Source of the DNA: Allosaccharopolyspora coralli
GTDB taxonomy: Bacteria > Actinomycetota > Actinomycetes > Mycobacteriales > Pseudonocardiaceae
DNA: 64,000 nt
Assembly (NCBI RefSeq): GCF_009664835.1
Contig: NZ_CP045929.1
Location: 372,001 to 436,000, forward strand
Direction: 5' to 3'
Below are positions 1 to 64,000 of the stretch, one piece after another; positions within the stretch are counted from its first letter, which is position 1; every line of letters begins with the position of its first letter. The notes beneath the pieces were generated by a model. The model saw only the letters and a list, made by a program, of their open reading frames with translations, was not told the origin of the DNA and did not search any database. The position numbers were made by a program, and so were the translations under genes.

Positions 1-1
1 C

Positions 2-541
2 GGCGTGACGCTGGTCGAGGACGACCTGGCTCCGCTCGGTGCTGCTGACGCGGTGCACGTGGTCGCCGGTGGTGCCGAACGGACCGACTCCGTGCGTATC
101 GCTCTGGAGGCGGCCCTCGCGCGGGTTTCGGGTGTCACGACCGTGCTCGTGCACGATGCCGCCCGTGCCTTCACCCCTCCGTCGGTGGTGCGGACCGTGG
201 TGGAGGCGGTGCAGCGCGGCGCGCCTGCCGTGGTTCCGGTGCTACCGGTCGCCGACACGGTGAAGCAGGTCGACGTCGACGGAGCCGTCGAACACACCGT
301 CGACCGCAATGCCCTGCGTGCCGTACAGACTCCGCAAGGGTTCACCGTCACCGTGCTGCGAGAGGCCTACGAGATCGACGGGGACATCGCCACCGACGAC
401 GCGGGTCTGGTCGAACGTGTCGGACATCCGGTGCTGGCCGTGCCCGGCCATCCGCACGCACTCAAGATCACGACGGCGTTCGACCTCGCGATCGCCGAAC
501 GCGTGCTCGCCCCCGCAGCGTCGGAAGAGGAACTCACGTGA
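2..541 (+). CDS. ispD: 2-C-methyl-D-erythritol 4-phosphate cytidylyltransferase (5'-truncated by window)
   Basis: This cytosolic MEP-pathway enzyme joins CTP and MEP to give CDP-ME for isoprenoid synthesis. About 179 residues are visible; full-length proteins have about 230, so the N-terminal CTP-binding loop lies before the window. Family motifs seen are [20 protein letters not shown], the [11 protein letters not shown] block, TDDAGLVE and the C-terminal [10 protein letters not shown] segment. The stop overlaps the GTG of ispF (GTGA), so the two are translationally coupled and supply consecutive-pathway enzymes. The first visible GTG at position 5 is internal to the gene and is not its start. 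Confidence 0.95.
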
Positions 542-1017
542 CCCAGCCCCTCCCTCGTGTCGGTCAAGGCATCGACGTGCATCCGGTCGAGCCGGGGCGT
601 GAATGCTGGGTCGCCGGACTGTTCTGGTCCGATGTCGACGGCTGCTCCGGGCACTCCGACGGGGACGTCGCCGCGCACGCGCTGTGCGACGCGGCACTGT
701 CGGCGGCAGGGCTCGGTGATCTCGGCGCCGTGTTCGGCACCGGTGACGACCGCTGGGCCGGTGCACACGGCGTCGACCTGCTCGCCGAGGTGCGCCGCAG
801 GCTCGAAGCCGCAGGCCACGTCGTCGGGAACGCAACGGTTCAGGTCGTCGGCAACACGCCCCGGATCGGCACTCGCCGGGAGGAGGCGCAGCGCGTGCTT
901 TCGGAGGCGCTCGGCGCGCCGGTCTCGGTGGCGGGAACGACGTCGGACGGCTTGGGACTCACCGGCCGCGGTGAGGGTCGCGCCGCGATCGCCACGGCGC
1001 TGGTGTTCACGGCCTGA
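538..1017 (+). CDS. ispF: 2-C-methyl-D-erythritol 2,4-cyclodiphosphate synthase
   Basis: IspF cyclises CDP-ME 2-phosphate to MEcPP with loss of CMP in the MEP pathway. The 159-residue length is normal for the family. The metal ligands are visible as D13-x-H15 (GIDVHP) and H47 in the [10 protein letters not shown] helix, with the HSD phosphate-binding loop at 39-41. The C-terminal [14 protein letters not shown] signature is intact. The GTG start overlaps the ispD stop by four bases. In many bacteria ispD and ispF are adjacent or fused; here they are separate, overlapping genes. Confidence 0.96.
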
Positions 1018-1121
1018 CCTGGCGGTGCACCCGGCTGTCTCGTGGTGGGTCGCCAGAGTTCAGGGAATGTTCAGGGCTCGTCCCGGGGTCAACGGGGCGG
1101 CTCGTGGCGCACCCTCGGGGT

Positions 1122-1367
1122 ATGGCGCTGGGGAAGTTTGCGTGGGATGGCGGGGAAGCGCTCGGCCGGGCTCCCCGGACCAGGCGCGCGCTCGTGGTGC
1201 AGCCGGTCGTGGCGTGGCCGGTGTCGTGGTGGTTGTGGGCCGTGGGCGCCGCGGCCTCGCTCGGCCTGGCTGTCGTCCTGTTGTGGGTGAGCGCGCTGGC
1301 GTGCGTCTACGCGATCCTCGCGCCGATGCACGGCAGTGCCTCGCGGCGAGACGAGTGCACCGACTGA
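1122..1367 (+). CDS. Small hypothetical membrane protein
   Basis: I do not recognise this 81-residue protein. A basic N-terminal part of about 28 residues is followed by a Trp-rich hydrophobic stretch (WPVSWWLWAVGAAASLGLAVVLLWVSAL) that continues to about residue 65, enough for one or two membrane passes, and then a short charged tail. ATG 1122 is chosen because the in-frame GTG 18 bases upstream only adds a Pro/Arg-poor leader. It lies between ispF and the broken mazF relic. Its end is close to that relic, so it could be a chance reading frame; coding potential was judged from composition only. Confidence 0.4.
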   Translation: MALGKFAWDGGEALGRAPRTRRALVVQPVVAWPVSWWLWAVGAAASLGLAVVLLWVSALACVYAILAPMHGSASRRDECTD

Positions 1368-1375
1368 TCACACCG

Positions 1376-1533
1376 GGATGCGCAGTAGCGGCGCCTCGGG
1401 GGTCCGTGGTGAGCGGGCACACTGTGATCGAGTGGGTGCCCTCGAAACGGTCGTCCTGCACGATCACGACCGGTCTGGGCTTTCCGGTGTAGGCATCGCG
1501 TCCGGCGGCGGTGTAGATCTCTCCCCGGCTCAC
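1376..1533 (-). pseudogene. MazF/PemK-type toxin fragment, frameshifted
   Basis: The first 48 or so residues read as a MazF-family endoribonuclease N-terminus: SRGEIYTAA, then KPRPVVIVQDDRF and the TVCPLTTDP strand. After TTDP the frame changes. The expected continuation EAPLLRIPV is present in another frame near 1378-1402 and is followed at once by a stop, so the C-terminal half is missing. The GTG start overlaps the stop of the MazE-like antitoxin gene (GTGA), the usual antitoxin-toxin coupling. The toxin is very probably inactive, leaving an orphan antitoxin. Confidence 0.7.
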
Positions 1534-1742
1534 TCCCCGGCCTCGTCGATGTCCCAGGCGAGCGCTTCGACGAAGCCCTGATCACCGTCCGCGTGCTCGC
1601 TTGCGGCGACCGCTAGCGACTGAGCGTGTGCAGCAGCCGTGAACGAGGCCGACCGGGAGTCGGGCACCCAGATCTGCACCGGCCGTAGTCCCTGCGCACG
1701 CAGCCGCTGGCGGTACTCGTGAACTCGCGCGCGGGATGTCAC
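1530..1742 (-). CDS. MazE-like antitoxin (DUF3018 family)
   Basis: The 70-residue product carries the DUF3018/MazE-like core (VHEYRQRLRAQGLRPVQIWVPDSRS) followed by an acidic tail, which in this family binds and neutralises a MazF-type toxin. The GTG at 1742 is preferred: upstream in-frame codons lie in a piece of DNA copied from the HAD hydrolase gene (1759-1817) and are unlikely to be coding here. Its stop overlaps the start of the frameshifted mazF relic. It may now act only as an autoregulator or as a neutraliser of a toxin encoded elsewhere; that is inference. Confidence 0.7.
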   Translation of the reverse strand: MTSRARVHEYRQRLRAQGLRPVQIWVPDSRSASFTAAAHAQSLAVAASEHADGDQGFVEALAWDIDEAGE

Positions 1743-1758
1743 GATCTGGCGATGGCCG

Positions 1759-1817
1759 GGCTCGAACACGAGAAGGCCTGGTTCGACGGGATCCACGACG
1801 AGCACGGGCAGCCGTTC
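1759..1817. repeat. Duplicated internal fragment of the downstream HAD hydrolase gene
   Basis: These 59 bases match 2705-2763 with only a few differences and in the same orientation. Read on the plus strand they encode LEHEKAWFDGIHDEHGQPF, residues 16-34 of the HAD protein. The copy ends at the stop codon of the PIN toxin gene and begins just before the MazE-like start. Confidence 0.85.
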
Positions 1818-2214
1818 ACACCGCGATGACGTCGACGACCGACTCGAGTGCTGTGAAGTCCTTCGGGTTGCGGGTCAACAGCGGAAGCTGGTGCACCCCG
1901 GCGACCGCGGCGATCATGAGATCCATACGTCGTGGTCGTGGATCCCGCCGAAGGCGGAGGACGAGTGCGCGCAGCGCGCCGTAGGTCTGCGCGCAAGGGC
2001 TGTCGAACGGAATCACGTCGAGGGTCGAACGAATCTCGACGAGTCGTTCCTGCCGCCGGGCGGACTCGACGACGTTCGTGCAGTGGACGCCGAAGCTCAG
2101 CTCCGCGAGGGTGATCGACGAGATGGCGTGCTCGGCAGCATGCCGGTCAGCGGCCTCCGCGGGAAAGTCGATCACCGCGGAGGTGTCCAGCAGCGATACC
2201 GGGTGTCTGTTCAT
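1816..2214 (-). CDS. vapC: PIN-domain toxin (VapC family)
   Basis: VapC toxins are Mg2+-dependent ribonucleases that cut tRNA or rRNA when the partner antitoxin is lost. The 132-residue product has the PIN acidic residues in order: D of LLDTSAVID near residue 8, E of LAELSFG near 40, and D of the RMDLMIAAVA segment near 100, followed by LLTRNPKDF. ATG 2214 is chosen because it overlaps the antitoxin stop (ATGA), the normal coupling in these modules. The frame is open upstream but runs into the antitoxin gene. Confidence 0.88.
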   Translation of the reverse strand: MNRHPVSLLDTSAVIDFPAEAADRHAAEHAISSITLAELSFGVHCTNVVESARRQERLVEIRSTLDVIPFDSPCAQTYGALRALVLRLRRDPRPRRMDLMIAAVAGVHQLPLLTRNPKDFTALESVVDVIAV

Positions 2215-2519
2215 TCCCGGCCGCGATCCCCCTGCGTTCCGGGCCGGTCTCGCCACGGATCGTCGAGCTCGTCCGGGCCGAAGAAGCTATCCGCTGCCGC
2301 TATGTCTTCGTGCCACGCCTCGACGTCCACAGGGGTCTCGGCGAGCAGCGCAGCCACCTCCGCGGTCGGGATGCTGCGCCGCTTTGTGCTCGGGCGGTGC
2401 GGAACCAGGTCGGCGACGGGCTTTCCGTTGCGTGTGACAGTGAAGCTCTCGCCGGCCTCGACACGGCGGACGATCTCTGCGTTGTCGTTGCGCAGCTCCC
2501 GCTGCCCGATCACCGTCAT
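2211..2519 (-). CDS. Phd/YefM-type antitoxin, partner of the PIN toxin
   Basis: This 102-residue protein starts with the Phd/YefM fold: GQRELRNDNAEIVRRVEAGESFTVTRNGKPVADLVP, a DNA-binding domain that also autorepresses the operon. The C-terminal half, rich in Asp and Glu (DVEAWHEDIAAADSFFGPDELDDPW), is the likely toxin-binding tail. It overlaps the PIN toxin start by four bases, giving a complete two-gene type II module on the minus strand. The short space to the divergent HAD gene (2520-2658) should hold both promoters. Confidence 0.88.
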   Translation of the reverse strand: MTVIGQRELRNDNAEIVRRVEAGESFTVTRNGKPVADLVPHRPSTKRRSIPTAEVAALLAETPVDVEAWHEDIAAADSFFGPDELDDPWRDRPGTQGDRGRE

Positions 2520-2658
2520 AGCACTACCGTAGCACTCGGTGGCGAACCGCGAGGTTCGTCAACCAGCGTCGCAGCTGCTCATGCTCGGTACCGGAACCAG
2601 CGATGGTGGCCCTCTCGGCGTCTCGGACAACACCGGACGTGCGGGATACCGTGCGGGT

Positions 2659-3342
2659 ATGACTGTGCGCGCGGTGGTGTTCGACTTTTCCGGCACGTTG
2701 TTCCGGCTCGAACACGAGCAGGCCTGGTTCGACGGCATCCACGACGAGCACGGGCAGCCGTTCGACGCCGAGGGGCGTGAGGCGTTGCTTCGCCGCATGG
2801 TCGCTCCGGTTCGCGAGGACGTCGACGTGCCCGAGGACGTCCTGGACGCGTGGGAACGCCGCGACCTCGACCCCGAGCTGCACCGCAAGGCCTACGTCGG
2901 CCTGCTGACTCGCGCCGGACTGACCGCTGAGCAGGCCGCGACGTTCTACGGGCGGCTCAGCGACCCGTTGGCCTGGACGCCGTATCCCGACGCGGCCGAG
3001 GTGCTGTACCGGCTGCATGCCCAGGGGACGAAGACGGCCGTGTTGAGCAACATCGGCTACGACATCCGGCCCGCGTTCGCCAACCTCGGGGTCCTCGACC
3101 AGCTCGACGAGGTGTTCATGTCGTACGTGGAGGGGCTCGTCAAACCCGACGCCCAGCTGTTCCGCCGGGTGTGTTCACGACTCGGCGTGGCCCCCTCGGA
3201 GACGGTCATGGTCGGCGACAGTGTGGAGGCCGACGGCGGCGCGGCCGAGGTTGGCTGCCGGGTGGTGATCGTCGACCCGTTGCCCGTCGCGGAGCGAAAA
3301 GAGGCGCTGATCACAGCGCTGGAGACCGCCGGCGTGCTCTGA
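2659..3342 (+). CDS. HAD-superfamily hydrolase (subfamily IA)
   Basis: The 227-residue protein has the HAD motifs in order: motif I FDFSGTL with nucleophile D9, motif II in VLSNIG, motif III Lys in KPDAQLF and motif IV GDSVEAD. The residue two after the nucleophile, normally Asp in phosphatases, is Ser11, so the general acid/base may be altered; DFSGTL variants are common in actinobacteria. The substrate is unknown. ATG 2659 is chosen because the conserved fold begins at residue 4; upstream in-frame codons cross the promoter region. It precedes cysS by 63 bases in the same direction. Confidence 0.85.
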   Translation: MTVRAVVFDFSGTLFRLEHEQAWFDGIHDEHGQPFDAEGREALLRRMVAPVREDVDVPEDVLDAWERRDLDPELHRKAYVGLLTRAGLTAEQAATFYGRLSDPLAWTPYPDAAEVLYRLHAQGTKTAVLSNIGYDIRPAFANLGVLDQLDEVFMSYVEGLVKPDAQLFRRVCSRLGVAPSETVMVGDSVEADGGAAEVGCRVVIVDPLPVAERKEALITALETAGVL

Positions 3343-3405
3343 GCGGAACGACGAGAGCATCCCTGAGGTGCGGGAACGCGTGACCGGACCCGTACCATCT
3401 GCACC

Positions 3406-4800
3406 GTGAACTTGCACCTGTATGACACCGCCACCCGCTCGACGCGCGCGTTCCGGCCGCGTGAGGAGGGGATCGCGTCCCTGTACGTGTGTGGCGCGAC
3501 CGTGCAGGGCGTTCCCCACATCGGACACGTCCGCAGTGGCCTGAACTTCGACGTGCTGCGGCGCTGGCTCGATCACCAGGGGCTCGACACTCGCCTGGTC
3601 CGCAACGTCACCGACATCGACGACAAGATCCTCGAGAAGGCCGCGGACGCGGGACGGCCGTGGTGGGAGTGGGCGGCGACCCACGAGCGTGCGTTCGAGT
3701 ACGCCTACGACGCGCTCGGGTGCCTGCCGCCGTCGGTGCTGCCGCGCGCCACCGGGCACGTGACGCAGATGATCGAGCTGATGCAGCGGTTGATCGAGCG
3801 CGGCCACGCGTACGCCGCCGGCGGCGACGTGTATTTCTCGGTGGGCACCTTCGCCGAGTCCTACGGGGCGCTGTCCGGGCAGAAGCTCGACGACGTGCAG
3901 CAGGGCGAGAGCGCGGCCACCGGCAAGCGGGATCCGCGCGACTTCACCATGTGGAAGACGGCGAAGCCGGGCGAGCCGAGCTGGCCGACACCGTGGGGCC
4001 AGGGACGTCCCGGATGGCACCTGGAGTGCTCGGCGATGGCGACCTACTACCTGGGGTCCGAGTTCGACATCCACGGTGGCGGACTCGACCTGGTGTTCCC
4101 GCACCACGAGAACGAGCGGGCCCAGTCGCACGCGGCCGGTGACGAGTTCGCCCGCTACTGGATGCACAACGCGTGGGTCACGATGAGCGGCGAGAAGATG
4201 TCGAAGTCGCTGGGCAACGTGGTCGCGATCCCGGCGATGCTGGAGCGGGTGCGGGCAGTGGAGCTGCGCTACTACCTGATCACGCCGCACTATCGGTCGA
4301 CGATCGAGTACTCCGAGGAGTCGTTGGAGGACGCGGTCACCGCCTACAAACGGATCGAGTCGTTCGTGCACCGCGTCACGCAGCGGGCGGGTTCGTGCGA
4401 GCCGGGCGAGGTGACCGCCGAGTTCCGTGTCGCGCTGGACGACGACCTGGGCACACCGCAGGCGGTCGCCGCAGTGCACAATGTGGTGAAGGAAGGCAAC
4501 GCCGCCCTCGACCGGGGTGACGACCTCGCCGCCCGGGAGGCGGCGAGTGCGGTGCGGGCCATGATGGGCGTGCTCGGTCTGGACCCGCTCGCCCCGCAGT
4601 GGGCGGAGCGCTCCGGCGGTGACGACGCCGCTCGGCGCGCGCTGTCCGAACTGGTCGAGGACCTGCTCGAACAGCGTCGCAAGGCGCGGGCGGACAAGGA
4701 TTTCGCCACGGCCGACGCGGTGCGGGATCGCCTGCAAGCCTCCGGCATTGCCGTCGAGGACACCCCCGACGGTCCGCTGTGGACAGTGAAAGACGGGTAA
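3406..4800 (+). CDS. cysS: Cysteine-tRNA ligase
   Basis: CysRS charges tRNA-Cys in the cytosol. The 464-residue length is typical. Cys29 (YVCG) is the first zinc ligand, the class I signature is HIGH at residues 38-41, LECSAM and the HHENE segment supply the other zinc ligands, and KMSKS lies at 264-268. The C-terminal DALR and anticodon regions follow. The start is GTG. It is three bases from rlmB, the common actinobacterial order. This is not the mycothiol ligase MshC, because the length and downstream partner fit CysS. Confidence 0.95.
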
Positions 4801-4803
4801 CAC

Positions 4804-5754
4804 GTGGCCGGCAACGACAAGCGCCGCGGAGCGAAACGCAAGCCCGGCACCAAGAAGGGCATGGTCGTCGGCTCCGGCGGCCAGCGACGCAAGGCTCTCG
4901 AAGGGCGCGGACCGACTCCGAAGGCCGAGAACAGGGTCAGTCACCCCGCGAAGAAGCGGGCCGACGCCCGTAAGGCCCAGCAGCAGAAGCGGGAACGCAA
5001 GCAGTCGACCGAGGGCCCGGAGCTCATCGCGGGCCGGAATCCGGTCGCCGAGTGCATCCGCGCGGGCGTGCCCGCCACCGGGCTGTATCTCGCGCACGGC
5101 ATCGAGCTCGACGACCGTGTGAAGGAAGCCGTCGGCGGTGCGGAGGACCAGGGCATCTCGGTGGTCGAGGTGCCGCGTACCGAACTCGATCGACTCACCG
5201 GCGGCGCGTTGCACCAGGGCCTCGCGTTGCAGGTGCCGCCGTACGACTACTCCGACGTCCGGGACGTGCTGGAGCACGCCGTCGACTCGGGGATGCCGCC
5301 GATGCTCGTCGCACTCGACGGGGTCACCGACCCGCGCAACCTCGGCGCGGTGATCCGCTCGGCGGCGGCGTTCGGAGCGCACGGCGTGATCGTGCCGCAG
5401 CGCCGCAGCGCGGGTCTGACCGCGGTGGCCTGGCGCACGAGCGCGGGCGCGGCGGCGCGGATCCCGATCGCGAAGGCGACGAATCTGACGCGGGCGTTGA
5501 AGGACCTCAAGTCCGAGGGCCTCATGGCCGTGGGGCTCGACGCCGACTCGGACGTGAGCTCCGACGAGCTGGAGCTGGCGACCGAGCCGATCGTGGTGGT
5601 CGTCGGTTCCGAGGGCCGCGGGTTGTCCCGTCTCGTGCGGGAGACCTGCGACCAGACGGTGTCGATCCCGATGGTCGGCGGTGTCGAGTCGCTGAACGCC
5701 TCCGTCGCGGCGGGGATCGTGCTCTCCGAAGTCGCCCGACGCCGCCGCCGCTGA
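4804..5754 (+). CDS. rlmB: 23S rRNA (guanosine(2251)-2'-O)-methyltransferase RlmB
   Basis: This SpoU/TrmH-class SAM-dependent ribose methyltransferase modifies 23S rRNA. A very basic extension fills residues 1-75, typical of actinobacterial members. The substrate-binding domain begins at [10 protein letters not shown] (about 76-90), and the knotted SPOUT domain shows motif 1 [16 protein letters not shown], motif 2 VVGSEGRGL and motif 3 [21 protein letters not shown] start, three bases after cysS, so the two are probably cotranscribed. The length of 316 residues is normal with the tail. Confidence 0.92.
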
Positions 5755-5770
5755 GGGGTGAAGCGAGCTG

Positions 5771-5928
5771 GGGTTGATCCGCGTTGATGCTCGGGTGGCG
5801 GAACCTCACCTCGCGGCTGGCTGCGGGATCGTCGACCTCAGGCAGCCGCTCTCCATCACGTCGACGCTGTCCTCGCCAGCCACGAGGTGAGAACCCGCGG
5901 GTGGTCGGCCTGCGTAGGTGGTGGGAAC
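5771..5928 (+). repeat. Dispersed hairpin repeat, copy A
   Basis: The inverted arms are at 5804-5821 (CCTCACCTCGCGGCTGGC) and 5875-5891 (GCCAGCCACGAGGTGAG). They enclose a GGGATCGTCGACCTC centre and are flanked on the left by a TCCGCGTT/GGTGGCGGAA motif and on the right by GAACCCGCGGGTGGTC..CTGCGTAGGTGG. Related copies are at 13771-13868 (split), 20990-21135 (reverse) and 53790-53955. It fills the gap between rlmB and the convergent scramblase-like gene. Confidence 0.85.
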
Positions 5929-5971
5929 AACTTCCTGACTGCAGCACGCAAGCCGAACACCCTGGATACCG

Positions 5972-6796
5972 CTACTTCTGAGCTTGGCCGAGGACGGTGT
6001 CGACGGTGAGAGCCGAGGCGACGACGAAGCTGATCAGTGGTTCCGGCAACGGCCGGTGGATCTGCAGTACATAGTTGTCGGCGGTGGTGAACGCGGCTTT
6101 CGCGAGTCCCTGCCAGGTCTTGCTGATCTTGCCGACCTCGGAGTCGGTGTGGTCGAGGACACTGATGTCCCACGCCCGCAGGTTCTGAGCGTGCAGGCCG
6201 CCGACGCGTTGCCCGTTGGCCTCGAACGCGAACCGCACTTTGCCCCACACGTTCTCCATCCGCAGGGACCCGACGGGGCTGCCGTCGCCGCGCTGAACGT
6301 GCACGGTCGACTTCCACATCGTCGCGGGGCGGGTGAGGTGCAGGACCGGCGTGCCGTGCGCGTCCCGAATCTCCAGCTTCACCTCCATCACGGAGTCGAG
6401 CTTGGTGAGCATGCGCATCGCCTTCTGCATCCCGCTCTGTCCCACCTGCACGACCGAGCCGAGGGTGTGGCCGTGCTGGTCGTAGACGGCGTACTCGTTC
6501 GCCGTCTCCCAGATCTTCGCTTTCTGGTTCACCACCAGCACCGGCTCGGTGAACAGCGTGCCGCCGCCTCCGCCGACGACACCACCGACGCTCGCTCGTT
6601 TCTGCACCTGACGCTGTACGTCGTCCTGTCCGGTGCCGCCGACGGCGAGTTCGAGGTCGTGCGAGTCGCTCCGGGCCTGCTGTGGCCGGGCCGGTCGTGC
6701 GGGGTGCACGTGGTGCGTCCACTGCCTGCCGTCCCACCAGCGCACCTGGCGCGGGTCGCGGTCGGGGTACCAGCCGGGCGGAGTCGGTGCCGTCAT
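5972..6796 (-). CDS. LURP-one/phospholipid-scramblase-related protein with DUF2510 N-terminus
   Basis: The 274-residue protein starts with a DUF2510 module (GWYPDRDPRQVRWWDGRQWTHH, residues 8-29), often a short localisation or interaction module in actinobacterial envelope proteins. After a Gln/Gly-rich linker comes a scramblase/LURP-one-like beta-barrel domain from about residue 80 (LFTEPVLVVNQKAKIWETANEYAVYD) to the hydrophobic C-terminal helix near 255. Such domains bind lipids or act as tubby-like membrane sensors; its role here is not known. ATG 6796 places DUF2510 directly at the N-terminus. Confidence 0.75.
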   Translation of the reverse strand: MTAPTPPGWYPDRDPRQVRWWDGRQWTHHVHPARPARPQQARSDSHDLELAVGGTGQDDVQRQVQKRASVGGVVGGGGGTLFTEPVLVVNQKAKIWETANEYAVYDQHGHTLGSVVQVGQSGMQKAMRMLTKLDSVMEVKLEIRDAHGTPVLHLTRPATMWKSTVHVQRGDGSPVGSLRMENVWGKVRFAFEANGQRVGGLHAQNLRAWDISVLDHTDSEVGKISKTWQGLAKAAFTTADNYVLQIHRPLPEPLISFVVASALTVDTVLGQAQK

Positions 6797-6938
6797 GCTC
6801 GTGAGCTTATGCGGGTGGCCTCGGCCCGTGGGGCGGGTTCGCCCGTTCCGGACTGGTCGGCGTGGTGGCTCCGTTAGAGTTCCGGACCGTAGAACCAGGG
6901 AGGTCTGGTAGCGACGTCCCGAACCCCGAGGCCCCGAG

Positions 6939-8372
6939 ATGTCGTTCGCCAGTCCCCTGTTCCTGTGGTACTTCCTGCCTGTCGTCCTGGTGGGAGTCCT
7001 CGTCGCGCCGCGCGCGGCCCGCAACGCGGTCGTCGCAGGCGCGAGCCTGGTGTTCTACGCCAGCGGCGCGGGCGGGACGACCGTCCTGCTGCTGTGCTGC
7101 ATCGCGGTCAACTTCGTCGTCGGCAGGGGCTTGGAGCCCGACGACTGGGGTTTCGGCGAGGCGCGCAGACGGCTGCTGCTCGTCGGCGGCGTGGGATTCA
7201 ACGTCGCGGTGCTGGCGATCTGGAAGTACGCGGGGTTCGCCACGGAACAGCTCGACGTGCTCACCAGCTGGTTCGGCGGCGAGTTCCCGGTGGTGCAGCT
7301 GGCGCTGCCGATCGGCATCTCGTTCTACACGTTCCACCACATCTCGTACCTGGTGGACATCTACCGGGGTGAGCGTCCCGCGCTGCGTGAGCCGGTCGCG
7401 TTCGTCACCTACATCTCGATGTTCCCGCAGCTCGTCGCGGGTCCGATCGTGCGGTACCGGGAGATCGCGGACCAGCTGCCGCAGCGCCGCACGCACCGGC
7501 TGGACGACATCGCGTCCGGGTTCCCGAGGTTCGCGTGGGGTCTGACGAAGAAGGTCGTCATCGCCGACACGCTGGCCCCGATGGTCGACGCGTGCTTCGC
7601 GACCCCGGCCGAGGACATGACGTTCGCGATCGCCTGGCTCGGCGCGATCGGCTACACGGTGCAGCTGTACTTCGACTTCTCCGGATACTCGGACATGGCG
7701 ATCGGACTGGCAAGGATGCTCGGGTTCCGCCTGCCGGAGAACTTCGCGCGCCCGTACTCGTCGGTGACGGTCACCGAGTTCTGGCGTCGCTGGCACATGT
7801 CGCTGTCGCGTTGGTTCCGCGACTATGTCTACATTCCGCTCGGCGGTAATCGGAAGGGTGTGCACCGCACCTATCTGAACCTCGGTGTCATTTTCGTGCT
7901 CACCGGTTTCTGGCACGGCGCGGCGTGGACGTTCCTGGTGTGGGGTCTTTTTCACGGGATGCTGCTGGTCGTCGAGCGCGCCACGGGCCGGGACCGCGCG
8001 CCGAGCACCCCCGGGGGCCGGATCGGTCGCCGGGCGGTGACGATGCTGTGCGTCGTGGTGGGCTGGGTGTTCTTCCGCGCGCCGGATCTCGGCACGGCCT
8101 TCACGATGCTCGGGCACATGCTGACGCCCGACCTGGCCGGGCTGACCGACGTGGTCGCGGCCTCGATGACCAACCAGCGCGTGCTGTTCCTGGTCGTCGC
8201 ACTGGCCGTGGTGTTCGTCCCGGCGAACTCGGGGACCGGGCCGTTCCTGGAGTCGGTGCGTTCCCGCCGCGCCACCGCCCTGCGCGTCGGGGTCATGACC
8301 GCGGGTCTCGGCTACGCCGCGCTCCTGGTCGCTACCGGCTCCTTCAGCCCGTTCCTCTACTACCAGTTCTGA
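6939..8372 (+). CDS. MBOAT-family O-acyltransferase (AlgI-like)
   Basis: This 477-residue polytopic membrane protein of the MBOAT family moves acyl groups, usually acetyl, onto an extracytoplasmic polysaccharide or other acceptor. About ten hydrophobic segments are seen. Family blocks include LPIGISFYTFHHISYLVD, SMFPQLVAGPIVRY, YFDFSGYSDMAIGLA, FWRRWHMSLSRWFRDYVYIPLGG and LTGFWHGAAWTF, with the conserved His in GFWHGA. AlgI-type proteins work with an AlgX/AlgJ SGNH protein; such a gene lies at 11463-12761. The pairing and the acceptor are inference. Confidence 0.9.
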   Translation: MSFASPLFLWYFLPVVLVGVLVAPRAARNAVVAGASLVFYASGAGGTTVLLLCCIAVNFVVGRGLEPDDWGFGEARRRLLLVGGVGFNVAVLAIWKYAGFATEQLDVLTSWFGGEFPVVQLALPIGISFYTFHHISYLVDIYRGERPALREPVAFVTYISMFPQLVAGPIVRYREIADQLPQRRTHRLDDIASGFPRFAWGLTKKVVIADTLAPMVDACFATPAEDMTFAIAWLGAIGYTVQLYFDFSGYSDMAIGLARMLGFRLPENFARPYSSVTVTEFWRRWHMSLSRWFRDYVYIPLGGNRKGVHRTYLNLGVIFVLTGFWHGAAWTFLVWGLFHGMLLVVERATGRDRAPSTPGGRIGRRAVTMLCVVVGWVFFRAPDLGTAFTMLGHMLTPDLAGLTDVVAASMTNQRVLFLVVALAVVFVPANSGTGPFLESVRSRRATALRVGVMTAGLGYAALLVATGSFSPFLYYQF

Positions 8373-8703
8373 ATAGCGGAGATCTCCTCCCGGTCAGCCA
8401 CAGGCACCCGACGCACGATGGGCATCCTCACCCACCGAACACCAAGATCAACTGCTGTCACCAGCTGAAGTCGAGATTGGCTGGTGGTGCGGAGCACGGC
8501 GAAGGCGTCGTCCTCCGGTCCCTTCTGCTCCGACGCGCCGGGACACGCCGATCGTGGGACATTGCCCACGAGGACGCTGCGCGCCGCCGGTCCGCGCGGG
8601 CCTGACGGGATCGCCGCCCCGACGGCGGTGATCGCCGCGAAGATCGGGTGGTTATGCTGCGTAGGTTCTGGCGGCGGATCGGCAAGGGCAAGGAGCAGCG
8701 CGC
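8373..8703. other. Intergenic stretch with no supported gene
   Basis: These 331 bases separate the MBOAT gene from metP. No reading frame has family similarity that I can recognise. The last part (8640-8703) leads into the metP start and contains an AAGG-rich ribosome-binding region. No clear terminator was found. Confidence 0.4.
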
Positions 8704-10233
8704 ATGGCGGATCAGGAGCGCGAGCAGTGGGGTAGCCGCCTGGGCTTCCTCCTCGCTGCGATCGGCTCGGCGATCGGTCTCGGGAACATCTGGCGGTTCC
8801 CGTACGTGGCCTACGACAACGGTGGCGGTGCGTTCCTCGTCCCGTATCTCGTCGCGTTGCTGACCGCGGGCATCCCGATGCTGATCATGATGTACACCAT
8901 CGGACACCGGTTCCGCGGCTCGCCGCCGCTGGCCTTCCGCAGGATTGCCCGCCCGGCCGAGGCGCTCGGCTGGTGGCAGGTCGTGATCAGCTTCGTGATC
9001 GCGACCTACTACGCGGTCATCATCGCGTGGGCGGTGCGCTACGTCGGCTTCTCGTTCGGCACGCAATGGGGCCAGGAAGCCGACACGTTCCTGTTCAACG
9101 ACTTCCTGAACCGAGCAGAAGAACCGGGCATGATCTCGGGGTATGTCGGCGGGGTGCTGTGGCCGTTGATCGCCGTCTGGGTGGTCACGCTCGGGGTGCT
9201 CGCCTTGGGCGTCCGGAAGGGGATCGAGCGCGCGAACAAGGTGTTCATCCCGCTGCTCGTCGTGCTGTTCCTGATCCTGGTGGTGCAGGCGCTGTTCCTG
9301 CCCGGCGCGGCCGTCGGCTTGAACGCACTGTTCACACCGGACTGGTCGGCCATCACCGACGGAAGTGTCTGGGTCGCGGCCTACGGCCAGATCTTCTTCT
9401 CGCTCTCGGTCGGCTTCGGCATCATGATCACCTACGCCTCGTACTTGCGGCGCCGTGCCGATCTGACCGGCACCGGACTCGTCGCGGGCTTCGCCAACAG
9501 CTCCTTCGAGTTGCTGGCGGGTATCGGCGTGTTCGCGACGGTCGGGTTCATGGCCGCCGCGTCGTCGGTTCCGGTCGACGAGGTCGCCACCGACGGGATC
9601 GGACTGGCCTTCGTCGCCTTCCCGGAGATCATCTCGAATCTCCCGTTCGGCAGCGCGCTGTTCGGGGTCCTGTTCTTCGGTTCGCTCGTGCTCGCCGGAC
9701 TGTCGTCGCTGATCAGCATCGTGCAGGTCGTGATCTCCGCCGTGCAGGACAAGACCGGCATGAGCAGGCTGCCCGCCGTGTTCATCGTCGGTGGTGCGAC
9801 CGCGCTGGTCTCGATCCTGCTGTTCCCGACAGCCGAGGGGCTGTACCTGCTGGACACGATCGACCACTTCATCAACGCCTACGGTGTCGCGCTCGCCGCC
9901 CTGGTGGCACTGATCGTGGTCGCGTGGGTGCTGCGCAAGCTGCCGATGCTGCAAGCTCACGCCAACGAATCCTCTGTCGTCCCGCTCGGTACGTGGTGGC
10001 GGGTGCTGCTCGGCGTGGTCACGCCGATCGGGCTGGGCTGGATGATGTGGGACAGCCTGCGCGCGGAGCTGGCGAGCAACTATGAGGACTATCCGACATC
10101 GTTCCTGTTCAGCGCGGGATGGGCGGTCGTGATCGGCGCGATCGTGCTCGGCGTCGTGGTCGCGCTGACGCCATGGCGGCGTGGCGCCGAAACCGCCGCG
10201 GACGAGGACGCCGAGACAGGAGTGACTCGCTGA
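8704..10233 (+). CDS. metP: Sodium-dependent methionine/alanine importer, NSS family
   Basis: This is a 509-residue neurotransmitter:sodium symporter with about 12 membrane segments. TM1 carries the diagnostic GSAIGLGNIWRFPY sequence (residues 21-34), whose unwound part binds Na+ and substrate. It overlaps by one base (TGATG) a 41-residue membrane peptide of the MetS type. In Corynebacterium glutamicum MetP needs MetS for methionine and alanine uptake; the same pairing makes that substrate range the best guess here. Confidence 0.88.
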   Translation: MADQEREQWGSRLGFLLAAIGSAIGLGNIWRFPYVAYDNGGGAFLVPYLVALLTAGIPMLIMMYTIGHRFRGSPPLAFRRIARPAEALGWWQVVISFVIATYYAVIIAWAVRYVGFSFGTQWGQEADTFLFNDFLNRAEEPGMISGYVGGVLWPLIAVWVVTLGVLALGVRKGIERANKVFIPLLVVLFLILVVQALFLPGAAVGLNALFTPDWSAITDGSVWVAAYGQIFFSLSVGFGIMITYASYLRRRADLTGTGLVAGFANSSFELLAGIGVFATVGFMAAASSVPVDEVATDGIGLAFVAFPEIISNLPFGSALFGVLFFGSLVLAGLSSLISIVQVVISAVQDKTGMSRLPAVFIVGGATALVSILLFPTAEGLYLLDTIDHFINAYGVALAALVALIVVAWVLRKLPMLQAHANESSVVPLGTWWRVLLGVVTPIGLGWMMWDSLRAELASNYEDYPTSFLFSAGWAVVIGAIVLGVVVALTPWRRGAETAADEDAETGVTR

Positions 10234-10358
10234 TGTCGACAGCTGCCGTACTCATGATGATCGTCGCGATCGTCCTCGTGTGGGGCGGGTTGATCGCCTC
10301 GGCCATCCATCTCCGTCGTCATCCCGAGACGCCCGAGGACGATCCGTCCGAGCAGTAG
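10233..10358 (+). CDS. metS: MetS-type small subunit of NSS importer
   Basis: The 41-residue peptide has one membrane helix (VLMMIVAIVLVWGGLIASAI, residues 6-25) and a short charged tail (HLRRHPETPEDDPSEQ). Size, topology and position directly after an NSS transporter match the methionine/alanine importer small subunit family. The ATG overlaps the metP stop (TGATG), implying translation coupled to metP and a fixed stoichiometry. Small subunits of this kind are often missed in annotation. Confidence 0.85.
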   Translation: MSTAAVLMMIVAIVLVWGGLIASAIHLRRHPETPEDDPSEQ

Positions 10359-10374
10359 GCGTCCGGAGTGGTGC

Positions 10375-10935
10375 CTACGGTGTTGCGTGGATGACTTCGT
10401 AGCGGAGTAGTGCGACCCCGTTGCCGAACTCCGTCGACTCCACAGTCGTGAGCTGGGGAATCTCGTAGCCTTCGGGGAACAGGCGGCGCCCGCGCCCCTG
10501 CACGACCGGGAAGAGGAACAACCGGTACTCGTCGACGAGTCCCGCTTCGATCAGACCGTGGCAGAGCTTGATGCTGCCCGTCACGCCGATCTCCTTGCCC
10601 GGCTGTTGCTTGAGTTCTCGCACCTCGTCGACCCAGCTTTGGTTGATGATCGTCGAGTTCTGCCAGCCGGGGTCGCTCAGCGTCGCGGACACGACGTACT
10701 TCTGGATCTCGTTGAGCTCGTCGGTGATGCTCGTCCGATCGTCGGTCTGCTGCGGCCAGTAACCACGGAAGTCTTCGAACGTCTGGCGCCCCAGCACCAA
10801 GGCGTCCCCGCGCTCGCTGAGGCGACGAGTCGCTTCCAGCAGCTCTTCGTCCTGGTCGCCCGGGTCGAACCAGTCACCGAGCATCTCGACCGATCCGTCG
10901 AGCGTGATGTTCTGTGTGATGGCGAGCGTGCGCAC
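10375..10935 (-). CDS. Dihydrofolate-reductase-like (RibD C-terminal domain) protein
   Basis: The 186-residue protein belongs to the RibD C-terminal/DHFR-like group, which binds NADPH. Seen are the N-terminal strand RTLAITQNITLDG, the ALVLGRQTFEDFRGYWP helix-strand unit, IGVTGSIKLCHGLIEAGLVDEYRLFLFPVVQGRGRRLF, and the final strand. Many actinobacterial paralogues exist without known substrate. It is convergent with metPS, only 16 bases away. It is a stand-alone reductase domain, so a role in riboflavin synthesis is not supported. Confidence 0.85.
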   Translation of the reverse strand: MRTLAITQNITLDGSVEMLGDWFDPGDQDEELLEATRRLSERGDALVLGRQTFEDFRGYWPQQTDDRTSITDELNEIQKYVVSATLSDPGWQNSTIINQSWVDEVRELKQQPGKEIGVTGSIKLCHGLIEAGLVDEYRLFLFPVVQGRGRRLFPEGYEIPQLTTVESTEFGNGVALLRYEVIHATP

Positions 10936-11462
10936 GGGGGCTCCCTTCGTCGGCGACGTGCTCGGTGGTACTGACTGGCTCGGCGGTTCGGAGTCATCGG
11001 CCGGTGGGCCGCGAGTTCCGCCGAGGCCGAGCGTCGCCGCGAGGGCCTCGGGATGGATCGGCGTTCGTGGTCGTCATCGGCATCGGCGACCCGGTCCGCA
11101 AAGGACTGCGAGGTGGTCGCGTCTACGAAGTCCGACCGCTCGAAGACCACGATCGAGCTGATCGTCAAATGACGTAGCTCCCCAGCGTGTCCTCCACTGT
11201 GGACTCGCCGTCACTCGTCTCGCGATAGCGCAGAGACGAACGAGGGGTGCGGGTTCGTGATCACCACAGACGTTCCGTCCTCGGACGTGCGCGCACGTGT
11301 CAGACGCGGGAGCGAGCCTCGCACGAACGGGACCACCGAGACCAGCATCGCGCCGAACCCCAGCAGCAGTGGAGGCCTGAGCGGAACGGGCACTGGCGAA
11401 CGGTGAGGGGGACGTGGGGTGATCTGCGTTGGCGGTTGCGTGGCGAGCCCTCGCACGAACGG
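10936..11462. other. Intergenic region with a partial dispersed-repeat flank
   Basis: No gene is supported in these 527 bases. A minus-strand frame at 11211-11392 contains a short hydrophobic run (PLLLGFGAMLVSVVPFV) but has no recognisable family. Positions 11416-11450 (GGGTGATCTGCGTTGGCGGTTGCG and following bases) match the left flank of the dispersed hairpin repeat without its stem, so this may be a decayed copy. Confidence 0.45.
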
Positions 11463-12761
11463 TTACCGCACCGGGTGGCGCGCGAGCACCTCGCCGACCT
11501 GCTGCGCCACCGCCGGGTCCAGCATCGGGTAGCGGCCGCCCGCTACGAACCGTTCCGAGAGTTCCAGCATCACGACCTCACCTTCGGCGAGGGTCTCTGC
11601 CGTCGCGGCAGGCTCCCGCGCGACGGCGTCGGGATGCGCGATGGTGAGATCGGCGAAGGTCGCCGCCAGGTACGGACTCGCGAACTGCGTGAACGAGTCG
11701 GCGACCATCCGTGTCGGCCGCGAGATCATGCCCGGCGTCGGCGTCGACTCGAGGCGCAGCGGCTCCTGGAAATCACTCGGCACGAACCGGGTGTTGTCCT
11801 GCCCGCCGTCGGGCGCCAGCGAGTACGCCTGGATGTCGACCTTCCTGTTCTGCCCCCGCAGCTCGGGGATGTCCGCGGTGTGCGGGTACGAGCGGCTCGG
11901 CTCGACCTTCCACGTGCTGGTGGAGCCCGGCGCGACCCGTTCGGCGAGTGCGTACGTCATCGCGACGCCCCCTTCGTGGGTCCAGTGCGTGTCGATCGCG
12001 TGGTAGACCTCGCGCCCGTTTCGTTCGGCGAGGGAACGCAGTTCGGGTCGCATGTCGATCGCGCCGGTCTCGCGAGGAACGGTGCGCCAGAACTCCTGCA
12101 CCGCCTCGGTCGCGCATTGCTTCCCGGCGAACGAGTCCGGCAGGTGCTCCGGATGGACCGTCGACTTGTCCGGGGCGATGACGAGGTGGAACTCGCGTCC
12201 GGACGCCTCGACGACCTCGCGCCACCGCTGCAATCCGTCGACGACCCGGTCCAGCTCCATCCGGGGAACGCACTTGTACGACACGTCGTGGCCGAGGTAG
12301 AGCCACCCGTTCTCGCCTTCGATGACACTCGGGAAGACGCCCTCGTCGAGTCGAGGCTTCTCGGGCTCCTCGGCCGGATCGCCACCACCGCCGACCGGTG
12401 GTGTGTGCGAACCGCCGTTGCTCGGTGCCTCACCGAACACGCCACGGCTGACGCCGTCGACCGACCGCACCGCCTCGCCACGGAACGGCAGGTTGTCCGA
12501 CGCCCACGGCGGCAACCCGGTGAAGAAACCCCACCCGTCCATGGGGCTCGGAAACGCCGCCAGCGGCCGGTTCTCCACGGGCTCGGCACGAGCACCCAGC
12601 ATCCACGAGACGGTCGGCGCGGCGAAGAACAGCACGGCGCACACGAGCGCGGTGAGCTGTTTGCCGCCGTGCCGAGGACGGTGCAGCGGGTGCTCCCGAG
12701 GCAGCCACGCCTCGTGGACCGCCGGGAGTTCCGATGACCGCCGTGTCGACACGACCGACAC
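11463..12761 (-). CDS. AlgX/AlgJ-like SGNH-hydrolase-fold membrane protein
   Basis: The product has about 432 residues, with one N-terminal membrane anchor (LTALVCAVLFFAAPTVSWML) and an extracytoplasmic AlgX/AlgJ-type SGNH domain. Recognisable parts are ENGWLYLGHDVSYKC, the FHLVIAPDKSTVHPEHLP strand, the DTHWTHEGGVAMTYALAER block with the catalytic-type Asp-x-His, and a late MVADSFTQFASPYL block carrying the probable Ser. Such proteins transfer acetyl groups delivered by an MBOAT partner; one is encoded at 6939-8372. GTG 12761 is the likely start, with another GTG nine bases inside; the frame is open further upstream. Confidence 0.75.
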   Translation of the reverse strand: MSVVSTRRSSELPAVHEAWLPREHPLHRPRHGGKQLTALVCAVLFFAAPTVSWMLGARAEPVENRPLAAFPSPMDGWGFFTGLPPWASDNLPFRGEAVRSVDGVSRGVFGEAPSNGGSHTPPVGGGGDPAEEPEKPRLDEGVFPSVIEGENGWLYLGHDVSYKCVPRMELDRVVDGLQRWREVVEASGREFHLVIAPDKSTVHPEHLPDSFAGKQCATEAVQEFWRTVPRETGAIDMRPELRSLAERNGREVYHAIDTHWTHEGGVAMTYALAERVAPGSTSTWKVEPSRSYPHTADIPELRGQNRKVDIQAYSLAPDGGQDNTRFVPSDFQEPLRLESTPTPGMISRPTRMVADSFTQFASPYLAATFADLTIAHPDAVAREPAATAETLAEGEVVMLELSERFVAGGRYPMLDPAVAQQVGEVLARHPVR

Positions 12762-12858
12762 CGTAGCCGGACCGAGCGCCGGATGGTGGTGGAACGCGAG
12801 TCCCGGCGGAAACGATCTCCGCCGGGTACGTTGGCGACACGCGTGGAAAGGACGGGAC

Positions 12859-13212
12859 ATGGGTGCGGAGCGGATCGGTCTCACCACACGGCAGGTGTTC
12901 GGCGACCCCGTCGAGCGTCGCGGCGTCACGGTGGTTCCTGCGGCCGTGTTCGTCGGTGGGGGCGGCGGCGAGCCGGGCCATCACGGATTCGGCGGTATCG
13001 CCCGCCCGCTCGGTGCGATCGTCATCGAGGGCGACCGGGTGCGGTGGCTGCCCGCCGTCGACGTCACCAAGGTCGCGGTCGGGATCGGCACCGCCGTCGC
13101 GGTGTTCGCGGCCGCCCGCGCTCTGCGGCGCCGCCGTGCCCGCAAAGCCCTCCGGCGCGAGTCCGAGGAACTGCGCCAGGGCCTGGACGACCTCGTCAGC
13201 GAAGGCAGCTGA
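12859..13212 (+). CDS. GerW/YtfJ-family sporulation-related protein
   Basis: The 117-residue protein matches the GerW (YtfJ) family: LTTRQVFGDPVERRGVTVVPAAVFVGGGGG, then a glycine-rich strand and GDRVRWLPAVDV. A C-terminal hydrophobic helix (VAVGIGTAVAVFAAARAL) and a basic Arg/Glu tail follow. In Bacillus this family is linked to spores; in filamentous actinobacteria members are widespread and their role is not known. The start ATG has an AAAGGACGGG ribosome-binding site and is divergent from the AlgX-like gene. Confidence 0.75.
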   Translation: MGAERIGLTTRQVFGDPVERRGVTVVPAAVFVGGGGGEPGHHGFGGIARPLGAIVIEGDRVRWLPAVDVTKVAVGIGTAVAVFAAARALRRRRARKALRRESEELRQGLDDLVSEGS

Positions 13213-13288
13213 GTGGTCGCAGGAGGCGGTGCACCGGTAGGTGCGGCAGGGTGGGCAGCTGAACCGAGCAGAGCCTTGAGGTGAAGCG

Positions 13289-13723
13289 ATGCCGCAAAGT
13301 CTGGACGTAGTCGAGCGACTCGCCGCCCGCGACCACTACCTCGCGGTGGTCGCGACCACGCGCGAGGACGGCACCGTGCAGTCCTCGGTGGTCAATGCGG
13401 GGATCATCGACCACCCCGGCTCAGGGGAACGCGTGGTCGCCTTCGTCACCTACGGAGCCGCGAAGAAGGCACACCTGCGTGCGCGCCCACACGCGACACT
13501 GACGTTCCGCGCGGGATGGGAGTGGATCGCGGTCGAAGGCGGCGTGGAACTCATGGGGCCGGACGATCCGGCGCCTGATCCGGAGCGAGTGCGCTTGCTG
13601 CTGCGCGAGATTTACCAGGCGGCAGGGGGAGAGCACGACGACTGGGACGCCTACGACCGCGTCATGCAGCGCCAGCGGCGTACCGCGGTCCTGCTCACCC
13701 CGGACCGCATCTACAGCAACTGA
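13289..13723 (+). CDS. Pyridoxamine-5'-phosphate-oxidase-fold protein (probable F420- or FMN-dependent)
   Basis: The 144-residue protein has the split-barrel flavin-binding fold: LAARDHYLAVVATTREDGTVQSSVVNAG at residues 9-36, VAFVTYGAAKKAHLRARPHATLTFRAGWEWIAVEGGVELMGP, and a final strand TAVLLTPDRIYSN. This pattern fits the small actinobacterial F420H2-dependent family rather than PdxH, which is longer. The substrate is unknown. It lies 76 bases after the GerW-like gene on the same strand, so the two may be cotranscribed. An IS5-type element follows. Confidence 0.8.
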   Translation: MPQSLDVVERLAARDHYLAVVATTREDGTVQSSVVNAGIIDHPGSGERVVAFVTYGAAKKAHLRARPHATLTFRAGWEWIAVEGGVELMGPDDPAPDPERVRLLLREIYQAAGGEHDDWDAYDRVMQRQRRTAVLLTPDRIYSN

Positions 13724-13868
13724 CCCGGTAAGAGGATCATTGAGAGGCCGCGCGGATGTTGCCCAGCGGGTCGGGTGGCGGAACCTCAGCGCCCTCCTCG
13801 CTGCGGGATCGATTTCTTGAGTAGCGGCCTACGCTGCGAACTCGCTGTCCTCGCGAGGAGGGCGCTGA

Positions 13869-14842
13869 GAGCCTGTCTTGGAACTGGGTTAGGTGGTGGT
13901 GGCCCGCGGGTGTGGGCGGGTCAGGCGTCGGCTCATCATAGTGATCATGGCGCAGTTGATGAAGGCTTCGGAGTGTTCGGGCAGGCGTTCGTAGTCGCGG
14001 ACGTTGCGGCGTGCTTGGCTGATCCAGGAAAACGTGCGCTCGACCACCCACCGTCTGGGGAGGACGACGAACCCGACCTGACCGGCGAGTTTTGTCACGA
14101 TCTCGACGGTGATGCCCAGGGTGGCCTTCGCCCACGTCAGGAGGCTGCCGGTGTAGCCGCCGTCGGCCCACACGTGGCGCAGGCCGCGCTGGGTGCGGTG
14201 TAGCCGGTTCAGCAGGGGTCGTGCCGCAGGCCGGTCCTGGAAACTGGCGGTGGTGACCATGACGACCAGCACGAGCCCCATCGTGTCGACGGCGATGTGG
14301 CGCTTGCGGCCGTTGACCTTCTTGCCTCCGTCATAGCCGCGTGTGGGTGTGGGCACGGTTTCCGCCGCACGCACCGACTGGGAATCGATCGCTGCGGCAC
14401 TGGGGCGGGTGTTGCGGCCGGCCCGCAGGCGCAGCTGCTCGCGCAGAGCATCGCGGATCCGTTCGAGCAGGCCAGAGGCGTTCCAGCGGGCGAAGAATCC
14501 GTACACGGTCTTGCACGGTGGGAAATCGACCGGCAGTGCGCGCCACTTGATGCCGTTGTCGGTGACATAGCGGATCGCATCGATGATGTCGCGGCGATGG
14601 TGCTTCTCCGGGCGCCCACCCGCTGGCCTCTGGCAGGCCGGGGCCGGCAGCAGTGGTTCGATCAACGCCCACTCGGCGTCGGTCATGTCCGACGGGTAGC
14701 GGCGAGTGCGGGCCGATGCGCTGGACGAAGGCGTCGTGCGGTACAAAGTGAGCCGGGCCTCTGCTGTTGATGATCATGACTGGTATCACGATCACTAGCA
14801 GAGGCCCTCCTCATGCCCCACAGCGGGATCCAAGACAAGCTC
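13869..14842 (-). mobile_element. IS5-family insertion sequence (974 bp, apparently intact)
   Basis: Terminal inverted repeats are GAGCCTGTCTTGGA at 13869-13882 and its near complement TCCAAGACAAGCTC at 14829-14842 (one mismatch). Both sides are bordered by TGA (13866-13868 and 14843-14845), a three-base duplication matching the TNA target preference of the IS427 group of IS5. A single transposase gene fills the element. Confidence 0.85.
13889..14746 (-). CDS. IS5-family transposase (DDE)
   Basis: This 285-residue DDE transposase lies inside the 974-bp element. The N-terminal DUF4096-type DNA-binding region is YPSDMTDAEWALIEPLLP, followed by GIKWRALPVDFPPCKTVYGFFARW. Catalytic residues are placed in AAIDSQSVRAAE (first Asp), HVWADGGYTG (second Asp) and RRWVVERTFSWISQARR (Glu). 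It is one uninterrupted frame with no programmed frameshift, and nothing suggests inactivation. The start codon is uncertain by a few codons at the variable N-terminus. Confidence 0.9.
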   Translation of the reverse strand: MYRTTPSSSASARTRRYPSDMTDAEWALIEPLLPAPACQRPAGGRPEKHHRRDIIDAIRYVTDNGIKWRALPVDFPPCKTVYGFFARWNASGLLERIRDALREQLRLRAGRNTRPSAAAIDSQSVRAAETVPTPTRGYDGGKKVNGRKRHIAVDTMGLVLVVMVTTASFQDRPAARPLLNRLHRTQRGLRHVWADGGYTGSLLTWAKATLGITVEIVTKLAGQVGFVVLPRRWVVERTFSWISQARRNVRDYERLPEHSEAFINCAMITMMSRRLTRPHPRATTT

Positions 14843-14938
14843 TGAGAATCCGCGGGTGGTCCGGCTGCGTACGTGGTGAGTGCCCAGCGGCTCCGCTGCG
14901 TTACGGATCCGGAAACGCGGAGCACTCCGCGCGCCCTG

Positions 14939-15826
14939 TTAGCCGGTCGTGAGCTGCGGGGCGTTCTCCGAGACGGTCCGGCTCTGGTGCTTGAGTCGCC
15001 ACGAGCCGACCGCTCGGCAGGCCAGGTAGATCGCGAACGAGATCGCCGTGACGAACGCGCTCACCGGAACGCCGGGCGCCAGCGACAGCAGGATTCCACC
15101 GAGAACCGCGACCTCGGCGAACAGCACCGCGAACAGCGTCGCCTTCAGCGGGCTCGCCGTGATCCGGGCGGCGGCGGCTCCCGGCGTGACCATCAACGCC
15201 AACACCAGCAACGCTCCCACGATCGACACGCCGAGCGCGGTCGTGACGCCCACGAGAACCGAGAACAGCGGGGTGAGCAGGCGCATCGGCACGCCCCGTG
15301 CGGTGGCCACATCCGGGTCGATGCTGGCGAACAGCAGCGGGCGGTAGACCACCGCCAACACGGCCAGGACCACGGCCGCACTGCCGACCAGCAGCACGAC
15401 GTCGGCGGTGTCCACCCCGACGATCTGCCCGACGAGGATCGAGAACTTGTTGCCGGTGCGCTCCGGATTCATCCACAGCAGCAGCACCCCGACACCGAGC
15501 CCGAACGCGAGGACCGCGCCGATCACCGAGTCCCGTTCCGAGTCCTTGTTGCCGAGGACGCCGAGCAGCAAGGCGGCGACCACCGCGCCCGCCAACGAGC
15601 CGACACCGACGCTGAAGCCCAGCAGCAACGCGGCGGCGGCACCGGTGAAGGCGAGTTCGGCCGTGCCGTGCACGGCGAAGGCCATCTTGCGGGCGACCAC
15701 CAGCGGGGCCACGGCTCCGGACACGAGCCCGAGTGCGGCGGCGGCCAGCAACGCCTGCTGCACGAACGGCATCGCGAGCAGCTCCGCCGCGAGTTCGAGG
15801 TCGAAGAAGTCGGCCAGCGAGCTCAT
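14939..15826 (-). CDS. znuB: Zinc ABC transporter, permease subunit
   Basis: This is the membrane permease of the zinc/manganese ABC-3 family, 295 residues with eight or so hydrophobic segments. Family parts include GAVAPLVVARKMAFAVHGTAELAFTGAA near the N-terminus and VGALLVLALMVTPGAAAARIT in the second half. The gene order is substrate-binding protein, ATPase, permease, all minus strand; its start overlaps the ATPase stop by four bases. The upstream Zur-like box and the His-rich binding protein favour zinc over manganese. Confidence 0.9.
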   Translation of the reverse strand: MSSLADFFDLELAAELLAMPFVQQALLAAAALGLVSGAVAPLVVARKMAFAVHGTAELAFTGAAAALLLGFSVGVGSLAGAVVAALLLGVLGNKDSERDSVIGAVLAFGLGVGVLLLWMNPERTGNKFSILVGQIVGVDTADVVLLVGSAAVVLAVLAVVYRPLLFASIDPDVATARGVPMRLLTPLFSVLVGVTTALGVSIVGALLVLALMVTPGAAAARITASPLKATLFAVLFAEVAVLGGILLSLAPGVPVSAFVTAISFAIYLACRAVGSWRLKHQSRTVSENAPQLTTG

Positions 15827-16710
15827 CGGCCGCCCTCCACGTGATGGGGATGCGCCGGTTCGTCGCCACCCGCGACGACCAGTCGCCCTCCGACCTGGGC
15901 GACGTCGATGTGGGTGCCGTACAACGCCGAGAGTGTCTCGGAGTTCATCACTTCGTCGGGGGTACCGACCCGGAACTTGCCGTCGACGAGGTAGAGCACG
16001 CGGTCCACCAGCGGCAGCACCGGGTTGATCTCGTGCGTCACGAACAACACGCCGGCACCGGCGGATTTGGCCTGCTCGGCGATGAGTGAGCTGACCTTGC
16101 GCTGGTGGGACGGGTCGAGTGACAGCAGCGGCTCGTCGCAGAGCAACACGCTCGGGTCGCCGACGATCGCCTGCGCGACCCGCAGCCGCTGCTGTTCACC
16201 ACCGGAGAGCAGACCCAGCGGCATCGACGCGTACGAGTCGGCTTCGACCGCCGCGACGGCCTCACCGACCTTGCGTGCGCGTGCGCGACGGTGCCGGAGG
16301 CCCAGACCCCAGTGGTGGCCGTCCAGTCCGAGCCCGACGAGGTCGGTGCCGCGCACGGTCAGCGTCTCGTCGACGGCACGCTGCTGTGGGATGTAGCCGA
16401 TCGTGCTGCTTCCTCGGCGTGGGGGTGCGCCGGCGACGTCGACTTTTCCGGTGTTGAGTTGTTGCAGGCCGAGCAGCACCCGCAGCAGGCTCGTCTTCCC
16501 GGATCCGTTCGGCCCGAGCACGGCGAGGAATTCCCCCGGGCGCACGTCGAGGTCGAGCCCGTCCCACAGCACGCGTGGGCCGTAGGCGAGTCGCGCGTCG
16601 CGCAGCCGCACCACGGGGTCCGGTTCAGAACCGGTGTCCTCGGCGAGCGATCCCGCCCAGTTGCGGCGAAGCCCGGTCGAGTCGGCGACGTGCTCGCGTT
16701 GCATGCTCAT
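15823..16710 (-). CDS. znuC: Zinc ABC transporter, ATP-binding subunit
   Basis: The 295-residue ABC ATPase has Walker A GPNGSGKT near residue 66, Q-loop YIPQQ, signature LSGGEQQR, Walker B VLLCDEP and switch His in VTHEINP. It has a 25-residue N-terminal extension and a His-rich C-terminal tail (AHPHHVEGGR). It powers zinc import with the neighbouring permease and binding protein, one base apart from the znuA stop and overlapping znuB, so the three genes form a tight operon. Confidence 0.92.
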   Translation of the reverse strand: MSMQREHVADSTGLRRNWAGSLAEDTGSEPDPVVRLRDARLAYGPRVLWDGLDLDVRPGEFLAVLGPNGSGKTSLLRVLLGLQQLNTGKVDVAGAPPRRGSSTIGYIPQQRAVDETLTVRGTDLVGLGLDGHHWGLGLRHRRARARKVGEAVAAVEADSYASMPLGLLSGGEQQRLRVAQAIVGDPSVLLCDEPLLSLDPSHQRKVSSLIAEQAKSAGAGVLFVTHEINPVLPLVDRVLYLVDGKFRVGTPDEVMNSETLSALYGTHIDVAQVGGRLVVAGGDEPAHPHHVEGGR

Positions 16711-16711
16711 G

Positions 16712-17734
16712 TCAGCGTTGCCCGTTCAGTGCGGCGTCGAGTGCGGCGATCTGCGAGTCCATCCACGCCACGTAGTCGGTGCTCTCGGGGGGTAGTTCGG
16801 TGAGCTCCACGACAGGCAGGCCGCGCTGTTCGGCCTGGGCGCGGAGCTGCTCGGTCACGGGGGACTCCGTTTGCGGGTTGTAGATCAGCGCGCCGGCCTG
16901 CCCGGAGTCGATCGACTTGCGGATCTCGGCGACTGCGGCCACCGACGGGTCGCCGCCGGTTTCGACGGAATCGACGAACTCCTGCGGGGTGATGTCGTCG
17001 AGTCGGCCGCGCTCGACGAGATAGTGCGCGATCGGCTCGGTCACGACGACCTTCGTGCCGCCGTGGCGGGCTGCGATGTCGTCGACACGCTGCTGCAGTC
17101 CGGTGACCTGGTCGGCGAAGGCGGAGGCCCGGTCGGTGAACTCTTGCTGCTGTTCCGGGCGAAGGGCACCGAGCTCGTCGGCGATCGACTGGGACACGTC
17201 CTGAACGGCGTCGAGGTCGTACCAGATGTGCTCGTTGCCGTGCTCGTGCGAGTGCCCGCCTCCGCCGTGCTGCTTCGGTTCCTTGCCCTCGTGCGCGTGG
17301 CCTTCGTGCTGGTGCTCAGAACCACCGTCGGAATGGGAGTGGGTGTTCTCGCCCTGGAACGCCTGGACCTTCGGGGTCGTCTGGGCGGTGCTGGACAGAA
17401 TCTGCTGCATGAACTCGTCGTAGCCGCCGCCGTTGAACACGACGAGGTCGGCCTTGCCCACTTCCGCCGCGTCGCGGGGCGTGCTCTCGTACGAGTGCGG
17501 GTCGGCTCCTGGGTCGTCGACGACCGGCGTGACCTCGACGTCCTCGCCGCCCACGGCTTGCGCGACGGTGCCCCACACGCTGGTGGACGCGACGACCTCG
17601 AGTGCCTCACCCGATGACGGAGCGCCGTCGTCACCGGCACCGGCGGAGCCGCACCCGGCGAGGGTCAGGCCGATCACGGCGCCGCCTGCGACGGCGGCGG
17701 TCCGGACGCGGCTGGGGCGACTGCGCACAGTCAT
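16712..17734 (-). CDS. znuA: Zinc ABC transporter, substrate-binding lipoprotein
   Basis: The 340-residue secreted lipoprotein has an N-terminal signal ending in a lipobox (IGLTLAGC). The cluster A-I solute-binding fold is seen: VVASTSVWGTVAQAVGG, DPGADPHSYESTPRDA with the first metal His, then a long His/Gly-rich loop (about residues 140-180), HIWYDLDAV, VTEPIAHYLVERG, and the GALIYNPQTESPVTEQL block. The His-rich loop is typical of zinc rather than manganese binders. ATG 17734 is preferred over the GTG 27 bases upstream because GAGGAG sits seven bases before it. Confidence 0.92.
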   Translation of the reverse strand: MTVRSRPSRVRTAAVAGGAVIGLTLAGCGSAGAGDDGAPSSGEALEVVASTSVWGTVAQAVGGEDVEVTPVVDDPGADPHSYESTPRDAAEVGKADLVVFNGGGYDEFMQQILSSTAQTTPKVQAFQGENTHSHSDGGSEHQHEGHAHEGKEPKQHGGGGHSHEHGNEHIWYDLDAVQDVSQSIADELGALRPEQQQEFTDRASAFADQVTGLQQRVDDIAARHGGTKVVVTEPIAHYLVERGRLDDITPQEFVDSVETGGDPSVAAVAEIRKSIDSGQAGALIYNPQTESPVTEQLRAQAEQRGLPVVELTELPPESTDYVAWMDSQIAALDAALNGQR

Positions 17735-17768
17735 CGGGCGCTCCTCGGGGTGGGCGGACACGGATCGC

Positions 17769-17786
17769 TAACGGGAACCGTTGTCA
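17769..17786. promoter_or_regulatory. Putative Zur-binding site upstream of znuACB
   Basis: The minus-strand sequence TGACAACGGTTCCCGTTA is an imperfect palindrome close to the actinobacterial Zur box (TGAAAACGGTTTTCA type). It lies 35-52 bases upstream of the znuA start, where a zinc-dependent repressor would block transcription. The match is by eye. Confidence 0.55.
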
Positions 17787-18076
17787 ACTGTACGCGGAGG
17801 CGGACATCGGCGACAGGACGCGGGACAGTAGTGCGGCCCACACTGCCGTGTCACCTCTGCCGGAACCGCTCGAGTGGTGGCAGAAGAGAAGCGAAACGGT
17901 GTGACGGAGGTTGCACCGATGCCGCGCCTGCGGCTCAGGTGGTGCGTTCCGCGCAGGTCAGCGGCGAGTAGCTGGGCTGGCGGGAGCGGCGGTGGTGATC
18001 ACGACCCGGCATCGAGTCGGTTCTGGCGCGGACATCCCTGCTTCACCCCGAAGTACTGAACCGTTACGGTTCCTGC

Positions 18077-19177
18077 ATGGCTCGGTCAACGAATGCCCGG
18101 CGGCCCGCGACACTCGCCTCGCTCGCGGCCGAGCTCGGTGTTTCCAGAACCACGGTGTCCAACGCGTACAACCGACCCGACCAGCTCTCACCGGAGTTGC
18201 GCAAGCGGGTGCTCGACACCGCGCGGCGACTGGGCTACCCCGGCCCGGACCCCGTCGCACGGTCGCTGCGGACCCGGCGCGCGGGCGCGGTCGGGCTGCT
18301 GCTCACCGAGAACCTCTCCTACGCCTTCCGTGACCCGGGCGCGCTCAGCTTCCTCGAAGGGCTCGCGCTGGCCTGCGAGGACGCAGGCCACGGTCTGCTG
18401 CTCGTGCCCGCGAACCCGGAGCGTGAAGACGTCGCCTCGGTGCACAGCGCCGGCGTCGACGGCTTCGTCGTGTACTCCGTTCCCGAGGACGACCCGCACC
18501 TCGCGGCGGTGCTCGAACGTCCGGTGCCGAGCGTCGTGTGCGACCAGCCGAGCATCCCGGACGTCGACCGCGTCGGCGTCGACGACCGCGCCGCGATCAC
18601 GGCGATGGCCAAGCATCTCCTCGACCTGGGGCATCGGCGCGTCGGGATCTCGTGCATGCGACTGGCGCGGGCGCGCAACGACGGACCGGCATCGTTGCAG
18701 CGTCAGGCGAACGCGAGCTTCCACGTCCAGAAGGCGCGGTTGACCGCGCTCGCCGAAGTGTTCAGCGACGCGGGAATCGACTGGTCGACGGTGCCCGTCG
18801 TGGAACGGTTCGACCACTCGCAGGAATCAGGCGCGTCCGCCGCCGCCCAGATCCTCGACACCGATCCGGAGGTGACCGCGATCGTGTGCACTTCCGACAT
18901 CCTCGCGCTCGGAGCGCTGGACGAGGCGGAGCGACGCGGGGTCAAGGTCCCCGACGACCTCACGATCACCGGCTTCGACGGGATTCCCGACGCCGAACGG
19001 GCCGGGCTGACCACGATCCGCCAGCCCATCCTGGAGAAGGGCCGCGCGGCGGGGCGCCTCCTGCTCGACACCGCCGAACGTGGGCGTCCGCGCGAGATCC
19101 GCCTCGAAACCCAGCTCATCGAAGGCACGACCGCGGGACCGCCGCGCTCGTCCGAGGAACGCTGGTTCGGCCCGTAA
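18077..19177 (+). CDS. LacI-family transcriptional regulator
   Basis: The 366-residue regulator has an N-terminal LacI helix-turn-helix (ATLASLAAELGVSRTTVSNAYNRPDQLSPELR, about residues 11-42) with hinge helix ARSL, and a periplasmic-binding-like effector domain ending in the TTIRQPILEKGRAAGRLLL block. The ligand is likely a sugar or nucleoside but cannot be named. No transport or catabolic gene lies beside it: upstream is divergent znuACB, and downstream is a strong hairpin followed by a convergent operon. It may act on distant genes. Confidence 0.9.
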   Translation: MARSTNARRPATLASLAAELGVSRTTVSNAYNRPDQLSPELRKRVLDTARRLGYPGPDPVARSLRTRRAGAVGLLLTENLSYAFRDPGALSFLEGLALACEDAGHGLLLVPANPEREDVASVHSAGVDGFVVYSVPEDDPHLAAVLERPVPSVVCDQPSIPDVDRVGVDDRAAITAMAKHLLDLGHRRVGISCMRLARARNDGPASLQRQANASFHVQKARLTALAEVFSDAGIDWSTVPVVERFDHSQESGASAAAQILDTDPEVTAIVCTSDILALGALDEAERRGVKVPDDLTITGFDGIPDAERAGLTTIRQPILEKGRAAGRLLLDTAERGRPREIRLETQLIEGTTAGPPRSSEERWFGP

Positions 19178-19182
19178 AGAGC

Positions 19183-19226
19183 GCGTGAGTCTTTTTGGTT
19201 GCTATAGCAACCAAAAAGACTCACGC
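19183..19226. terminator. Perfect bidirectional hairpin terminator
   Basis: Arms GCGTGAGTCTTTTTGGTTGC (19183-19202) and the exact complement (19207-19226) enclose a TATA loop. The T-run and A-run inside the stem allow termination in both directions between the convergent lacI-type gene and aminopropyltransferase operon. Confidence 0.85.
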
Positions 19227-19267
19227 CTCGACGTCGGCCACCGCCACCGGATGAGCTTGCGGGGCGG

Positions 19268-20866
19268 TCAGTAGTTCGTCCACTCGCCCCGGGCGTGGTC
19301 GAGGATCGTCGGGTGCATCAGGGTCGATGGCTCCATGCCGGGAATCCGTGCGCGATCCGGTGGGAACGTAGCCGCTGCCCGCAACGTCGGCGGATCGAGC
19401 GACCGCAGCGGCGGAGCGTCGTCCGGCAGTCGCAGCGGTGGCGTGCCGCCCGCCTGCGCGAGGTGGAAACCCCACTCGCCGAAGCTGGGCACGGTCACCT
19501 CGAACGGGACCGTCGACAGGCCGGCCGAGCGCATCGTGGCTTCGACGCACCAGTACGCCTGCGGCGCGAAGAACGGGGAACCCGCTTGCACGTTCAGCCT
19601 CGCGCCGTCGGCCATCGCGTGCCGCACCAAGCCGTAGAACTCCGTCGAGTACAGCTTCGCGGTGGCCGTCGAATCGGCGTCCGGCATGTCGACCAGCACC
19701 ACGTCGAAGCGGTCCCGGTTCTCGCGCAGCCACTCGAACGCATCCGCCGCCACCGTCGTCACGCGCGGGTCGTCGAAGGCGTGATCGTTGAGCCGGGAGA
19801 TACTCGGGTGCTCACGAGCCAGGTCCACGACGGCGGGGTCCAGCTCGACGAGCGTGACCTCCTCGACGTCGGGGTACCGCAGCACCTCCCGCACCCCGAG
19901 CCCGTCCCCGCCGCCGAGCACGAGGACCCGCTTGCGCGGCCCCGACATCGCAGGATGCACCAACGCCTCGTGATAGCGGTACTCGTCGACGGAGCTGAAC
20001 TGCAGGTCGCCGTTGAGGAACATGCGGGTGTCACCGGCCCCGAATCCGGGGGACTGGGTGAGCACGATCTGCTGGTACGGGGTGCGCTCGGCGTGCAACA
20101 CCGGGTCGGCGTAGAGCGCCTGTCGCGCGGTCACCTCGAAGTCCTCGGCGTAGGCCGCCGCACCGCCGAGCGCTGCAGCCACCAGCACCGACAGCGCCAC
20201 CAGGATCGCCATTGCCCGGCGCGAGAGCTCTCGACGGAAGACGGTCAGTACGAGCCCCAGCCCGGCGGCTGCGTTGAGCATCCCCACGAACAGGGCGCCG
20301 TGGATCTGCCCGAACAGCGGCAGCAGCACGAAGGGGAAGGCGAGCCCGCCGAGCAGGCCGCCCACGTAGTCGGCGGCGAAGAGGTCCGCGACGGCCGAAC
20401 CGGCGTCCTGCTGCCGGATGCGCTGCAAAAGAACCATGAGCAGCGGGATCTCCGCGCCGATCAACACCCCGAGCACGAGTGCGGTCGCGATCAGCGCCGG
20501 CATGTACAGACTCAGCCACGCGAACGCGGCGTAGAGCACGAGAACGCTGAGCCCGCCGATCAGCGCCAGCAGGATCTCGATCGCCGCGAACGCCTCCGCC
20601 GCCCAGCGCTGCAACGGTTTCGCCGTGAGCGCCCCGACGCCCATCGCGAACACCATCAGCGACAGCACGATCGAGGCCTGCCCGATGGTGTCGCCGATGA
20701 GGTAGCTGCCGAGGGCGACCAGCGCCAGCTCGTACACCAGTCCGCAGGCGGCGCACACGAACACGGCGAACAGCACGCAGGCGCGAGCGAGCCGAGCCCG
20801 CGCGGGCGTCCGGGGAGGCGTTGCCGCCGCGTCGTCCCCGAGTTCCGCCTCCGCGCTCGTCGTCAC
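19268..20866 (-). CDS. Membrane-fused spermidine-synthase-like aminopropyltransferase
   Basis: This 532-residue protein has seven or so N-terminal membrane segments (residues 28-240) and a cytosolic aminopropyltransferase fold. The catalytic part shows the substrate loop FLNGDLQFSSVDEYRYHEALVHPAM, SAM/dcSAM-binding LVLGGGDGLGVREVLRYPDVEEVTLVELDP and the VVLVDMPDAD strand. Cytosolic SpeE lacks the membrane part; fused members are widespread in actinobacteria and their product is unproven. It is the last gene of a minus-strand set with DUF350, DUF4247 and DUF4178 proteins, suggesting a membrane-linked polyamine or related modification. Confidence 0.85.
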   Translation of the reverse strand: MTTSAEAELGDDAAATPPRTPARARLARACVLFAVFVCAACGLVYELALVALGSYLIGDTIGQASIVLSLMVFAMGVGALTAKPLQRWAAEAFAAIEILLALIGGLSVLVLYAAFAWLSLYMPALIATALVLGVLIGAEIPLLMVLLQRIRQQDAGSAVADLFAADYVGGLLGGLAFPFVLLPLFGQIHGALFVGMLNAAAGLGLVLTVFRRELSRRAMAILVALSVLVAAALGGAAAYAEDFEVTARQALYADPVLHAERTPYQQIVLTQSPGFGAGDTRMFLNGDLQFSSVDEYRYHEALVHPAMSGPRKRVLVLGGGDGLGVREVLRYPDVEEVTLVELDPAVVDLAREHPSISRLNDHAFDDPRVTTVAADAFEWLRENRDRFDVVLVDMPDADSTATAKLYSTEFYGLVRHAMADGARLNVQAGSPFFAPQAYWCVEATMRSAGLSTVPFEVTVPSFGEWGFHLAQAGGTPPLRLPDDAPPLRSLDPPTLRAAATFPPDRARIPGMEPSTLMHPTILDHARGEWTNY

Positions 20867-20989
20867 GGCATCAACCTCCCTGCGTCCCCGACCGCGCGAA
20901 CCGTCGACGACACGATAGGTGCTCGTGTGGATTGAGGGCTGTGGTCATGCCCACTGCGCCGACAGCTTTCCCCGCCACCCACGCCTGGC

Positions 20990-21135
20990 CACCTACGCAA
21001 CCCAGCCACCGGCGGGTTCTCACCTCGTGGCTGGGGAGGACAGCGTCGACGTGATGTAGGTGGCTACCTGAGGTCGACGATCCCGCAGCCAGCCGCGAGG
21101 TGAGGTTCCGCTACGGAACCGCCAACGCAGATCAC
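20990..21135 (-). repeat. Dispersed hairpin repeat, copy C (reverse orientation)
   Basis: The stem arms are CTCACCTCGTGGCTGG (21020-21035) and CCAGCCGCGAGGTGAG (21089-21104). Read on the minus strand the element has the same order as copy A: GGGTGATCTGCGTTGGCGGTT, stem, GGGATCGTCGACCTCAGGTAG centre, second arm, GAACCCGCCGGTGG. It occupies most of the 300-base gap inside the DUF350/aminopropyltransferase gene set. Confidence 0.85.
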
Positions 21136-21166
21136 CCGCGCACCCTTTCGTACGCAGGTTATCTGG

Positions 21167-21592
21167 TCACCAGATGGCGGCTGCCATCACGACGGCGATG
21201 ACGATGTGGGCGGCGGCCGAGACCCAGGTGCCGGGGTGCATCGTCGGCGAGGTCAGCTCGTCGCCGAGCTTGCCGGGGGTGGCCGCGTCGATGAGCGCGA
21301 ACGACAGGCTCATCAGCACCAGCCCGAGCAATCCGTAGAACACGGTGCCGAGCAGGCCCGCGAGAATGTCGTTGGCGCTCGCGGCGATGGCGGTCGTCAG
21401 GATCGTGCCGATGCCGATCAATCCCGAGACGAGCAACAACGCCGCGTTCGGGTTGCGCTCGACCCAGATCAGCTGCCGCAGCTTGCCCGGCGTCGCCAGG
21501 TCGACGAGCACGTAGCCGAGCACCATCATGAGCAGCCCGACCGCGCCGAACGCGACGGCGGCGAGCAGACCGGTGAGCAGTTCTTGGAACAC
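21167..21592 (-). CDS. DUF350 family membrane protein
   Basis: The 141-residue protein has four hydrophobic segments arranged as two repeats; each half carries an LxDxATPGKL motif (LVDLATPGKL and LIDAATPGKL), the hallmark of DUF350. The family includes E. coli YjfL, found in an operon with a glutathionylspermidine-synthase-like ATP-grasp enzyme. Its function is unknown. GTG start. Its neighbours (aminopropyltransferase-like, DUF4247, DUF4178) repeat the DUF350-polyamine association. Confidence 0.88.
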   Translation of the reverse strand: MFQELLTGLLAAVAFGAVGLLMMVLGYVLVDLATPGKLRQLIWVERNPNAALLLVSGLIGIGTILTTAIAASANDILAGLLGTVFYGLLGLVLMSLSFALIDAATPGKLGDELTSPTMHPGTWVSAAAHIVIAVVMAAAIW

Positions 21593-21634
21593 AGTATTGG
21601 CCTTTCCGGTGAGGACGCGGAGATGGACGGTCGG

Positions 21635-22675
21635 TCAGCGGCGCGGAGGGTGTCCGTGCCACCCGGGCGGGGGGTTCGGCCACGGGTTTCCCGGGGGAGG
21701 CGACGGCCGGCCTTGCGTGGGTGGTGCGGGCTGCTGCGGCGGTGCCCAACCCTGCGGAGGTGCCCAACCCTGCTGAGGTGCCCAACCCTGCTGAGGTGCC
21801 CAACCCTGCTGTGCTGGCCGGCCGTGTCCCGGTGCCAGCGGCGGAGCAGCCTGGTACTGCGGGGGGACCGGCGGTTGCGGTCCCGGCGGGTACGGCTGGG
21901 TCATCATTCCCGGCGGTGCGACTCCCGCCGCGCGCTGGGCGGCCGACCGGGACACGAATCCGACGACGGTGAACGCGGCGGCGGCCATCCCGAACAGCAC
22001 GACCCACACCCACGCCGTCACTACGGCGTTCGTTCCGTCGGAGGGGGGAAGCGGCGTTGCCGGAGCCGCCTCTTGCACCTCCCGCGCCGGGGGCGCGGCC
22101 TGCAACGCACCTTGCTCGACCAACAGCAGAGGCAGCGACAGGGCTGCCTGACCCGTTTCGATCGTGGGTTCCGCCACGAGCCGCTGCGCGCTGAACCCGA
22201 GCGGGACGAAATCCTCGGCACCCGGGGCCGGGCTGATGCCGGGGGAGGTCTGCGTGTCGATCGAGGCATAGTCGAAGTCGTACTCGCCACTACCGCGGTT
22301 CTCGACGACCACGACCCGGACCTCGGCCCACCGTGAGCACGTGTCGGCCGGAACGGTCGGGCCTCGGCTGGACCCGCGCTCGGTGCGGTCGTTCGAACCG
22401 TCGGTCAGCGACCAGCCGAAGCACACGCCGTGTGTCCGCTCGGCCTTGGCGAGGGCGGTCGACAGTTCACCCGCGGCCCTGGGGGTGAAGCTCTCGATCG
22501 GCGCCGCACTGTCCACTTGGGTCGACGAGTCGTACTGCTTCGTTTCGCCGTCTGCGAACGAGGTGACATCGCTGCCGAAGAGGCTCTGCACGGCGGTGAA
22601 CGCGATCGTGCCGACGACGATCACGATCGTCAACCCGCAGCCGAAAGGGTTCTTCTTCAGCGGCGATCCGGTCAC
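21635..22675 (-). CDS. Membrane protein with Pro/Gln-rich repetitive tail
   Basis: I cannot assign this 346-residue protein to a named family. It has an N-terminal membrane anchor (CGLTIVIVVGTIAFTAVQSLF), an extracytoplasmic region of about 170 residues including HGVCFGWSLTDGS and RVVVVENRGSGEYDFDYASI, a second membrane helix (AVVTAWVWVVLFGMAAAAFTVVGFV) and a cytoplasmic Pro/Gln/Gly tail. Near 280-305 the tail repeats PQQGWA several times, encoded by near-identical 15-18 base repeats at 21745-21810. The GTG start overlaps the DUF4247 stop (GTGA), fixing it in the operon. Confidence 0.8.
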   Translation of the reverse strand: MTGSPLKKNPFGCGLTIVIVVGTIAFTAVQSLFGSDVTSFADGETKQYDSSTQVDSAAPIESFTPRAAGELSTALAKAERTHGVCFGWSLTDGSNDRTERGSSRGPTVPADTCSRWAEVRVVVVENRGSGEYDFDYASIDTQTSPGISPAPGAEDFVPLGFSAQRLVAEPTIETGQAALSLPLLLVEQGALQAAPPAREVQEAAPATPLPPSDGTNAVVTAWVWVVLFGMAAAAFTVVGFVSRSAAQRAAGVAPPGMMTQPYPPGPQPPVPPQYQAAPPLAPGHGRPAQQGWAPQQGWAPQQGWAPPQGWAPPQQPAPPTQGRPSPPPGNPWPNPPPGWHGHPPRR

Positions 22676-23103
22676 TTGCCCGCCCCCGGGCCCCGGCCCC
22701 GGAAGCTGTCACCGCTCGGGCCGGTCCACGCCCAGAAACCGGCCACGACTCCGTGGTAGCGGTTGTACGCGCGATCGGCGTCCATCACGTGGATGACCGA
22801 ACCTTGCTCGCGCGGCTGCACCACGACCGCGTCGTCCGAGTAGCGCAGGTACACCCCGGAGGCGTCGGTGGCCTGCGAGATCGGCTGCCACCGGTCGGTG
22901 ATCTCCCTGGCGACCGTGCTCGGCGGTCGTGGGCTCGTGTAGGCGCGATCCTGCCGGTCGAGGTCCAAAGAGGACGCCCGGGTGTAGTGGGTGTCGACGT
23001 AGGCGGCCGGGCCGGTGCCGGTGGAGAACACCGTGATCAGGCCGAGCAGCAGCGCGAGCCCGGCGCAGACCGCCGCGATCACGAACCAGAACTTCGGTTT
23101 CAT
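22672..23103 (-). CDS. DUF4247 family membrane-anchored protein
   Basis: The 143-residue protein has one N-terminal signal-anchor helix (FWFVIAAVCAGLALLLGLITVF) and an extracytoplasmic domain with YVDTHYTRASSLDL, GVYLRYSDDAVVVQPREQGSVIHVMDADRAYNRYHGVVAGFW. This matches DUF4247, which commonly sits beside DUF4178 and DUF350 genes in actinobacteria. Its function is unknown. The ATG is ten bases from the DUF4178 stop and its own stop overlaps the next gene, so these are tightly linked. The tail is Gly-rich. Confidence 0.8.
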   Translation of the reverse strand: MKPKFWFVIAAVCAGLALLLGLITVFSTGTGPAAYVDTHYTRASSLDLDRQDRAYTSPRPPSTVAREITDRWQPISQATDASGVYLRYSDDAVVVQPREQGSVIHVMDADRAYNRYHGVVAGFWAWTGPSGDSFRGRGPGAGK

Positions 23104-23113
23104 CGTGGCGGCC

Positions 23114-23722
23114 TTACTGCGGCGAGACGGGGTAGATGGTCACGTCGTACCGGCTGAGCGTCTCACCGAGGGCAGCCTCCCAGCCCGCGTCGCCGTAGGC
23201 CTCGAAACTGAGCAGCGCTCCGTCCGGGCCCTCGTAGTCGTGGTAGCGGACGGTGCCGCTGTCGTCGAGACCGGTGGTGGCCTCGCTGCGGAACTCCGCG
23301 GAACCGGACTCGTCGGAACGGAAAGTCCGGCCGTCGTGCTCGATCGTGGCCGGGCCGGGCGCCAGACCGGACTCGGCGAGCGGCGTCCACGCGGACAGGA
23401 TCAGGTCCGGGTCCTCCTCGACGCCGAGCCAGAGCTGGGTGCCCTTGGCGTCGTCGAGCAGATGCTCGGACCAGGTCCAGCCGCCCTCGGACATGCGGAG
23501 TGTCCCGCGTGCGGTGTAGGTGATCCCGCGGATCTCCACGATGTCGCCCGCTTTCAGGGCGCGCGGATCACCGCGCAGCGAGTCCTGGTCACCGGTGTGG
23601 AACGGGTCGACCGGCCGTGCCGCGGGCTGCTGGCGCCCTTCGCGGGAGCGTCGGATGGCGAGCACGCCCAAGACCGTCGCCACCACAGCGACGATCAGCA
23701 ACACGACGATCAAGGAAACCAC
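23114..23722 (-). CDS. DUF4178 family membrane-anchored protein
   Basis: The 202-residue protein has an N-terminal membrane helix (SLIVVLLIVAVVATVLGVLAI) and a DUF4178 domain: LKAGDIVEIRGITYTARGTLRMSEGGWTWSEHLLDD, LWLGVEEDPDLILSAWTPL, VRYHDYEGPDGALLSFEAYGDAGWEAALGETLSRYDVTIYP. This beta-rich domain accompanies DUF350 and polyamine-type enzymes in many bacteria. GTG 23722 is chosen because it lies directly before the membrane helix. It is the first gene of the minus-strand operon that ends with the aminopropyltransferase-like protein. Confidence 0.82.
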   Translation of the reverse strand: MVSLIVVLLIVAVVATVLGVLAIRRSREGRQQPAARPVDPFHTGDQDSLRGDPRALKAGDIVEIRGITYTARGTLRMSEGGWTWSEHLLDDAKGTQLWLGVEEDPDLILSAWTPLAESGLAPGPATIEHDGRTFRSDESGSAEFRSEATTGLDDSGTVRYHDYEGPDGALLSFEAYGDAGWEAALGETLSRYDVTIYPVSPQ

Positions 23723-23879
23723 GCCCCGCACCTCCGGTTCGGTCGTTGTCCTGCGATCGCGAGCGCGACCGCGCACCAGACCTTAATCGGACGCGGCCGA
23801 CCCGTGTGCGGGTTCCCCACAAATCCGGCGTGCCGCACACCACTCCCGGCCGCCCCGAAAGCCTTTGGAGGGCAGTGTG

Positions 23880-23917
23880 GAACTGGGGTAAGTGGTCCGG
23901 TATCGCCGCCCCAGTTC
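23880..23917. terminator. Hairpin downstream of the trehalose gene
   Basis: GAACTGGGG (23880-23888) and CCCCAGTTC (23909-23917) form a 9-bp stem just after the otsB-GH15 stop. No T-run follows. A related sequence is at about 48589-48630. Confidence 0.5.
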
Positions 23918-23940
23918 GTGCCTCGCGGCGTCTGCGGTGG

Positions 23941-26505
23941 TCAGGCGTCGAGGAGCTTGGCGCAGCGGATGAGCCCGAGGTGCGAGTACGCCTGCGGGTG
24001 GTTACCCAGCGAACGCTCCGCGATCGGGTCGTACTCCTCGGAGAGCAGCCCGGTCGGCCCCGCGTTGTCCACGATCTGCTGGAACAACTCCTCGGCCTCG
24101 GTGCGTCGCCCGGTGAGCAGGTACGCCTCGATGAGCCACGTCGCACACAGGTGGAAGCCGCCCTCGCCGCCGGGCAACCCGTCGTCGCGCCGGTAGCGGT
24201 ACACCGTCGAGCCGGTGCGCAGCTCGGCCTCGATCGCGATGACCGTAGCCCGGAACCGCTCGTCCGACGGGTCGATGAGCCCGGACAACCCCACGTACAA
24301 CGACGCGGCGTCGAGGTCGGAACCCTCGTAGGCGGTGGTGAACGCCTGAACCTCCGGGTGCCAGCCGTTCTTCATGACGTCCTGCGCGATCTCCTCGCGC
24401 AACGGTGCCCAGCCCGGCTCCGGGTCCTTGCCGTGGCGATCGGCGAGGGTCAGGGCGCGGTCGAGCGTCACCCAGCACATCACCTTGGAGTACACGTGGT
24501 GACGCGGAACGTCCCGTTCCTCCCAGATGCCGTGGTCCGGCTCGAACCAGCGTTGTGCGACCGCTTCGGCCATGTCCTTGACGAGTTGCCAGTCGCGGTC
24601 GCGCAGCGTCCCGGTGAGGGTCGACAGGTGCAGCGCGAGTTCGACCACCGGGCCGAAGACGTCGAGCTGCACCTGCTGGTCGGCGAGGTTGCCGACGCGG
24701 ACCGGGCGCGATCCCGCGTAACCGGGCAAGCTGTCGATGACGGCCTCCGGTCCGAGACTGGTGCCCTGCAGCGAGTACAGCGGGTGCAGTCGTTCCGGCC
24801 CGGGCAGCGTCTCGACCACGCCGTGCAGCCAGTCCAGGAACGCCTCGGCCTCCGCGGTGGACCCGAGGGACACCAGCGCCTGCGCCGTCATCGCGCCGTC
24901 ACGAAGCCAGCAGTAGCGGTAGTCCCAGTTGCGGACGCCGCCGATCTCCTCCGGCAGCGACGTCGTCGCCGCAGCCATGATCCCGCCGGTGTCCGAATTG
25001 CACAGTCCGCGCAGCGTCAGCGCCGAGCGCGCCACGAGGTCGCGTTCGGTGTCCGGCAACGTCAGCCCGTCCAGCCAGTCCGACCAGTACGAGTCCGCCT
25101 TCCGGCGGCGCTGTTCGTACGACTCCTCTGCCGGTTCGAGCGAGTCGCTGCCGCAACGCAGCTCCAATGTCACCGGGGAGTCCTCGGTGACCTCGACGAT
25201 CGCCTGCGCGGACTCGTGCATCCCGTCGCTGCTGATCGTCCACTGCACGCCCGGCGAGTACAGCACCATCGGCTCGGCGGTGCCCTGCACCCGCAGCCCG
25301 CCGGCCTCGGCGGTGAGCTGCACGGCGACCTGGCCGAACTCGGGCCGGGGGCAGAAGTCGACGACGACGCTGGTCTCGCCGCTGATGACGCGCACCAGGT
25401 CGGTGCGGTGGGCGTCGCTGCCGTGCTCGAGGAAATCGGTGACCAGCAGCCGGGACCAGCGGGTCTCGACCGTCATCGTCCCCGGCACGTAGCGCTGCCC
25501 CAGCGGCATCGGATCACGCTGTCCGCCGTTCGCGTCACCCTGCTTGTAGGTCGGGCGCACCGAGAAGTGGCCTGCGGCGAACCCGCCGAGCAGGTCGGCA
25601 ACGAAGGCTGCCGAGTCCGGACCCGGATGGCACATCCAGGTCAGGCGTGCTTCGGGCGTGAGCAGGGCGACGTTGCGCTCGTTGGACAACATCGTGAGGC
25701 GCTCGATCGGCGGAGCCTGCTCCCCGAACAGCCAGGTGCGCCGCTCGTCCATGAGGAACGCGAGCACGGTCGCGACGTCCGGCGTGTCGGCAATCCGGTA
25801 GTCGGCGAGCGTGTCGCCGGGGCCGATCTTCACGCCGATGTCCGGGCCGTGCAGGCGGGCGAACGCCTTCTCGTCGGTGACGTCGTCGCCGAGGAAGATG
25901 GCGGCGGTGGCGCCGACCTGATGACGCAACGCGTCCAACGCGATGCCCTTGTCGGTCTGCACGACGGCCAGTTCCACGACGGCCTTGCCGTCGGTGACCT
26001 CCACGCCCTCCCACAGCGCCGGGCCGGTGCGCACCGCGTCCAGCACCTGTTCGGCCACGTCGGGCTCCGCGTTGCGGACGTGCACGGCGACGCTCGCGGG
26101 CTTGGGCTCCAGGGTGACGCCCGGCCGGTCCTTGACGAGGTTCTGCACCTCGACCTGCAAGCGGGTGCGGAGCTCGGTGGCTTCCGGCTCGAGCTGGTGC
26201 ACGAAGCCGGCGTCGAACTCGGAGCCGTGGCTGCCGACGAGGTGCACCTCGGAAGGCAGGCGGGACAGCGTCGCCAGGTCGCGCAGCGCGCGACCGGAGA
26301 TCACGGCGGTGGTGGTGGCGGGCAACGAGGCCAGCGAGCGCATCGCGTGCACGGATTCCTGCTGCGGCGTCGCGGCGTTCGGGTTCGTGACGATGGGCGC
26401 GAGAGTCCCGTCGTAGTCACAGGCGACCAGCAACCGCGGCGTCCGTGCCAGTTGGACGATCCTGCGGCGCAGTTCGGCGGGGAGGGCTTCGGCGGTCAAC
26501 GCCAC
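23941..26505 (-). CDS. otsB: Trehalose-6-phosphate phosphatase fused to a GH15 (glucoamylase/trehalase-like) domain
   Basis: This is an 854-residue two-domain protein. Residues 1-255 are a HAD-type OtsB: CDYDGTLAP with D30 and D32, ISGR, GSHGSEF, the long-range Lys in TDKGIALDAL, and LGDDVTDEKAF. Residues 265-854 are a GH15 domain: WMCHPGPDSAAFVADLLG, GGVRNWDYRYCWLRDGAMTAQAL, WEERDVPRHHVYSKVMCWVTLDRA and GGFHLCATWLIEAYLLTGR. OtsB makes trehalose from T6P; GH15 proteins of this type can cleave trehalose or other glucosides, so one chain may both make and split trehalose. It lies downstream of otsA on the same strand. Confidence 0.88.
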   Translation of the reverse strand: MALTAEALPAELRRRIVQLARTPRLLVACDYDGTLAPIVTNPNAATPQQESVHAMRSLASLPATTTAVISGRALRDLATLSRLPSEVHLVGSHGSEFDAGFVHQLEPEATELRTRLQVEVQNLVKDRPGVTLEPKPASVAVHVRNAEPDVAEQVLDAVRTGPALWEGVEVTDGKAVVELAVVQTDKGIALDALRHQVGATAAIFLGDDVTDEKAFARLHGPDIGVKIGPGDTLADYRIADTPDVATVLAFLMDERRTWLFGEQAPPIERLTMLSNERNVALLTPEARLTWMCHPGPDSAAFVADLLGGFAAGHFSVRPTYKQGDANGGQRDPMPLGQRYVPGTMTVETRWSRLLVTDFLEHGSDAHRTDLVRVISGETSVVVDFCPRPEFGQVAVQLTAEAGGLRVQGTAEPMVLYSPGVQWTISSDGMHESAQAIVEVTEDSPVTLELRCGSDSLEPAEESYEQRRRKADSYWSDWLDGLTLPDTERDLVARSALTLRGLCNSDTGGIMAAATTSLPEEIGGVRNWDYRYCWLRDGAMTAQALVSLGSTAEAEAFLDWLHGVVETLPGPERLHPLYSLQGTSLGPEAVIDSLPGYAGSRPVRVGNLADQQVQLDVFGPVVELALHLSTLTGTLRDRDWQLVKDMAEAVAQRWFEPDHGIWEERDVPRHHVYSKVMCWVTLDRALTLADRHGKDPEPGWAPLREEIAQDVMKNGWHPEVQAFTTAYEGSDLDAASLYVGLSGLIDPSDERFRATVIAIEAELRTGSTVYRYRRDDGLPGGEGGFHLCATWLIEAYLLTGRRTEAEELFQQIVDNAGPTGLLSEEYDPIAERSLGNHPQAYSHLGLIRCAKLLDA

Positions 26506-26656
26506 TCCTGTCGGCGTCGTCGGGACGATGTCTGAATGCTCGGACCCGCGTCGGCGCCGTGGTCCGGGACCACGGGTCGCGGGGTCGACCGGTGCTTGGA
26601 GGCACCGGTCCGGTCGGTACCAGCCGTGCGGTCTGGTCCGGTCGAGCCTGCCGCGC

Positions 26657-28081
26657 TCAGTGTGCTCCGAGTGCTTCCAGGAACGATCTCGCCCACCGGT
26701 CGACGTCGTGGGTGAGCACTTGTCTGCGCAACGCGCGCATCCTACGGCGCCCCTCGGCTTGCTCGATTCCGAGGGCCGCCGACAAGGACTCCTTCACACC
26801 GTCCAGGTTATGCGGATTCACCAGGAACGCACTCGTGAGCTCCGCCGCCGCGCCCGCGAACTCGCTGAGCACGAGGGTTCCGCCGAGGTCGTGGCGGGAC
26901 GCCACGTACTCTTTGCACACGAGATTCATCCCATCGCGTACGGGTGTGACCACCATGACGTCCGCCGCGCAGTAGAACGCCACCAGGTCCTTGCGATCGA
27001 TGTGGGTGTGCAAGTAGTGCACGGCGGGGTGGCCGACCCGGCCGAACTCGCCGTTGATGCGCCCGACCTCACGCTCGATGTCCTCGCGCATCTGCTTGTA
27101 GTGCTCGACGCGTTCCCGGCTCGGGGTGGCGACCTGGATCATCGCGACCTCGTCGGCACGGACCCGGCCCTCGGCGAGCAACTCGTGCATCGCGTGCAGA
27201 CGCACGTCGATGCCCTTGGTGTAGTCGAGGCGGTCCACGCCGAGCATGATCTTGCGGGGGCTGCCTAGTTCGGCCCGGATCTCCTTCGCCCGCTGCTGCA
27301 CCTCCTTGGTACGCGCGAGCTGGTCGAGCTCCGACGAGGCGATGGAGATCGGGAACGCGCCGACCCGCACCGTCCGGTCTCCGACCTGCACCATGCCCGG
27401 CCGGGAGCGCACCCCCACCTGGCCGCGGCTCGGTTCGAACCCGGCCAGTCGCCGCGCCAGCCACAGGAAGTTCTGCGCGCCGCCAGGGCGGTGGAATCCG
27501 ACGAGGTCCGCGCCGAGCAGGCCACGGACGATCTCGGTCCGCCACGGCAACTGCATGAACAACTCGACCGGCGGGAACGGGATGTGCAGGAAGAACCCGA
27601 TCCGCAGGTCCGGACGCAGCTCGCGCAGCATCGAAGGAACGAGCTGCAGCTGGTAGTCCTGCACCCACACGGTCGCGCCCTCGGCGCTGACCTCGGCGGT
27701 GGCCTCCGCGAACCGCTGGTTGACCCGCCGGTACGACTCCCACCAGCTGCGGTCGAAGACCGGCGAGACCACCACGTCGTGATACAGCGGCCACAGCGTC
27801 GCGTTCGAGAATCCCTCGTAGTACTCGCGGAACTCGTCCGACGAGAGCCGGACCGGGCGCAGCGTCATGTCCTCGTCGGTGAACGGTTCGACGTCGACGT
27901 CGGCGACACCGGGCCAGCCGACCCACGCGCCGTGGCGTGCCCGCAGGAACGGCTCCAGGGCGGTAACCAGCCCTCCCGGGCTGTGTTTCCATCGTTCGGT
28001 GCCGTCGGGGAGACGTTCGAGGTCCACCGGCAGACGGTTCGCGACCACGACGAAGTCGGCCCGCTCGGACTTCTCGCTCAC
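26657..28081 (-). CDS. otsA: Trehalose-6-phosphate synthase
   Basis: OtsA joins glucose from a nucleotide sugar to glucose-6-phosphate to give T6P (GT20). The 474-residue product shows VVVANRLPV, the [13 protein letters not shown] loop, [49 protein letters not shown] and [22 protein letters not shown] 28081 is chosen because GGAGGAGGAA sits about eight bases upstream and the next residues fit the family N-terminus. With the downstream OtsB-GH15 fusion it forms an osmolyte pathway that complements the ectoine genes at 55-59 kb. Confidence 0.95.
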
Positions 28082-28157
28082 CGGTGTGTTCCTCCTCCGC
28101 CGTGCACTTCCCGTGACCCTAACGACTGTTCCTCGCCCGCGCGGGCCGTAAACACGT

Positions 28158-29705
28158 TCAGTCCAGACGGCGCTCCGCGGGGCGCACGGGCCCGGCCATC
28201 CGCGGGCCCGCCATCTTTCGTTCGAGCCGCCCGAGGCCGGTGCGGACCGGACGGGCCAGGAACTCACCGAGCACCACGCCCGCACCCAGCGCGATCCCCG
28301 TCGCGACGGCGGTGATGAGCATGGGGACACCGGTGGTGTCTCCGGCGACGGCCAACGTGTAAAGCCCACGGTAGGTGGCCAGCCCCGGCAGCAGCGGCGC
28401 CACACCGGCGACAGCGATCACCAATACGGGGATGCGGAGGCGACGCGCGATGATGCCGCCGACGAAACCGACGACCGTGGTCGCGACCGCCGACGACAGG
28501 ATGGGGCTGGTGCCGGTGAGCTGCAGCAGCGCGAACGTTCCGGCGGCGACCGAACCACCGAGCCCCGCGACGAGCAGCGGTCGGGGCGGCGAGTAGCTGG
28601 CCAGCGCGAAGCATGCGGAGGTCGAGGCGCCCGCGAGAGCCATGATCGGCACCCTGAGTGCGGGGGAGTCGATCTGGGCGCCGCCGATGCTTTCGAACGC
28701 CCCGCCGACGGCTTCCTGCCCGAAGACCTCCACGGACATGTAGAGCGCGAGCACCACACCCGCGATGAGTCCCGCCGACATCATGGCGATCTCGGCGATC
28801 CGGCCGGCCGCGGTCACGTTGTACCCCGTGATCGCGTCCTGCATGGACGCGACGACGGTGAGACCGGACAACAGAACGATGATGCTGGACGCGACGGCGA
28901 GCGCGGCGTCGGGCACCACGTTCGTGGAGGCACAGGCGATCGCCACACCGGTGGCTATCGCACCGCCGACGGCCTGCTGGAAGAAGAACGGCAAGGCTCG
29001 CTGGTTCAGCCACCGGCCGACGCGGTCGATCAACGCCGTCACCGCTGCGGCGACGAGCGGCAGCCACGGGTCGGAGCCGCCGCCGAGCAGGATCGACAGC
29101 GACGCCGCCATGCCCGCCCACGCCATCGTCGCGACCCAGCGCGGGAACGGGTGCGGAGACGTGGTGATCCGGTCGAGCTCCGCGTACGCCTCGGAGGCGG
29201 TGATCTGACCCCGGGTGATGCGCCGGACCAGCGATTCGACCTCGGTCAGCCGCGTGTAGTCGTTGGCGCGGTTGCGCACCACGCGCATCGTCGTGATCGG
29301 CAGCACCTCGGTGCCGCGATAGCAGGACACGGTGATCGACGTGTAGATGACGTCGACCTCGCAGTGCGGCAGGCCGTACGCGTTGGCCACGCCGAGGATC
29401 GTCGCGCTGACGTCGGACGCGCCCGCTCCGCTGGCCATCTGGACCTCGCCGATGCGCAGGCCGAGGTCGAGTACCAGGTGCACGGTCGCGTCGTCCGGCA
29501 GCTGCGGCCCGTACACGGCGCTGCGCGACCCGGCGGATTCCTCGGCCGGTCGACGACGCAGCGCTCCCCGAGCGCGCTGCGTGATTCCCACTGCGTGCCT
29601 ACTTCCCTGTCTTGCCGCGCGCAGGGCGTTGCGCCGTGCACGATCCTCTCGGGGGGCATCGTCGTTCACGACACGACCGTTGCACCTCCGGCTCGTGTCG
29701 TCCAT
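28158..29705 (-). CDS. thrE: ThrE-type threonine/serine exporter
   Basis: This protein of about 515 residues has a cytosolic N-terminal domain (DUF1212-like, containing [23 protein letters not shown]) and ten hydrophobic segments, the arrangement of C. glutamicum ThrE, which exports threonine and serine. The C-terminal half repeats a DUF3815-like unit ([36 protein letters not shown]). The start is uncertain: ATG 29705 follows a GGGGAA stretch, while GTG 29669 would remove 12 codons. It is 76 bases downstream of otsA's upstream end and is transcribed toward it. Confidence 0.85.
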
Positions 29706-29889
29706 CACGAGTTCCCCACACCGCCGCACGGCCCCAGCCCACCCGTGATCGAACCCGCCATCACCGCAGGCCACCACCCCAGCTCAGGTGCCCCGCCAAG
29801 ATCACCCCCGCGTTCTCTCTCATCCACCAAGTTCCCACCAAACCCATTCAGGTGACCCCCAGCCGCGCCCCGCCCCGTGCGCCCCCGCC

Positions 29890-29919
29890 GGGTGGCAAAT
29901 TCGCGCGAATTTGCCACCC
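29890..29919. promoter_or_regulatory. Perfect 30-bp palindrome between thrE and tRNA-Thr
   Basis: GGGTGGCAAATTCGC and its exact complement meet with no loop at 29904/29905. It lies upstream of thrE (minus strand) and of the tRNA gene (plus strand), where neither gene ends, so an operator is as likely as a terminator. The rest of 29706-30026 shows no gene. Confidence 0.55.
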
Positions 29920-30026
29920 CGCCATCCACAGGGGGACCGAGTTGTCCACAGGTACGGCCGGAGGTGCCCGCGCCGCGGAGGGTGAGCGGCCACCGCTTAG
30001 GATGACGCCACGCGTCCCACGCGCAC

Positions 30027-30102
30027 GCCGCCGTAGCTCAGCTGGTAGAGCACCCGCCTTGTAAGCGGACGGTCAGGGGTTCGAGTCCCCTCGGCGGCTC
30101 CA
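30027..30102 (+). tRNA. tRNA-Thr (anticodon TGT)
   Basis: The 76-nt cloverleaf has acceptor arms GCCGCCG/CGGCGGC, a D arm, anticodon loop CTTGTAA (TGT), T arm with GGTTCGAGTCC and an encoded CCA. The outermost anticodon-stem pair (C-A) is mismatched. The 3' 47 bases are the attL core of an integrated element, which keeps the tRNA intact. Confidence 0.95.
30056..30102 (+). other. attL core of the AICE
   Basis: This is the 47-bp 3' part of tRNA-Thr from the anticodon loop through CCA, repeated exactly at 44733-44779. The integrase gene ends 78 bases beyond it, the standard position in pSAM2-type elements. Confidence 0.93.
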
Positions 30103-30151
30103 CGATTCACCTGGGAAAACGTCATCGGCAAGCACCACCGGACACGTCCGA

Positions 30152-30172
30152 TGTAGCAACGGATGTAGCAAC
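30152..30172. repeat. Tandem GTAGCAAC sites near attL (possible integrase arm sites)
   Basis: TGTAGCAACGGATGTAGCAAC holds two copies of TGTAGCAAC spaced 12 bases apart, between attL and the integrase stop. Near-identical motifs (GCAACGGCTGTAGCAAC) occur at 44624-44640 and 44831-44847, on each side of attR. This placement fits arm-type binding sites for Int or Xis. Confidence 0.55.
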
Positions 30173-30180
30173 GCACTCGT

Positions 30181-31398
30181 TCACAGGTGGTCCTCGAGGC
30201 GGTCCAACGCCTCTCGCTGCTCGTCGAGCGAGGCGTGAGCGTAGATGCTCATGGTGATCCGGCTGTCCGAGTGCCCTACGATCCGCGCCACGATGTGCGG
30301 CGGCACGCCGACGTCAAGCAGCAGGCTCACGCACGAGTGCCGCAAGTCGTGGAACCGCGTCTCGGGCAGCCCGATCCGGTCACGCAGCGGATGCCAGCTT
30401 CGACGCAGATTGCCGGGTTCCAACGGACGACCGATGGTGTTCGTGAACACCAAACCGGAATCCTTCCAGACCTCAGCACTCTCACGCTCCCGAATCTGGC
30501 GATCCTGGTGCGCTCGGAGTGCCCGGATACACACGCTCGGCAGCGGGATGGTTCGAGTTGAACCGGCAGTCTTGGTTGGAACTACCATCAACTCCCCGCC
30601 GACTCGTTGCAGCGTCTGAACCAGTTCCAACGCCCCTTCGTTGAGGTCGACGTCCTCCCAGCGGAGTCCAAGCAGCTCGGCGCGCCGAAGACCCAGGTAG
30701 AGCGCCAGCACATACAAGGCATGCAGGCGGTCATCCTCAGATTCCCGCAGGAGCTTTCTGGCGTCCGCGAGCTCCAAGCCGCGATTAACCCGGTACTTGG
30801 GGGTCTTGACCTGCACGAGCGTGGCGACGTTGCGCATGACCAGTTCCTCGCGCATGGCTTGTTGCAGCGCGTTGCGCAAGACGGCGTGGATGAATTGGAT
30901 GGTGCGCACGGAGAGCCGTTTGTCGCAGCAGCGTCCCAATGCACAGCACTTCTGCTGGTCGACCGGCCGGTCAGCGTCGATGCCGTCGGCGCAACAGCGG
31001 CAGTCGTGCTCGAGCCGGGTAAAGAATGCCCGCATCTCGGGGGCTTTGAGGGTGGCGAGCTTCTTCTTACCCAGCCCGGGCACAAGGTAGCGACGAACGA
31101 CCCCTTCGTAGCCCTGATACGTCTTGGGCCTCCGGTGGCGGACGACATTGGCCAACCAGTGTTCGAGGTAGGCTCCGAGCGTCCACGACTCGGCAGCGAC
31201 CGGGACGCCGTTGTCGGAGTCGTTGATCTTCTTGCGGAGTTTGCGGTCGGCCTCGGTCTTGGTCTTGGCTGAGACGGTGATCCGCTTGCGGTGCCCGGTC
31301 GTGGTTAGCACGTAGGCCGCACCGACCCAGATGCCGTCCTTGCGCTGATAGACCGAGCCTTGCCCGTTCGAGCGCTTCTTGCCACGCTTGTCGGCCAT
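30181..31398 (-). CDS. int: AICE site-specific tyrosine recombinase (integrase)
   Basis: This 405-residue phage-type integrase has an N-terminal AP2-like/SAM-like arm-binding part (GQGSVYQRKDGIWVGAAYVLTTTGHRKRITV). The catalytic domain shows R in LGLRRAELLGLRW, then H350 and R353 (HDLRHSC), H376 (GHSD) and nucleophile Y386. An internal Cys-rich insert (CRCCADGIDADRPVDQQKCCALGRCCDKR) is usual in pSAM2-like integrases. ATG 31398 overlaps the xis stop (TGATG). The stop lies 78 bases from the attL core. It should drive recombination between tRNA-Thr 3' ends. Confidence 0.95.
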   Translation of the reverse strand: MADKRGKKRSNGQGSVYQRKDGIWVGAAYVLTTTGHRKRITVSAKTKTEADRKLRKKINDSDNGVPVAAESWTLGAYLEHWLANVVRHRRPKTYQGYEGVVRRYLVPGLGKKKLATLKAPEMRAFFTRLEHDCRCCADGIDADRPVDQQKCCALGRCCDKRLSVRTIQFIHAVLRNALQQAMREELVMRNVATLVQVKTPKYRVNRGLELADARKLLRESEDDRLHALYVLALYLGLRRAELLGLRWEDVDLNEGALELVQTLQRVGGELMVVPTKTAGSTRTIPLPSVCIRALRAHQDRQIRERESAEVWKDSGLVFTNTIGRPLEPGNLRRSWHPLRDRIGLPETRFHDLRHSCVSLLLDVGVPPHIVARIVGHSDSRITMSIYAHASLDEQREALDRLEDHL

Positions 31399-31580
31399 CA
31401 CAGAGCCCCTTCCATCAGGTGCTCGATGTAGTTGTCGACGGCTTGACGCGGTATGCGTCGTGCTCCTCCGATCTTGACCGAGGCCAGCTCACCGTTGCGG
31501 ATCAGGTCGAACACGGCCGTGCGACCGACGTCGAGCAGTTTCGCGACCTCTTCCACGCGATACATCAACTTCGTCTCCAT
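31398..31580 (-). CDS. xis: Excisionase-type helix-turn-helix protein
   Basis: The 60-residue protein is a MerR-like/HTH_17 excisionase: YRVEEVAKLLDVGRTAVFDLIRNGELASVKIGGARRIPRQAVDNYIEHL. It bends att DNA and directs Int toward excision. ATG 31580 follows AAGGAGG by about ten bases; a longer open frame upstream overlaps the rep gene and reads as Pro-rich shadow sequence. Its stop overlaps the int start, so the two are coupled as in other AICEs. Confidence 0.9.
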   Translation of the reverse strand: METKLMYRVEEVAKLLDVGRTAVFDLIRNGELASVKIGGARRIPRQAVDNYIEHLMEGAL

Positions 31581-31602
31581 CAGTTCATTCCTCCTTCGCA
31601 GG

Positions 31603-33129
31603 TCAGAAAGGTTGTTCGGTGGCTTCCTCCTTGACGGTGTGGCGGTGTTCGCGGGCTTTGGCGGCGGCGGTGTTGGCGAGTTGGGCGTCGGCGGTGGTGT
31701 GCCAGCCGATGCCGGCGAAGGTGAGGTGGCCGATGGTGAGGATGTCGGGTTCGTCGCCGGGCTGGACTGTCTTGTCGGGGTAGTCCTCGGCGTGGGCTTG
31801 CTGGCGTTTCCAGTTGCGGCGGGCGGCGCGGAGGGTGGCGAGGGTGGTGGAGTAGCGGCGGGATTTGGTGGAGAAGTGTCCGCCGAAGCCGAGTTGGTGT
31901 GCCCACCGGTGCAGCCCTGCCCAGGCTTTCTGGAATGCGATGCGCTCGTCGACGTTTTCGTCGAGGCGGGCGATGCCATCCGGTAACTGGCCGATGTACC
32001 AGGCGGCGGTGATGAGCCGGCCGGGGTGCGTGTTCATGTCGGCGTAGTAGCCGACGGTGTCGTGGGTGAGCCGGCGGGAGAGGTGCCCGGTGGTTTCGGT
32101 GGCTTTGGTGGCGTATTTGGCGAGGTAGCCGGCGACGGCGGTGTCGGTGAGGGCACCGTTGTCGTCGAGGTCCCGGACGGTCAGCCGCACCTGCCGGGTA
32201 TCGATCGAACGCTCACCCCAGGACAACAGCCATCCGTCGGGTCGTTCGGGGTGGGCCGGGGTGCGGTAGCTGGTGGTCTCCGCGGCTTGGCGCAGGGCGT
32301 GTTCGAAGTAGGCGACGTGCAGGCGTGGGTCGGGTGGGGTGATGCAGTCCGGGTCGAGGGGGTCGACGCCGTCGAGACGGACGAGGGCGTGGAAGTGCAC
32401 GACCCCGCGTGCTTGGAATTCGGCGACTTTGGCGTAGGAGACGCGCAGTTTCACGCCGTAGCGTTTGCCGAGGCGGTCGACTTCCCGGCGCATGTTCTGG
32501 CTGGTGTAGCGCCACAGCTCCCCGGCGTAGGCGTTGAACACCACTTGCGCTTGGTGGTCGTAGCAGTCCAAGCAGAACGGCCGGCCCGCGTAGTCATCGC
32601 CGGTTTCGTGCCGGCGCAGGCACGAGAACTCGATGCCGTGTTCGCACACGTGCGGATCACGCCGTGGATGGCACGGCTTTCCGGACTTGTGGGCAGTGTG
32701 CACGGCCCCGAACGACGGGGCGGCGAGGGTCAGGAACACGGTGGGGTGGTCGGTGACGGTGTCGGGGACACCTTTGCCGCCGAGCAGGCCCGCGTGCACG
32801 AGGTGGTAGGTGTCGGCTCGGTAGGTCTCGGCACAGTGCGGGCACACGCTGGCGCGGCGGTTGCCGCAGGCGGTGTAGAGCACCCCATCCGGCATATGTG
32901 CGGTGTCGAGGTCGGCGGTCACCTCTCCGGTGCTGGGGTCGGCCGATGTGGTGCGGCCGGCGAGGCGGATGGGGTAGCGGCAGCCGGCGGCCGAAGCGAT
33001 GTGCCGCAGCCAGCGGTCGTAGCCGGGTTGACTGGCGCGGTGGACGAGGCCGGCGGTGTCGGGTGTCTCGGCGACGGCTCCCGCCCCCAGTACCGAGCGT
33101 GTGTGTCCGGTGCTGGGGGTGAGAGTCAT
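31603..33129 (-). CDS. RepSA-like replication initiator
   Basis: This 508-residue rolling-circle-type initiator allows AICEs to replicate as a plasmid after excision. Seen are several Cys pairs (CGNRRASVCPHC, CEHGIEFSC, CLDCYDH) that probably bind metal, an HUH-like segment GVVHFHALVRLDG near residue 248, and the GYLAKYATKATE block with the likely Tyr/Lys active-site helix. ATG 33129 is preferred over a TTG 15 bases upstream. It ends 23 bases before xis, the standard rep-xis-int order. Confidence 0.88.
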   Translation of the reverse strand: MTLTPSTGHTRSVLGAGAVAETPDTAGLVHRASQPGYDRWLRHIASAAGCRYPIRLAGRTTSADPSTGEVTADLDTAHMPDGVLYTACGNRRASVCPHCAETYRADTYHLVHAGLLGGKGVPDTVTDHPTVFLTLAAPSFGAVHTAHKSGKPCHPRRDPHVCEHGIEFSCLRRHETGDDYAGRPFCLDCYDHQAQVVFNAYAGELWRYTSQNMRREVDRLGKRYGVKLRVSYAKVAEFQARGVVHFHALVRLDGVDPLDPDCITPPDPRLHVAYFEHALRQAAETTSYRTPAHPERPDGWLLSWGERSIDTRQVRLTVRDLDDNGALTDTAVAGYLAKYATKATETTGHLSRRLTHDTVGYYADMNTHPGRLITAAWYIGQLPDGIARLDENVDERIAFQKAWAGLHRWAHQLGFGGHFSTKSRRYSTTLATLRAARRNWKRQQAHAEDYPDKTVQPGDEPDILTIGHLTFAGIGWHTTADAQLANTAAAKAREHRHTVKEEATEQPF

Positions 33130-33140
33130 GGTCGAGGCGG

Positions 33141-33332
33141 TCAACGGTTCTCGATCTCCTGAAGTTGGGTTCCGGTCAGGTACAGCCCGCAGGACCGGCA
33201 GAGATAGCGGTGTGCCGACTCGTCGGTGTGAGCGGGCGGATGGGCGTCCACTCGGGACAGGTCACTGGGATCGCAGTGCCAGCGATGGGACATCGCGATC
33301 TGCGATTCATTCGCCACCTGCACCGGAATCAC
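33141..33332 (-). CDS. Small putative zinc-ribbon protein of the AICE
   Basis: This is a hypothetical protein of up to 63 residues. It ends with HRYLCRSCGLYLTGTQLQEIENR, a CxxC half-ribbon, and has HRWHC earlier, so it could bind one metal ion. It lies between the rep gene and a 92-residue gene, and both ends overlap or nearly touch its neighbours, as usual for compact element operons. The start may be the upstream ATG or an internal one (MSHRWHC, about 50 residues). No family assigned. Confidence 0.5.
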   Translation of the reverse strand: MIPVQVANESQIAMSHRWHCDPSDLSRVDAHPPAHTDESAHRYLCRSCGLYLTGTQLQEIENR

Positions 33333-33607
33333 CCACGGTCTCGGGTGGTGTCGTGGTGCCCCGGGAAGGCCGGATTAGCCTCCAGGTCGCGGGTGGTGGC
33401 CCAGACGAACCCGGGAACCGGTTCCCCTTGTGTCCGTAGGACGGGAATCAACCCGTCGGTGTGGACGCATTCGGGGGCGAAGGCTGAATATTGGCCGGTA
33501 CGGGTGTCGATGCCCAGGCGGAAGCAGTCGACCTCGTTCGTGTCCGGGTATTCGATGAACAGCCACAGTTCATCGACAGCGACGGCCAGTGGATACGTGA
33601 CGTACAT
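33329..33607 (-). CDS. Hypothetical AICE protein (92 aa)
   Basis: I do not recognise this 92-residue soluble protein (YVTYPLAVAVDELWLFIEYPDTNEVDCFRLGID, then CVHTDGLIPVLRTQGEPVPGFVWATTRDLEANPAFPGHH). It is rich in acidic and aromatic residues. The ATG at 33607 has a strong AGGAGG ribosome-binding site about 11 bases upstream, which supports translation. It follows the tra ATPase gene on the minus strand and overlaps the next small gene by four bases. Confidence 0.65.
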   Translation of the reverse strand: MYVTYPLAVAVDELWLFIEYPDTNEVDCFRLGIDTRTGQYSAFAPECVHTDGLIPVLRTQGEPVPGFVWATTRDLEANPAFPGHHDTTRDRG

Positions 33608-33670
33608 GAGACACACTCCTCCTACGATCGGAATAGCGAGATTTCGTTGCGAGAAACCGAAAAAGGGTGG

Positions 33671-34495
33671 TTAGTAGGCGATGGTGGTGCGGAGTTGGTG
33701 GGCGTAGTCCACGAGCGCGTAAATGTCGGCATCCGAGAGGTAGGCGGATTTCATCCGACGCGGCATGCCACCCTCAGCCAGCAGGAGGCCGATGCCTCGG
33801 TCTTCGGGTGCGATATGCGTGGCGGATTGGCCTTGTTTGGCCCAGCCGTGCCCGAGGATGATGTCCGAGGACGCCTCGGTGGTGCAGCGGAACGCGCACC
33901 GGAACCCGAACAAGTCCCGCAGGCTGGTGGGGATGATGTCGGCGCTGGGGCGTTGGGTGGCGGCGACGACGATGACGCCGGCGGCACGACCCCGAGCGAC
34001 CAGGTCACGCACGAGGCGCACGAACTTCTCCTGTTGTTCTTTGCTGCCGATGGTCGCGGAGTAGTAGGCGATCTCGTCGATGACCGCGACGATCACGTCG
34101 ACCGGGTCGGTCTGGGTGATTTTGCGCCGGCGGACGCGGTCGAGTTCGTCGTAGCGCCAGTCCATGACGCGTTGCAGCTCCTGAAGGCGTGCGAGACCGG
34201 CATCGATGTCCGGGCCGACGAACACGTCGGACACGGACTTCCACAGGCCCAACTCGACTTGTTTGCCGTCGAAAAGCCACAGCCGGGTGTCGGTGCACAT
34301 CGCTGCGTGGGCGACGATGTTGTTCAAAGCGACGGACTTTCCGGAGCCGGGTTCGCCGCCGAGCAGGATGTTGCGGTAGATCAACTCGATGTCCACGCCG
34401 TAGCCACGCTCGTCGATGCCGAGATGGACGGGGTCGTAGATGGACAACCCCGACACGGGGACCGGTTTATCCAGGGGTTGGGTGTCAGTCGACAT
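33671..34495 (-). CDS. FtsK/SpoIIIE-type conjugal transfer ATPase (TraSA-like)
   Basis: This 274-residue DNA translocase moves double-stranded element DNA between hyphae in AICE conjugation. Walker A is GEPGSGKS at 47-54, Walker B is VIAVIDEIA near 138, and GRAAGVIVVAATQRPSADIIP matches the FtsK core. It is shorter than chromosomal FtsK and has no membrane part; that part is encoded by the upstream gene, whose end overlaps this start by 11 bases. ATG 34495 is chosen over GTG 34501 by spacing only. Confidence 0.92.
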   Translation of the reverse strand: MSTDTQPLDKPVPVSGLSIYDPVHLGIDERGYGVDIELIYRNILLGGEPGSGKSVALNNIVAHAAMCTDTRLWLFDGKQVELGLWKSVSDVFVGPDIDAGLARLQELQRVMDWRYDELDRVRRRKITQTDPVDVIVAVIDEIAYYSATIGSKEQQEKFVRLVRDLVARGRAAGVIVVAATQRPSADIIPTSLRDLFGFRCAFRCTTEASSDIILGHGWAKQGQSATHIAPEDRGIGLLLAEGGMPRRMKSAYLSDADIYALVDYAHQLRTTIAY

Positions 34496-35279
34496 AGTCA
34501 CTCAGGTCCTCTCCGTTCACGACCACCGCAGCCGCAACGGGCTTCCGGGCGGTCTCAGACGTTTTCGAGTCAGCAGCCGAGGCACCGGTGCGGCGCTCGT
34601 CGGCAGGAGTCTCCGAGGCGGCCGTCGGGGCCGGCGGAGTAGGTTTGATCGGCGTCACCGTGGCCGCATCCGGCTCCGCCGGCGCACGGTGTTTCGTGAA
34701 CCGCGACAACGGCGAACCGACCGCCGAGGCGGCGAGGGGATCGCGGCGGATCACATCGATCGCACACACCGTCGACAGCTTCCGGACCGTGTGCAGCCGG
34801 GCGTCCCGGGCCATACACGCTGGGGCGATGTAATCCAGGGCGTCTTCAACGTCCCGAGCGGCCGAACCGGCCGGCAGCCAGACCCAGATCCGTTCACCGG
34901 TCTTCGTCGGGCGAGCCCAAAACAACAACGGGTAGTCCCCGTCACGGGTGACCGTGCGGATCTTCGTCTGCCGCAACGACGAGCGGATCCGATGCCGATC
35001 GACCACACACCACACGCGCGAGACCACCATCCGCCGGGTGTGCGGTATCGCGAACACGAGTAGTGGGATTCCGATGAGGACACCGCCGGTGAGCCAGGGG
35101 TTGCCGAAGGAATCCAGCCAGAAGAACAGCACCAGCCCGAGCACGAGGGTGGTGATTTCGGCGCGCCAGCGCACCAGTGTTCCGAGGATGACGAACCCGA
35201 CCCACTGTTTCGGTCGGGGCATCATTTCCACCACGTCCACGGTCGCGCCGCGACGGGTGCTGCGAGTAGCCTTAGCCAT
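34485..35279 (-). CDS. AICE transfer-associated membrane protein
   Basis: The 264-residue protein has two membrane helices near the N-terminus (VGFVILGTLVRW and TTLVLGLVLFFWLDSF..GGVLIGIPLLVFAI, residues 22-80), a cytoplasmic domain with RDGDYPLLFWARPTKTGERIWVWLPAGSAARDVEDALDYIAPACMARDARL, and a low-complexity Ala/Pro/Thr tail. It probably anchors the TraSA-like ATPase at the membrane, as the two genes overlap and chromosomal FtsK fuses such parts. The start is ATG 35279; upstream in-frame codons look non-coding. Confidence 0.78.
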   Translation of the reverse strand: MAKATRSTRRGATVDVVEMMPRPKQWVGFVILGTLVRWRAEITTLVLGLVLFFWLDSFGNPWLTGGVLIGIPLLVFAIPHTRRMVVSRVWCVVDRHRIRSSLRQTKIRTVTRDGDYPLLFWARPTKTGERIWVWLPAGSAARDVEDALDYIAPACMARDARLHTVRKLSTVCAIDVIRRDPLAASAVGSPLSRFTKHRAPAEPDAATVTPIKPTPPAPTAASETPADERRTGASAADSKTSETARKPVAAAVVVNGEDLSDYVD

Positions 35280-35389
35280 GCTCAACGCCCTCCCAGGCAC
35301 AGTTGAGAAGCACGAATGAATGTGGGGAAACGGGGCCGGGTCGAGACGCCTGCCAGCACCCTCGAGCCGGTCCCGTTTCACCTGGTTCG

Positions 35390-35578
35390 TTAGCGGTGTG
35401 CCAGTCCGAATGCGGACTCGGCCTGCTGGATCGACTCCACACAGCCGATCAACACATCAATCACATCGAGCATCTGATCCATCGTGTGAAACCGGACCAA
35501 CTGCTCACCATCAGCACCATGCAAAACCAACTCGCTGGTGCCGTCGGTGTACTGGATTTCGCGGACGTCGCACTGCAT
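35390..35578 (-). CDS. Small hypothetical AICE protein (62 aa)
   Basis: The 62-residue product (QCDVREIQYTDGTSELVLHGADGEQLVRFHTMDQMLDVIDVLIGCVESIQQAESAFGLAHR) is acidic and soluble, with a predicted amphipathic C-terminal helix. No family recognised. The ATG overlaps the stop of the upstream 91-residue gene (TGATG), so it is translated by coupling. Similar small genes of unknown role fill this position in many pSAM2-like elements. Confidence 0.65.
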   Translation of the reverse strand: MQCDVREIQYTDGTSELVLHGADGEQLVRFHTMDQMLDVIDVLIGCVESIQQAESAFGLAHR

Positions 35579-35853
35579 CACAACCGTCCTTCCGTCTCCG
35601 GTACGGACAACTGCGAGACCTCGAAGCCAGCCTCGGCGAAGGCGACCTTCGCCATCAGCAGTGAGGCGACGCCGTCCAGATAGGCACGTACACGTGCCAT
35701 CTCCCGGATTCCATCCCAATCGGGCCATCTACCGGTCTCATTCGAGCGGTAGAGCCGGTTCATCGAGAACACGTGCCAGCTGTGCTTCTCGGCGCACACG
35801 GCGCGCCACTGGCACCACCATTGATCGGTCAATTCACTACGAAGCTGCGTCAT
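35578..35853 (-). CDS. Small hypothetical AICE protein (91 aa)
   Basis: The 91-residue product is Trp-rich at the N-terminus (DQWWCQWRAVCAEKHSWHVFSMNRLYRSNETGRWPDWDGIREMARVRAYLDGVASLLMAKVAFAEAG). It is soluble and no family is recognised. The start ATG 35853 follows an AAAGG-type site (CCGAAAGGTTTG on the minus strand). It is coupled to the following 62-residue gene by a one-base overlap. Probably part of the element's replication/transfer operon. Confidence 0.65.
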   Translation of the reverse strand: MTQLRSELTDQWWCQWRAVCAEKHSWHVFSMNRLYRSNETGRWPDWDGIREMARVRAYLDGVASLLMAKVAFAEAGFEVSQLSVPETEGRL

Positions 35854-35890
35854 CACACAAACCTTTCGGTGCGTCCACAAGGGGTGGTGT

Positions 35891-36238
35891 TCAGGACGCG
35901 GCAGCGCCCGAGGACTTACCCGACGCAGTACCGGTCGAGACTGGTGTGATCGACTTCGCGCGATACGCAGTGCCGTTGCGCCCGTTCTGCGCCCACGGAA
36001 TCGCCTGAAGCTCCGCCGGGGACACCGGCTGACCCTTCGCAACCTTCGGCGGGACAGCACCCGCGACGGTCACGTTGATCACCTCGGCCCCGCCTTCATC
36101 CACGGCAACCAGCTGCACAGCAAACAACGGCTCCTTGGTGTTGCGGTCCATCCGCTGCACACCGTTCTGATCATTCTTCGGCTCGGCCTCACGCGAGACC
36201 GTGAACGACACCTGCGACACATCAATCAACAGACGCAT
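35891..36238 (-). CDS. AICE small protein, possible replication/excision activator
   Basis: The 115-residue protein (LLIDVSQVSFTVSREAEPKNDQNGVQRMDRNTKEPLFAVQLVAVDEGGAEVINVTVAGAVPPKVAKGQPVSPAELQAIPW) resembles in layout the small beta-rich proteins called replication, integration and excision activators (Pra-like) in actinomycete plasmids. That link is tentative and based on pattern memory. It is the first gene of the minus-strand backbone operon and so a reasonable place for a regulator. The tail is Ser/Ala-rich. Confidence 0.6.
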   Translation of the reverse strand: MRLLIDVSQVSFTVSREAEPKNDQNGVQRMDRNTKEPLFAVQLVAVDEGGAEVINVTVAGAVPPKVAKGQPVSPAELQAIPWAQNGRNGTAYRAKSITPVSTGTASGKSSGAAAS

Positions 36239-36255
36239 AACAAAGCCCTCCTCGG

Positions 36256-36347
36256 CTTTTGTCTACTTTGGTTTCAAACCCCGTCATCGCGGAGTGACAC
36301 CAGTAGACAGTCGAGGAGGGCGTACGACCCGGACAAACTGTCCGGGT
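36256..36347. promoter_or_regulatory. Inverted repeats upstream of the AICE backbone operon
   Basis: TGTCTACT (36256-36263) is complementary to AGTAGACA (36303-36310). Next to it ACCCGGACA (36327-36335) and TGTCCGGGT (36339-36347) form a 9-bp hairpin. The region separates the flavoprotein stop from the first backbone gene, so the hairpin may end upstream transcription and the TCTACT pair may be an operator. Exact roles are inferred. Confidence 0.5.
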
Positions 36348-36351
36348 AGGT

Positions 36352-36930
36352 CTATGAGGGGTCTGGACGGTTCACGTAGGCGTCGTTGACGGTCTGCAGA
36401 ATCGCAGGCCACGGCAGGTCTTTTCCGGGTGGAGCCTGGCGAGGTTCGTGTAGTGGCCAGACGTCGTCACCGTAGACGAGGTGAACGCCGACCTTCCGCA
36501 GAGCCACTAGGTGCTGGTCCCACATGGGTTGCCGAGCATGGGCGGCGTTGACGCGGGGGAACACGACGACGGGCACCACCTGCCCGCCGATGACCTCGCA
36601 AGCCGTGGTCAGAAGCTGGTTGTCGGCCAGGCCGAGAGCGAGTTTGGCCACTGTGTTCGCACTGGCCGGCACGACTGCGTAGACGTCGATCGGTGGATGG
36701 GGGCTCGATTCCCCGGGCATTCGCGGCTGAATACGCACCTCGTACCCGGTAGCTGCTTCGAGCCTGCGCACCTCACCGAGGTTGTCCAACCACGTGGCGG
36801 CGGTGGGGCTGGCAACGATGGCCACCGACCAGCCGGCCTCGATAGCCGGTTGGACGAACTTCTCCCGGATGCGTTCCGCGCCTCCGGCAGCGGTGATGAG
36901 CAAGCCGAGGGTGGGGCGCGAGGTGTTCAC
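36352..36930 (-). CDS. Flavoprotein-family (PF02441) protein of the AICE
   Basis: The 192-residue protein has the HFCD/flavoprotein fold of FMN-binding decarboxylases: LGLLITAAGGAERIREKFVQPAIEAGWSVAIVASPTAATWLD at the N-terminus, the ASANTVAKLALGLADNQLLTTACE helix that lines the FMN site, and VPVVVFPRVN. The reaction is unknown. The GTG 36930 overlaps the XRE-regulator stop (GTGA). HTH-regulator plus flavoprotein pairs recur in streptomycete mobile elements, which suggests a linked regulatory or metabolic-sensing role. Confidence 0.8.
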   Translation of the reverse strand: MNTSRPTLGLLITAAGGAERIREKFVQPAIEAGWSVAIVASPTAATWLDNLGEVRRLEAATGYEVRIQPRMPGESSPHPPIDVYAVVPASANTVAKLALGLADNQLLTTACEVIGGQVVPVVVFPRVNAAHARQPMWDQHLVALRKVGVHLVYGDDVWPLHEPRQAPPGKDLPWPAILQTVNDAYVNRPDPS

Positions 36931-38165
36931 TGAAGAGCCCTGCAACGCTCGGCAAGTCCGGACAGTGGCGAGGACTTCGCGCCGCCAGTCACCGGTGCTC
37001 TGCGATGCATCGCTTTCACCGTTTCGCGGACACCGGGGTTGTGCCGCACGAGCTGGGGAGCCTCGTGTTCGGCGGTCAGCAGGTTCTGCAGAGCCGGTTC
37101 GTCCTCGGCAACCATGCTTTGCGCGCGAGCCACGTCGATCATGTGCGTCGCTTGCCGCTCCACGGGCAAGTGCTCTACCGCGATGGACGGACCGTGTTCG
37201 ACGACGTAGGGCACGTCTCCGAGGTCGAGAGCAGCGGCCAAACGGTGCAGCTCGACGTTCGTTGGCCCGAACCCTGTCTGCCAGTAGTTGCCGTCTTCGT
37301 TGAGGCTCCGCGCGACCGAGTGCGCTTGACGGAGCAACTCGGTCGCCGTCTGTCGATCCTGCCGACGAGCGGCAGCGATGGCGGTACGTAGGTGCAACAT
37401 GCCGAACAGGCTCAACGCGGACGGGTCGCCCTTGGCCATCTGGGGAGAAAGCCAGGTCGACGCGGTGTTACCCAGCGACAGCGCGTCATCGAATCGTCCA
37501 ACCGCGAGCAGCGCGTGCGTGCCGGCCCGTGCAGCCGAGGCAAGTACGAGCGGGTCGCCAGAGTGATCCGCAGCTTGCATGGCTCGTTCCGCAGCGATCC
37601 ACGAGAGGTCCGCTTCACCCACCTTGCTCAACGTCGTCGCGGCCAGGTGGTGGGTCCGAGCCGACACAGCCCAGCATGCCCGCACGTCACCCTCGCCAGC
37701 ATTCGCGGCGTCCTCGAGCTGTTGTGCAGTCTCAATGAGACCGGGAAGTGAGGACACGACACGACCGAGCCTGCCTGATTGGTAGCCGTCCCAGGCTTGC
37801 TCGACAAAGTGCGCCGACGAAGTCGGATTCACGTTGATCGGGGCCGCAGCCGCGCCGAACAGGGTGCGGGAGAGCCGACGCGGAGTCATCAGGGCGTCAC
37901 GAACAGCCGGTATGTCATCGTTCTGCTCGTCGTCTTCCATCAGTACCGGCTGACCGAACAAATCCGGCACAGTCACACGAAGCGCACGAGCAACGTCGGA
38001 GATGACGTCGAGCCGACGAATGTCGCGCTCACCGCGCTCGATCTTGCTCAGCCAGGATTCCTTGCGACCAACCAGGTTCGCCAAGACCTCCTGAGTCAGG
38101 CCCCGCCTCCGTCGATAGAACTTGATCCGTTCTCCAACGGTCATCTGGTCACCTGCTCCGCGCAT
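36927..38165 (-). CDS. XRE-family regulator with C-terminal helical repeat domain
   Basis: The protein has up to 412 residues. Residues 9-65 form a Cro/CI-type helix-turn-helix (VGERIKFYRRRRGLTQEVLANLVGRKESWLSKIERGERDI). The rest is alpha-helical, TPR-like (ARTHHLAATTLSKVGEADLSWIAAERAMQAADHSGDPLVLASAARAGTHALLAVGRFDDALSLG), the layout of actinobacterial peptide- or small-molecule-responsive regulators. Start could be the ATG eight codons in (MTVGERIKF). It is coupled to the flavoprotein gene and is the leftward gene nearest the cargo junction, so it may control element excision or the cargo. Confidence 0.85.
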   Translation of the reverse strand: MRGAGDQMTVGERIKFYRRRRGLTQEVLANLVGRKESWLSKIERGERDIRRLDVISDVARALRVTVPDLFGQPVLMEDDEQNDDIPAVRDALMTPRRLSRTLFGAAAAPINVNPTSSAHFVEQAWDGYQSGRLGRVVSSLPGLIETAQQLEDAANAGEGDVRACWAVSARTHHLAATTLSKVGEADLSWIAAERAMQAADHSGDPLVLASAARAGTHALLAVGRFDDALSLGNTASTWLSPQMAKGDPSALSLFGMLHLRTAIAAARRQDRQTATELLRQAHSVARSLNEDGNYWQTGFGPTNVELHRLAAALDLGDVPYVVEHGPSIAVEHLPVERQATHMIDVARAQSMVAEDEPALQNLLTAEHEAPQLVRHNPGVRETVKAMHRRAPVTGGAKSSPLSGLAERCRALQ

Positions 38166-38232
38166 GGCTCTGATTTTACCTGGTCAGCACCCGGGGGTAC
38201 ACACCAACACAGGTCATGAGTACAGGAAAACT

Positions 38233-38531
38233 CCTACACAGCAGGGAAACCGGTTCACGCTGCTTGATCCCCAGCGGATGCGCCAGGTGCACGTGTGCAC
38301 CCCGCCTTGGCAAGCACGTCCGCGGTCCCATACCACCCGCATTTTGCCTCCAACACCACCTCGGGATCGGCACCGGCCTTCGCGATCTCGGCCGCTAACG
38401 TCAGCGGGTCGTTCTCGATGCGAGCGAGGCCCAACCGTTCACCGGCGGCACCCCTGCAGCACGATTACCGCCCGGCGACGGTGCACAGCGATCCCAACAA
38501 ACTGCTTGCCGTCATACTTCAATACCAGGAC
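38233..38531 (-). pseudogene. IS110-family transposase N-terminal relic
   Basis: Three frames of the minus strand together read as the N-terminus of an IS110 DEDD transposase: LKYDGKQFVGIAVHRRRAVIVLQ, then ARIENDPLTLAAEIAKAGADPEVVLEAKCGWYGTADVLAKAG, then AHVHLAHPLGIKQ. Frameshifts and the loss of everything after residue 90 make it non-functional. A GAAGGAGG site precedes the start. It lies exactly between the leftward AICE backbone and the rightward lasso cargo. Confidence 0.75.
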
Positions 38532-38750
38532 CTCCTTCGTCGTGTGAAGTGAGCACCCCGAGCGCTCTCGGACCCAGAAGAGCGGAGGCCCCCGCTCCTT
38601 CATCGCATCAGCGCCCGTCCTGCTAGCGGCCCCTGTCAGCGTCGTTGCCTCAATGGAGGTCCCTCTTCTTGCGGCGCACGACTTACCGTAGGTTCAGGCG
38701 TCGCCAAACTCGGCGGCGCGCTGTGTCCCATCTCACTTCCGCCGTGGAAG
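38532..38750. other. Junction region before the lasso exporter gene
   Basis: No gene supported. It carries the promoter region of the cargo operon, but no confident -35/-10 pair can be picked by eye. GTGGAAGG just before 38751 may serve as ribosome-binding site for the exporter gene. Confidence 0.4.
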
Positions 38751-40505
38751 GTGGCGTTCGAGTCGGTTTGCGCTGTAGACACAGCGTCTGTGCGCATTCT
38801 GTTCGACCATGCTCGCCCACACCTTTCGGTGATGGCGATCGGCCTACTCCTTGCACTCGTCAGCAGCGCCTCCGGGCTTGCTCAGCCGCTTGCTGTTCGC
38901 GCAGTAATCGACGCGCTTGGTGTGGGTGACTCATTGCTCCCACCGGTCCTCGTGCTCTGCACGCTCATTGCTGTCAGTGGCGTTGCTAATGGCGTGAACA
39001 CCTACTTGCTTGGACGTGTAGGTGAACAGGTGGTCTTCGGTGTTCGTCGCCACCTTTCCTCGAGGCTTGTGCGTCTCCGGGTGCCTGAACTCGACGCGCG
39101 TTCTCCCGGCGACCTGATCTCCCGGGCTACTGCGGATACCAACTGGATTCGAACAGCAGCCGCGCTAGCTCCGGTTCAGATTGTCAACGGAACGGTGGGG
39201 CTAATTGGGGCCCTTATCCTCATGGCGGTCTTGGATCTGCGACTGTTCGGCGTCACACTAATTGTGCTGATTGTTGTGGGTGGCATCGTCCGCATCGTTA
39301 TGCCCCGCATTCGAGAGGCCACAGAGCATGCCCAGACTTCTGTCGGACGTGTCGGATCAGCTTTGGATCGCGCGCTCGGCGCGTCGCGCACAGTTAAAGC
39401 CGCGGGAGCAGAGGAACGCGAGCAGACGATTGTCGAGCGTGCCTCAGCTGAGGCATACGAGGCTGGCCTCTTAGGGGCCCGGTGGAACGCTGTACTTAGC
39501 GTCGTCTCCGAAATGGCATTGCAGGTCTCGTTCCTGATCGTCCTCGGCGTCGGAGGCGCCTTCGTCGCAGCGGGGACACTGTCAGTGTCGACGCTGGTGG
39601 CGTTCCTTCTCTATTTGTTCTACATCACCGCCCCCCTCTCTGAACTCGTCCGGGCAACGACCATGATTCAGCAAGGACTCGGTGCGGCCGCACGCGTTTC
39701 GGAGGTATACAAGCTAGAAGTTGAGCCTGATGTTGACCACACTCACGCCCCTTCTGAAAAGGAGACGGTAAACGCTCCCGCTCTTGAGTTCGAGGGAGTG
39801 CGGTTCAGCTATCCCGGTCGTGAAGAGGTACTCCGCGGAGTCGCGTTTACTGTGCCGGCTGGTTCGCGAGTAGCCCTGGTAGGCCCGTCTGGCGCAGGCA
39901 AGTCCACGATCTTTTCTCTGCTGTTGCGGTTTTATGACGCGACAGCGGGGGTCATCCGACTAGACGAGACTGACATCGGTTCCATTAACCGCGGGGCACT
40001 ACGAAGCCGCATCGGTCATGTCGAACAAGACGCTCCCGTGCTTGAGGGGACGCTGAGGGAGAATCTTTGCTACGCGGCACCGCACGCTAGCGCTAACAGG
40101 ATCGCTGAAGTCATCCGCGAAACTCACCTGTCCTCTCTTGTTGAGCGTCTTCCGGAGGGAATCGACACCCAACTTGGTGCGCGTGGCGTCACCCTCTCCG
40201 GGGGAGAGCGTCAACGCCTCGCGATCGCTCGTGCATTCCTACGGAGGCCGGGATTGCTCCTACTCGATGAGGCCACCGCACACCTCGACGCTCGAACTGA
40301 GGATGCGCTGCGAGACACGTTGATGGGCGGCACTACGCATTGCACAGTTTTCGTCATTGCCCACCGCCTGGCCACGGTGCGGGATGCTGACAGAGTCGTC
40401 GTTCTTGACCGAGGCTACGTCCGTGCGATCGGAAACCACGAGGAGCTGATCGCACACGATGACCTCTACCACGAGCTCGCCGTCACCCAGCTCCAGTCCG
40501 GATGA
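38751..40505 (+). CDS. ABC exporter of the lasso-peptide cluster (LasD-type)
   Basis: This is a 584-residue half-transporter with a six-helix exporter domain (residues about 25-310) fused to an ATPase: Walker A GPSGAGKST at 378-386, Q-loop HVEQD, signature LSGGERQR, Walker B LLLLDEAT, switch His IAHRLAT. In lasso clusters such a D protein exports the mature peptide and gives self-immunity. There is no C39 peptidase domain, as expected when a separate B2 protease is present. GTG start; a TTA leucine codon is at 39471. It is the first gene of the rightward cargo. Confidence 0.9.
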   Translation: MAFESVCAVDTASVRILFDHARPHLSVMAIGLLLALVSSASGLAQPLAVRAVIDALGVGDSLLPPVLVLCTLIAVSGVANGVNTYLLGRVGEQVVFGVRRHLSSRLVRLRVPELDARSPGDLISRATADTNWIRTAAALAPVQIVNGTVGLIGALILMAVLDLRLFGVTLIVLIVVGGIVRIVMPRIREATEHAQTSVGRVGSALDRALGASRTVKAAGAEEREQTIVERASAEAYEAGLLGARWNAVLSVVSEMALQVSFLIVLGVGGAFVAAGTLSVSTLVAFLLYLFYITAPLSELVRATTMIQQGLGAAARVSEVYKLEVEPDVDHTHAPSEKETVNAPALEFEGVRFSYPGREEVLRGVAFTVPAGSRVALVGPSGAGKSTIFSLLLRFYDATAGVIRLDETDIGSINRGALRSRIGHVEQDAPVLEGTLRENLCYAAPHASANRIAEVIRETHLSSLVERLPEGIDTQLGARGVTLSGGERQRLAIARAFLRRPGLLLLDEATAHLDARTEDALRDTLMGGTTHCTVFVIAHRLATVRDADRVVVLDRGYVRAIGNHEELIAHDDLYHELAVTQLQSG

Positions 40506-40637
40506 TCGGGTGGTGCGATACAACACGCGGCATGCAGTAGCCGTCCTGCATACGCGCGACACCTGAGGCCAGCGCAGTGGCCGTGCTTGCTTCTGATAAC
40601 CTGAACTTTGAAACTGCTCACGGTCGGCGGGAGAAAA

Positions 40638-41081
40638 ATGCGTACTGTTGACGAAGGCGTGAGCCCTCGTACACTTTCCCTGCGTCAGCAGTTGGTTCGG
40701 TTCGTTCTTATAGGTAGTACTTGCGCAGTGATCGACGCAGGAACTTACTCAATTTTTCTGGCAGCGGGCGCACCTTCGTTCGGCAGCAAGACCGCAGGGT
40801 TCATCTTAGGTACCACTGCGTCCTATCTTGTAAATCGGCGGTTTACGTTCAACTCGGACAGCAACGGGCACTCCGTTATGACGGTAGCGCTTTTCGCGGC
40901 AGTCTATCTAGCGACTCTTGCTGTCAACGTAGGATCCAATGAACTACTACTCGGGGTGCTCCCCACAGTACCCATCACTGATGGGGAACTGGTACGATAC
41001 GCGCTTAGCTGGGTGATTGCGCAAGCGCTGAGCACCATTCTCAACTTTATCCTCCTTCGCACTGTCGTGTTCCGTCACTAA
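40638..41081 (+). CDS. GtrA-family membrane protein inside the lasso cluster
   Basis: The 147-residue protein has four membrane helices. The GtrA/DPMS signatures are visible: LVRFVLIGSTCAVIDAGTYSIFL, KTAGFILGTTASYLVNRRFTF and WVIAQALSTILNFILLRTVVF. GtrA proteins help move lipid-linked sugars across the membrane in O-antigen, teichoic-acid or arabinogalactan modification. No glycosyltransferase is nearby, so its part in lasso production, if any, is unknown. ATG 40638 follows GGGAGA; an in-frame TTG lies 30 bases upstream. A TTA codon is at 40806. Confidence 0.85.
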   Translation: MRTVDEGVSPRTLSLRQQLVRFVLIGSTCAVIDAGTYSIFLAAGAPSFGSKTAGFILGTTASYLVNRRFTFNSDSNGHSVMTVALFAAVYLATLAVNVGSNELLLGVLPTVPITDGELVRYALSWVIAQALSTILNFILLRTVVFRH

Positions 41082-41208
41082 TTCGCCATTGCAAATCATC
41101 CTGACTCTTGCGACGATCGCTTGACCCTGTTTCAGTTTTAGTGAACAACTAAATCAGGCCTATTCGCTTATGGCAGTAGCAATCCTACCGAACTAAGAAA
41201 GGGTCACG

Positions 41209-41361
41209 ATGAACGAAAATCAGATGACCGACGAGCCCGTCGCCGCACAAGACTCATATGTGCGTCCCTCGCTGATCGAGATCGGTAGCTTCCGGGACCA
41301 CACTCGCGGGATCAACGGGACTACTTGGGAACCGCAGCCCCTTACCTGGGCTGGCCCCTGA
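41209..41361 (+). CDS. Lasso-peptide precursor (LasA)
   Basis: This 50-residue precursor, too small for routine calling, lies between the GtrA and cyclase genes. The leader ends with the actinobacterial recognition motif YxxPxLxxxGxFxxxT: Y17, P20, L22, G26, F28 and T32 of YVRPSLIEIGSFRDHT. Thr32 is the penultimate leader residue, so cleavage after Arg33 releases GINGTTWEPQPLTWAGP. Gly1 can form an isopeptide with Glu8 (eight-residue ring), leaving the tail PQPLTWAGP to thread. AAAGGG precedes ATG 41209. An AT-rich stretch at 41082-41190 with TTGACC at 41121 may be its promoter. Confidence 0.9.
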   Translation: MNENQMTDEPVAAQDSYVRPSLIEIGSFRDHTRGINGTTWEPQPLTWAGP

Positions 41362-41389
41362 TTTCGGCTCGTCGGACACAGAGGGCTTA

Positions 41390-43216
41390 ATGCTCGAGAA
41401 CTGCACGAACGGTTCTCCTGGCGGTGAGGCATGGTTCGTCGCATTTCCAGACCAGTCGACCAGCCTCACCGTCGGGGCCGATATCAGCCATCAGGCAACG
41501 TCAGTAATTCACCATTCGTCGGGACGACCGTGGATTATCGGCTCGTGGGCCGAATCACAGGTCGCCGCCATTAGACGCGAAAACGCACATATCGCCGTGA
41601 TTGGGAACGCGGCGGGAGCGCGCAACATTGTTGAGCGTTACATCGACGGCGTCACCAGAATCGAGGACGTCACGCCGCTCGCCAGGGAGCTTCGCGGGTC
41701 TTTCTTCATTTTGGCCAAGATTGGTGACCGATGTCGAATCCAGGGTCCTGTCTCTGGGGTCAAGCGGGTGTTTCACTCTGCAAACCGCTCCGGATATTCA
41801 GTTGTCGGAAGCCGAAGTGATCTCGTCGCGGCTTGTCTGCCCACCGGCCGAGAGCTCGACTACACATGGCTTTGCGCTCGCTTGGTATACCCGCCGAGCC
41901 CGCGATCACTACGCTCTGGATCGCCGTGGCGTGACGTCGAGGCGGTTCCAACCGAAACGTACGCCGCACTTACGGACTCTGGAAAGGTCACCACGCATCG
42001 ATGGTGGCACCCACCATCGCCCGAGATGACGGTCGCCGAAGCCGCAGAGCCGCTCGGCGAAGCGCTTCGGTCGGCGGTGGCTGCCCGAACCGACGTCGCA
42101 GGGCAGAATCTCAGTGCGGACCTATCCGGAGGACTCGATTCCACGCCGCTGTGCCTGCTCGCCTACCAGCTGCGGTCAAGACCGCTCCTGATTACACAGG
42201 CGGGTGACGACCGCGCGAACGACGACGCTCGATTCGCTTCCCTTGCGGCAGCGTCGATGCCCGGGTGCAAACACCTCGTCCAGCAACCGCACGAACTCCC
42301 GTTACCGTTCTCGGACGCTTTGACAGCGAGTGCCGGACTAGACGAACCTGACTCAGGCTTCCGCAATCGCAGCCGCACCGCGGCCATCGGCCGCCAACTA
42401 CGCAGCTTTGGCAGTACCATCCATATCGGCGGAGCCGGTGGCGACGAGGTCCTACAGCCGCCTCCAACTTACTTACATGGTCTCATTAGGCGAACCCCCC
42501 GCCGTGGCTATCGCTACGTTCAGGCCTTCCGTGCACGCCGCCCGGCCTGCGGCCGCGGCGACATGCTTCACTTCCTCATGAATCAGTCCTCTTACACCGA
42601 ATGGCAGCAACAGCAGATCGCAGACCTGACGAGCCCCATGCCACGTCATTTGCTGGGTTCTTGGGGGACACCTTTCCGTTTGCCGCCTTGGCTCACCAAT
42701 GATGCCGTTGAAATTGTTCGGGACTCGCTGACAAATTCACAAAATGATGAGCCATTCGATACAGAGCGTGGCCAGCATGATGCAGCTGAGAGTATAATCA
42801 ACGCTGGTCGCGTGACCCGAATGACCGGGCAAACTCTTGCACAAGAGTTTCTTTCGTCCGAATTCCCCTTTCTGGATGATCATGTAGTCAATATTGCGCT
42901 CTCCGTCCGGCCGGAGGAGAAGGCGGATCCGTGGACTTTCAAGCCCTTGATCCGGGCAGCAATGGAGAGAGAAGTGCCATCCGAGGTTCTGAGCCGATCG
43001 ACCAAAGCTGATGTGTCGTCCGAAGTTTACGATGGCATGCGAAAATCCCGTGAAGATTTATTGAAGATTTGCACGGAATCCCACTTGGCTGAAGCTGGGC
43101 TGCTGGACATAGATTCTCTAGTTGACACTCTAGAGGCGCCACCAAATCCCAACCACCACCCAACCATGCTGAACGAGACACTAGCGACCGAGGCGTGGCT
43201 TAGAGCAAACGCTTAA
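41390..43216 (+). CDS. Lasso cyclase, asparagine-synthetase-like (LasC)
   Basis: This 608-residue ATP-dependent macrolactam synthetase activates the acidic side chain of the core peptide and joins it to the Gly1 amine. The N-terminal glutaminase-like domain has lost the catalytic Cys2 of true asparagine synthetases. The synthetase domain has the PP-loop LSGGLDS at 245-251 and GGAGGDEV at 347-354. RSTKADVSSEVYDGMRKS near the C-terminus is a common block in lasso cyclases. It starts 28 bases after lasA. TTA codons are at 42473 and 43058, and its A+T content is higher than in the flanking chromosome. Confidence 0.93.
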   Translation: MLENCTNGSPGGEAWFVAFPDQSTSLTVGADISHQATSVIHHSSGRPWIIGSWAESQVAAIRRENAHIAVIGNAAGARNIVERYIDGVTRIEDVTPLARELRGSFFILAKIGDRCRIQGPVSGVKRVFHSANRSGYSVVGSRSDLVAACLPTGRELDYTWLCARLVYPPSPRSLRSGSPWRDVEAVPTETYAALTDSGKVTTHRWWHPPSPEMTVAEAAEPLGEALRSAVAARTDVAGQNLSADLSGGLDSTPLCLLAYQLRSRPLLITQAGDDRANDDARFASLAAASMPGCKHLVQQPHELPLPFSDALTASAGLDEPDSGFRNRSRTAAIGRQLRSFGSTIHIGGAGGDEVLQPPPTYLHGLIRRTPRRGYRYVQAFRARRPACGRGDMLHFLMNQSSYTEWQQQQIADLTSPMPRHLLGSWGTPFRLPPWLTNDAVEIVRDSLTNSQNDEPFDTERGQHDAAESIINAGRVTRMTGQTLAQEFLSSEFPFLDDHVVNIALSVRPEEKADPWTFKPLIRAAMEREVPSEVLSRSTKADVSSEVYDGMRKSREDLLKICTESHLAEAGLLDIDSLVDTLEAPPNPNHHPTMLNETLATEAWLRANA

Positions 43217-43237
43217 AGCGCGATCAGGAGGACTCGG

Positions 43238-43504
43238 GTGAAAGTCAACTTATGTCGCCATGTGACCCATTCCGCGTTCCCGGACGGTTCCGCAGTACTT
43301 CTCGACGGAAAAGCAGGACGGTACTGGCAACTCAATGAGACCGGGAACCTGATGCTCAAACATCTCCTGTCCGGGCAATCTGCGACAGAGACAGCTCGTC
43401 TGATGGGCTCAGAACTTCCTGTCTCCCCTGCGCAGCTGGAGCATGACCTTGCGATATTGATTACTCAGCTCGAGTCGGCCAACTTGGTGAGGCGCAAAAA
43501 GTGA
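43238..43504 (+). CDS. PqqD-like RiPP recognition element (LasB1)
   Basis: The 88-residue winged-helix protein (VTHSAFPDGSAVLLDGKAGRYWQLNETGNLMLKHLLSGQSATETARLM) is of the PqqD/RRE class. It binds the YxxPxL leader and brings the precursor to the B2 protease. GTG 43238 has an excellent AGGAGG site eight bases upstream. The fifth codon is TTA. Its stop overlaps the B2 start by four bases (GTGA), so B1 and B2 are made together, the normal split form in actinobacteria. Confidence 0.92.
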   Translation: MKVNLCRHVTHSAFPDGSAVLLDGKAGRYWQLNETGNLMLKHLLSGQSATETARLMGSELPVSPAQLEHDLAILITQLESANLVRRKK

Positions 43505-43905
43505 GCACGCCAATCCCACTTCCGCCCGCCGCGAGACTGTCTTTGGTCGATCGTGCAGTCGGTCTGACCGCCGTAGGTGCAGCGAGACTCATAGCGCTTA
43601 CGCCACCCGTCGTGCTCATGCGGCTGCTGCGTCTTCTGCGAACCGGGGCGCGTCCCGCCACGTACCGCGAGGCAGCTCGTGCGCGCGAGATCGTAACCTC
43701 GGTAAGCATTATGTGTGCTGGAGAAGGCTGTGTACAACGTTCCATCGCGACCGTTGTGATCAGCCGACTCCGTGGCAGCTGGCCAATATGGCGTTCAGGT
43801 GTGCGCCACGACCCGTTCCGAGCACACGCCTGGGTGGAAGCTGAAGGCCATCCGGTTGAAGAGCCCGAAACCACAACTGGGTACACCCCCATCCTCTCGG
43901 TCTAG
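43501..43905 (+). CDS. Transglutaminase-like leader protease (LasB2)
   Basis: The 134-residue protease removes the leader before cyclisation. The nucleophile is Cys77 in GEGCVQRSIAT and the catalytic His is 109 in FRAHAWVEAEG. The third triad residue, usually Asp about 12 residues later, is here Glu120 or Glu121 (PVEEPE). An N-terminal helical region of about 50 residues is usual for stand-alone B2 proteins. GTG start overlaps B1. It is the last gene of the cluster; no tailoring gene such as acetyltransferase, kinase or methyltransferase follows. Confidence 0.9.
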   Translation: MSTPIPLPPAARLSLVDRAVGLTAVGAARLIALTPPVVLMRLLRLLRTGARPATYREAARAREIVTSVSIMCAGEGCVQRSIATVVISRLRGSWPIWRSGVRHDPFRAHAWVEAEGHPVEEPETTTGYTPILSV

Positions 43906-44110
43906 AGCAGGAGTCCGTCCGCAAGACCATGTCCGATTGTCCATCCTCACTTCGATGGCTAGGTCGATGGGCTGCACGCGCCGGTGCAGCTCATGCTGGA
44001 GTTGTTGGACGACACGCTGCTTTGGTACGGCGGCCGTGGTGCACGTCGATCAACTGGTTTCTTACCCCGGCATCCCCAAGCCACGCGCCCTTTGCCTGCG
44101 TCGAAGACGT
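43906..44110. other. Non-coding or decayed stretch after the lasso cluster
   Basis: A plus-strand frame reads LHAPVQLMLELLDDTLLWYGGRG near 43973-44042 but has no start or family that I recognise, and it is soon broken. It may be a gene relic. No terminator is obvious after the last lasso gene. Confidence 0.35.
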
Positions 44111-44206
44111 TCACGCACCAATGACCGATTCGTGCCCGGTCATGGTCAGCACGTAGGCCGCCCATGAACCGACGGAGGACAACCAATGTGAGGACTTTCT
44201 GTACGG
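44111..44206 (-). pseudogene. Integrase N-terminal relic inside the right end of the AICE
   Basis: The minus-strand frame YRKSSHWLSSVGSWAAYVLTMTGHE aligns with the N-terminal part of the functional integrase (YQRKDGIWVGAAYVLTTTGHR). DNA identity is clear around GGTCAGCACGTAGGCCGC. No start, no catalytic domain. It is a fragment from another integrase copy. Confidence 0.65.
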
Positions 44207-44407
44207 TTTCAAGCCGCCCCGGGACGGGGCGGTCGGGCGGCCAACTCCGGCGACCTGGCGCGCCGCTCGTGCCTCGCTCTGCGCCGGGCGGTCGCGACGG
44301 GTCGGCACGCCCGCCATCACGTGCGGGGCGTGCGTGAAGGGTGCAGATATCGTCACTCGTCACCTCGAGTCGGTGGTGCCACCCTCTCCGCGCCCGGGAT
44401 GGTCAAA

Positions 44408-44543
44408 GCCGAGGTCGACAGCATCAACCCCGCCTTCGGCGTCCCGATCCCGCCGGGGGTCACCTCGACGACGGAAAGGCTGGCCCTGGGTGCGGGGCCG
44501 GTAGCGGGATCGGGAGTCCCGGGTTGATGCTGCCGACCTCGGC
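44408..44543. repeat. Nested long inverted repeat near attR
   Basis: The outer arms 44408-44430 and 44521-44543 (GCCGAGGTCGACAGCATCAA.. and its complement) match in 22 of 23 bases. Inside them GTCCCGATCCCGC (44441-44453) pairs with GCGGGATCGGGA (44504-44515). The whole can fold as a 136-base cruciform. Possible roles are a replication origin (dso/sso), transfer site or a small non-autonomous element. Confidence 0.7.
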
Positions 44544-44732
44544 AGTGCGGCGGGCAAGGACGCGGTAAGGGTGGCGTGCGAGTCATGGCCCGGTGCCGGT
44601 AGGCGCACACGGCCGCCGGTTCAGCAACGGCTGTAGCAACCCAGCCCTATCGTGCCGATCCACAAAGGACCAGGCCACGACGATTCCTGCTGGTGTCGAA
44701 CGAATCCGAACCGACGAGACGTGCGGAACCGT

Positions 44733-44779
44733 GCCTTGTAAGCGGACGGTCAGGGGTTCGAGTCCCCTCGGCGGCTCCA
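44733..44779 (+). other. attR core: copy of the tRNA-Thr 3' end
   Basis: This is an exact 47-bp repeat of 30056-30102, from the anticodon loop to CCA, without the 5' half of a tRNA. It marks the right end of the element. It is flanked on both sides by GCAACGGCTGTAGCAAC (44624-44640 and 44831-44847). Confidence 0.93.
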
Positions 44780-44851
44780 TCGGTGACCAGGGAAACCCCT
44801 GGCGGAAGATTTACCGGGGTTCGTTCTTTAGCAACGGCTGTAGCAACCGGC

Positions 44852-45180
44852 TCAGTCAAGGTGGTTCTCCAGCTTGTCAGGGCTTGCCGTTGCTCTTCGA
44901 CTGAAGCGTGCGCGTAGATCCCCATCGTCACGCGCATGTCCGAGTTCCCGACGATCTTCGAGACGATGTGTGGCGGGACTCCGACGTCGAGCAGCAAGCT
45001 CACGCAGGTGTGCCGGAGGTCGTGGAACCGTTTTTCCGGGTGAACGATCGCCTTGCGCAGGGCGTACCAACTACGCCGGACGTTGTCAGGCTCGGTCGGT
45101 GTTCCGATCGTGCTCGTGAAAACCAGGCCGGAGTCCATCCAGACCGCAGCCTCATCACTCTCGCGCTGGTGGCGAGACCG
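44852..45180 (-). pseudogene. Integrase C-terminal relic of an earlier element beyond attR
   Basis: The frame reads SDEAAVWMDSGLVFTSTIGTPTEPDNVRRSWYALRKAI..KRFHDLRHTCVSLLLDVGVPPHIVSKIVGNSDMRVTMGIYAHASVEEQRQAL and then shifts to DKLENHLD and a stop at 44852. Compared with the functional integrase, H-R and Tyr are kept, the third His is replaced (GNSD for GHSD), and the first two thirds are missing. It sits the same distance from an att core as the active gene does, so it is the left end of a second, decayed element. Confidence 0.85.
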
Positions 45181-45301
45181 TACGCACCGATAGCCGCTTG
45201 TCGCAGCACTGGCCGGGTGTGGCCCCAGGACCTTCTTGACAGTTGGCCAGTTTCCAGCCTTGGACCGTGATCGCATTGGTCGCGGTGCCACGGCGGTCTT
45301 C

Positions 45302-45939
45302 TCAGCGGACGGTGCCAGCCAGTAGAAGGGTGGCCAGCGTGCCGTAGACGCCTGCCGCGAGCCGTTCGAGGAGCGTCCGGGTCGTCGTTCGATGCAGCAC
45401 CCGGTCCCGGACCGCGCCTGCCAGGTATCCGATCCCGAGATCCGCGAGCAAGCCCAGGGTCTGCAGAATCAAGCCCAGCATGAGCACTGGAGGACCGGAT
45501 TTTCGGTGGCCTCGCCGAGGAACTGCGGCAGGAACGCGGTGAAAGGGAGCATGATCTTCGGATTGGCGATGTTCACTGCGAAACCACGCCGGAACACGTT
45601 GGCCGACTGTTCGGGGGACGGCTCCAGCGGCGACCCGCTCGAACGCCAGGTCGCCCATGCGAGATACGAGAGATACGCAGCGCCGCCGAGCTGGATCACC
45701 TCTGCGATGCCCGGCGCAGCGGCAAGGAACGCGCCGACGCCCAGGGCCGTGAGAACGACGTAGACACTGACTGCGGCGGTGATGCCCAAGGCAGCTCGGG
45801 TCGCGCCGCCCCGACCGTCTCGCAATCCGGTGGCCACGATGAAGGCCATGTCCGGCCCCGGAGCCAGCAAGAGGACGACGACAGCGGCAATGAAAGCGGG
45901 CAGGACACCGAGGTCGACCCACATGTAACCCGTAGACAC
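45302..45939 (-). pseudogene. LysE-family amino-acid exporter, frameshifted
   Basis: The first 150 residues are a typical LysE/RhtB exporter (MWVDLGVLPAFIAAVVVLLLAPGPDMAFIVATGLRDGRGGATRAALGI, then VNIANPKIMLPFTAFLPQF). Near 45485 the frame ends after ENPVLQ, while the conserved continuation VLMLGLILQTLGLLADLGIGYLAGAVRDRV..VYGTLATLLLAGTVR lies in a neighbouring frame down to 45302. A one- or two-base change therefore splits the gene; a sequencing error is possible. Intact, the protein would have about 210 residues and six helices. Confidence 0.75.
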
Positions 45940-46047
45940 GGTTTCATAGGTTACGGCGTAGCGGACTGCCCGGGGCCCTGCCTGGGACCGAAGACCTTCG
46001 GCGGGCGTTCCGGGTCGCGTGTGTTTCGTCGCGTAGCGTGGCGAGTG

Positions 46048-46668
46048 ATGGCTTTGAACAGCAGCGACAAGGGCACTGAGCCCGAGGGCGAGCAGGCAGA
46101 CACTTCGGTGCTCGAGTCACAGGACGCGGCACCGGCCGACACGAGCGCTCAGGCGCGCGGCGACGGCAGTGCTGGCGCTGACGACCCTCACAACGTCCCG
46201 GCCCAGCCGGGCGGTTCCACGGCCACGGCGACGACCGCCACGGGAGCCTCGGCCACGAGCATGGGAGCGGGGGCTGCGGCCGTCGTCAGCGCCGGGCTCG
46301 GGCTGAGTTCCCTGAGCGGCACGTCGCTCGGCGAGATGATGCGTACCCGGCAGGAAATCGTCGGAACGATCGAGCAACAAACCGGCGGGGGTGGTGGCGA
46401 CCAGATCCAGACCCTCTACGGCGCACCGTGGAACGCGGTCGCGATGGTCAACGGCGTCTTCGCCTTGCTCGCCATCCTCGTCGGTGGGGTCGTGCTGGCC
46501 GCGCTGGCCAAGCGGACCGGTGGCGCGCGATGGGTCAACGCCGTCGCACTGGGCGGCGTCGCACTCGGTGTGCTCGGGCTGCTGGTCGCGGGAGGAATGT
46601 ACCTGGACCTCTTCGCCGGCCCGCCGGTTTTGCCGCAGATGCCCTCCATGCCCGGCGCCCCTGGCTGA
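46048..46668 (+). CDS. Hypothetical membrane protein with Ala/Thr-rich N-terminus
   Basis: This 206-residue protein is unrecognised. Residues 1-75 are low-complexity and acidic (SSDKGTEPEGEQADTSVLES...), then a small hydrophobic stretch (MGAGAAAVVSAGLGLSSLSG), a polar segment (GEMMRTRQEIVGTIEQQTGGGGGDQIQTLYG) and two membrane helices (VFALLAILVGGVVLAALA and VALGGVALGVLGLLVAGGMY). It could be a small membrane-organising protein. ATG 46048 is preferred; a GTG 27 bases upstream adds a basic leader. It is divergent from the lysE relic. Confidence 0.65.
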   Translation: MALNSSDKGTEPEGEQADTSVLESQDAAPADTSAQARGDGSAGADDPHNVPAQPGGSTATATTATGASATSMGAGAAAVVSAGLGLSSLSGTSLGEMMRTRQEIVGTIEQQTGGGGGDQIQTLYGAPWNAVAMVNGVFALLAILVGGVVLAALAKRTGGARWVNAVALGGVALGVLGLLVAGGMYLDLFAGPPVLPQMPSMPGAPG

Positions 46669-46884
46669 GGAACCGCAAGACGTCGGTGCGCCGTGGGCGC
46701 AGCGATGAGAGACGACGATGTAGCCCTCGCGCAGCAGGCCAGGAGTGCTCTGGGACGCGGTGAGCGGCGGCGTCTCCCCAGACGGTGGTAAGCGCCCCGC
46801 GTCACGCTGTGCTGCGCGTGTCGTCGCACGAGGCTTGCCCGGCAAGCACAATCGACGGAGCAACCGATCCGTCGAGGGGGCCTC

Positions 46885-47382
46885 ATGGCGACGCTGATTG
46901 GCGTCCGGACATGGCCGCACGTCGTGGGTGTCTGGCTAGGCTTCCTCGCCGTCGTCGCCGTGATCGCGGTGGTCGGCTCGCTGGCCTCGGTGACCGCGAG
47001 CGAGAGCTACACCGAGTTGACCCTGCCTTCGTGGGCACCGCCGTCATGGGTGTTCGGTCCGGTCTGGACTGTGCTGTACGTACTGATCGCCACCGCCGGT
47101 TGGCAGCTCTGGCGCAGCGCGGGCCAATGGCGAACGGTGCAGACCGAGCTGAGCCTCTATGCGGTCGGACCGGTGTTGAACGCCGTCTGGACGCCCCTGT
47201 TCTTCGGTGCCGGAGCGCCGGTCGCAGCCCTGGTCGACATCGTGCTGCTGGTCGTCGTGGTCGCCGCCACGATCGTCGTGTTCGCTCGCCGGGACGGCGT
47301 GGCCGCGCTCCTGCTCGTTCCCTACTGGGCGTGGACGGCCTTCGCGACCGCTCTGAACGCGGCGATAGTCGTTCTCAACTGA
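46885..47382 (+). CDS. TspO/MBR-family membrane protein
   Basis: The 165-residue protein has five membrane helices and TspO motifs: LPSWAPPSWVFGPVWTVLYVLIATAGWQLWRS, NAVWTPLFFGAG and VPYWAWTAFATALNAAIVVLN. Bacterial TspO binds tetrapyrroles and takes part in stress responses. Slightly odd is SWAPPSWVFGPVW, where proteobacterial members usually have KPSFTPPNWVFGPVW. The ATG follows GAGGGGGCC. The closest gene, a YihY-like protein, is convergent. Confidence 0.9.
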   Translation: MATLIGVRTWPHVVGVWLGFLAVVAVIAVVGSLASVTASESYTELTLPSWAPPSWVFGPVWTVLYVLIATAGWQLWRSAGQWRTVQTELSLYAVGPVLNAVWTPLFFGAGAPVAALVDIVLLVVVVAATIVVFARRDGVAALLLVPYWAWTAFATALNAAIVVLN

Positions 47383-47444
47383 ACCCCTGGTTTGACACGA
47401 GCGCGTCGGCCGGACGAACGCGGTGCACCCCGGCGCCGTGAGCG

Positions 47445-48380
47445 TCAGTCCTGCGCTGCCGCTGCGAGCCGCGCCCGTTTCCGCGCGGTGACCCGGCTGG
47501 GCATGACGCGGTCGAGCTCGGCGTTCACCGCGGCGCCGAGGAGTACCGCGAACGCGGTGAGGTAGAGCCAGAACAGCAGGCCAACCGGGGCGGCCAGGAA
47601 CCCGTACACGGGGGACTGCTGGAGGATGATCGTCAGGTAGACGCGCAACGCCGCGCTGCCGAGCAGCCACAGCACCAAAGCCAGCACCGCCCCCGGGATG
47701 TGTTCACGCCAGGGGGTGCGCAGTGGCACCGCCAACGTGTACAGGGTGGTCAGCACCGCGATCGACCCCAACGCGATCCCCGGCCAGTAGAACCAGTGGA
47801 TCAGTCCGGACGCTTGTGGTGCGAGCGCGGACAGCCAGCCGGGCCCCACGGCCAGCAACGGCAGCAGCACGATGCCGCTGATCAGCCCGAGGGTGTACAG
47901 CAGCAGCGACAGCAACCGTTGGCGAACGATGCTGCGTTGCTCGGCGAGGTTGTACACCAGCGAGATCGCGTCCACGAAGACGTTCAGTGCTGCCGACCCC
48001 GACCACAACGCGATGACGAACCCGATCGAGACCACTCCTGCCTGACCGGTACTGAGCACCTCGTCGAGGGTCGGGCGCAGGAGCTGCTCGATGCCCTGCG
48101 GCGAGAGGACGGCGCCCGCCGCGGTCTCCAGGGTGCCGCGCACCGCACCGACGGTGTCGGAGCCGATCACTCCGGCGAAGTAGCCGAGCGTGCCGACCAG
48201 CCCGAACAGCAGCGGCGGCAGCGACGTGAGCATGAAGAACGCGGCCTCGCCCGCCAGGCCGGTGAGCCGGTGCCGACTGATCACTTCGACGGTGATGCGG
48301 ACGAGTCGTATCCCGGCGCGGCCGGCGAGGCGCAGCCACGTCAGCCATGTCGGCCTGCTGCTGCGGCTGGCGATCTTCAC
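47445..48380 (-). CDS. YihY/virulence factor BrkB-family membrane protein
   Basis: The 311-residue protein has six or seven membrane helices. YihY/BrkB signatures include RHRLTGLAGEAAFFMLTSLPPLLFGLVGTLGY, LWSGSAALNVFVDAISLVYN, IPGAVLALVLWLLGSAALRVYLT and GFLAAPVGLLFWLYLTAFAVLLGAAVNAEL. Older annotations call the family ribonuclease BN, which is wrong for E. coli; the true function is unsettled. GTG 48380 is chosen for its GGAGGAGG site. A basic C-terminal tail follows the last helix. Confidence 0.87.
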   Translation of the reverse strand: MKIASRSSRPTWLTWLRLAGRAGIRLVRITVEVISRHRLTGLAGEAAFFMLTSLPPLLFGLVGTLGYFAGVIGSDTVGAVRGTLETAAGAVLSPQGIEQLLRPTLDEVLSTGQAGVVSIGFVIALWSGSAALNVFVDAISLVYNLAEQRSIVRQRLLSLLLYTLGLISGIVLLPLLAVGPGWLSALAPQASGLIHWFYWPGIALGSIAVLTTLYTLAVPLRTPWREHIPGAVLALVLWLLGSAALRVYLTIILQQSPVYGFLAAPVGLLFWLYLTAFAVLLGAAVNAELDRVMPSRVTARKRARLAAAAQD

Positions 48381-48943
48381 GCTCCTCCTCCGGTGCCCTC
48401 CTGCGGCGGTCTGCGATGCCCATGAGAGTCGCGGAGACGTCCGTTCAGCACGCTGTCGTGATCCAGAACATAGTCTCCTGGCCGGTGGTTCGGGCCGCCC
48501 CACCGTGCCGTACCGCTCGGACGTCACGGTTGACTACGACCGTCCTGGGTGGTGAGCAGCCGCGAGTTCCGCTCCTGAGAGGGCATTGTGGAACTTGGGT
48601 CTATGGTCCATGACCGGCGTCCCACTTCACGCTTCGCAGCGTTGAGGTCCTCTTGAGTACCACGCGTACACGGCGAGAACCCCTGCCTTGCGAGGCACGA
48701 ACTCTGAACGCCGGAGCGTCCCACCTTGTCGTGGCTGGTCACGTAGGACCGTGCCCTCCGGGCACAACGGCCAGTTCCCCCATGCACTCTGAGGACGACG
48801 AGGTCCCCTGGTCGCCCTCCCGGGAGGCAGACCGGACCGTGTGCAGCGTGCTCGCACGTCGGCGTGTCCGCAGTAGGCCCGATGACGCGGGGAGAATCCT
48901 GGAGCCCCCGATGAGTTCCTCCGAACGGAGGGGTCTGACTCCC
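48381..48943. other. Intergenic region; no supported gene
   Basis: These 563 bases lie between the YihY-like and VOC genes. A frame open in phase with the VOC gene reads as Arg/Pro-rich shadow sequence. Positions about 48584-48640 (GGCATTGTGGAACTTGGGTC..) resemble 23872-23925 downstream of the trehalose gene, a possible second small repeat family. Confidence 0.4.
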
Positions 48944-49354
48944 ATGACTGATGACACGACGAACACGCGAACGACGGTCTCGAACATCGGCGTAGCCATG
49001 TTCGCCGTCGCTGACCAGGACGCGGCGCGCGCCTTCTACACCGGCAAGCTCGGTTTCGAGCTTCGTGGCGACACCGCGTTCGGCGAGAACGGCGAGATGC
49101 GCTGGTTGGAGGTGGCGCCTCCGGGCTCCCGGACCCGGTTGGCGTTGAACCCGGCGATGGGAGGAGCGCCCGGTGGCGGCATGATCGGTGTCGAGACGTC
49201 GGACGTGGTCGCCGAGTACGAACGGTTGCGCGCCGTCGGCGGCATCGACCTCGACCCGGAGCCGACGCGCACCTCTGGCGCGCCGCTGCTGTTCATGCTG
49301 CGTGACCCGGACGGCAACACCATCGTCGTCGTGGAGGCTCCCGCCGACACGTAG
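48944..49354 (+). CDS. VOC-superfamily (glyoxalase-like) protein
   Basis: The 136-residue protein has two paired beta-alpha-beta-beta-beta units: VSNIGVAMFAVADQDAARAFYTGKLGFELRGD..MRWLEVAPPGSRTRLAL, and GVETSDVVAEYERLRAVGGIDLD..GAPLLFMLRDPDGNTIVVVE. The C-terminal Glu of NTIVVVE is a likely metal ligand. The substrate is unknown: members include glyoxalases, dioxygenases and antibiotic-binding proteins. ATG 48944 is the start nearest the fold; a second ATG is not needed. A repeat array follows its stop. Confidence 0.85.
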   Translation: MTDDTTNTRTTVSNIGVAMFAVADQDAARAFYTGKLGFELRGDTAFGENGEMRWLEVAPPGSRTRLALNPAMGGAPGGGMIGVETSDVVAEYERLRAVGGIDLDPEPTRTSGAPLLFMLRDPDGNTIVVVEAPADT

Positions 49355-49377
49355 GTGCTCTCGGATGACACACCCCA

Positions 49378-49510
49378 ACGAGGCGAACGGCACTTTCGCC
49401 TCACGTGACGAGACGAACGGCACTTTCGCCTCATGTGGCGAGGCGAGCGGCACTTTCGCCTCACGTGGCGAGGCGAACGGCACTTTCGCCTCACGTGACG
49501 AGGCGAACGT
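49378..49510. repeat. Tandem 30-bp hairpin repeat (four copies plus a partial)
   Basis: Units at 49381, 49411, 49441 and 49471 read AGGCGAACGGCACTTTCGCC plus TCACGTGACG, with a few changes; a fifth is cut at 49510. Each unit contains GAGGCGAA and TTCGCCTC, so each can form a small hairpin. The array lies between the convergent VOC and SDR genes and may end transcription. Confidence 0.85.
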
Positions 49511-49566
49511 GCCGCTCACCTGGTGTGAGCGTGGCGCTCGCTCGGTGTGGTTCCGTGTGCGGTCCT

Positions 49567-50319
49567 TCAGTCGAGGAGTGCGCCGCAGCTGATGTTGGCC
49601 GTGGCGGCGGTCATGGTCCGAGCCTTGTCGGAGGCGACGAAGGCAGCGACGTTGCCGAGATCCTCGAGCGACGCGGTCTTGCCGCCGAGAGTCGCCGCTT
49701 CGAGCTCCTTCGTGATCGCCTCCTTGTGCGCGAAGTCTGCCGGGATGCTCTCCGGGATGCCGCCCGTTCGCAGGGTCACTACGCGGACCCCGTCCGCCCC
49801 GAGCTCGGTGGCGAACTGCCTGCGCATCGCTTCGACGGTGTGCAGTGCGATCTGGAACCCGCCGAGGTAGTGATCGCGCATGGGGTCGCCCTCGCCGCCG
49901 AACGCGAGGAGGACGCCCGCGCCCTGGCCGCGCATGTGACGGGCGGCCGCACGCCACACGAGGAACGTCGAACGCACCGCGACGTGGATCGGGCGCTCGA
50001 AATCGGACAGGGCCATGTCCGCCATCGGGGTGCCCTGCACGTCCTGTAGTCCGACGAGGGGGAACGCCACGTCGAGGCTGCCCGCACGTGCCGCCACGTC
50101 GTCGGCGTGGGCGTGGACGGCGTTTTCGTCGAGCGCGTCGACTTCGGCGGTCTCGGCCGAACCGCCAGCGGCGTGAACCTCTTTCGCCACGACATCGAGG
50201 GTGGTGCGGGTGCGCCCGGCGAGGAAGACCCGGGCGCCTTCGGCCGCGAACGTGCGCGCTACGGCGGCGCCGATCGCTCCGGCGCCGTAGATGACGGCGT
50301 TCTTGTTCTCAAGCAGCAT
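49567..50319 (-). CDS. Atypical short-chain dehydrogenase/reductase
   Basis: The 250-residue Rossmann protein has NAD(P)-binding GAGAIGAAVARTFAAEGARVFLAGRT at residues 9-34. The usual catalytic YxxxK is not present: the matching region is DHYLGGFQIALHTVEAMRRQFATELG, with Tyr but no Lys four residues on, and no clear catalytic Ser. It may be an enzyme with a changed mechanism or a binding protein. ATG 50319 follows GGAGG. The gene is divergent from an ECF sigma gene only 98 bases away, so the sigma factor may control it. Confidence 0.82.
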   Translation of the reverse strand: MLLENKNAVIYGAGAIGAAVARTFAAEGARVFLAGRTRTTLDVVAKEVHAAGGSAETAEVDALDENAVHAHADDVAARAGSLDVAFPLVGLQDVQGTPMADMALSDFERPIHVAVRSTFLVWRAAARHMRGQGAGVLLAFGGEGDPMRDHYLGGFQIALHTVEAMRRQFATELGADGVRVVTLRTGGIPESIPADFAHKEAITKELEAATLGGKTASLEDLGNVAAFVASDKARTMTAATANISCGALLD

Positions 50320-50417
50320 GTCGACCTCCACGGTGAGTCAGGGCGCGTCCCCCGTACCGACGAGGTAGACCGGCGGAACCGGCGAAAATTGTCGGGGCGC
50401 TCGGTATCGTCTCCGGT

Positions 50418-51407
50418 GTGACGGTCGCGACAGCTGACGACGCCTTTCTCGCGCAGATCGAGCCGCTGCGCCGGGAACTCACGGCGCACTGCTATCGAAT
50501 GGTGGGCTCGGTGCACGAGGCCGAAGATCTCGTGCAGGAGACGTACTTGCGTGCGTGGCGCGCGCGGGATCAGTTCGAGGAACGGTCGTCGCTACGCACG
50601 TGGCTGTACCGGATCGCGACGAACACGTGTCTGACCGCGTTGCGGGGTGCGCAGCGCAGGCCGCTCCCCACGGGTGTGGGCGGGCCGTCGCCGGACGCGC
50701 GGGCGACGTTGGCGACCGATACGGACATGCCGTGGCTGGAACCGCTGCCGGACACCGTGGTGTGGTCGAACGCGGCCCCCGACCCCGCCGAGGACGTGGT
50801 GACCAGGGACAGCGTGCGCCTCGCGTTCGTCGCCGCGTTGCAGTACCTCACCGCCCAGCAGCGTGCCGTCGTGCTGCTCTGCGACGTGCTGAAGTGGCGT
50901 GCCCGGGAAGCCGCGGACGCCTTGGAGGTCAGCGTCGCGGCGGTCAACAGCAGCCTGCAGCGTGCTCGGGCACAGCTGGCGAAGGTCGACGCCGCGGACG
51001 TCGAACGCTTGGACAACGCCGACGACCGGGTGCGGGACCTGCTGTCGCGCTATGTCGCGGCGTTCGAAAGCTACGACGTGACCGGGATCGTCGCGCTGCT
51101 CACCGAGGATGTGGTGTGGGAGATGCCGCCGTTCACCAGCTGGTTCGTCGGTGCCGACGCGGTTCGTGGTCTCGTCGAGGACCAGTGCCCGGCATCGGCG
51201 CCGGGCGACATGCGGATGGTGCCCACCTCGGCGAACGGGTTGCCGGTGTTGGCGGTCTACGAGCGGGACGAAGACGGCGTGCACCGGGCGTTCCAGCTGC
51301 AGCAGTTGACGGTGACCGCGGGCGGTGTGTCCCACGTGACCTGTTACTTCGACACGTCGCTGTTCGCGAAGTTCGGCCTGGCCTCCGAGCTGCCTCCCGT
51401 GCCCTGA
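50418..51407 (+). CDS. ECF sigma factor with C-terminal SnoaL-like domain (SigG/SigJ type)
   Basis: This is a 329-residue extracytoplasmic-function sigma factor. Region 2 (LTAHCYRMVGSVHEAEDLVQETYLRAWRA) and region 4 (LTAQQRAVVLLCDVLKWRAREAADALEVSVAAVNSSLQRARAQL) flank a linker, and a SnoaL-like domain fills residues 205-329 (LLSRYVAAFESYDVTGIVALLTEDVVWEMPPF). In this group the extra domain replaces an anti-sigma factor and modulates activity. The start is GTG. Its 3' end overlaps the convergent histidine-kinase gene by 64 bases. Confidence 0.92.
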   Translation: MTVATADDAFLAQIEPLRRELTAHCYRMVGSVHEAEDLVQETYLRAWRARDQFEERSSLRTWLYRIATNTCLTALRGAQRRPLPTGVGGPSPDARATLATDTDMPWLEPLPDTVVWSNAAPDPAEDVVTRDSVRLAFVAALQYLTAQQRAVVLLCDVLKWRAREAADALEVSVAAVNSSLQRARAQLAKVDAADVERLDNADDRVRDLLSRYVAAFESYDVTGIVALLTEDVVWEMPPFTSWFVGADAVRGLVEDQCPASAPGDMRMVPTSANGLPVLAVYERDEDGVHRAFQLQQLTVTAGGVSHVTCYFDTSLFAKFGLASELPPVP

Positions 51408-52672
51408 GCGGTCTGCTCCGCGTTCTCCTGGGTGTCGTCGACCTCGCCGGTTTCCGGGGCGGGCAGCTCGGCCGAGACTTCGTAGCCGCCGTCGCGGCAC
51501 TCCCCGGAAGCGAACTCGCCGTTGAGCAGCGAGACGCGCTCGCGCATCCCGAGCAGCCCGTGACCTCCGCTGGGCAGGTTGGCCCGGGCTCGGAGCCGTG
51601 CAGGACCGCCGTTGCGGATGCGGATCCCGGCAGAGTTCGGCGCGAACCGCACCACGACCTCGGTGGACACGAAACCGGCGTGCTTGTGGACGTTCGAGAG
51701 CGCCTCCTGCGCGATCCGGTAGAGCGTGCGTTCCACCGGCCCCGGCAGGCCCCTGGCCTCGCCCTCCATCGTCGTCCGCACCGGCAGGCCCGCGTGGCGT
51801 GACCGTTCCACCAGGTCAGGAAGGTCCCGCAACGTGGGCTGCGGACCGCGTGAGGACTCTTCGTCGCCGCTGGAACGACGTAGCACGTCGATGACGTCGC
51901 GGAGTTCCCCCAGCGCCCGGCGGTTCGTGTCGCCGATCTTGCGCGCCAGCTCGGAGATCTTCGGGTCGGCGTCCGATACGGTCGCTTCGAGCGCGCCGGT
52001 GTAGACGACGGCCAAGCCGATGTTGTGCGCGACGACGTCGTGCATCTCGCGAGCGAGACGCGAGCGCTCCTCGGCCAACGCGTTCGCCGCCAGCAGATGC
52101 CGCTCGCGGTCGAGGCGTTCGGCGCGCTCGCGCAGATCCTCCACGGCACGGTCCCGTCCCCGCAGGTACATGCCGATGACTCCGGGAGTCACGACGAACG
52201 ACATCATCATGAACGCCATGTCCCACAGGCTCAGCGGCCCCAGGTCGTCGACCTTCTGCACCAACCACGGATTGAGGTAGTAATTCGCCAGGATCAGCCC
52301 CGCGCTGCTCGACGCGGCCACCATCCACGACTTTTCCCACCGGGTGTAGCGGGCCATCGTGCACAGGCACACCGTCAGCATCGGCACGTTGAACCCGACC
52401 GCCGTCGCCGCCAGAGCCAGCAGCGTCACCTGCGCCGGGAACCGCCGGCGCGCGATCAGCGCCACGGCCAGCGCGGACATGATCCAGGACGCCCACTCGC
52501 CCGCTTCGCCGACGCCGGACTGCCGCACCGCGATCGGGTTCACCCAGAAGATCCCGGCGACGACCATCAGGTCGAACAGCACCGCGCCGGGCGAGGACCA
52601 CCACAGGAACATCCGTTCCGAGAGCAACCAGCGACCGAGCAGTCGGCTCCGGGCCGTGACCGGGTCGAGCAC
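51344..52672 (-). CDS. Two-component sensor histidine kinase (HisKA_3 type)
   Basis: This membrane sensor of about 442 residues has five or six helices in residues 20-160 (FDLMVVAGIFWV, MSALAVALIARRRFPAQVTLLALAATAV, MAFMMMSFVVTPGVIGMYL), then a coiled coil (RAVEDLRERAERLDRERHLLAANALAEERSRLAREMHDVVAHNIGL) with phospho-acceptor His in REMHDVVAHN. The ATPase domain shows EALSNVHKHAG and GHGLLGMRERV. It pairs with the NarL-type regulator just upstream, two bases apart. GTG 52672 is the start. The C-terminal 20 residues overlap the sigma gene and could be variable. Confidence 0.9.
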   Translation of the reverse strand: MLDPVTARSRLLGRWLLSERMFLWWSSPGAVLFDLMVVAGIFWVNPIAVRQSGVGEAGEWASWIMSALAVALIARRRFPAQVTLLALAATAVGFNVPMLTVCLCTMARYTRWEKSWMVAASSSAGLILANYYLNPWLVQKVDDLGPLSLWDMAFMMMSFVVTPGVIGMYLRGRDRAVEDLRERAERLDRERHLLAANALAEERSRLAREMHDVVAHNIGLAVVYTGALEATVSDADPKISELARKIGDTNRRALGELRDVIDVLRRSSGDEESSRGPQPTLRDLPDLVERSRHAGLPVRTTMEGEARGLPGPVERTLYRIAQEALSNVHKHAGFVSTEVVVRFAPNSAGIRIRNGGPARLRARANLPSGGHGLLGMRERVSLLNGEFASGECRDGGYEVSAELPAPETGEVDDTQENAEQTAQGTGGSSEARPNFANSDVSK

Positions 52673-52674
52673 GC

Positions 52675-53322
52675 TCAACTCACCACACCGGCGTCGTGCG
52701 CGAGGATCGCGACCTGCACCCGGTTCTCGCAGTCCAGCTTCATGAACAGCTGGCTCACGTAGCCCTTCACGGTCGACTCGGTGAGCTGCAACGTCCGGGC
52801 GATCGCCGAGTTCGACATCCCGGCGCCGACGAGTTCCAGGATGCTGTTCTCCCGTGGCGTGAGCGTGTCCAGGCGTTCCTGCGCGGCTTTCGCCTTGCCG
52901 GGGCTGCCGCCGAACCGGGCCATGACCCGCTTGGTCACCGAGGGGGACAGCATCGCGTCGCCCGCGGCGACCACGCGCACCGCCCGCAGCAGTTCTTCGT
53001 AGTGCGTGTCCTTGAGCAGGAAGCCCGACGCGCCGGCCTCGATCGCGGCGTACACGTGGTCGTCGAGGTCGAACATCGTGAGCACCAGCACCTTGGGTGG
53101 CGACGACTGGTCCACGATGGCTCTGGTGGCTTCGATCCCGTCCACGTGCGGCATCTGGACGTCCATCACGACGACGTCCGGCTTGCACCTGCGCGCCGCG
53201 ACCACCGCGTCGGCGCCGTCGCCCGCCTCGTCCACGACGGTGAGGTCCGCGGCGCTGTCCAGGATGACGCGCAGGCCCGCACGTACCAGCTCTTCGTCGT
53301 CGACCAGCAGCACGCGAATCAC
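52675..53322 (-). CDS. NarL/FixJ-family response regulator
   Basis: The 215-residue regulator has a receiver domain with acidic pocket DDEE (VLLVDDEELVRAGL), phospho-acceptor Asp in PDVVVMDVQMP near residue 54, Thr in VLVLTMFD and Lys in GFLLKDT. The LuxR-type helix-turn-helix is LTPRENSILELVGAGMSNSAIARTLQLTESTVKGYVSQLFMKLDCENR. GTG 53322 is chosen because the receiver begins at its second residue; the open frame continues upstream as shadow. It is cotranscribed with the kinase, which follows within two bases. The signal is unknown. Confidence 0.93.
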   Translation of the reverse strand: MIRVLLVDDEELVRAGLRVILDSAADLTVVDEAGDGADAVVAARRCKPDVVVMDVQMPHVDGIEATRAIVDQSSPPKVLVLTMFDLDDHVYAAIEAGASGFLLKDTHYEELLRAVRVVAAGDAMLSPSVTKRVMARFGGSPGKAKAAQERLDTLTPRENSILELVGAGMSNSAIARTLQLTESTVKGYVSQLFMKLDCENRVQVAILAHDAGVVS

Positions 53323-53538
53323 GCGGGACACCGTACCGAGGAACCCCTTCTGCCGACGTGGGACTTTCGTCGGGTATTCGATCTCGGCAGCGGGTGACGC
53401 GGGCCGGTCTGCGTGGGTGGTTGCGCGGCGGAGCCGCTGACCCGTCACCACGTACGCGGCTGGCCCTCTGCCTCGGAACCACCTCGCAAGGCCTTCCGCC
53501 AGGAGTTCTTCGTCGGTCGTCGGGCGCACAATGCAGGT

Positions 53539-53754
53539 ATGTGCCGAAGCATCAAGACACTCCGCCCGCCGTACGCCGAGCAGGTCACCGACACCGACGT
53601 CCGGGCCGCGGCGTTGCAGTACGTCCGCAAGATCTCCGGTTTCCGGCAGCCCGCCGCCCACAACGCCGAGGCCTTCGACAACGCCGTCGACGCGGTCGCT
53701 CGGGCCACCGAGGAACTGCTGGATTCGCTGGAGGTCCGGGGCGCCCGGCGCTGA
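53539..53754 (+). CDS. DUF2277 family protein
   Basis: The 71-residue protein (MCRSIKTLRPPYAEQVTDTDVRAAALQYVRKISGFRQPAAHNAEAFDNAVDAVARATEELLDSLEVRG) matches DUF2277, a small actinobacterial and proteobacterial family that begins with MCR(N/S)IKTL. It is helical and soluble with an invariant Cys2. Function unknown. The ATG at 53539 is fixed by the conserved N-terminus. It is divergent from the two-component system, and a dispersed hairpin repeat follows. Confidence 0.88.
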   Translation: MCRSIKTLRPPYAEQVTDTDVRAAALQYVRKISGFRQPAAHNAEAFDNAVDAVARATEELLDSLEVRGARR

Positions 53755-53789
53755 CGGGTCTGCTCGGACAGCGACGCTGACCGGGTGTG

Positions 53790-53955
53790 CGGGTTGGTCT
53801 GCGTGAGTGGTTCGTGGCGAAACCTCACCTCGCGGCCGGCTTCGGGATCGTCGACATCGAGTAGCGCCCTGCACCACGTCGACAACCACGTCGCCCCTGG
53901 CCTCGCCGGCCACGAGGTGAGAACCCGCCGGTGGCCGGTCTGCGTAGGCGGTGGA
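53790..53955 (+). repeat. Dispersed hairpin repeat, copy D
   Basis: Stem arms CCTCACCTCGCGGCCGGC (53823-53840) and GCCGGCCACGAGGTGAG (53905-53921) show a paired change (GGCTGGC to GGCCGGC with its partner) relative to copy A. The centre TTCGGGATCGTCGACATCGAG and both flanks match. A further hairpin, CCTCACGT..ACGTGAGG, lies at about 53986-54030. A stem-less partial left flank is at 53408-53430. Otherwise 53755-54161 holds no gene. Confidence 0.85.
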
Positions 53956-54161
53956 CAACCCTCGGCGCACTGTTGCTGCCACAGCCTCACGTCGCGCAGC
54001 CGCGAAGCGGGAGGTGCGGGCCACGTGAGGGTGACTTGTTGGACGGATCCGTGAGTGCAGCGTGGCGAGTTTTGACCAGGAACTCGACACGCCACCGGAT
54101 CGGGTGAAATGTGAATCACCACCGTTGTCCGATTTCACCCTCCGCAACTGAGGAGATCAGC

Positions 54162-54905
54162 GTGGCACTCGCGCGTACTCTGTCGACCCTGGCCGCCGCC
54201 GCGCTCGCGGCCGCCACCTTCGCCGCCCCCGCTGTCGCTGCCGACGAACCCTCGGCAGCGCCCGCCCCGTCCGGCGAGGTCAACCCGTACATCATCGACG
54301 GTTCCGAGGCCGAGAGCGGTCCGTGGGCCGCTCGCCTGTTCCAGGGCGATCAAGACGTGTGCTCGGCGTCGGTCATCGCGCCCGAGTGGGTGCTCACCGC
54401 CCAGCACTGCGTCGAGGGGGCCGGGGACAACATCGGCTTCAACATCGGCGCGCTCGAGCACGCCCAGGGCGAGCGTTTCGACGCCAAGCCGGGTGGGGTG
54501 TACGTGCACGACACTGCCGATCTCGCCCTGGTGAACCTCGACCGCCCGACCGACGTCGAGGTCGCCCCGCTGGGCAACCCCGGCGACGTCAACGTGGGCG
54601 AGACCGTGCAGGTGTACGGCTGGGGTGCGACCTGCACCGACCGGCCCGAGGGCGAGTGCCAGTCGCCGGTGCTCAAGGTCGCCGACGTCGACGTCACCGA
54701 CATCGCCTGCCAGGACTACCGCGGTGGCACGGCGGTGTGCGCGAGCCGCAACGACGGCATCACCGCGGGCGGAGACTCCGGCGGACCGATGTTCTCGGGC
54801 GACGTCCAGGTCGGTGTCGCGTCGACGAGCGACCGCCAGACCACCACCGCCTACACCAACGTGATCCAGTACCGCGACTGGATCCAGGAGGTCGCAGGCG
54901 TCTGA
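54162..54905 (+). CDS. Secreted trypsin-like serine protease
   Basis: The 247-residue S1-family protease has a signal peptide (LARTLSTLAAAALAAATFAAPAVAA, residues 3-27) and a short propeptide. The mature part starts near IIDGSEAESGPWAARL, where Ile replaces the usual IVGG start. The catalytic triad is seen as His in VLTAQHC, Asp in DTADLALVNL and Ser in GDSGGPM; Cys pairs are placed as in streptogrisin/trypsin-like actinobacterial enzymes. GTG 54162 follows GAGGAG. A strong hairpin terminator follows at 54922-54959. Likely extracellular. Confidence 0.9.
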   Translation: MALARTLSTLAAAALAAATFAAPAVAADEPSAAPAPSGEVNPYIIDGSEAESGPWAARLFQGDQDVCSASVIAPEWVLTAQHCVEGAGDNIGFNIGALEHAQGERFDAKPGGVYVHDTADLALVNLDRPTDVEVAPLGNPGDVNVGETVQVYGWGATCTDRPEGECQSPVLKVADVDVTDIACQDYRGGTAVCASRNDGITAGGDSGGPMFSGDVQVGVASTSDRQTTTAYTNVIQYRDWIQEVAGV

Positions 54906-54921
54906 TCGCGCCCGCGCGAGG

Positions 54922-54959
54922 CGAGTGCCCGGTGTCGCTCCGGCGGCGCCGGGCACTCG
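54922..54959 (+). terminator. Hairpin terminator after the protease gene
   Basis: CGAGTGCCCGGTG (54922-54934) and CGCCGGGCACTCG (54947-54959) form a 13-bp stem with one G-T wobble, 17 bases after the stop. Confidence 0.75.
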
Positions 54960-55362
54960 TGTGTCCGGACGAGAGCATGGTGCCCTTCGCGCTCGTGGCC
55001 GGGTGATTCCGGCCGCTGTGACGAACCCGGTCTGGTTCTGCGTCGTGGGCTGTGACACGGTGCGCGGAGTCGCCGGAATTCTTCCGGTGGCCCCGCATGC
55101 GAATCTCCGCACGTGGAACGAGCGACGGAGCGCCGGTGTTCGGAGATCGGGACGGGCGCCCGGCTCGACCGTTGCACCAGGGCACGGCCTTGATCGAAAT
55201 GGGTATCGACCTAAAGTGTGAATTATCGGTAGCACTTTCTCTGCGTGAATTCAACGCCGCTGTCGCGCTCATCACGGGGGGAGTTGCGTTCTTGCTGGTA
55301 GCGAGTCCGGGAATCTCTCGTCTGCCTGACGCGCACCCGATGTTCTGTTAACTTGGATAGAC
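54960..55362. other. Upstream region of the ectoine genes
   Basis: No gene is supported. The last 200 bases are less GC-rich (for example AAAGTGTGAATTATCGGTAG near 55212-55231 and GTTAACTTGGATAGAC just before ectA) and should hold the osmotically controlled promoter. I cannot name a sigma factor with confidence. No good ribosome-binding site precedes ectA. Confidence 0.4.
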
Positions 55363-55920
55363 ATGACCGGCGAGATAACGGCTCAGAACGGCGGCACGCC
55401 TCAGGACGCGAGCACGCCGGACGGGCAGCTGCGGTTCGACACTCCGGTCGTGGACGACGGCCCGGCTCTGCACCGGATCACTCGTGATTCGGGCGTGCTG
55501 GACGTGAACTCTCCTTACGCGTATCTGCTGTGGTGCCGCGACTTCGCGCAGACGTCCGTGGTGGCTCGGGCCGATACCGAGGTCGTCGGCTTCGTCACCG
55601 GCTTCATCCGGCCCGACGCGCCGGACACCGTCGTCGTGTGGCAGGTCGCCGTGGACTCCTCGCAGCGCGGTCGCGGCGTCGCGAGCAAGCTGCTCGCGCA
55701 TCTGCTCGACCGGATGATTCCGCGTGGAGTGCGCTACCTGGAAACGACCATCACCGCGGACAACGACGCCTCGATCAAGCTGTTCACCGCTGCCGCGCGC
55801 GACCGGGGAACCGAGATCGTGCGCAGCGAGCTGTTCGCGGCGGAGCTGTTCCCCGACGCGCACCTCGGCGAGGACCTCTACCGGGTCGGACCGTTCGCCG
55901 AGGCCGCAGCGCGGGCGTGA
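55363..55920 (+). CDS. ectA: L-2,4-diaminobutyrate N-gamma-acetyltransferase
   Basis: EctA acetylates diaminobutyrate, the second step of ectoine synthesis. The 185-residue GNAT protein shows DSGVLDVNSPYAYLLWCRDFAQTSVVA, the acetyl-CoA loop VAVDSSQRGRGVASKLL, and TTITADNDASIKLFTAAARDRG, which are specific to EctA. It has a 25-residue N-terminal extension. It is the first gene of ectABC, with ectB 130 bases downstream. The cytosolic product gives a compatible solute against salt and heat. Confidence 0.95.
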   Translation: MTGEITAQNGGTPQDASTPDGQLRFDTPVVDDGPALHRITRDSGVLDVNSPYAYLLWCRDFAQTSVVARADTEVVGFVTGFIRPDAPDTVVVWQVAVDSSQRGRGVASKLLAHLLDRMIPRGVRYLETTITADNDASIKLFTAAARDRGTEIVRSELFAAELFPDAHLGEDLYRVGPFAEAAARA

Positions 55921-56050
55921 GTCCGGTGTGTGAACGGACAGCAAAGCTTCCTCGCTGGGCAACGATGACGCTGCCCGCCGGGGACCGAGACGTACGAAGC
56001 CGGCGGTACCGGCGCACGACGGGTGCGACCGCCAGGCCGAACGGAGGATC

Positions 56051-57298
56051 GTGAACGACATCTTCAGTGCCTTGGAATCCGAGGTTCGGAGCTACTCCAG
56101 AACCTGGCCGACCACCTTCGACCGTGCGCAGGGCAGCTACCTCTACTCCGAGGACGGCAAGCCCTACCTCGACTTCTTCGCGGGAGCGGGCGCGCTGAAC
56201 TACGGCCACAACAACCCGGCGCTCAAGCGCAAACTGCTCGAGTACATCGAGCGCGACGGGGTGACCCACGGACTCGACCAGGCCACGGTGGCCAAGCGCG
56301 AGTTCCTGGAGACCCTGGACGAGAAGCTGCTCAAGCCGCGCGGCCTGGACTACAAGGTCCAGTTCCCCGGGCCGACGGGCACGAACTCCGTCGAGTCCGC
56401 GCTCAAGCTCGCCCGCAAGATCACCGGGCGCGAGTCGATCATCAGCTTCACCAACGCCTTCCACGGCATGACGCTGGGGTCGCTGTCGGTCACCGGTAAC
56501 TCGATGAAGCGGGGCGGCGCGGGCATCCCGCTGGTGCACGCGACCCCGATGCCCTACGACAACTACTTCGACGGGCAGTTCCCGGACTTCCTGTACTTCG
56601 AGCGGCTGCTGGCCGACAGCGGTTCCGGGCTCAACGAGCCCGCCGCCGTCATCGTCGAGACGCTGCAGGGCGAAGGCGGGATCAACTCCTCGCGTCCCGA
56701 GTGGCTGCGGGGGCTGCGCGAGCTCTGCGACAAGCACGGCATGCTGCTCATCGTCGACGACGTGCAGATGGGCTGCGGCCGTACCGGGCCGTTCTTCAGC
56801 TTCGAGCAGGCCGGTATCACCCCGGACATCGTGTGCTTGTCGAAGTCCATCGGCGGCTACGGAAGCCCGCTGGCGATCACGCTGATCAAGTCGGAACTCG
56901 ACGTGTGGGAGCCGGGCGAGCACAACGGCACCTTCCGCGGCAACAACCCGGCGTTCGTCACGGCCAGCGAGGCACTCCGGCTGTACTGGAGCGACGACGA
57001 ACTCGAGAAGGGCACGCTGGCCAAGGGCGAGCGCGTCGGCAAGGTGCTCAGCGACATCGAGGACAAGTACGAGGGCGCCGTGTCCAAGGGCCGTGGTCTC
57101 GCCAGGGGCCTGGGCTTCGAGGACGTCGAGGTCGCAGGCAAGATCTCGAAGGCCGCGTTCGAGCGCCAGCTCATCCTGGAGACCGCCGGTCCGAAGGACG
57201 AGGTCGTCAAGATCATGCCTCCGCTGACGCTCTCCGACGAGGAGCTCGACCAGGGTCTGCACATCATCACCGAGTCGGTGCAGTCGGTGCTCGGCTGA
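56051..57298 (+). CDS. ectB: L-2,4-diaminobutyrate:2-oxoglutarate aminotransferase
   Basis: EctB makes diaminobutyrate from aspartate semialdehyde and glutamate with PLP, the first ectoine step. The 415-residue class III aminotransferase has [63 protein letters not shown] and the PLP Lys in [11 protein letters not shown], followed by the [11 protein letters not shown] block. GTG start with GGAGGATC before it. Length is normal (about 420). Gene order ectA-ectB-ectC is standard. Confidence 0.96.
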
Positions 57299-57394
57299 CT
57301 GTGCTGAACTGATACCCGCCACGTGTGCCGGCCGGCCCGCATTCCACGGGCCGGCCGCTCGTGTTCACGGCGCAAGCATCTTCAAGGAGGAAAC

Positions 57395-57805
57395 GTGATC
57401 GTCCGTACTCTCGACGAGATCGAGGACACCGACGCCGACATCAAGACCCCGAACTGGCGTTCCAAGCGGATCATTCTCGCCAAGGAGAAGGTCGGCTTCT
57501 CGGTTCACGAGACCACGCTGTACGCGGGCACGGTGAACGACTTCTGGTACGCCAACCACATCGAGGCCGTCTTCATCACCGAGGGCGAGGGTGAGATCGA
57601 GGACAAGGCGACCGGCGAGGTACACCAGCTCAAGCCCGGCTCGCTGTACCTGCTCAACGACTACGACAAGCACCAGGTGCGGCCGAAGACGGACATGAAG
57701 ACCGTGTGCGTGTTCAACCCGCCGGTCACCGGGCGCGAGGTGCACGACGAGAACGGCGTGTACCCGGTGGTCGTCGAGGACGACGAGGCCGCCCCGGCGA
57801 CCTGA
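57395..57805 (+). CDS. ectC: L-ectoine synthase
   Basis: EctC closes the ring of N-gamma-acetyl-diaminobutyrate to give ectoine. The 136-residue cupin shows [45 protein letters not shown], the metal-binding [16 protein letters not shown] and [42 protein letters not shown] 57395 has a very good AAGGAGG site seven bases upstream. A hairpin follows at once (57809-57838), so ectD is probably only partly co-transcribed with it. Confidence 0.96.
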
Positions 57806-57808
57806 TTC

Positions 57809-57908
57809 CGGTGCCGGTGGTCGTTTCCTCCGGCACCGATTAGAACCCCCACGCGGCGGGTAGCCACGGAACAAGGGTCCAGCGGGACCGTTCCGGGCTG
57901 CCCGCCGC
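57809..57908 (+). terminator. Two hairpins between ectC and ectD
   Basis: CGGTGCCGG (57809-57817) pairs with CCGGCACCG (57830-57838). A second stem joins 57853-57865 (GCGGCGGGTAGCC) and 57896-57908 with one mismatch. Together they suggest termination or attenuation before ectD. Confidence 0.6.
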
Positions 57909-58038
57909 TTCGCCGTGCAGCCCAGGTCCGTGTCCGTACTATCGGAAAACACGGCCCACCTCACCGAGGAACCGAGAATGGCGGCGGTGCCGACGGCACC
58001 CGGCCGCTCCGGCGGGAATTCGAAGGAGGTGCCGCATC

Positions 58039-58914
58039 ATGACTGTTGCTGCACGCACCCAGGACCGTTATCCGACCCGGGGGACGGAGTCGGCCCTCAT
58101 GCAACGGGAGGACCCCACGGTGTGGCCGGGGGTGCGCTCCGGCCCGGTCCGTGACGAGGATCTGCACACGCACGAGGCGACGGGTTTTCACACCGTCGAG
58201 GGGATGCTCTCGCCCGCGGAGGTTCAGCGGTACTGGCAGGAACTCGAACGGCTCACGCAGGATCCGCGGATCCGGGCCGAGGAACGCACCGTGGTGGAGC
58301 CCGGCTCGGACGAGGTCCGGTCGATCTTCGAGGTGCACCGCATCAGCGACCTCATCGGTGAACTCGTGGCGCAGCCGCGAGTGCTCGACCGGGCGCGGCA
58401 GATCCTCGGCTCGGACGTCTACGTACACCAGAGTCGAATCAACTACATGCCGGGATTCCGGGGGAACGGGTTCTACTGGCATTCCGATTTCGAGACCTGG
58501 CACGCCGAGGACGGGATGCCGGAGATGCGCGCGGTGAGCATGTCGATCGCGCTCACCGACAATTACCCGTACAACGGCGGCTTGATGATCATGCCCGGTG
58601 CGCACCGGACATTCGTGTCGTGCGTCGGGCGGACGCCGGACGGCAACTACAAGTCCTCGCTGAAGGAACAGCGGGTCGGTGTTCCGCAGGAGGACGACAT
58701 CACCCGGCTCGGCTACGAACACGGCATCCGGCAGTTCACCGGGCGAGCCGGTGACGCGTTGTGGTTCGACTCGAACTGCATGCACGGTTCGGGGAACAAC
58801 ATCACGCCGTTCCCGAGGTCGAACGTGTTCGTGGTGTTCAACAGTGTCGAGAATGCTCTGGGCGAACCGTTCGCCGCGGCACAACCCCGCCCCACATTCG
58901 TCGCTGCTCGATAA
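58039..58914 (+). CDS. ectD: Ectoine 5-hydroxylase
   Basis: EctD is a non-haem Fe(II)/2-oxoglutarate dioxygenase that turns ectoine to 5-hydroxyectoine. The 291-residue protein carries the family signature FYWHSDFETWHAEDGMPEMRAVSMSIALTDN, including the first iron His and Asp (HSD), and the distal iron His in DSNCMHGSGNN with the 2-OG Arg in PFPRSNVFVVFNSVEN. ATG 58039 follows AAGGAGG. It lies 233 bases after ectC behind two hairpins, so it may have its own promoter. Confidence 0.95.
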   Translation: MTVAARTQDRYPTRGTESALMQREDPTVWPGVRSGPVRDEDLHTHEATGFHTVEGMLSPAEVQRYWQELERLTQDPRIRAEERTVVEPGSDEVRSIFEVHRISDLIGELVAQPRVLDRARQILGSDVYVHQSRINYMPGFRGNGFYWHSDFETWHAEDGMPEMRAVSMSIALTDNYPYNGGLMIMPGAHRTFVSCVGRTPDGNYKSSLKEQRVGVPQEDDITRLGYEHGIRQFTGRAGDALWFDSNCMHGSGNNITPFPRSNVFVVFNSVENALGEPFAAAQPRPTFVAAR

Positions 58915-59154
58915 GGTTTACGCGGGGTGCTTTGCGTGGGTGGTCGGGTGGCGTACGTGGCGGAAATCGTTGTCGTCGCCCGGCGCCTGGGAATTGTCAA
59001 CCTATTGCTGACCCACGCCGACCAGCTGCACGGCGACCGAAGACCAACTCCGAGACTCTGTGACTCACAGACTCCCGGAGTAACAGACTCAGTGCCACAC
59101 ACGCGGAACCGAGTGCCGGGTGGTTCCATGCGCTGACAATCGGCCCGGTGGCCC

Positions 59155-59517
59155 CTACCGGTGGTTCAGGTCGTGCTGAGCACGAGTGCAGCTACCAGTA
59201 GCACGAACATGACCAAACTCAACGCGCCGAATACCGGCAGTGTGCTTGCCCGAGGCTGCTTTTTTCAGGAACTCGTTTTCCATCCGCAGCCGCTGCACTT
59301 CGGCTTCCAACTCGCTCAACCGCGCACGCTCCACGGGACTCATCTCGGGCTCGGGTTCCGGGTTCTCCCGCCGCCAGGTGTTGACCCAGTTGCCCAAGGT
59401 CCCCTCGTTGATCTGCAACTCCCGGGCCACCTCAGCCACCGGGCGACCAGTGGCAACTACCAGCTGCACCGCCTCGGCCTTGAACTGCGGGCTGAACTTC
59501 CGACGCTTCTCCGGCAC
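59155..59517 (-). pseudogene. IS3-family OrfA relic
   Basis: The 120-residue frame starts as an IS3 OrfA: RKFSPQFKAEAVQLVVATGRPVAEVARELQINEGTLGNWVNTWRRENP is the helix-turn-helix and LSELEAEVQRLRMENEFLKKA the leucine-zipper part. After KKAAS the normal sequence is lost and runs into unrelated residues. No OrfB with the DDE core follows. The element is therefore a truncated remnant. It abuts the cut N-terminus of the next plus-strand gene at about 59540. Confidence 0.8.
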
Positions 59518-59559
59518 GGACGCATCCTCTCAGTCGAGAGGCCCTGTCCAAGATCCTTG

Positions 59560-60099
59560 ATACACCTCAGCCCCGACTGGTGGTACACCGGCGATGATCG
59601 CGAGGTCGGCTACAACACCGGCAAATACCGCACGCGCGCGGTCTCGAACATGCTGTGGCTGGACGCCGAAACCCTGTCGAGCAAGGACGTCGCGCCCAAC
59701 AACCGCTACGAGCGCACTGACGATGGGCAGTACCGCTACGACTCGACCCGACAGGCGGACAGTGATGGTCTGCAGGTCAGGGCACTGAGCAACGACGGAG
59801 ACTACGCCCGCAACGTCATCGAACACGAGGTCGGCATGCCCTACTGCAACCCAGTCGCGGGGATCACCTACGCCAACCAGCAAGACGTTTACCAGAACAA
59901 CGGACACTGGATTTACGGCTCCCACGACAAGATGCCCGATCACCAGTTCTACCGGGTGGACTTCATCCAGCAGGACCCAAACGACCCAGGTAGTCCGATC
60001 ATCGAAGAGCGTGACCTGGTGTTCCATCACGAGCTGGAGGACCCCACCTGCCTGGTCGGCCCGGTCTGCGGGTCGTGGCGTTATCAGTACGTCCGCTGA
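59560..60099 (+). pseudogene. N-terminally truncated orphan gene next to the IS3 relic
   Basis: From about 59560 the plus strand reads a hydrophilic sequence, HLSPDWWYTGDDREVGYNTGKYRTRAVSNMLWLDAETL to DPTCLVGPVCGSWRYQYVR, about 180 residues. It is rich in Tyr, Asn and Asp, and a Cys pair near the end suggests a secreted protein. No family is recognised. The frame continues upstream only into IS3 sequence on the other strand, so the start was probably lost when the IS arrived. It is followed after 24 bases by a small membrane gene, perhaps its former operon partner. Confidence 0.55.
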
Positions 60100-60123
60100 T
60101 CGCATCCACGTAGGAGGTCACTG

Positions 60124-60420
60124 GTGAGGAACAACGACCCTTGGAAGATGGCGGCTCGGTGGGGACTGGCGCTCATCATGTTCGGTTTCTTCATGTACTG
60201 GTCGGTGTTCCTCGCCAGCCTCGTGGGCTGGAGCCTGGAACCCCGAGGCCTCGAACGAATCACCGCGCGATGGCACATTCTCCTGTTGTCTGTCCTGGCA
60301 GGTCTCCTTGCGGTCATCAGCGCGCGGGCTGTGTTGCGCTTCCGGCTGCTGACGAGCTGGCTCGTGCTCGCGGTGGCCCCCGCGTGCTACTTTGCTGTTG
60401 TCGAAAGCGGTGCTGTCTGA
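60124..60420 (+). CDS. Small membrane protein
   Basis: The 98-residue protein has three hydrophobic segments (WGLALIMFGFFMYWSVFLASLVGW, ILLLSVLAGLLAVISARAVL and WLVLAVAPACYFAVV). No family is recognised. GTG 60124 has an AGGAGG site six to seven bases upstream, which supports expression. It is 24 bases after the truncated orphan gene, suggesting an old two-gene unit of secreted and membrane proteins. Confidence 0.65.
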   Translation: MRNNDPWKMAARWGLALIMFGFFMYWSVFLASLVGWSLEPRGLERITARWHILLLSVLAGLLAVISARAVLRFRLLTSWLVLAVAPACYFAVVESGAV

Positions 60421-60848
60421 CTCGAAGTCTTGAGCAGGCAACGCCGCGACCAGATGTAAGCAGCCAATGCGCGTCTCCAGGCACGAAAGCACAAGCTGAC
60501 CGCACCCGCCCGGTCAGCGCTGATCTGTTCGTTGTCCCTGAGACTCCTGTGAGAGCGCCATCATCCGCCCGCTGTGGGGGTTTGCTGGAGAGCTCACCAG
60601 TCTCGCACGCGGGATCAAGGTAAAGCAGGTCAACGCGAGCTGACCCCCCGCGGGTAGGCGCACGATCCTGGCTCGCTCTCAGTCACTCTCACGGGGCCAT
60701 GAATGGCGCTGTCCGCGGCATCAGCGAGTGATGGCCTCGCTGATGCCGGTAGACCCCGTCAGTGACTGGTGATGGGCCCGTCGGCGAGCAATCAGGGGCG
60801 GGGCAAACCGCCTGTTCGCCGTCGCCACGCCAACCGTCACTGCCGAAA
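60421..60848. other. Intergenic region; nothing supported
   Basis: The 428 bases between the small membrane gene and the convergent ADP-ribosylglycohydrolase-like gene show no recognisable coding sequence, RNA or strong hairpin on either strand. Confidence 0.4.
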
Positions 60849-61931
60849 TCAGGCGTGGGCGAAGCCGAGGTAGCGGCGTTCGTTGAAGGCTTCGCCCGAG
60901 CAGGAGGCGCCGAGGTCGTGGGCGATGCGCTCGACGACGTCGGCGAGTTCGAGGCGCTTGAGCCAGTCCCGGGGCAGGGCGGCGGTGCCGTGCCGGGCGC
61001 CGAGCAGCGCTCCGGTGATCGCCGCCGTCGAGTCGCTGTGCCCGGAGTGGTTCGCGGCCAGCCGGACCGCGTCGGCGAACTCGTCGGCCTTCGGCAGCGC
61101 GAGCGCGCAGTAGGCCCCGATCGCGAGCGCCTCCGGCCCGACCCAGCCCTGTCCGAGCCGCTCGACGTGTCCGACGCTCGCGCCGAGCCGGGCCAGTGTT
61201 GAGGCTTCGGCGAGCGCGTGCGCCGTCCGTTCGTCCTCGCGCAGGACGCGCCCGGTCGCCTGGTCGATCGCAGCGGGCAGCCGCCGTCCTTGCACGGCAA
61301 CGAGATGCACGAGCATCGCGTGGGCACCGGCCGAGGCCCATCCGCCCGTGCCGCCGTGGGTGAGGGCCCCGAAACGGCACCCGAGTTCGAAGGCGAGTTC
61401 GGGACCGGGCGCGAACCCGGCCGGTGCGGCGCGGTCGAGGCCGCCGCACCCTTGTGAGGTGTTCGCCGGATCGTCCGGGCTGCCGAAGTGGCCCTCTCCG
61501 AGCGCGCGCAGGGTCGTGATGCCGGGTGAGCGGTTGGCGTAGAGCTCGGCCTCGGCCAGCAGGCCGGTCGCGCCCGGTGCGGGACCGTCGTCCTGCTGGG
61601 TCGTCAACCAGCGCTGACAGGCGGCGGCGACCGAACCGACGGGGTCCCATCGGCGTCCGTGGTTGCCGCTGGTCCACGCGTGCAGGTAGCCCTCGCCGGT
61701 GAACAACGTCAACTGGGTGGCGTCGCCGAGCAGTGCCTGCGGTGGTGGTTCGCTGATCCCGGCCGCGCCGTACTCGGCGTGGATGTCGTCGAGTGGCTGG
61801 AACTCCACTGGTGCACCGAGGGAATCGCCGAGAGCTCCGCCGAGCAGGCAGCCGATCGCGCGATCGACCACTGTGGACTGTTCTGGTTCGCGGGCGCCGC
61901 GCTCGGCGGTCCGGCTTCGAGCGGTGGACAC
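60849..61931 (-). CDS. ADP-ribosylglycohydrolase-family protein with altered metal site
   Basis: The 360-residue protein is of the DraG/ARH family, which removes ADP-ribose from proteins using two Mg2+ ions. The N-terminus IGCLLGGALGDSLGAPVEF and the C-terminal GHSDSTAAITGALLGARHG (metal-binding D-S-D) are kept. The first metal motif, normally DDT(Q/A)M, reads GDATQLTLFT, so one Asp is Ala. This may weaken metal binding or mark a different activity. It has a 20-residue N-terminal extension. No ADP-ribosyltransferase gene is nearby. Confidence 0.85.
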   Translation of the reverse strand: MSTARSRTAERGAREPEQSTVVDRAIGCLLGGALGDSLGAPVEFQPLDDIHAEYGAAGISEPPPQALLGDATQLTLFTGEGYLHAWTSGNHGRRWDPVGSVAAACQRWLTTQQDDGPAPGATGLLAEAELYANRSPGITTLRALGEGHFGSPDDPANTSQGCGGLDRAAPAGFAPGPELAFELGCRFGALTHGGTGGWASAGAHAMLVHLVAVQGRRLPAAIDQATGRVLREDERTAHALAEASTLARLGASVGHVERLGQGWVGPEALAIGAYCALALPKADEFADAVRLAANHSGHSDSTAAITGALLGARHGTAALPRDWLKRLELADVVERIAHDLGASCSGEAFNERRYLGFAHA

Positions 61932-62157
61932 GCGCCGAGCCTACTGGTAGCGAAAGTCGAACGTCAGCGCCTTCCGCGAACTCGCGGGGTGCGGGTGTGA
62001 CGCGTCCGTTGGGGTGACGAGGCGGCGTGATCGTGCCGATTCGTGCTGGTGCGCGGGTAGATTGCCCTGGTTTGTGCCGTGACCGGCTCGGTCGTCGTAT
62101 TGATCGGACCCGGTGCGCATGGTCAAATATGAAGGATTATTCGGTTCCCGGGGGAGC

Positions 62158-64000
62158 ATGGCACCGCAGGAGAGCTCGACCACCGCGCCGAGCACGGGCT
62201 TCGACTTCCGAGTGCTCGGCCCGCTGGAAGTACTCCACGACGCCGAGCCCCAGCGGCTCGGGCGCCCCCGCGTGCGCGCGACGCTGGCCTGCCTGCTGCT
62301 CGAACCGAACCAGGTCGTGTCGATGGACCGGATCATCGAGACGCTGTGGGGGGACGAACCACCGGCGAGCGCGCGCACGATCATCCACGGCTACATCTCC
62401 CGCATTCGCAAGCTGTTCGCCGAGAAGGACGACGGCGCCCCGGACGACGTGCCCCAGGTCGTCACGCGCCCGCCCGGTTACCTGATCCGCCTCGACAGCG
62501 ACCGAGTCGACGCGCATCGGGCGCGTGCGCTGGTCAACCACGCCCAGCACCTCGAACCGGAGGAACGGTCCCGCGTCCTCACGGACGCGCTCACGCTCTG
62601 GCGCGGCCCCGTGCTGCAGGACATCGACTCCGAGCGCCTGCACCGCACGGTCGTGCCGAACCTCGACGAGCTGCGGCTGCTCGCGCTGGAAGAACGCATC
62701 GACGCGGACCTGGCGTGTTCCCGGCATCAGAGCCTCGTCGTCGAACTGTCCACTGTGGTCGACGAGCATCCGTTGCGGGAACGGCTCGCCGGGCAGTTGA
62801 TCCTGGCGCACTACCGTTCCGGTCACCGCGCCGAGGCGCAGGCGCGGTACCACGCTCTGCGCGAGAAGCTCTCCCACGAGCTCGGCATCGACCCGGGTCC
62901 GGAGCTGCGCAAACTCTACGATCTGCTGCTGCGCGACGATGACTCGCTGCTCACCGGCGAGCAACGCAGGCAGGGATCGGCCGCGGCGCCTGCCCCCGCC
63001 GCCTACGTCGCTCGACCCGTACCCGCGGAACTGCCGCCCGCTCCCGCCGGATTCGTCGGTCGCCTCCCGGAGAGCGCCGCCCTCGACGCGATGGTCGAGC
63101 AGGACACCGGCACACCGAACCGGCTCGCGGTCCTGACCGGCACCGCAGGGGTGGGCAAGAGCGCCCTGGCGATCACGTGGTCGCACCGGGTGGCTCACCG
63201 GTTCCCCGACGGCCAGCTCTACGCCTCCCTGCGCGGATTCGACTCGGAACGGACTCCACTGTCTCCGGCCGAGGCGCTGACGAGCATCCTCAAGACGCTC
63301 GGGGTGGCGGCCGACGCGATCCCGGTCGGGCTCGACGACCGGGCCGCGCTGTACCGGTCGCTGCTGGCGGATCGCCGGGTCCTGGTGTTGCTCGACAACG
63401 CACGGGACTCCGAGCAGGTGCGGCTGCTGCTGCCTGCCGGAACCAAGTCGCTGGTGGTGATCACCAGCAGGCGCAGGCTCGACGGGCTGGTCGTCGGCAG
63501 TGGCGCGGAGGTCCTGCCGCTGGAGACGCTGAGCACCGACGTGGCCGTCGAGTTGCTCGACCGCGCCGGGATCCCCGGGCGATCGACGTCCGAACCCGCC
63601 GCGACCCGTCGGCTGGCCGAACTGTGCGGGGGGCTCCCGCTCGCGCTGCGGATCGCGGCAGCACGACTCGCCGTGAGTCCCGGCCGAGGAGCGGGCGATC
63701 TCGTGGACGAGCTCACCGACGAACGCGACCGGCTGCACGCTTTCGACGTCGAGGACGCCGACACCAGCGTGCGCCGTGCCTTCGACATCTCGTACCGCAG
63801 TCTGCACGCGACGCACGCGAGCACGTTCCGGATGCTGGGGCTGGTTCCTGGCCACACCTTCACCCCGCACGTCGTCGCGGCGTTGTGCGGTACCGAACCG
63901 GCCGGTGCCCGCCGGCGGCTGCGGGCGCTCGCGCTCGCGCACCTGGTCACCGAGCCCGAGCCGGACCGGTTCGGAATGCACGATCTGCTCCGGCTCTACG
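62158..64000 (+). CDS. AfsR/SARP-family transcriptional regulator (3'-truncated by window)
   Basis: At least 614 residues are visible and the frame is open to the window end. Residues 15-105 form an OmpR-type winged helix (FRVLGPLEVLHDAEPQRLGRPRVRATLACLLLEPNQVVSMDRIIETLWGDEPP..YISRIRKLF), 112-258 the bacterial transcriptional activation domain ending in ALREKLSHELGIDPGPELRKLYDLLL, and 290 onward an NB-ARC ATPase with Walker A GTAGVGKSALA and VLVLLDNARD. Such regulators activate antibiotic or secondary-metabolite genes. ATG 62158 follows GGGGGAG. Confidence 0.93.
   Translation, partial: MAPQESSTTAPSTGFDFRVLGPLEVLHDAEPQRLGRPRVRATLACLLLEPNQVVSMDRIIETLWGDEPPASARTIIHGYISRIRKLFAEKDDGAPDDVPQVVTRPPGYLIRLDSDRVDAHRARALVNHAQHLEPEERSRVLTDALTLWRGPVLQDIDSERLHRTVVPNLDELRLLALEERIDADLACSRHQSLVVELSTVVDEHPLRERLAGQLILAHYRSGHRAEAQARYHALREKLSHELGIDPGPELRKLYDLLLRDDDSLLTGEQRRQGSAAAPAPAAYVARPVPAELPPAPAGFVGRLPESAALDAMVEQDTGTPNRLAVLTGTAGVGKSALAITWSHRVAHRFPDGQLYASLRGFDSERTPLSPAEALTSILKTLGVAADAIPVGLDDRAALYRSLLADRRVLVLLDNARDSEQVRLLLPAGTKSLVVITSRRRLDGLVVGSGAEVLPLETLSTDVAVELLDRAGIPGRSTSEPAATRRLAELCGGLPLALRIAAARLAVSPGRGAGDLVDELTDERDRLHAFDVEDADTSVRRAFDISYRSLHATHASTFRMLGLVPGHTFTPHVVAALCGTEPAGARRRLRALALAHLVTEPEPDRFGMHDLLRLY

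Follow-up and report, generated by a model that had tools for sequence, protein, structure and literature searches.

An achromosin-like lasso-peptide cluster as the very probable exchangeable cargo of a pSAM2-type AICE

AICEs are defined by a small set of modules, namely int/xis, RepSA, RepAM or Prim-Pol, and a transfer gene of the FtsK/SpoIIIE type (PMC3218068); those of the pSAM2 type combine Int, Xis, RepSA and an FtsK-type Tra, and integrate at the 3′ end of a tRNA gene. Lasso-type cyclase genes are also met on plasmids, the chaxapeptin cluster of Streptomyces leeuwenhoekii (a plasmid record of 132 kb) being one of the lasso clusters known from such a place, but no description of a lasso cluster on an AICE was found in the literature searched. 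The closest described peptides to the one considered here are achromosin, GIGSQTWDTIWLWD, from Streptomyces achromogenes (PMC12427821), and chlorolassin, with which the core encoded by Lentzea jiangxiensis, GIGSQNPWDTAWLWD, agrees (PMC12518702).

In the window (the whole stretch of 64,000 nucleotides that was analysed) these known parts occur in a new combination: a lasso cluster carried by an AICE. We consider it very probable that a 14.7-kb element integrated in tRNA-Thr is a pSAM2-type AICE, holding a complete lasso cluster as exchangeable cargo with an achromosin/chlorolassin-like product. All of the core modules of the pSAM2-type AICEs, together with integration at a tRNA 3′ end, are common to this element; what distinguishes it is the ‘cargo’, a complete lasso-peptide cluster. 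The features of the locus are as follows.

30027..30102, + strand: tRNA-Thr(TGT), the integration site (ARAGORN)
30056..30102, unstranded: attL, the 47-bp 3′ end of tRNA-Thr, an exact direct repeat with 44733-44779
30152..30173, unstranded: possible integrase arm-type site at the left end (repeat family D2, putative function)
30181..31401, - strand: int, tyrosine integrase of 406 aa (PF00589 4.4e-23, PF14659; R/HxxR/H/Y residues present)
31398..31577, - strand: xis-like excisionase (HTH_17) of 59 aa (PF12728 3.2e-13)
31603..33144, - strand: repSA, pSAM2-type rolling-circle replication initiator (PF20199 9.3e-150, 500 bits)
33671..34501, - strand: traSA-like FtsK/SpoIIIE DNA translocase (PF01580 4.6e-12)
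34485..35381, - strand: conserved AICE backbone protein of 298 aa (no family match; spread-like by position only)
36352..36945, - strand: flavoprotein of the AICE backbone (PF02441 2.8e-14)
36927..38165, - strand: HTH regulator of the AICE backbone, marking the left edge of the variable cargo (HTH_31 3.5e-12)
38240..38510, - strand: degraded transposase N-terminus, directly upstream of the exporter (frame translation VLKYDGKQFVGIAVHRRRAVIV)
38751..40505, + strand: lasso exporter D, an ABC transporter with fused membrane and ATPase domains (Pfam ABC_membrane 1.9e-37, ABC_tran 1e-30)
40608..41081, + strand: GtrA-family membrane protein (PF04138 4.7e-18; the ATG at 40638 is a likelier start than the listed TTG at 40608)
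41209..41361, + strand: lasso precursor A (leader MNENQMTDEPVAAQDSYVRPSLIEIGSFRDHTR, predicted core GINGTTWEPQPLTWAGP; NF033521 19.6 bits)
41390..43216, + strand: lasso cyclase C, asparagine-synthetase-like and without an amidotransferase domain (PF00733 5.9e-32; NF033561 3.7e-63)
43238..43504, + strand: B1, PqqD-like leader-recognition protein (PF05402 7.4e-11; NF033530 66.9 bits)
43501..43905, + strand: B2, transglutaminase-like leader peptidase (Transglut_core3 5.4e-25; NF033537 101.9 bits)
44132..44161, - strand: integrase gene fragment just inside attR (30-bp repeat, 93% identical to 31291-31320)
44187..44621, unstranded: conserved segment that closes the AICE backbone on the right (89.7% identity to its counterpart in a sister element)
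44620..44641, unstranded: possible integrase arm-type site at the right end (repeat family D2, putative function)
44733..44779, unstranded: attR, a 47-bp exact copy of the tRNA-Thr 3′ end (direct repeat)

The six genes at 38751-43905 are all open and co-directional, with the start of B2 overlapping the end of B1, and their family matches fit the parts assigned to them; in this, and in its remark on an unusual gene order, the sequence-only reading was right, but it missed both the larger AICE structure and the kinship with achromosin and chlorolassin. The motifs that it had called intact are all present in the translations. In the exporter these are Walker A (GPSGAGKST), Walker B (LLLLDEAT) and LSGGE; the cyclase has SGGLDS, and alignment shows residues of that region and other invariant positions to be kept; Cys77, His109 and the acidic Glu121 of B2 align with conserved positions of B2 proteins; and the precursor leader has the pattern YxxP...G...T, with Thr at -2. 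Scored against the NCBIfam models, the leader lies above its cutoff (19.6 against 19 bits) and B2 far above (101.9 against 33). We regard the cluster as real, complete and probably working, of a divergent achromosin-like kind and AICE-borne.

The order of the genes, D-GtrA-A-C-B1-B2, was compared with that in 136 deduplicated lasso loci. C-B1-B2-D accounts for 59 of these and C-B1-B2 without a nearby exporter for another 44, and in many lasso loci a homologue of the window exporter (about 38-50% identity) follows B2; an exporter ahead of C-B1-B2 on the same strand was met once (L123). GtrA stands directly ahead of the precursor in three loci (L056 from Lentzea jiangxiensis, equivalent to L171, along with L058 and L129), a count made with search models built from two GtrA subfamilies, such that others may be missed. 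An exporter-first order is therefore rare, and so is a GtrA directly before the precursor, the latter being not unique.

Following the known rules of lasso biosynthesis, in which the leader ends one residue beyond the conserved Thr, the core would be the 17 residues GINGTTWEPQPLTWAGP, with a predicted ring GINGTTWE joined between Gly1 and Glu8; a product of this kind has a calculated neutral monoisotopic mass of 1805.874 ([M+H]+ 1806.881). We propose as most likely that the 50-residue precursor is first bound by B1, at its leader, and then cut by B2 after Arg33, with Thr at -2, upon which the cyclase would activate Glu8 with ATP and join it to Gly1 around the tail, to give a 17-residue class II lasso peptide that the ABC transporter would export. 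The exact peptide, its export and an antibacterial action are what we infer; the peptide would probably act narrowly, as a weapon aimed at related bacteria, and move from cell to cell along with its own exporter. A search of the PDB with the precursor gave no match.

No relative of the cyclase exceeds 38% identity in the 297 genomes of the family, the 395 of the class and the 79 named loci from the genome collection that were searched; a single-sequence scan of genome-collection contigs gave no match, and a search of IMG/VR returned one, at 26%. In phylogenies the window cyclase is sister to a clade of six, from three Streptomyces (one of them S. achromogenes) and three Pseudonocardiaceae (one of them Lentzea jiangxiensis), with a support of 96 in FastTree (142 rows) and of 95 under an IQ-TREE mixture model (37 rows); this placement is not certain, because its branch is very long (1.2) and its identity to any relative so low. 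The precursors of the sister clade encode GIGSQTWDTIWLWD and similar cores. Achromonodin was considered as the nearest relative and rejected, as that name belongs to another peptide and the sequence GIGSQTWDTIWLWD is that of achromosin (PMC12427821). When the first eight residues of 104 cores were scored against the window ring without gaps, the top four all came from the sister clade; the chlorolassin ring ranks low in this comparison because of one extra residue. With GI-x3-TW-D and a tail of (A/I)WLWD taken as the core pattern of the group, the window ring is alike (GI...TWE) and its tail differs. The cyclase tree and the ring sequence, two independent lines, both place the predicted peptide in the achromosin/chlorolassin group, as a distant member.

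With the achromosin cluster, whose cyclase is about 35% identical, the window has in common sister cyclase clades, class II, a leader of the form YxxP...G.F...T, and an eight-residue ring that begins with GI and ends in TW-acid; it differs in its 17-residue core with the tail PQPLTWAGP, in having B1 before B2, in its exporter and GtrA genes, and in being AICE-borne. The chlorolassin cluster likewise belongs to the sister cyclase clade (37% identity) and has GtrA directly upstream of the precursor, but its core carries the extra residue before Trp-Asp, B2 precedes B1, and there is a known halogenase; no RepSA or integrase match was found within 10 kb of it.

The GtrA gene of the window is 48-51% identical to a chromosomal paralogue (G000:C1:168043) that adjoins genes for a DprE1-like oxidase and an Emb-type arabinosyltransferase, and its best matches outside the host genome reach 50-55%, two of them beside a DprE1-like gene. 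The window GtrA is an extra copy of the Rv3789-type GtrA that the chromosome carries: it belongs to the same subfamily as the mycobacterial proteins, and the host's chromosomal copy has the dprE1/emb neighbourhood, whereas the window copy sits in a lasso cluster. Rv3789 itself has a part in arabinogalactan arabinosylation, with conflicting evidence as to whether it is a flippase or an anchor (PMC7389260). The chlorolassin-type GtrA, represented by a close homologue in L058, is only 23% identical to that of the window and belongs to another subfamily, and has its paralogue in a GtrA that 290 of the 297 family genomes carry. Two distant GtrA subfamilies therefore occupy the same place ahead of related precursors, with GtrA upstream of the precursor in all three of the sister-clade loci that come from Pseudonocardiaceae; such a shared position may be due to chance, but hints that GtrA acts in self-protection or in the pathway that is the target. 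The notion of an unbroken association between the chlorolassin-type GtrA and lasso genes was weakened by an 84% identical GtrA in another genome, with no lasso precursor within 1.5 kb, from which the link between GtrA and lasso genes is not absolute.

Concerning the GtrA gene only, we give about an even chance to its being a passenger, an envelope gene picked up beside the lasso genes in an earlier host and without a role in making, export or immunity. It is near just three of the 136 compared lasso loci, is set apart from the adjoining genes by 102 and 127 bp, without translational coupling, and its subfamily is common, being present in 220 of the 297 family genomes; yet its place is within the series of co-directional genes, with the exporter on one side and the precursor on the other, it is still intact and of similarly low G+C (53%), and the three Pseudonocardiaceae loci have a GtrA in the same place. 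The role of GtrA, if it has one, would most likely be self-protection or an adjustment of the envelope at the level of polyprenyl-linked sugars. A more specific idea, which we hold to be rather improbable, is that the extra GtrA is an immunity factor or target marker: the peptide would disturb the handling of polyprenyl-phosphate sugars (decaprenyl-phosphoryl arabinose, for example) and GtrA would shield the producer, with two GtrA subfamilies recruited independently and a ‘weapon-plus-shield’ set moving on the AICE. No statement on the target of the achromosin/chlorolassin group was found in the literature searched, and the position of GtrA beside achromosin-like precursors offers a testable clue to both the immunity and the target of these peptides.

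Turning to the element itself, the features by which an AICE is recognised are present, that is a site-specific recombinase, tRNA att repeats, a RepSA initiator and an FtsK/SpoIIIE-type transfer protein. The same chromosome holds a sister AICE, at around 1.045-1.058 Mb and beside tRNA-Ala, that matches the window over 31473-38166 (83.8% identity) and again over 44187-44621 (89.7%); homology ends at 38166, and in place of 38166-44187 the sister has other genes, among them those for a WXG100-like protein and transposase-like genes. A search for the sister's own att repeat did not find one. Since the same backbone thus carries different cargo in the two elements, the lasso cluster is to be seen as exchangeable cargo. 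Between the two elements, protein identity is 99% for FtsK against 90% for RepSA, a disparity that suggests recent exchange, with 84% for the 298-aa backbone protein and 77% for the flavoprotein. Carriage on an AICE explains the isolation of the lasso cluster and its low G+C (53-60% in the lasso genes, 63-69% in the element and about 69% in the chromosome), and perhaps also its odd gene order. The degraded transposase at 38240..38510, which by eye we take to be IS110-like, is a possible route of cargo entry.

It is unlikely, in our estimation, that the AICE is a dead remnant, by which the lasso cluster arrived and is now fixed as a genomic island. Integrase debris on both sides of attR, along with the transposase fragment inside the element, would fit with such an end, and marks the tRNA site as one with a history of decayed elements; past attR there is another integrase, truncated, that shares 65% identity with the first across 111 residues, which indicates that at least two elements have used tRNA-Thr. 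(Repeat family D2 has its copies at 30152-30173, 44620-44641 and 44827-44848.) Against a dead remnant, all four of the genes int, xis, repSA and FtsK have open frames, the catalytic residues of the integrase are present, the att copies are identical over 47 bp, and the near-identity of the two FtsK proteins points to recent exchange. We therefore favour an AICE that may be mobile at present. An empty integration site was met in no relative, the host genus being represented by one genome in the data compared.

That the gene set is chromosomal, with the AICE merely inserted beside it, is very improbable: the cluster does occupy the right-hand end of the element, and the limits of the cargo in an AICE are not always easy to draw, but the last gene of the backbone (edge 38165) and the right end enclose the lasso genes, with attR about 830 bp beyond these, and the segment 44187-44621, common to the sister element, falls between lasso genes and attR. 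The order of backbone, lasso genes, right end of the backbone and attR places the cluster inside the element.

Two of the lasso proteins fall short of their NCBIfam cutoffs, the cyclase with 214 bits against 300 in the albusnodin/ikarugamycin-family macrolactam cyclase model, and B1 with 66.9 against 70 in the lasso PqqD chaperone model. We take these scores as a sign of divergence rather than doubt, because B1 and/or B2 lie near the cyclase homologue in all but 8 of the 136 loci (C alone); the relatives, which had been named as a check on whether they are true asparagine synthetases, are therefore lasso cyclases. An ordinary asparagine synthetase or amidotransferase, and hence a cluster that is no lasso system, is so improbable as to be negligible, despite the Pfam label Asn_synthase and the missed lasso-type cutoff, and was ruled out, as the protein has only PF00733, with neither the glutamine-amidotransferase domain nor the Cys2 of true asparagine synthetases, and is flanked by B1, B2 and a lasso leader.

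RepSA genes are present in 61 of the 80 other lasso-bearing genomes of the family, where none was near a lasso cyclase among the matches listed (compared by eye); the compared lasso loci likewise gave no RepSA or FtsK match at distances of up to 10 kb, a single weak integrase fragment aside. A whole lasso cluster would here be interchangeable cargo of a small conjugative element, with the sister backbone in the same genome as a control, and carriage on an AICE would be a direct route by which lasso peptides could jump between genera. Homologues of the cyclase occur in 17 plasmid records; the plasmid-borne lasso clusters are on plasmids of 53 kb or more, whereas the window has a small, chromosomally integrated AICE, and the chaxapeptin-type plasmid cyclase is 32% identical to that of the window.

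A GtrA gene lies immediately 5' of the precursor in three chlorolassin-type clusters from other Pseudonocardiaceae. The paper on the halogenase of chlorolassin (PMC12518702) nowhere uses the term GtrA in its main text.

L056:10719-11267 (Lentzea jiangxiensis), GtrA gene
L058:8652-9218, GtrA gene
L129:8276-8824, GtrA gene

The A. coralli chromosome also carries a sister AICE, whose FtsK protein is 99% identical to that of the window's element. Its cargo includes a WXG100-like protein. Two further RepSA genes (37-38% identity) appear to mark other AICE-like elements in this genome.

L244:10796-L245:4500, sister AICE, adjoining tRNA-Ala(GGC)
G000:C1:3917081 (L246), RepSA gene
G000:C1:1267530 (L247), RepSA gene

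Within the window, a second, truncated integrase gene immediately beyond attR is the remnant of a different element at the same tRNA; to the left of this tRNA-Thr sits a palindromic repeat which, together with dozens of near-copies genome-wide (identity mostly 84-95%), would constitute a REP-like family.

44858-45290, truncated integrase gene
29887-29922, palindromic repeat, core GGCAAATTCGCGCGAATTTGCC
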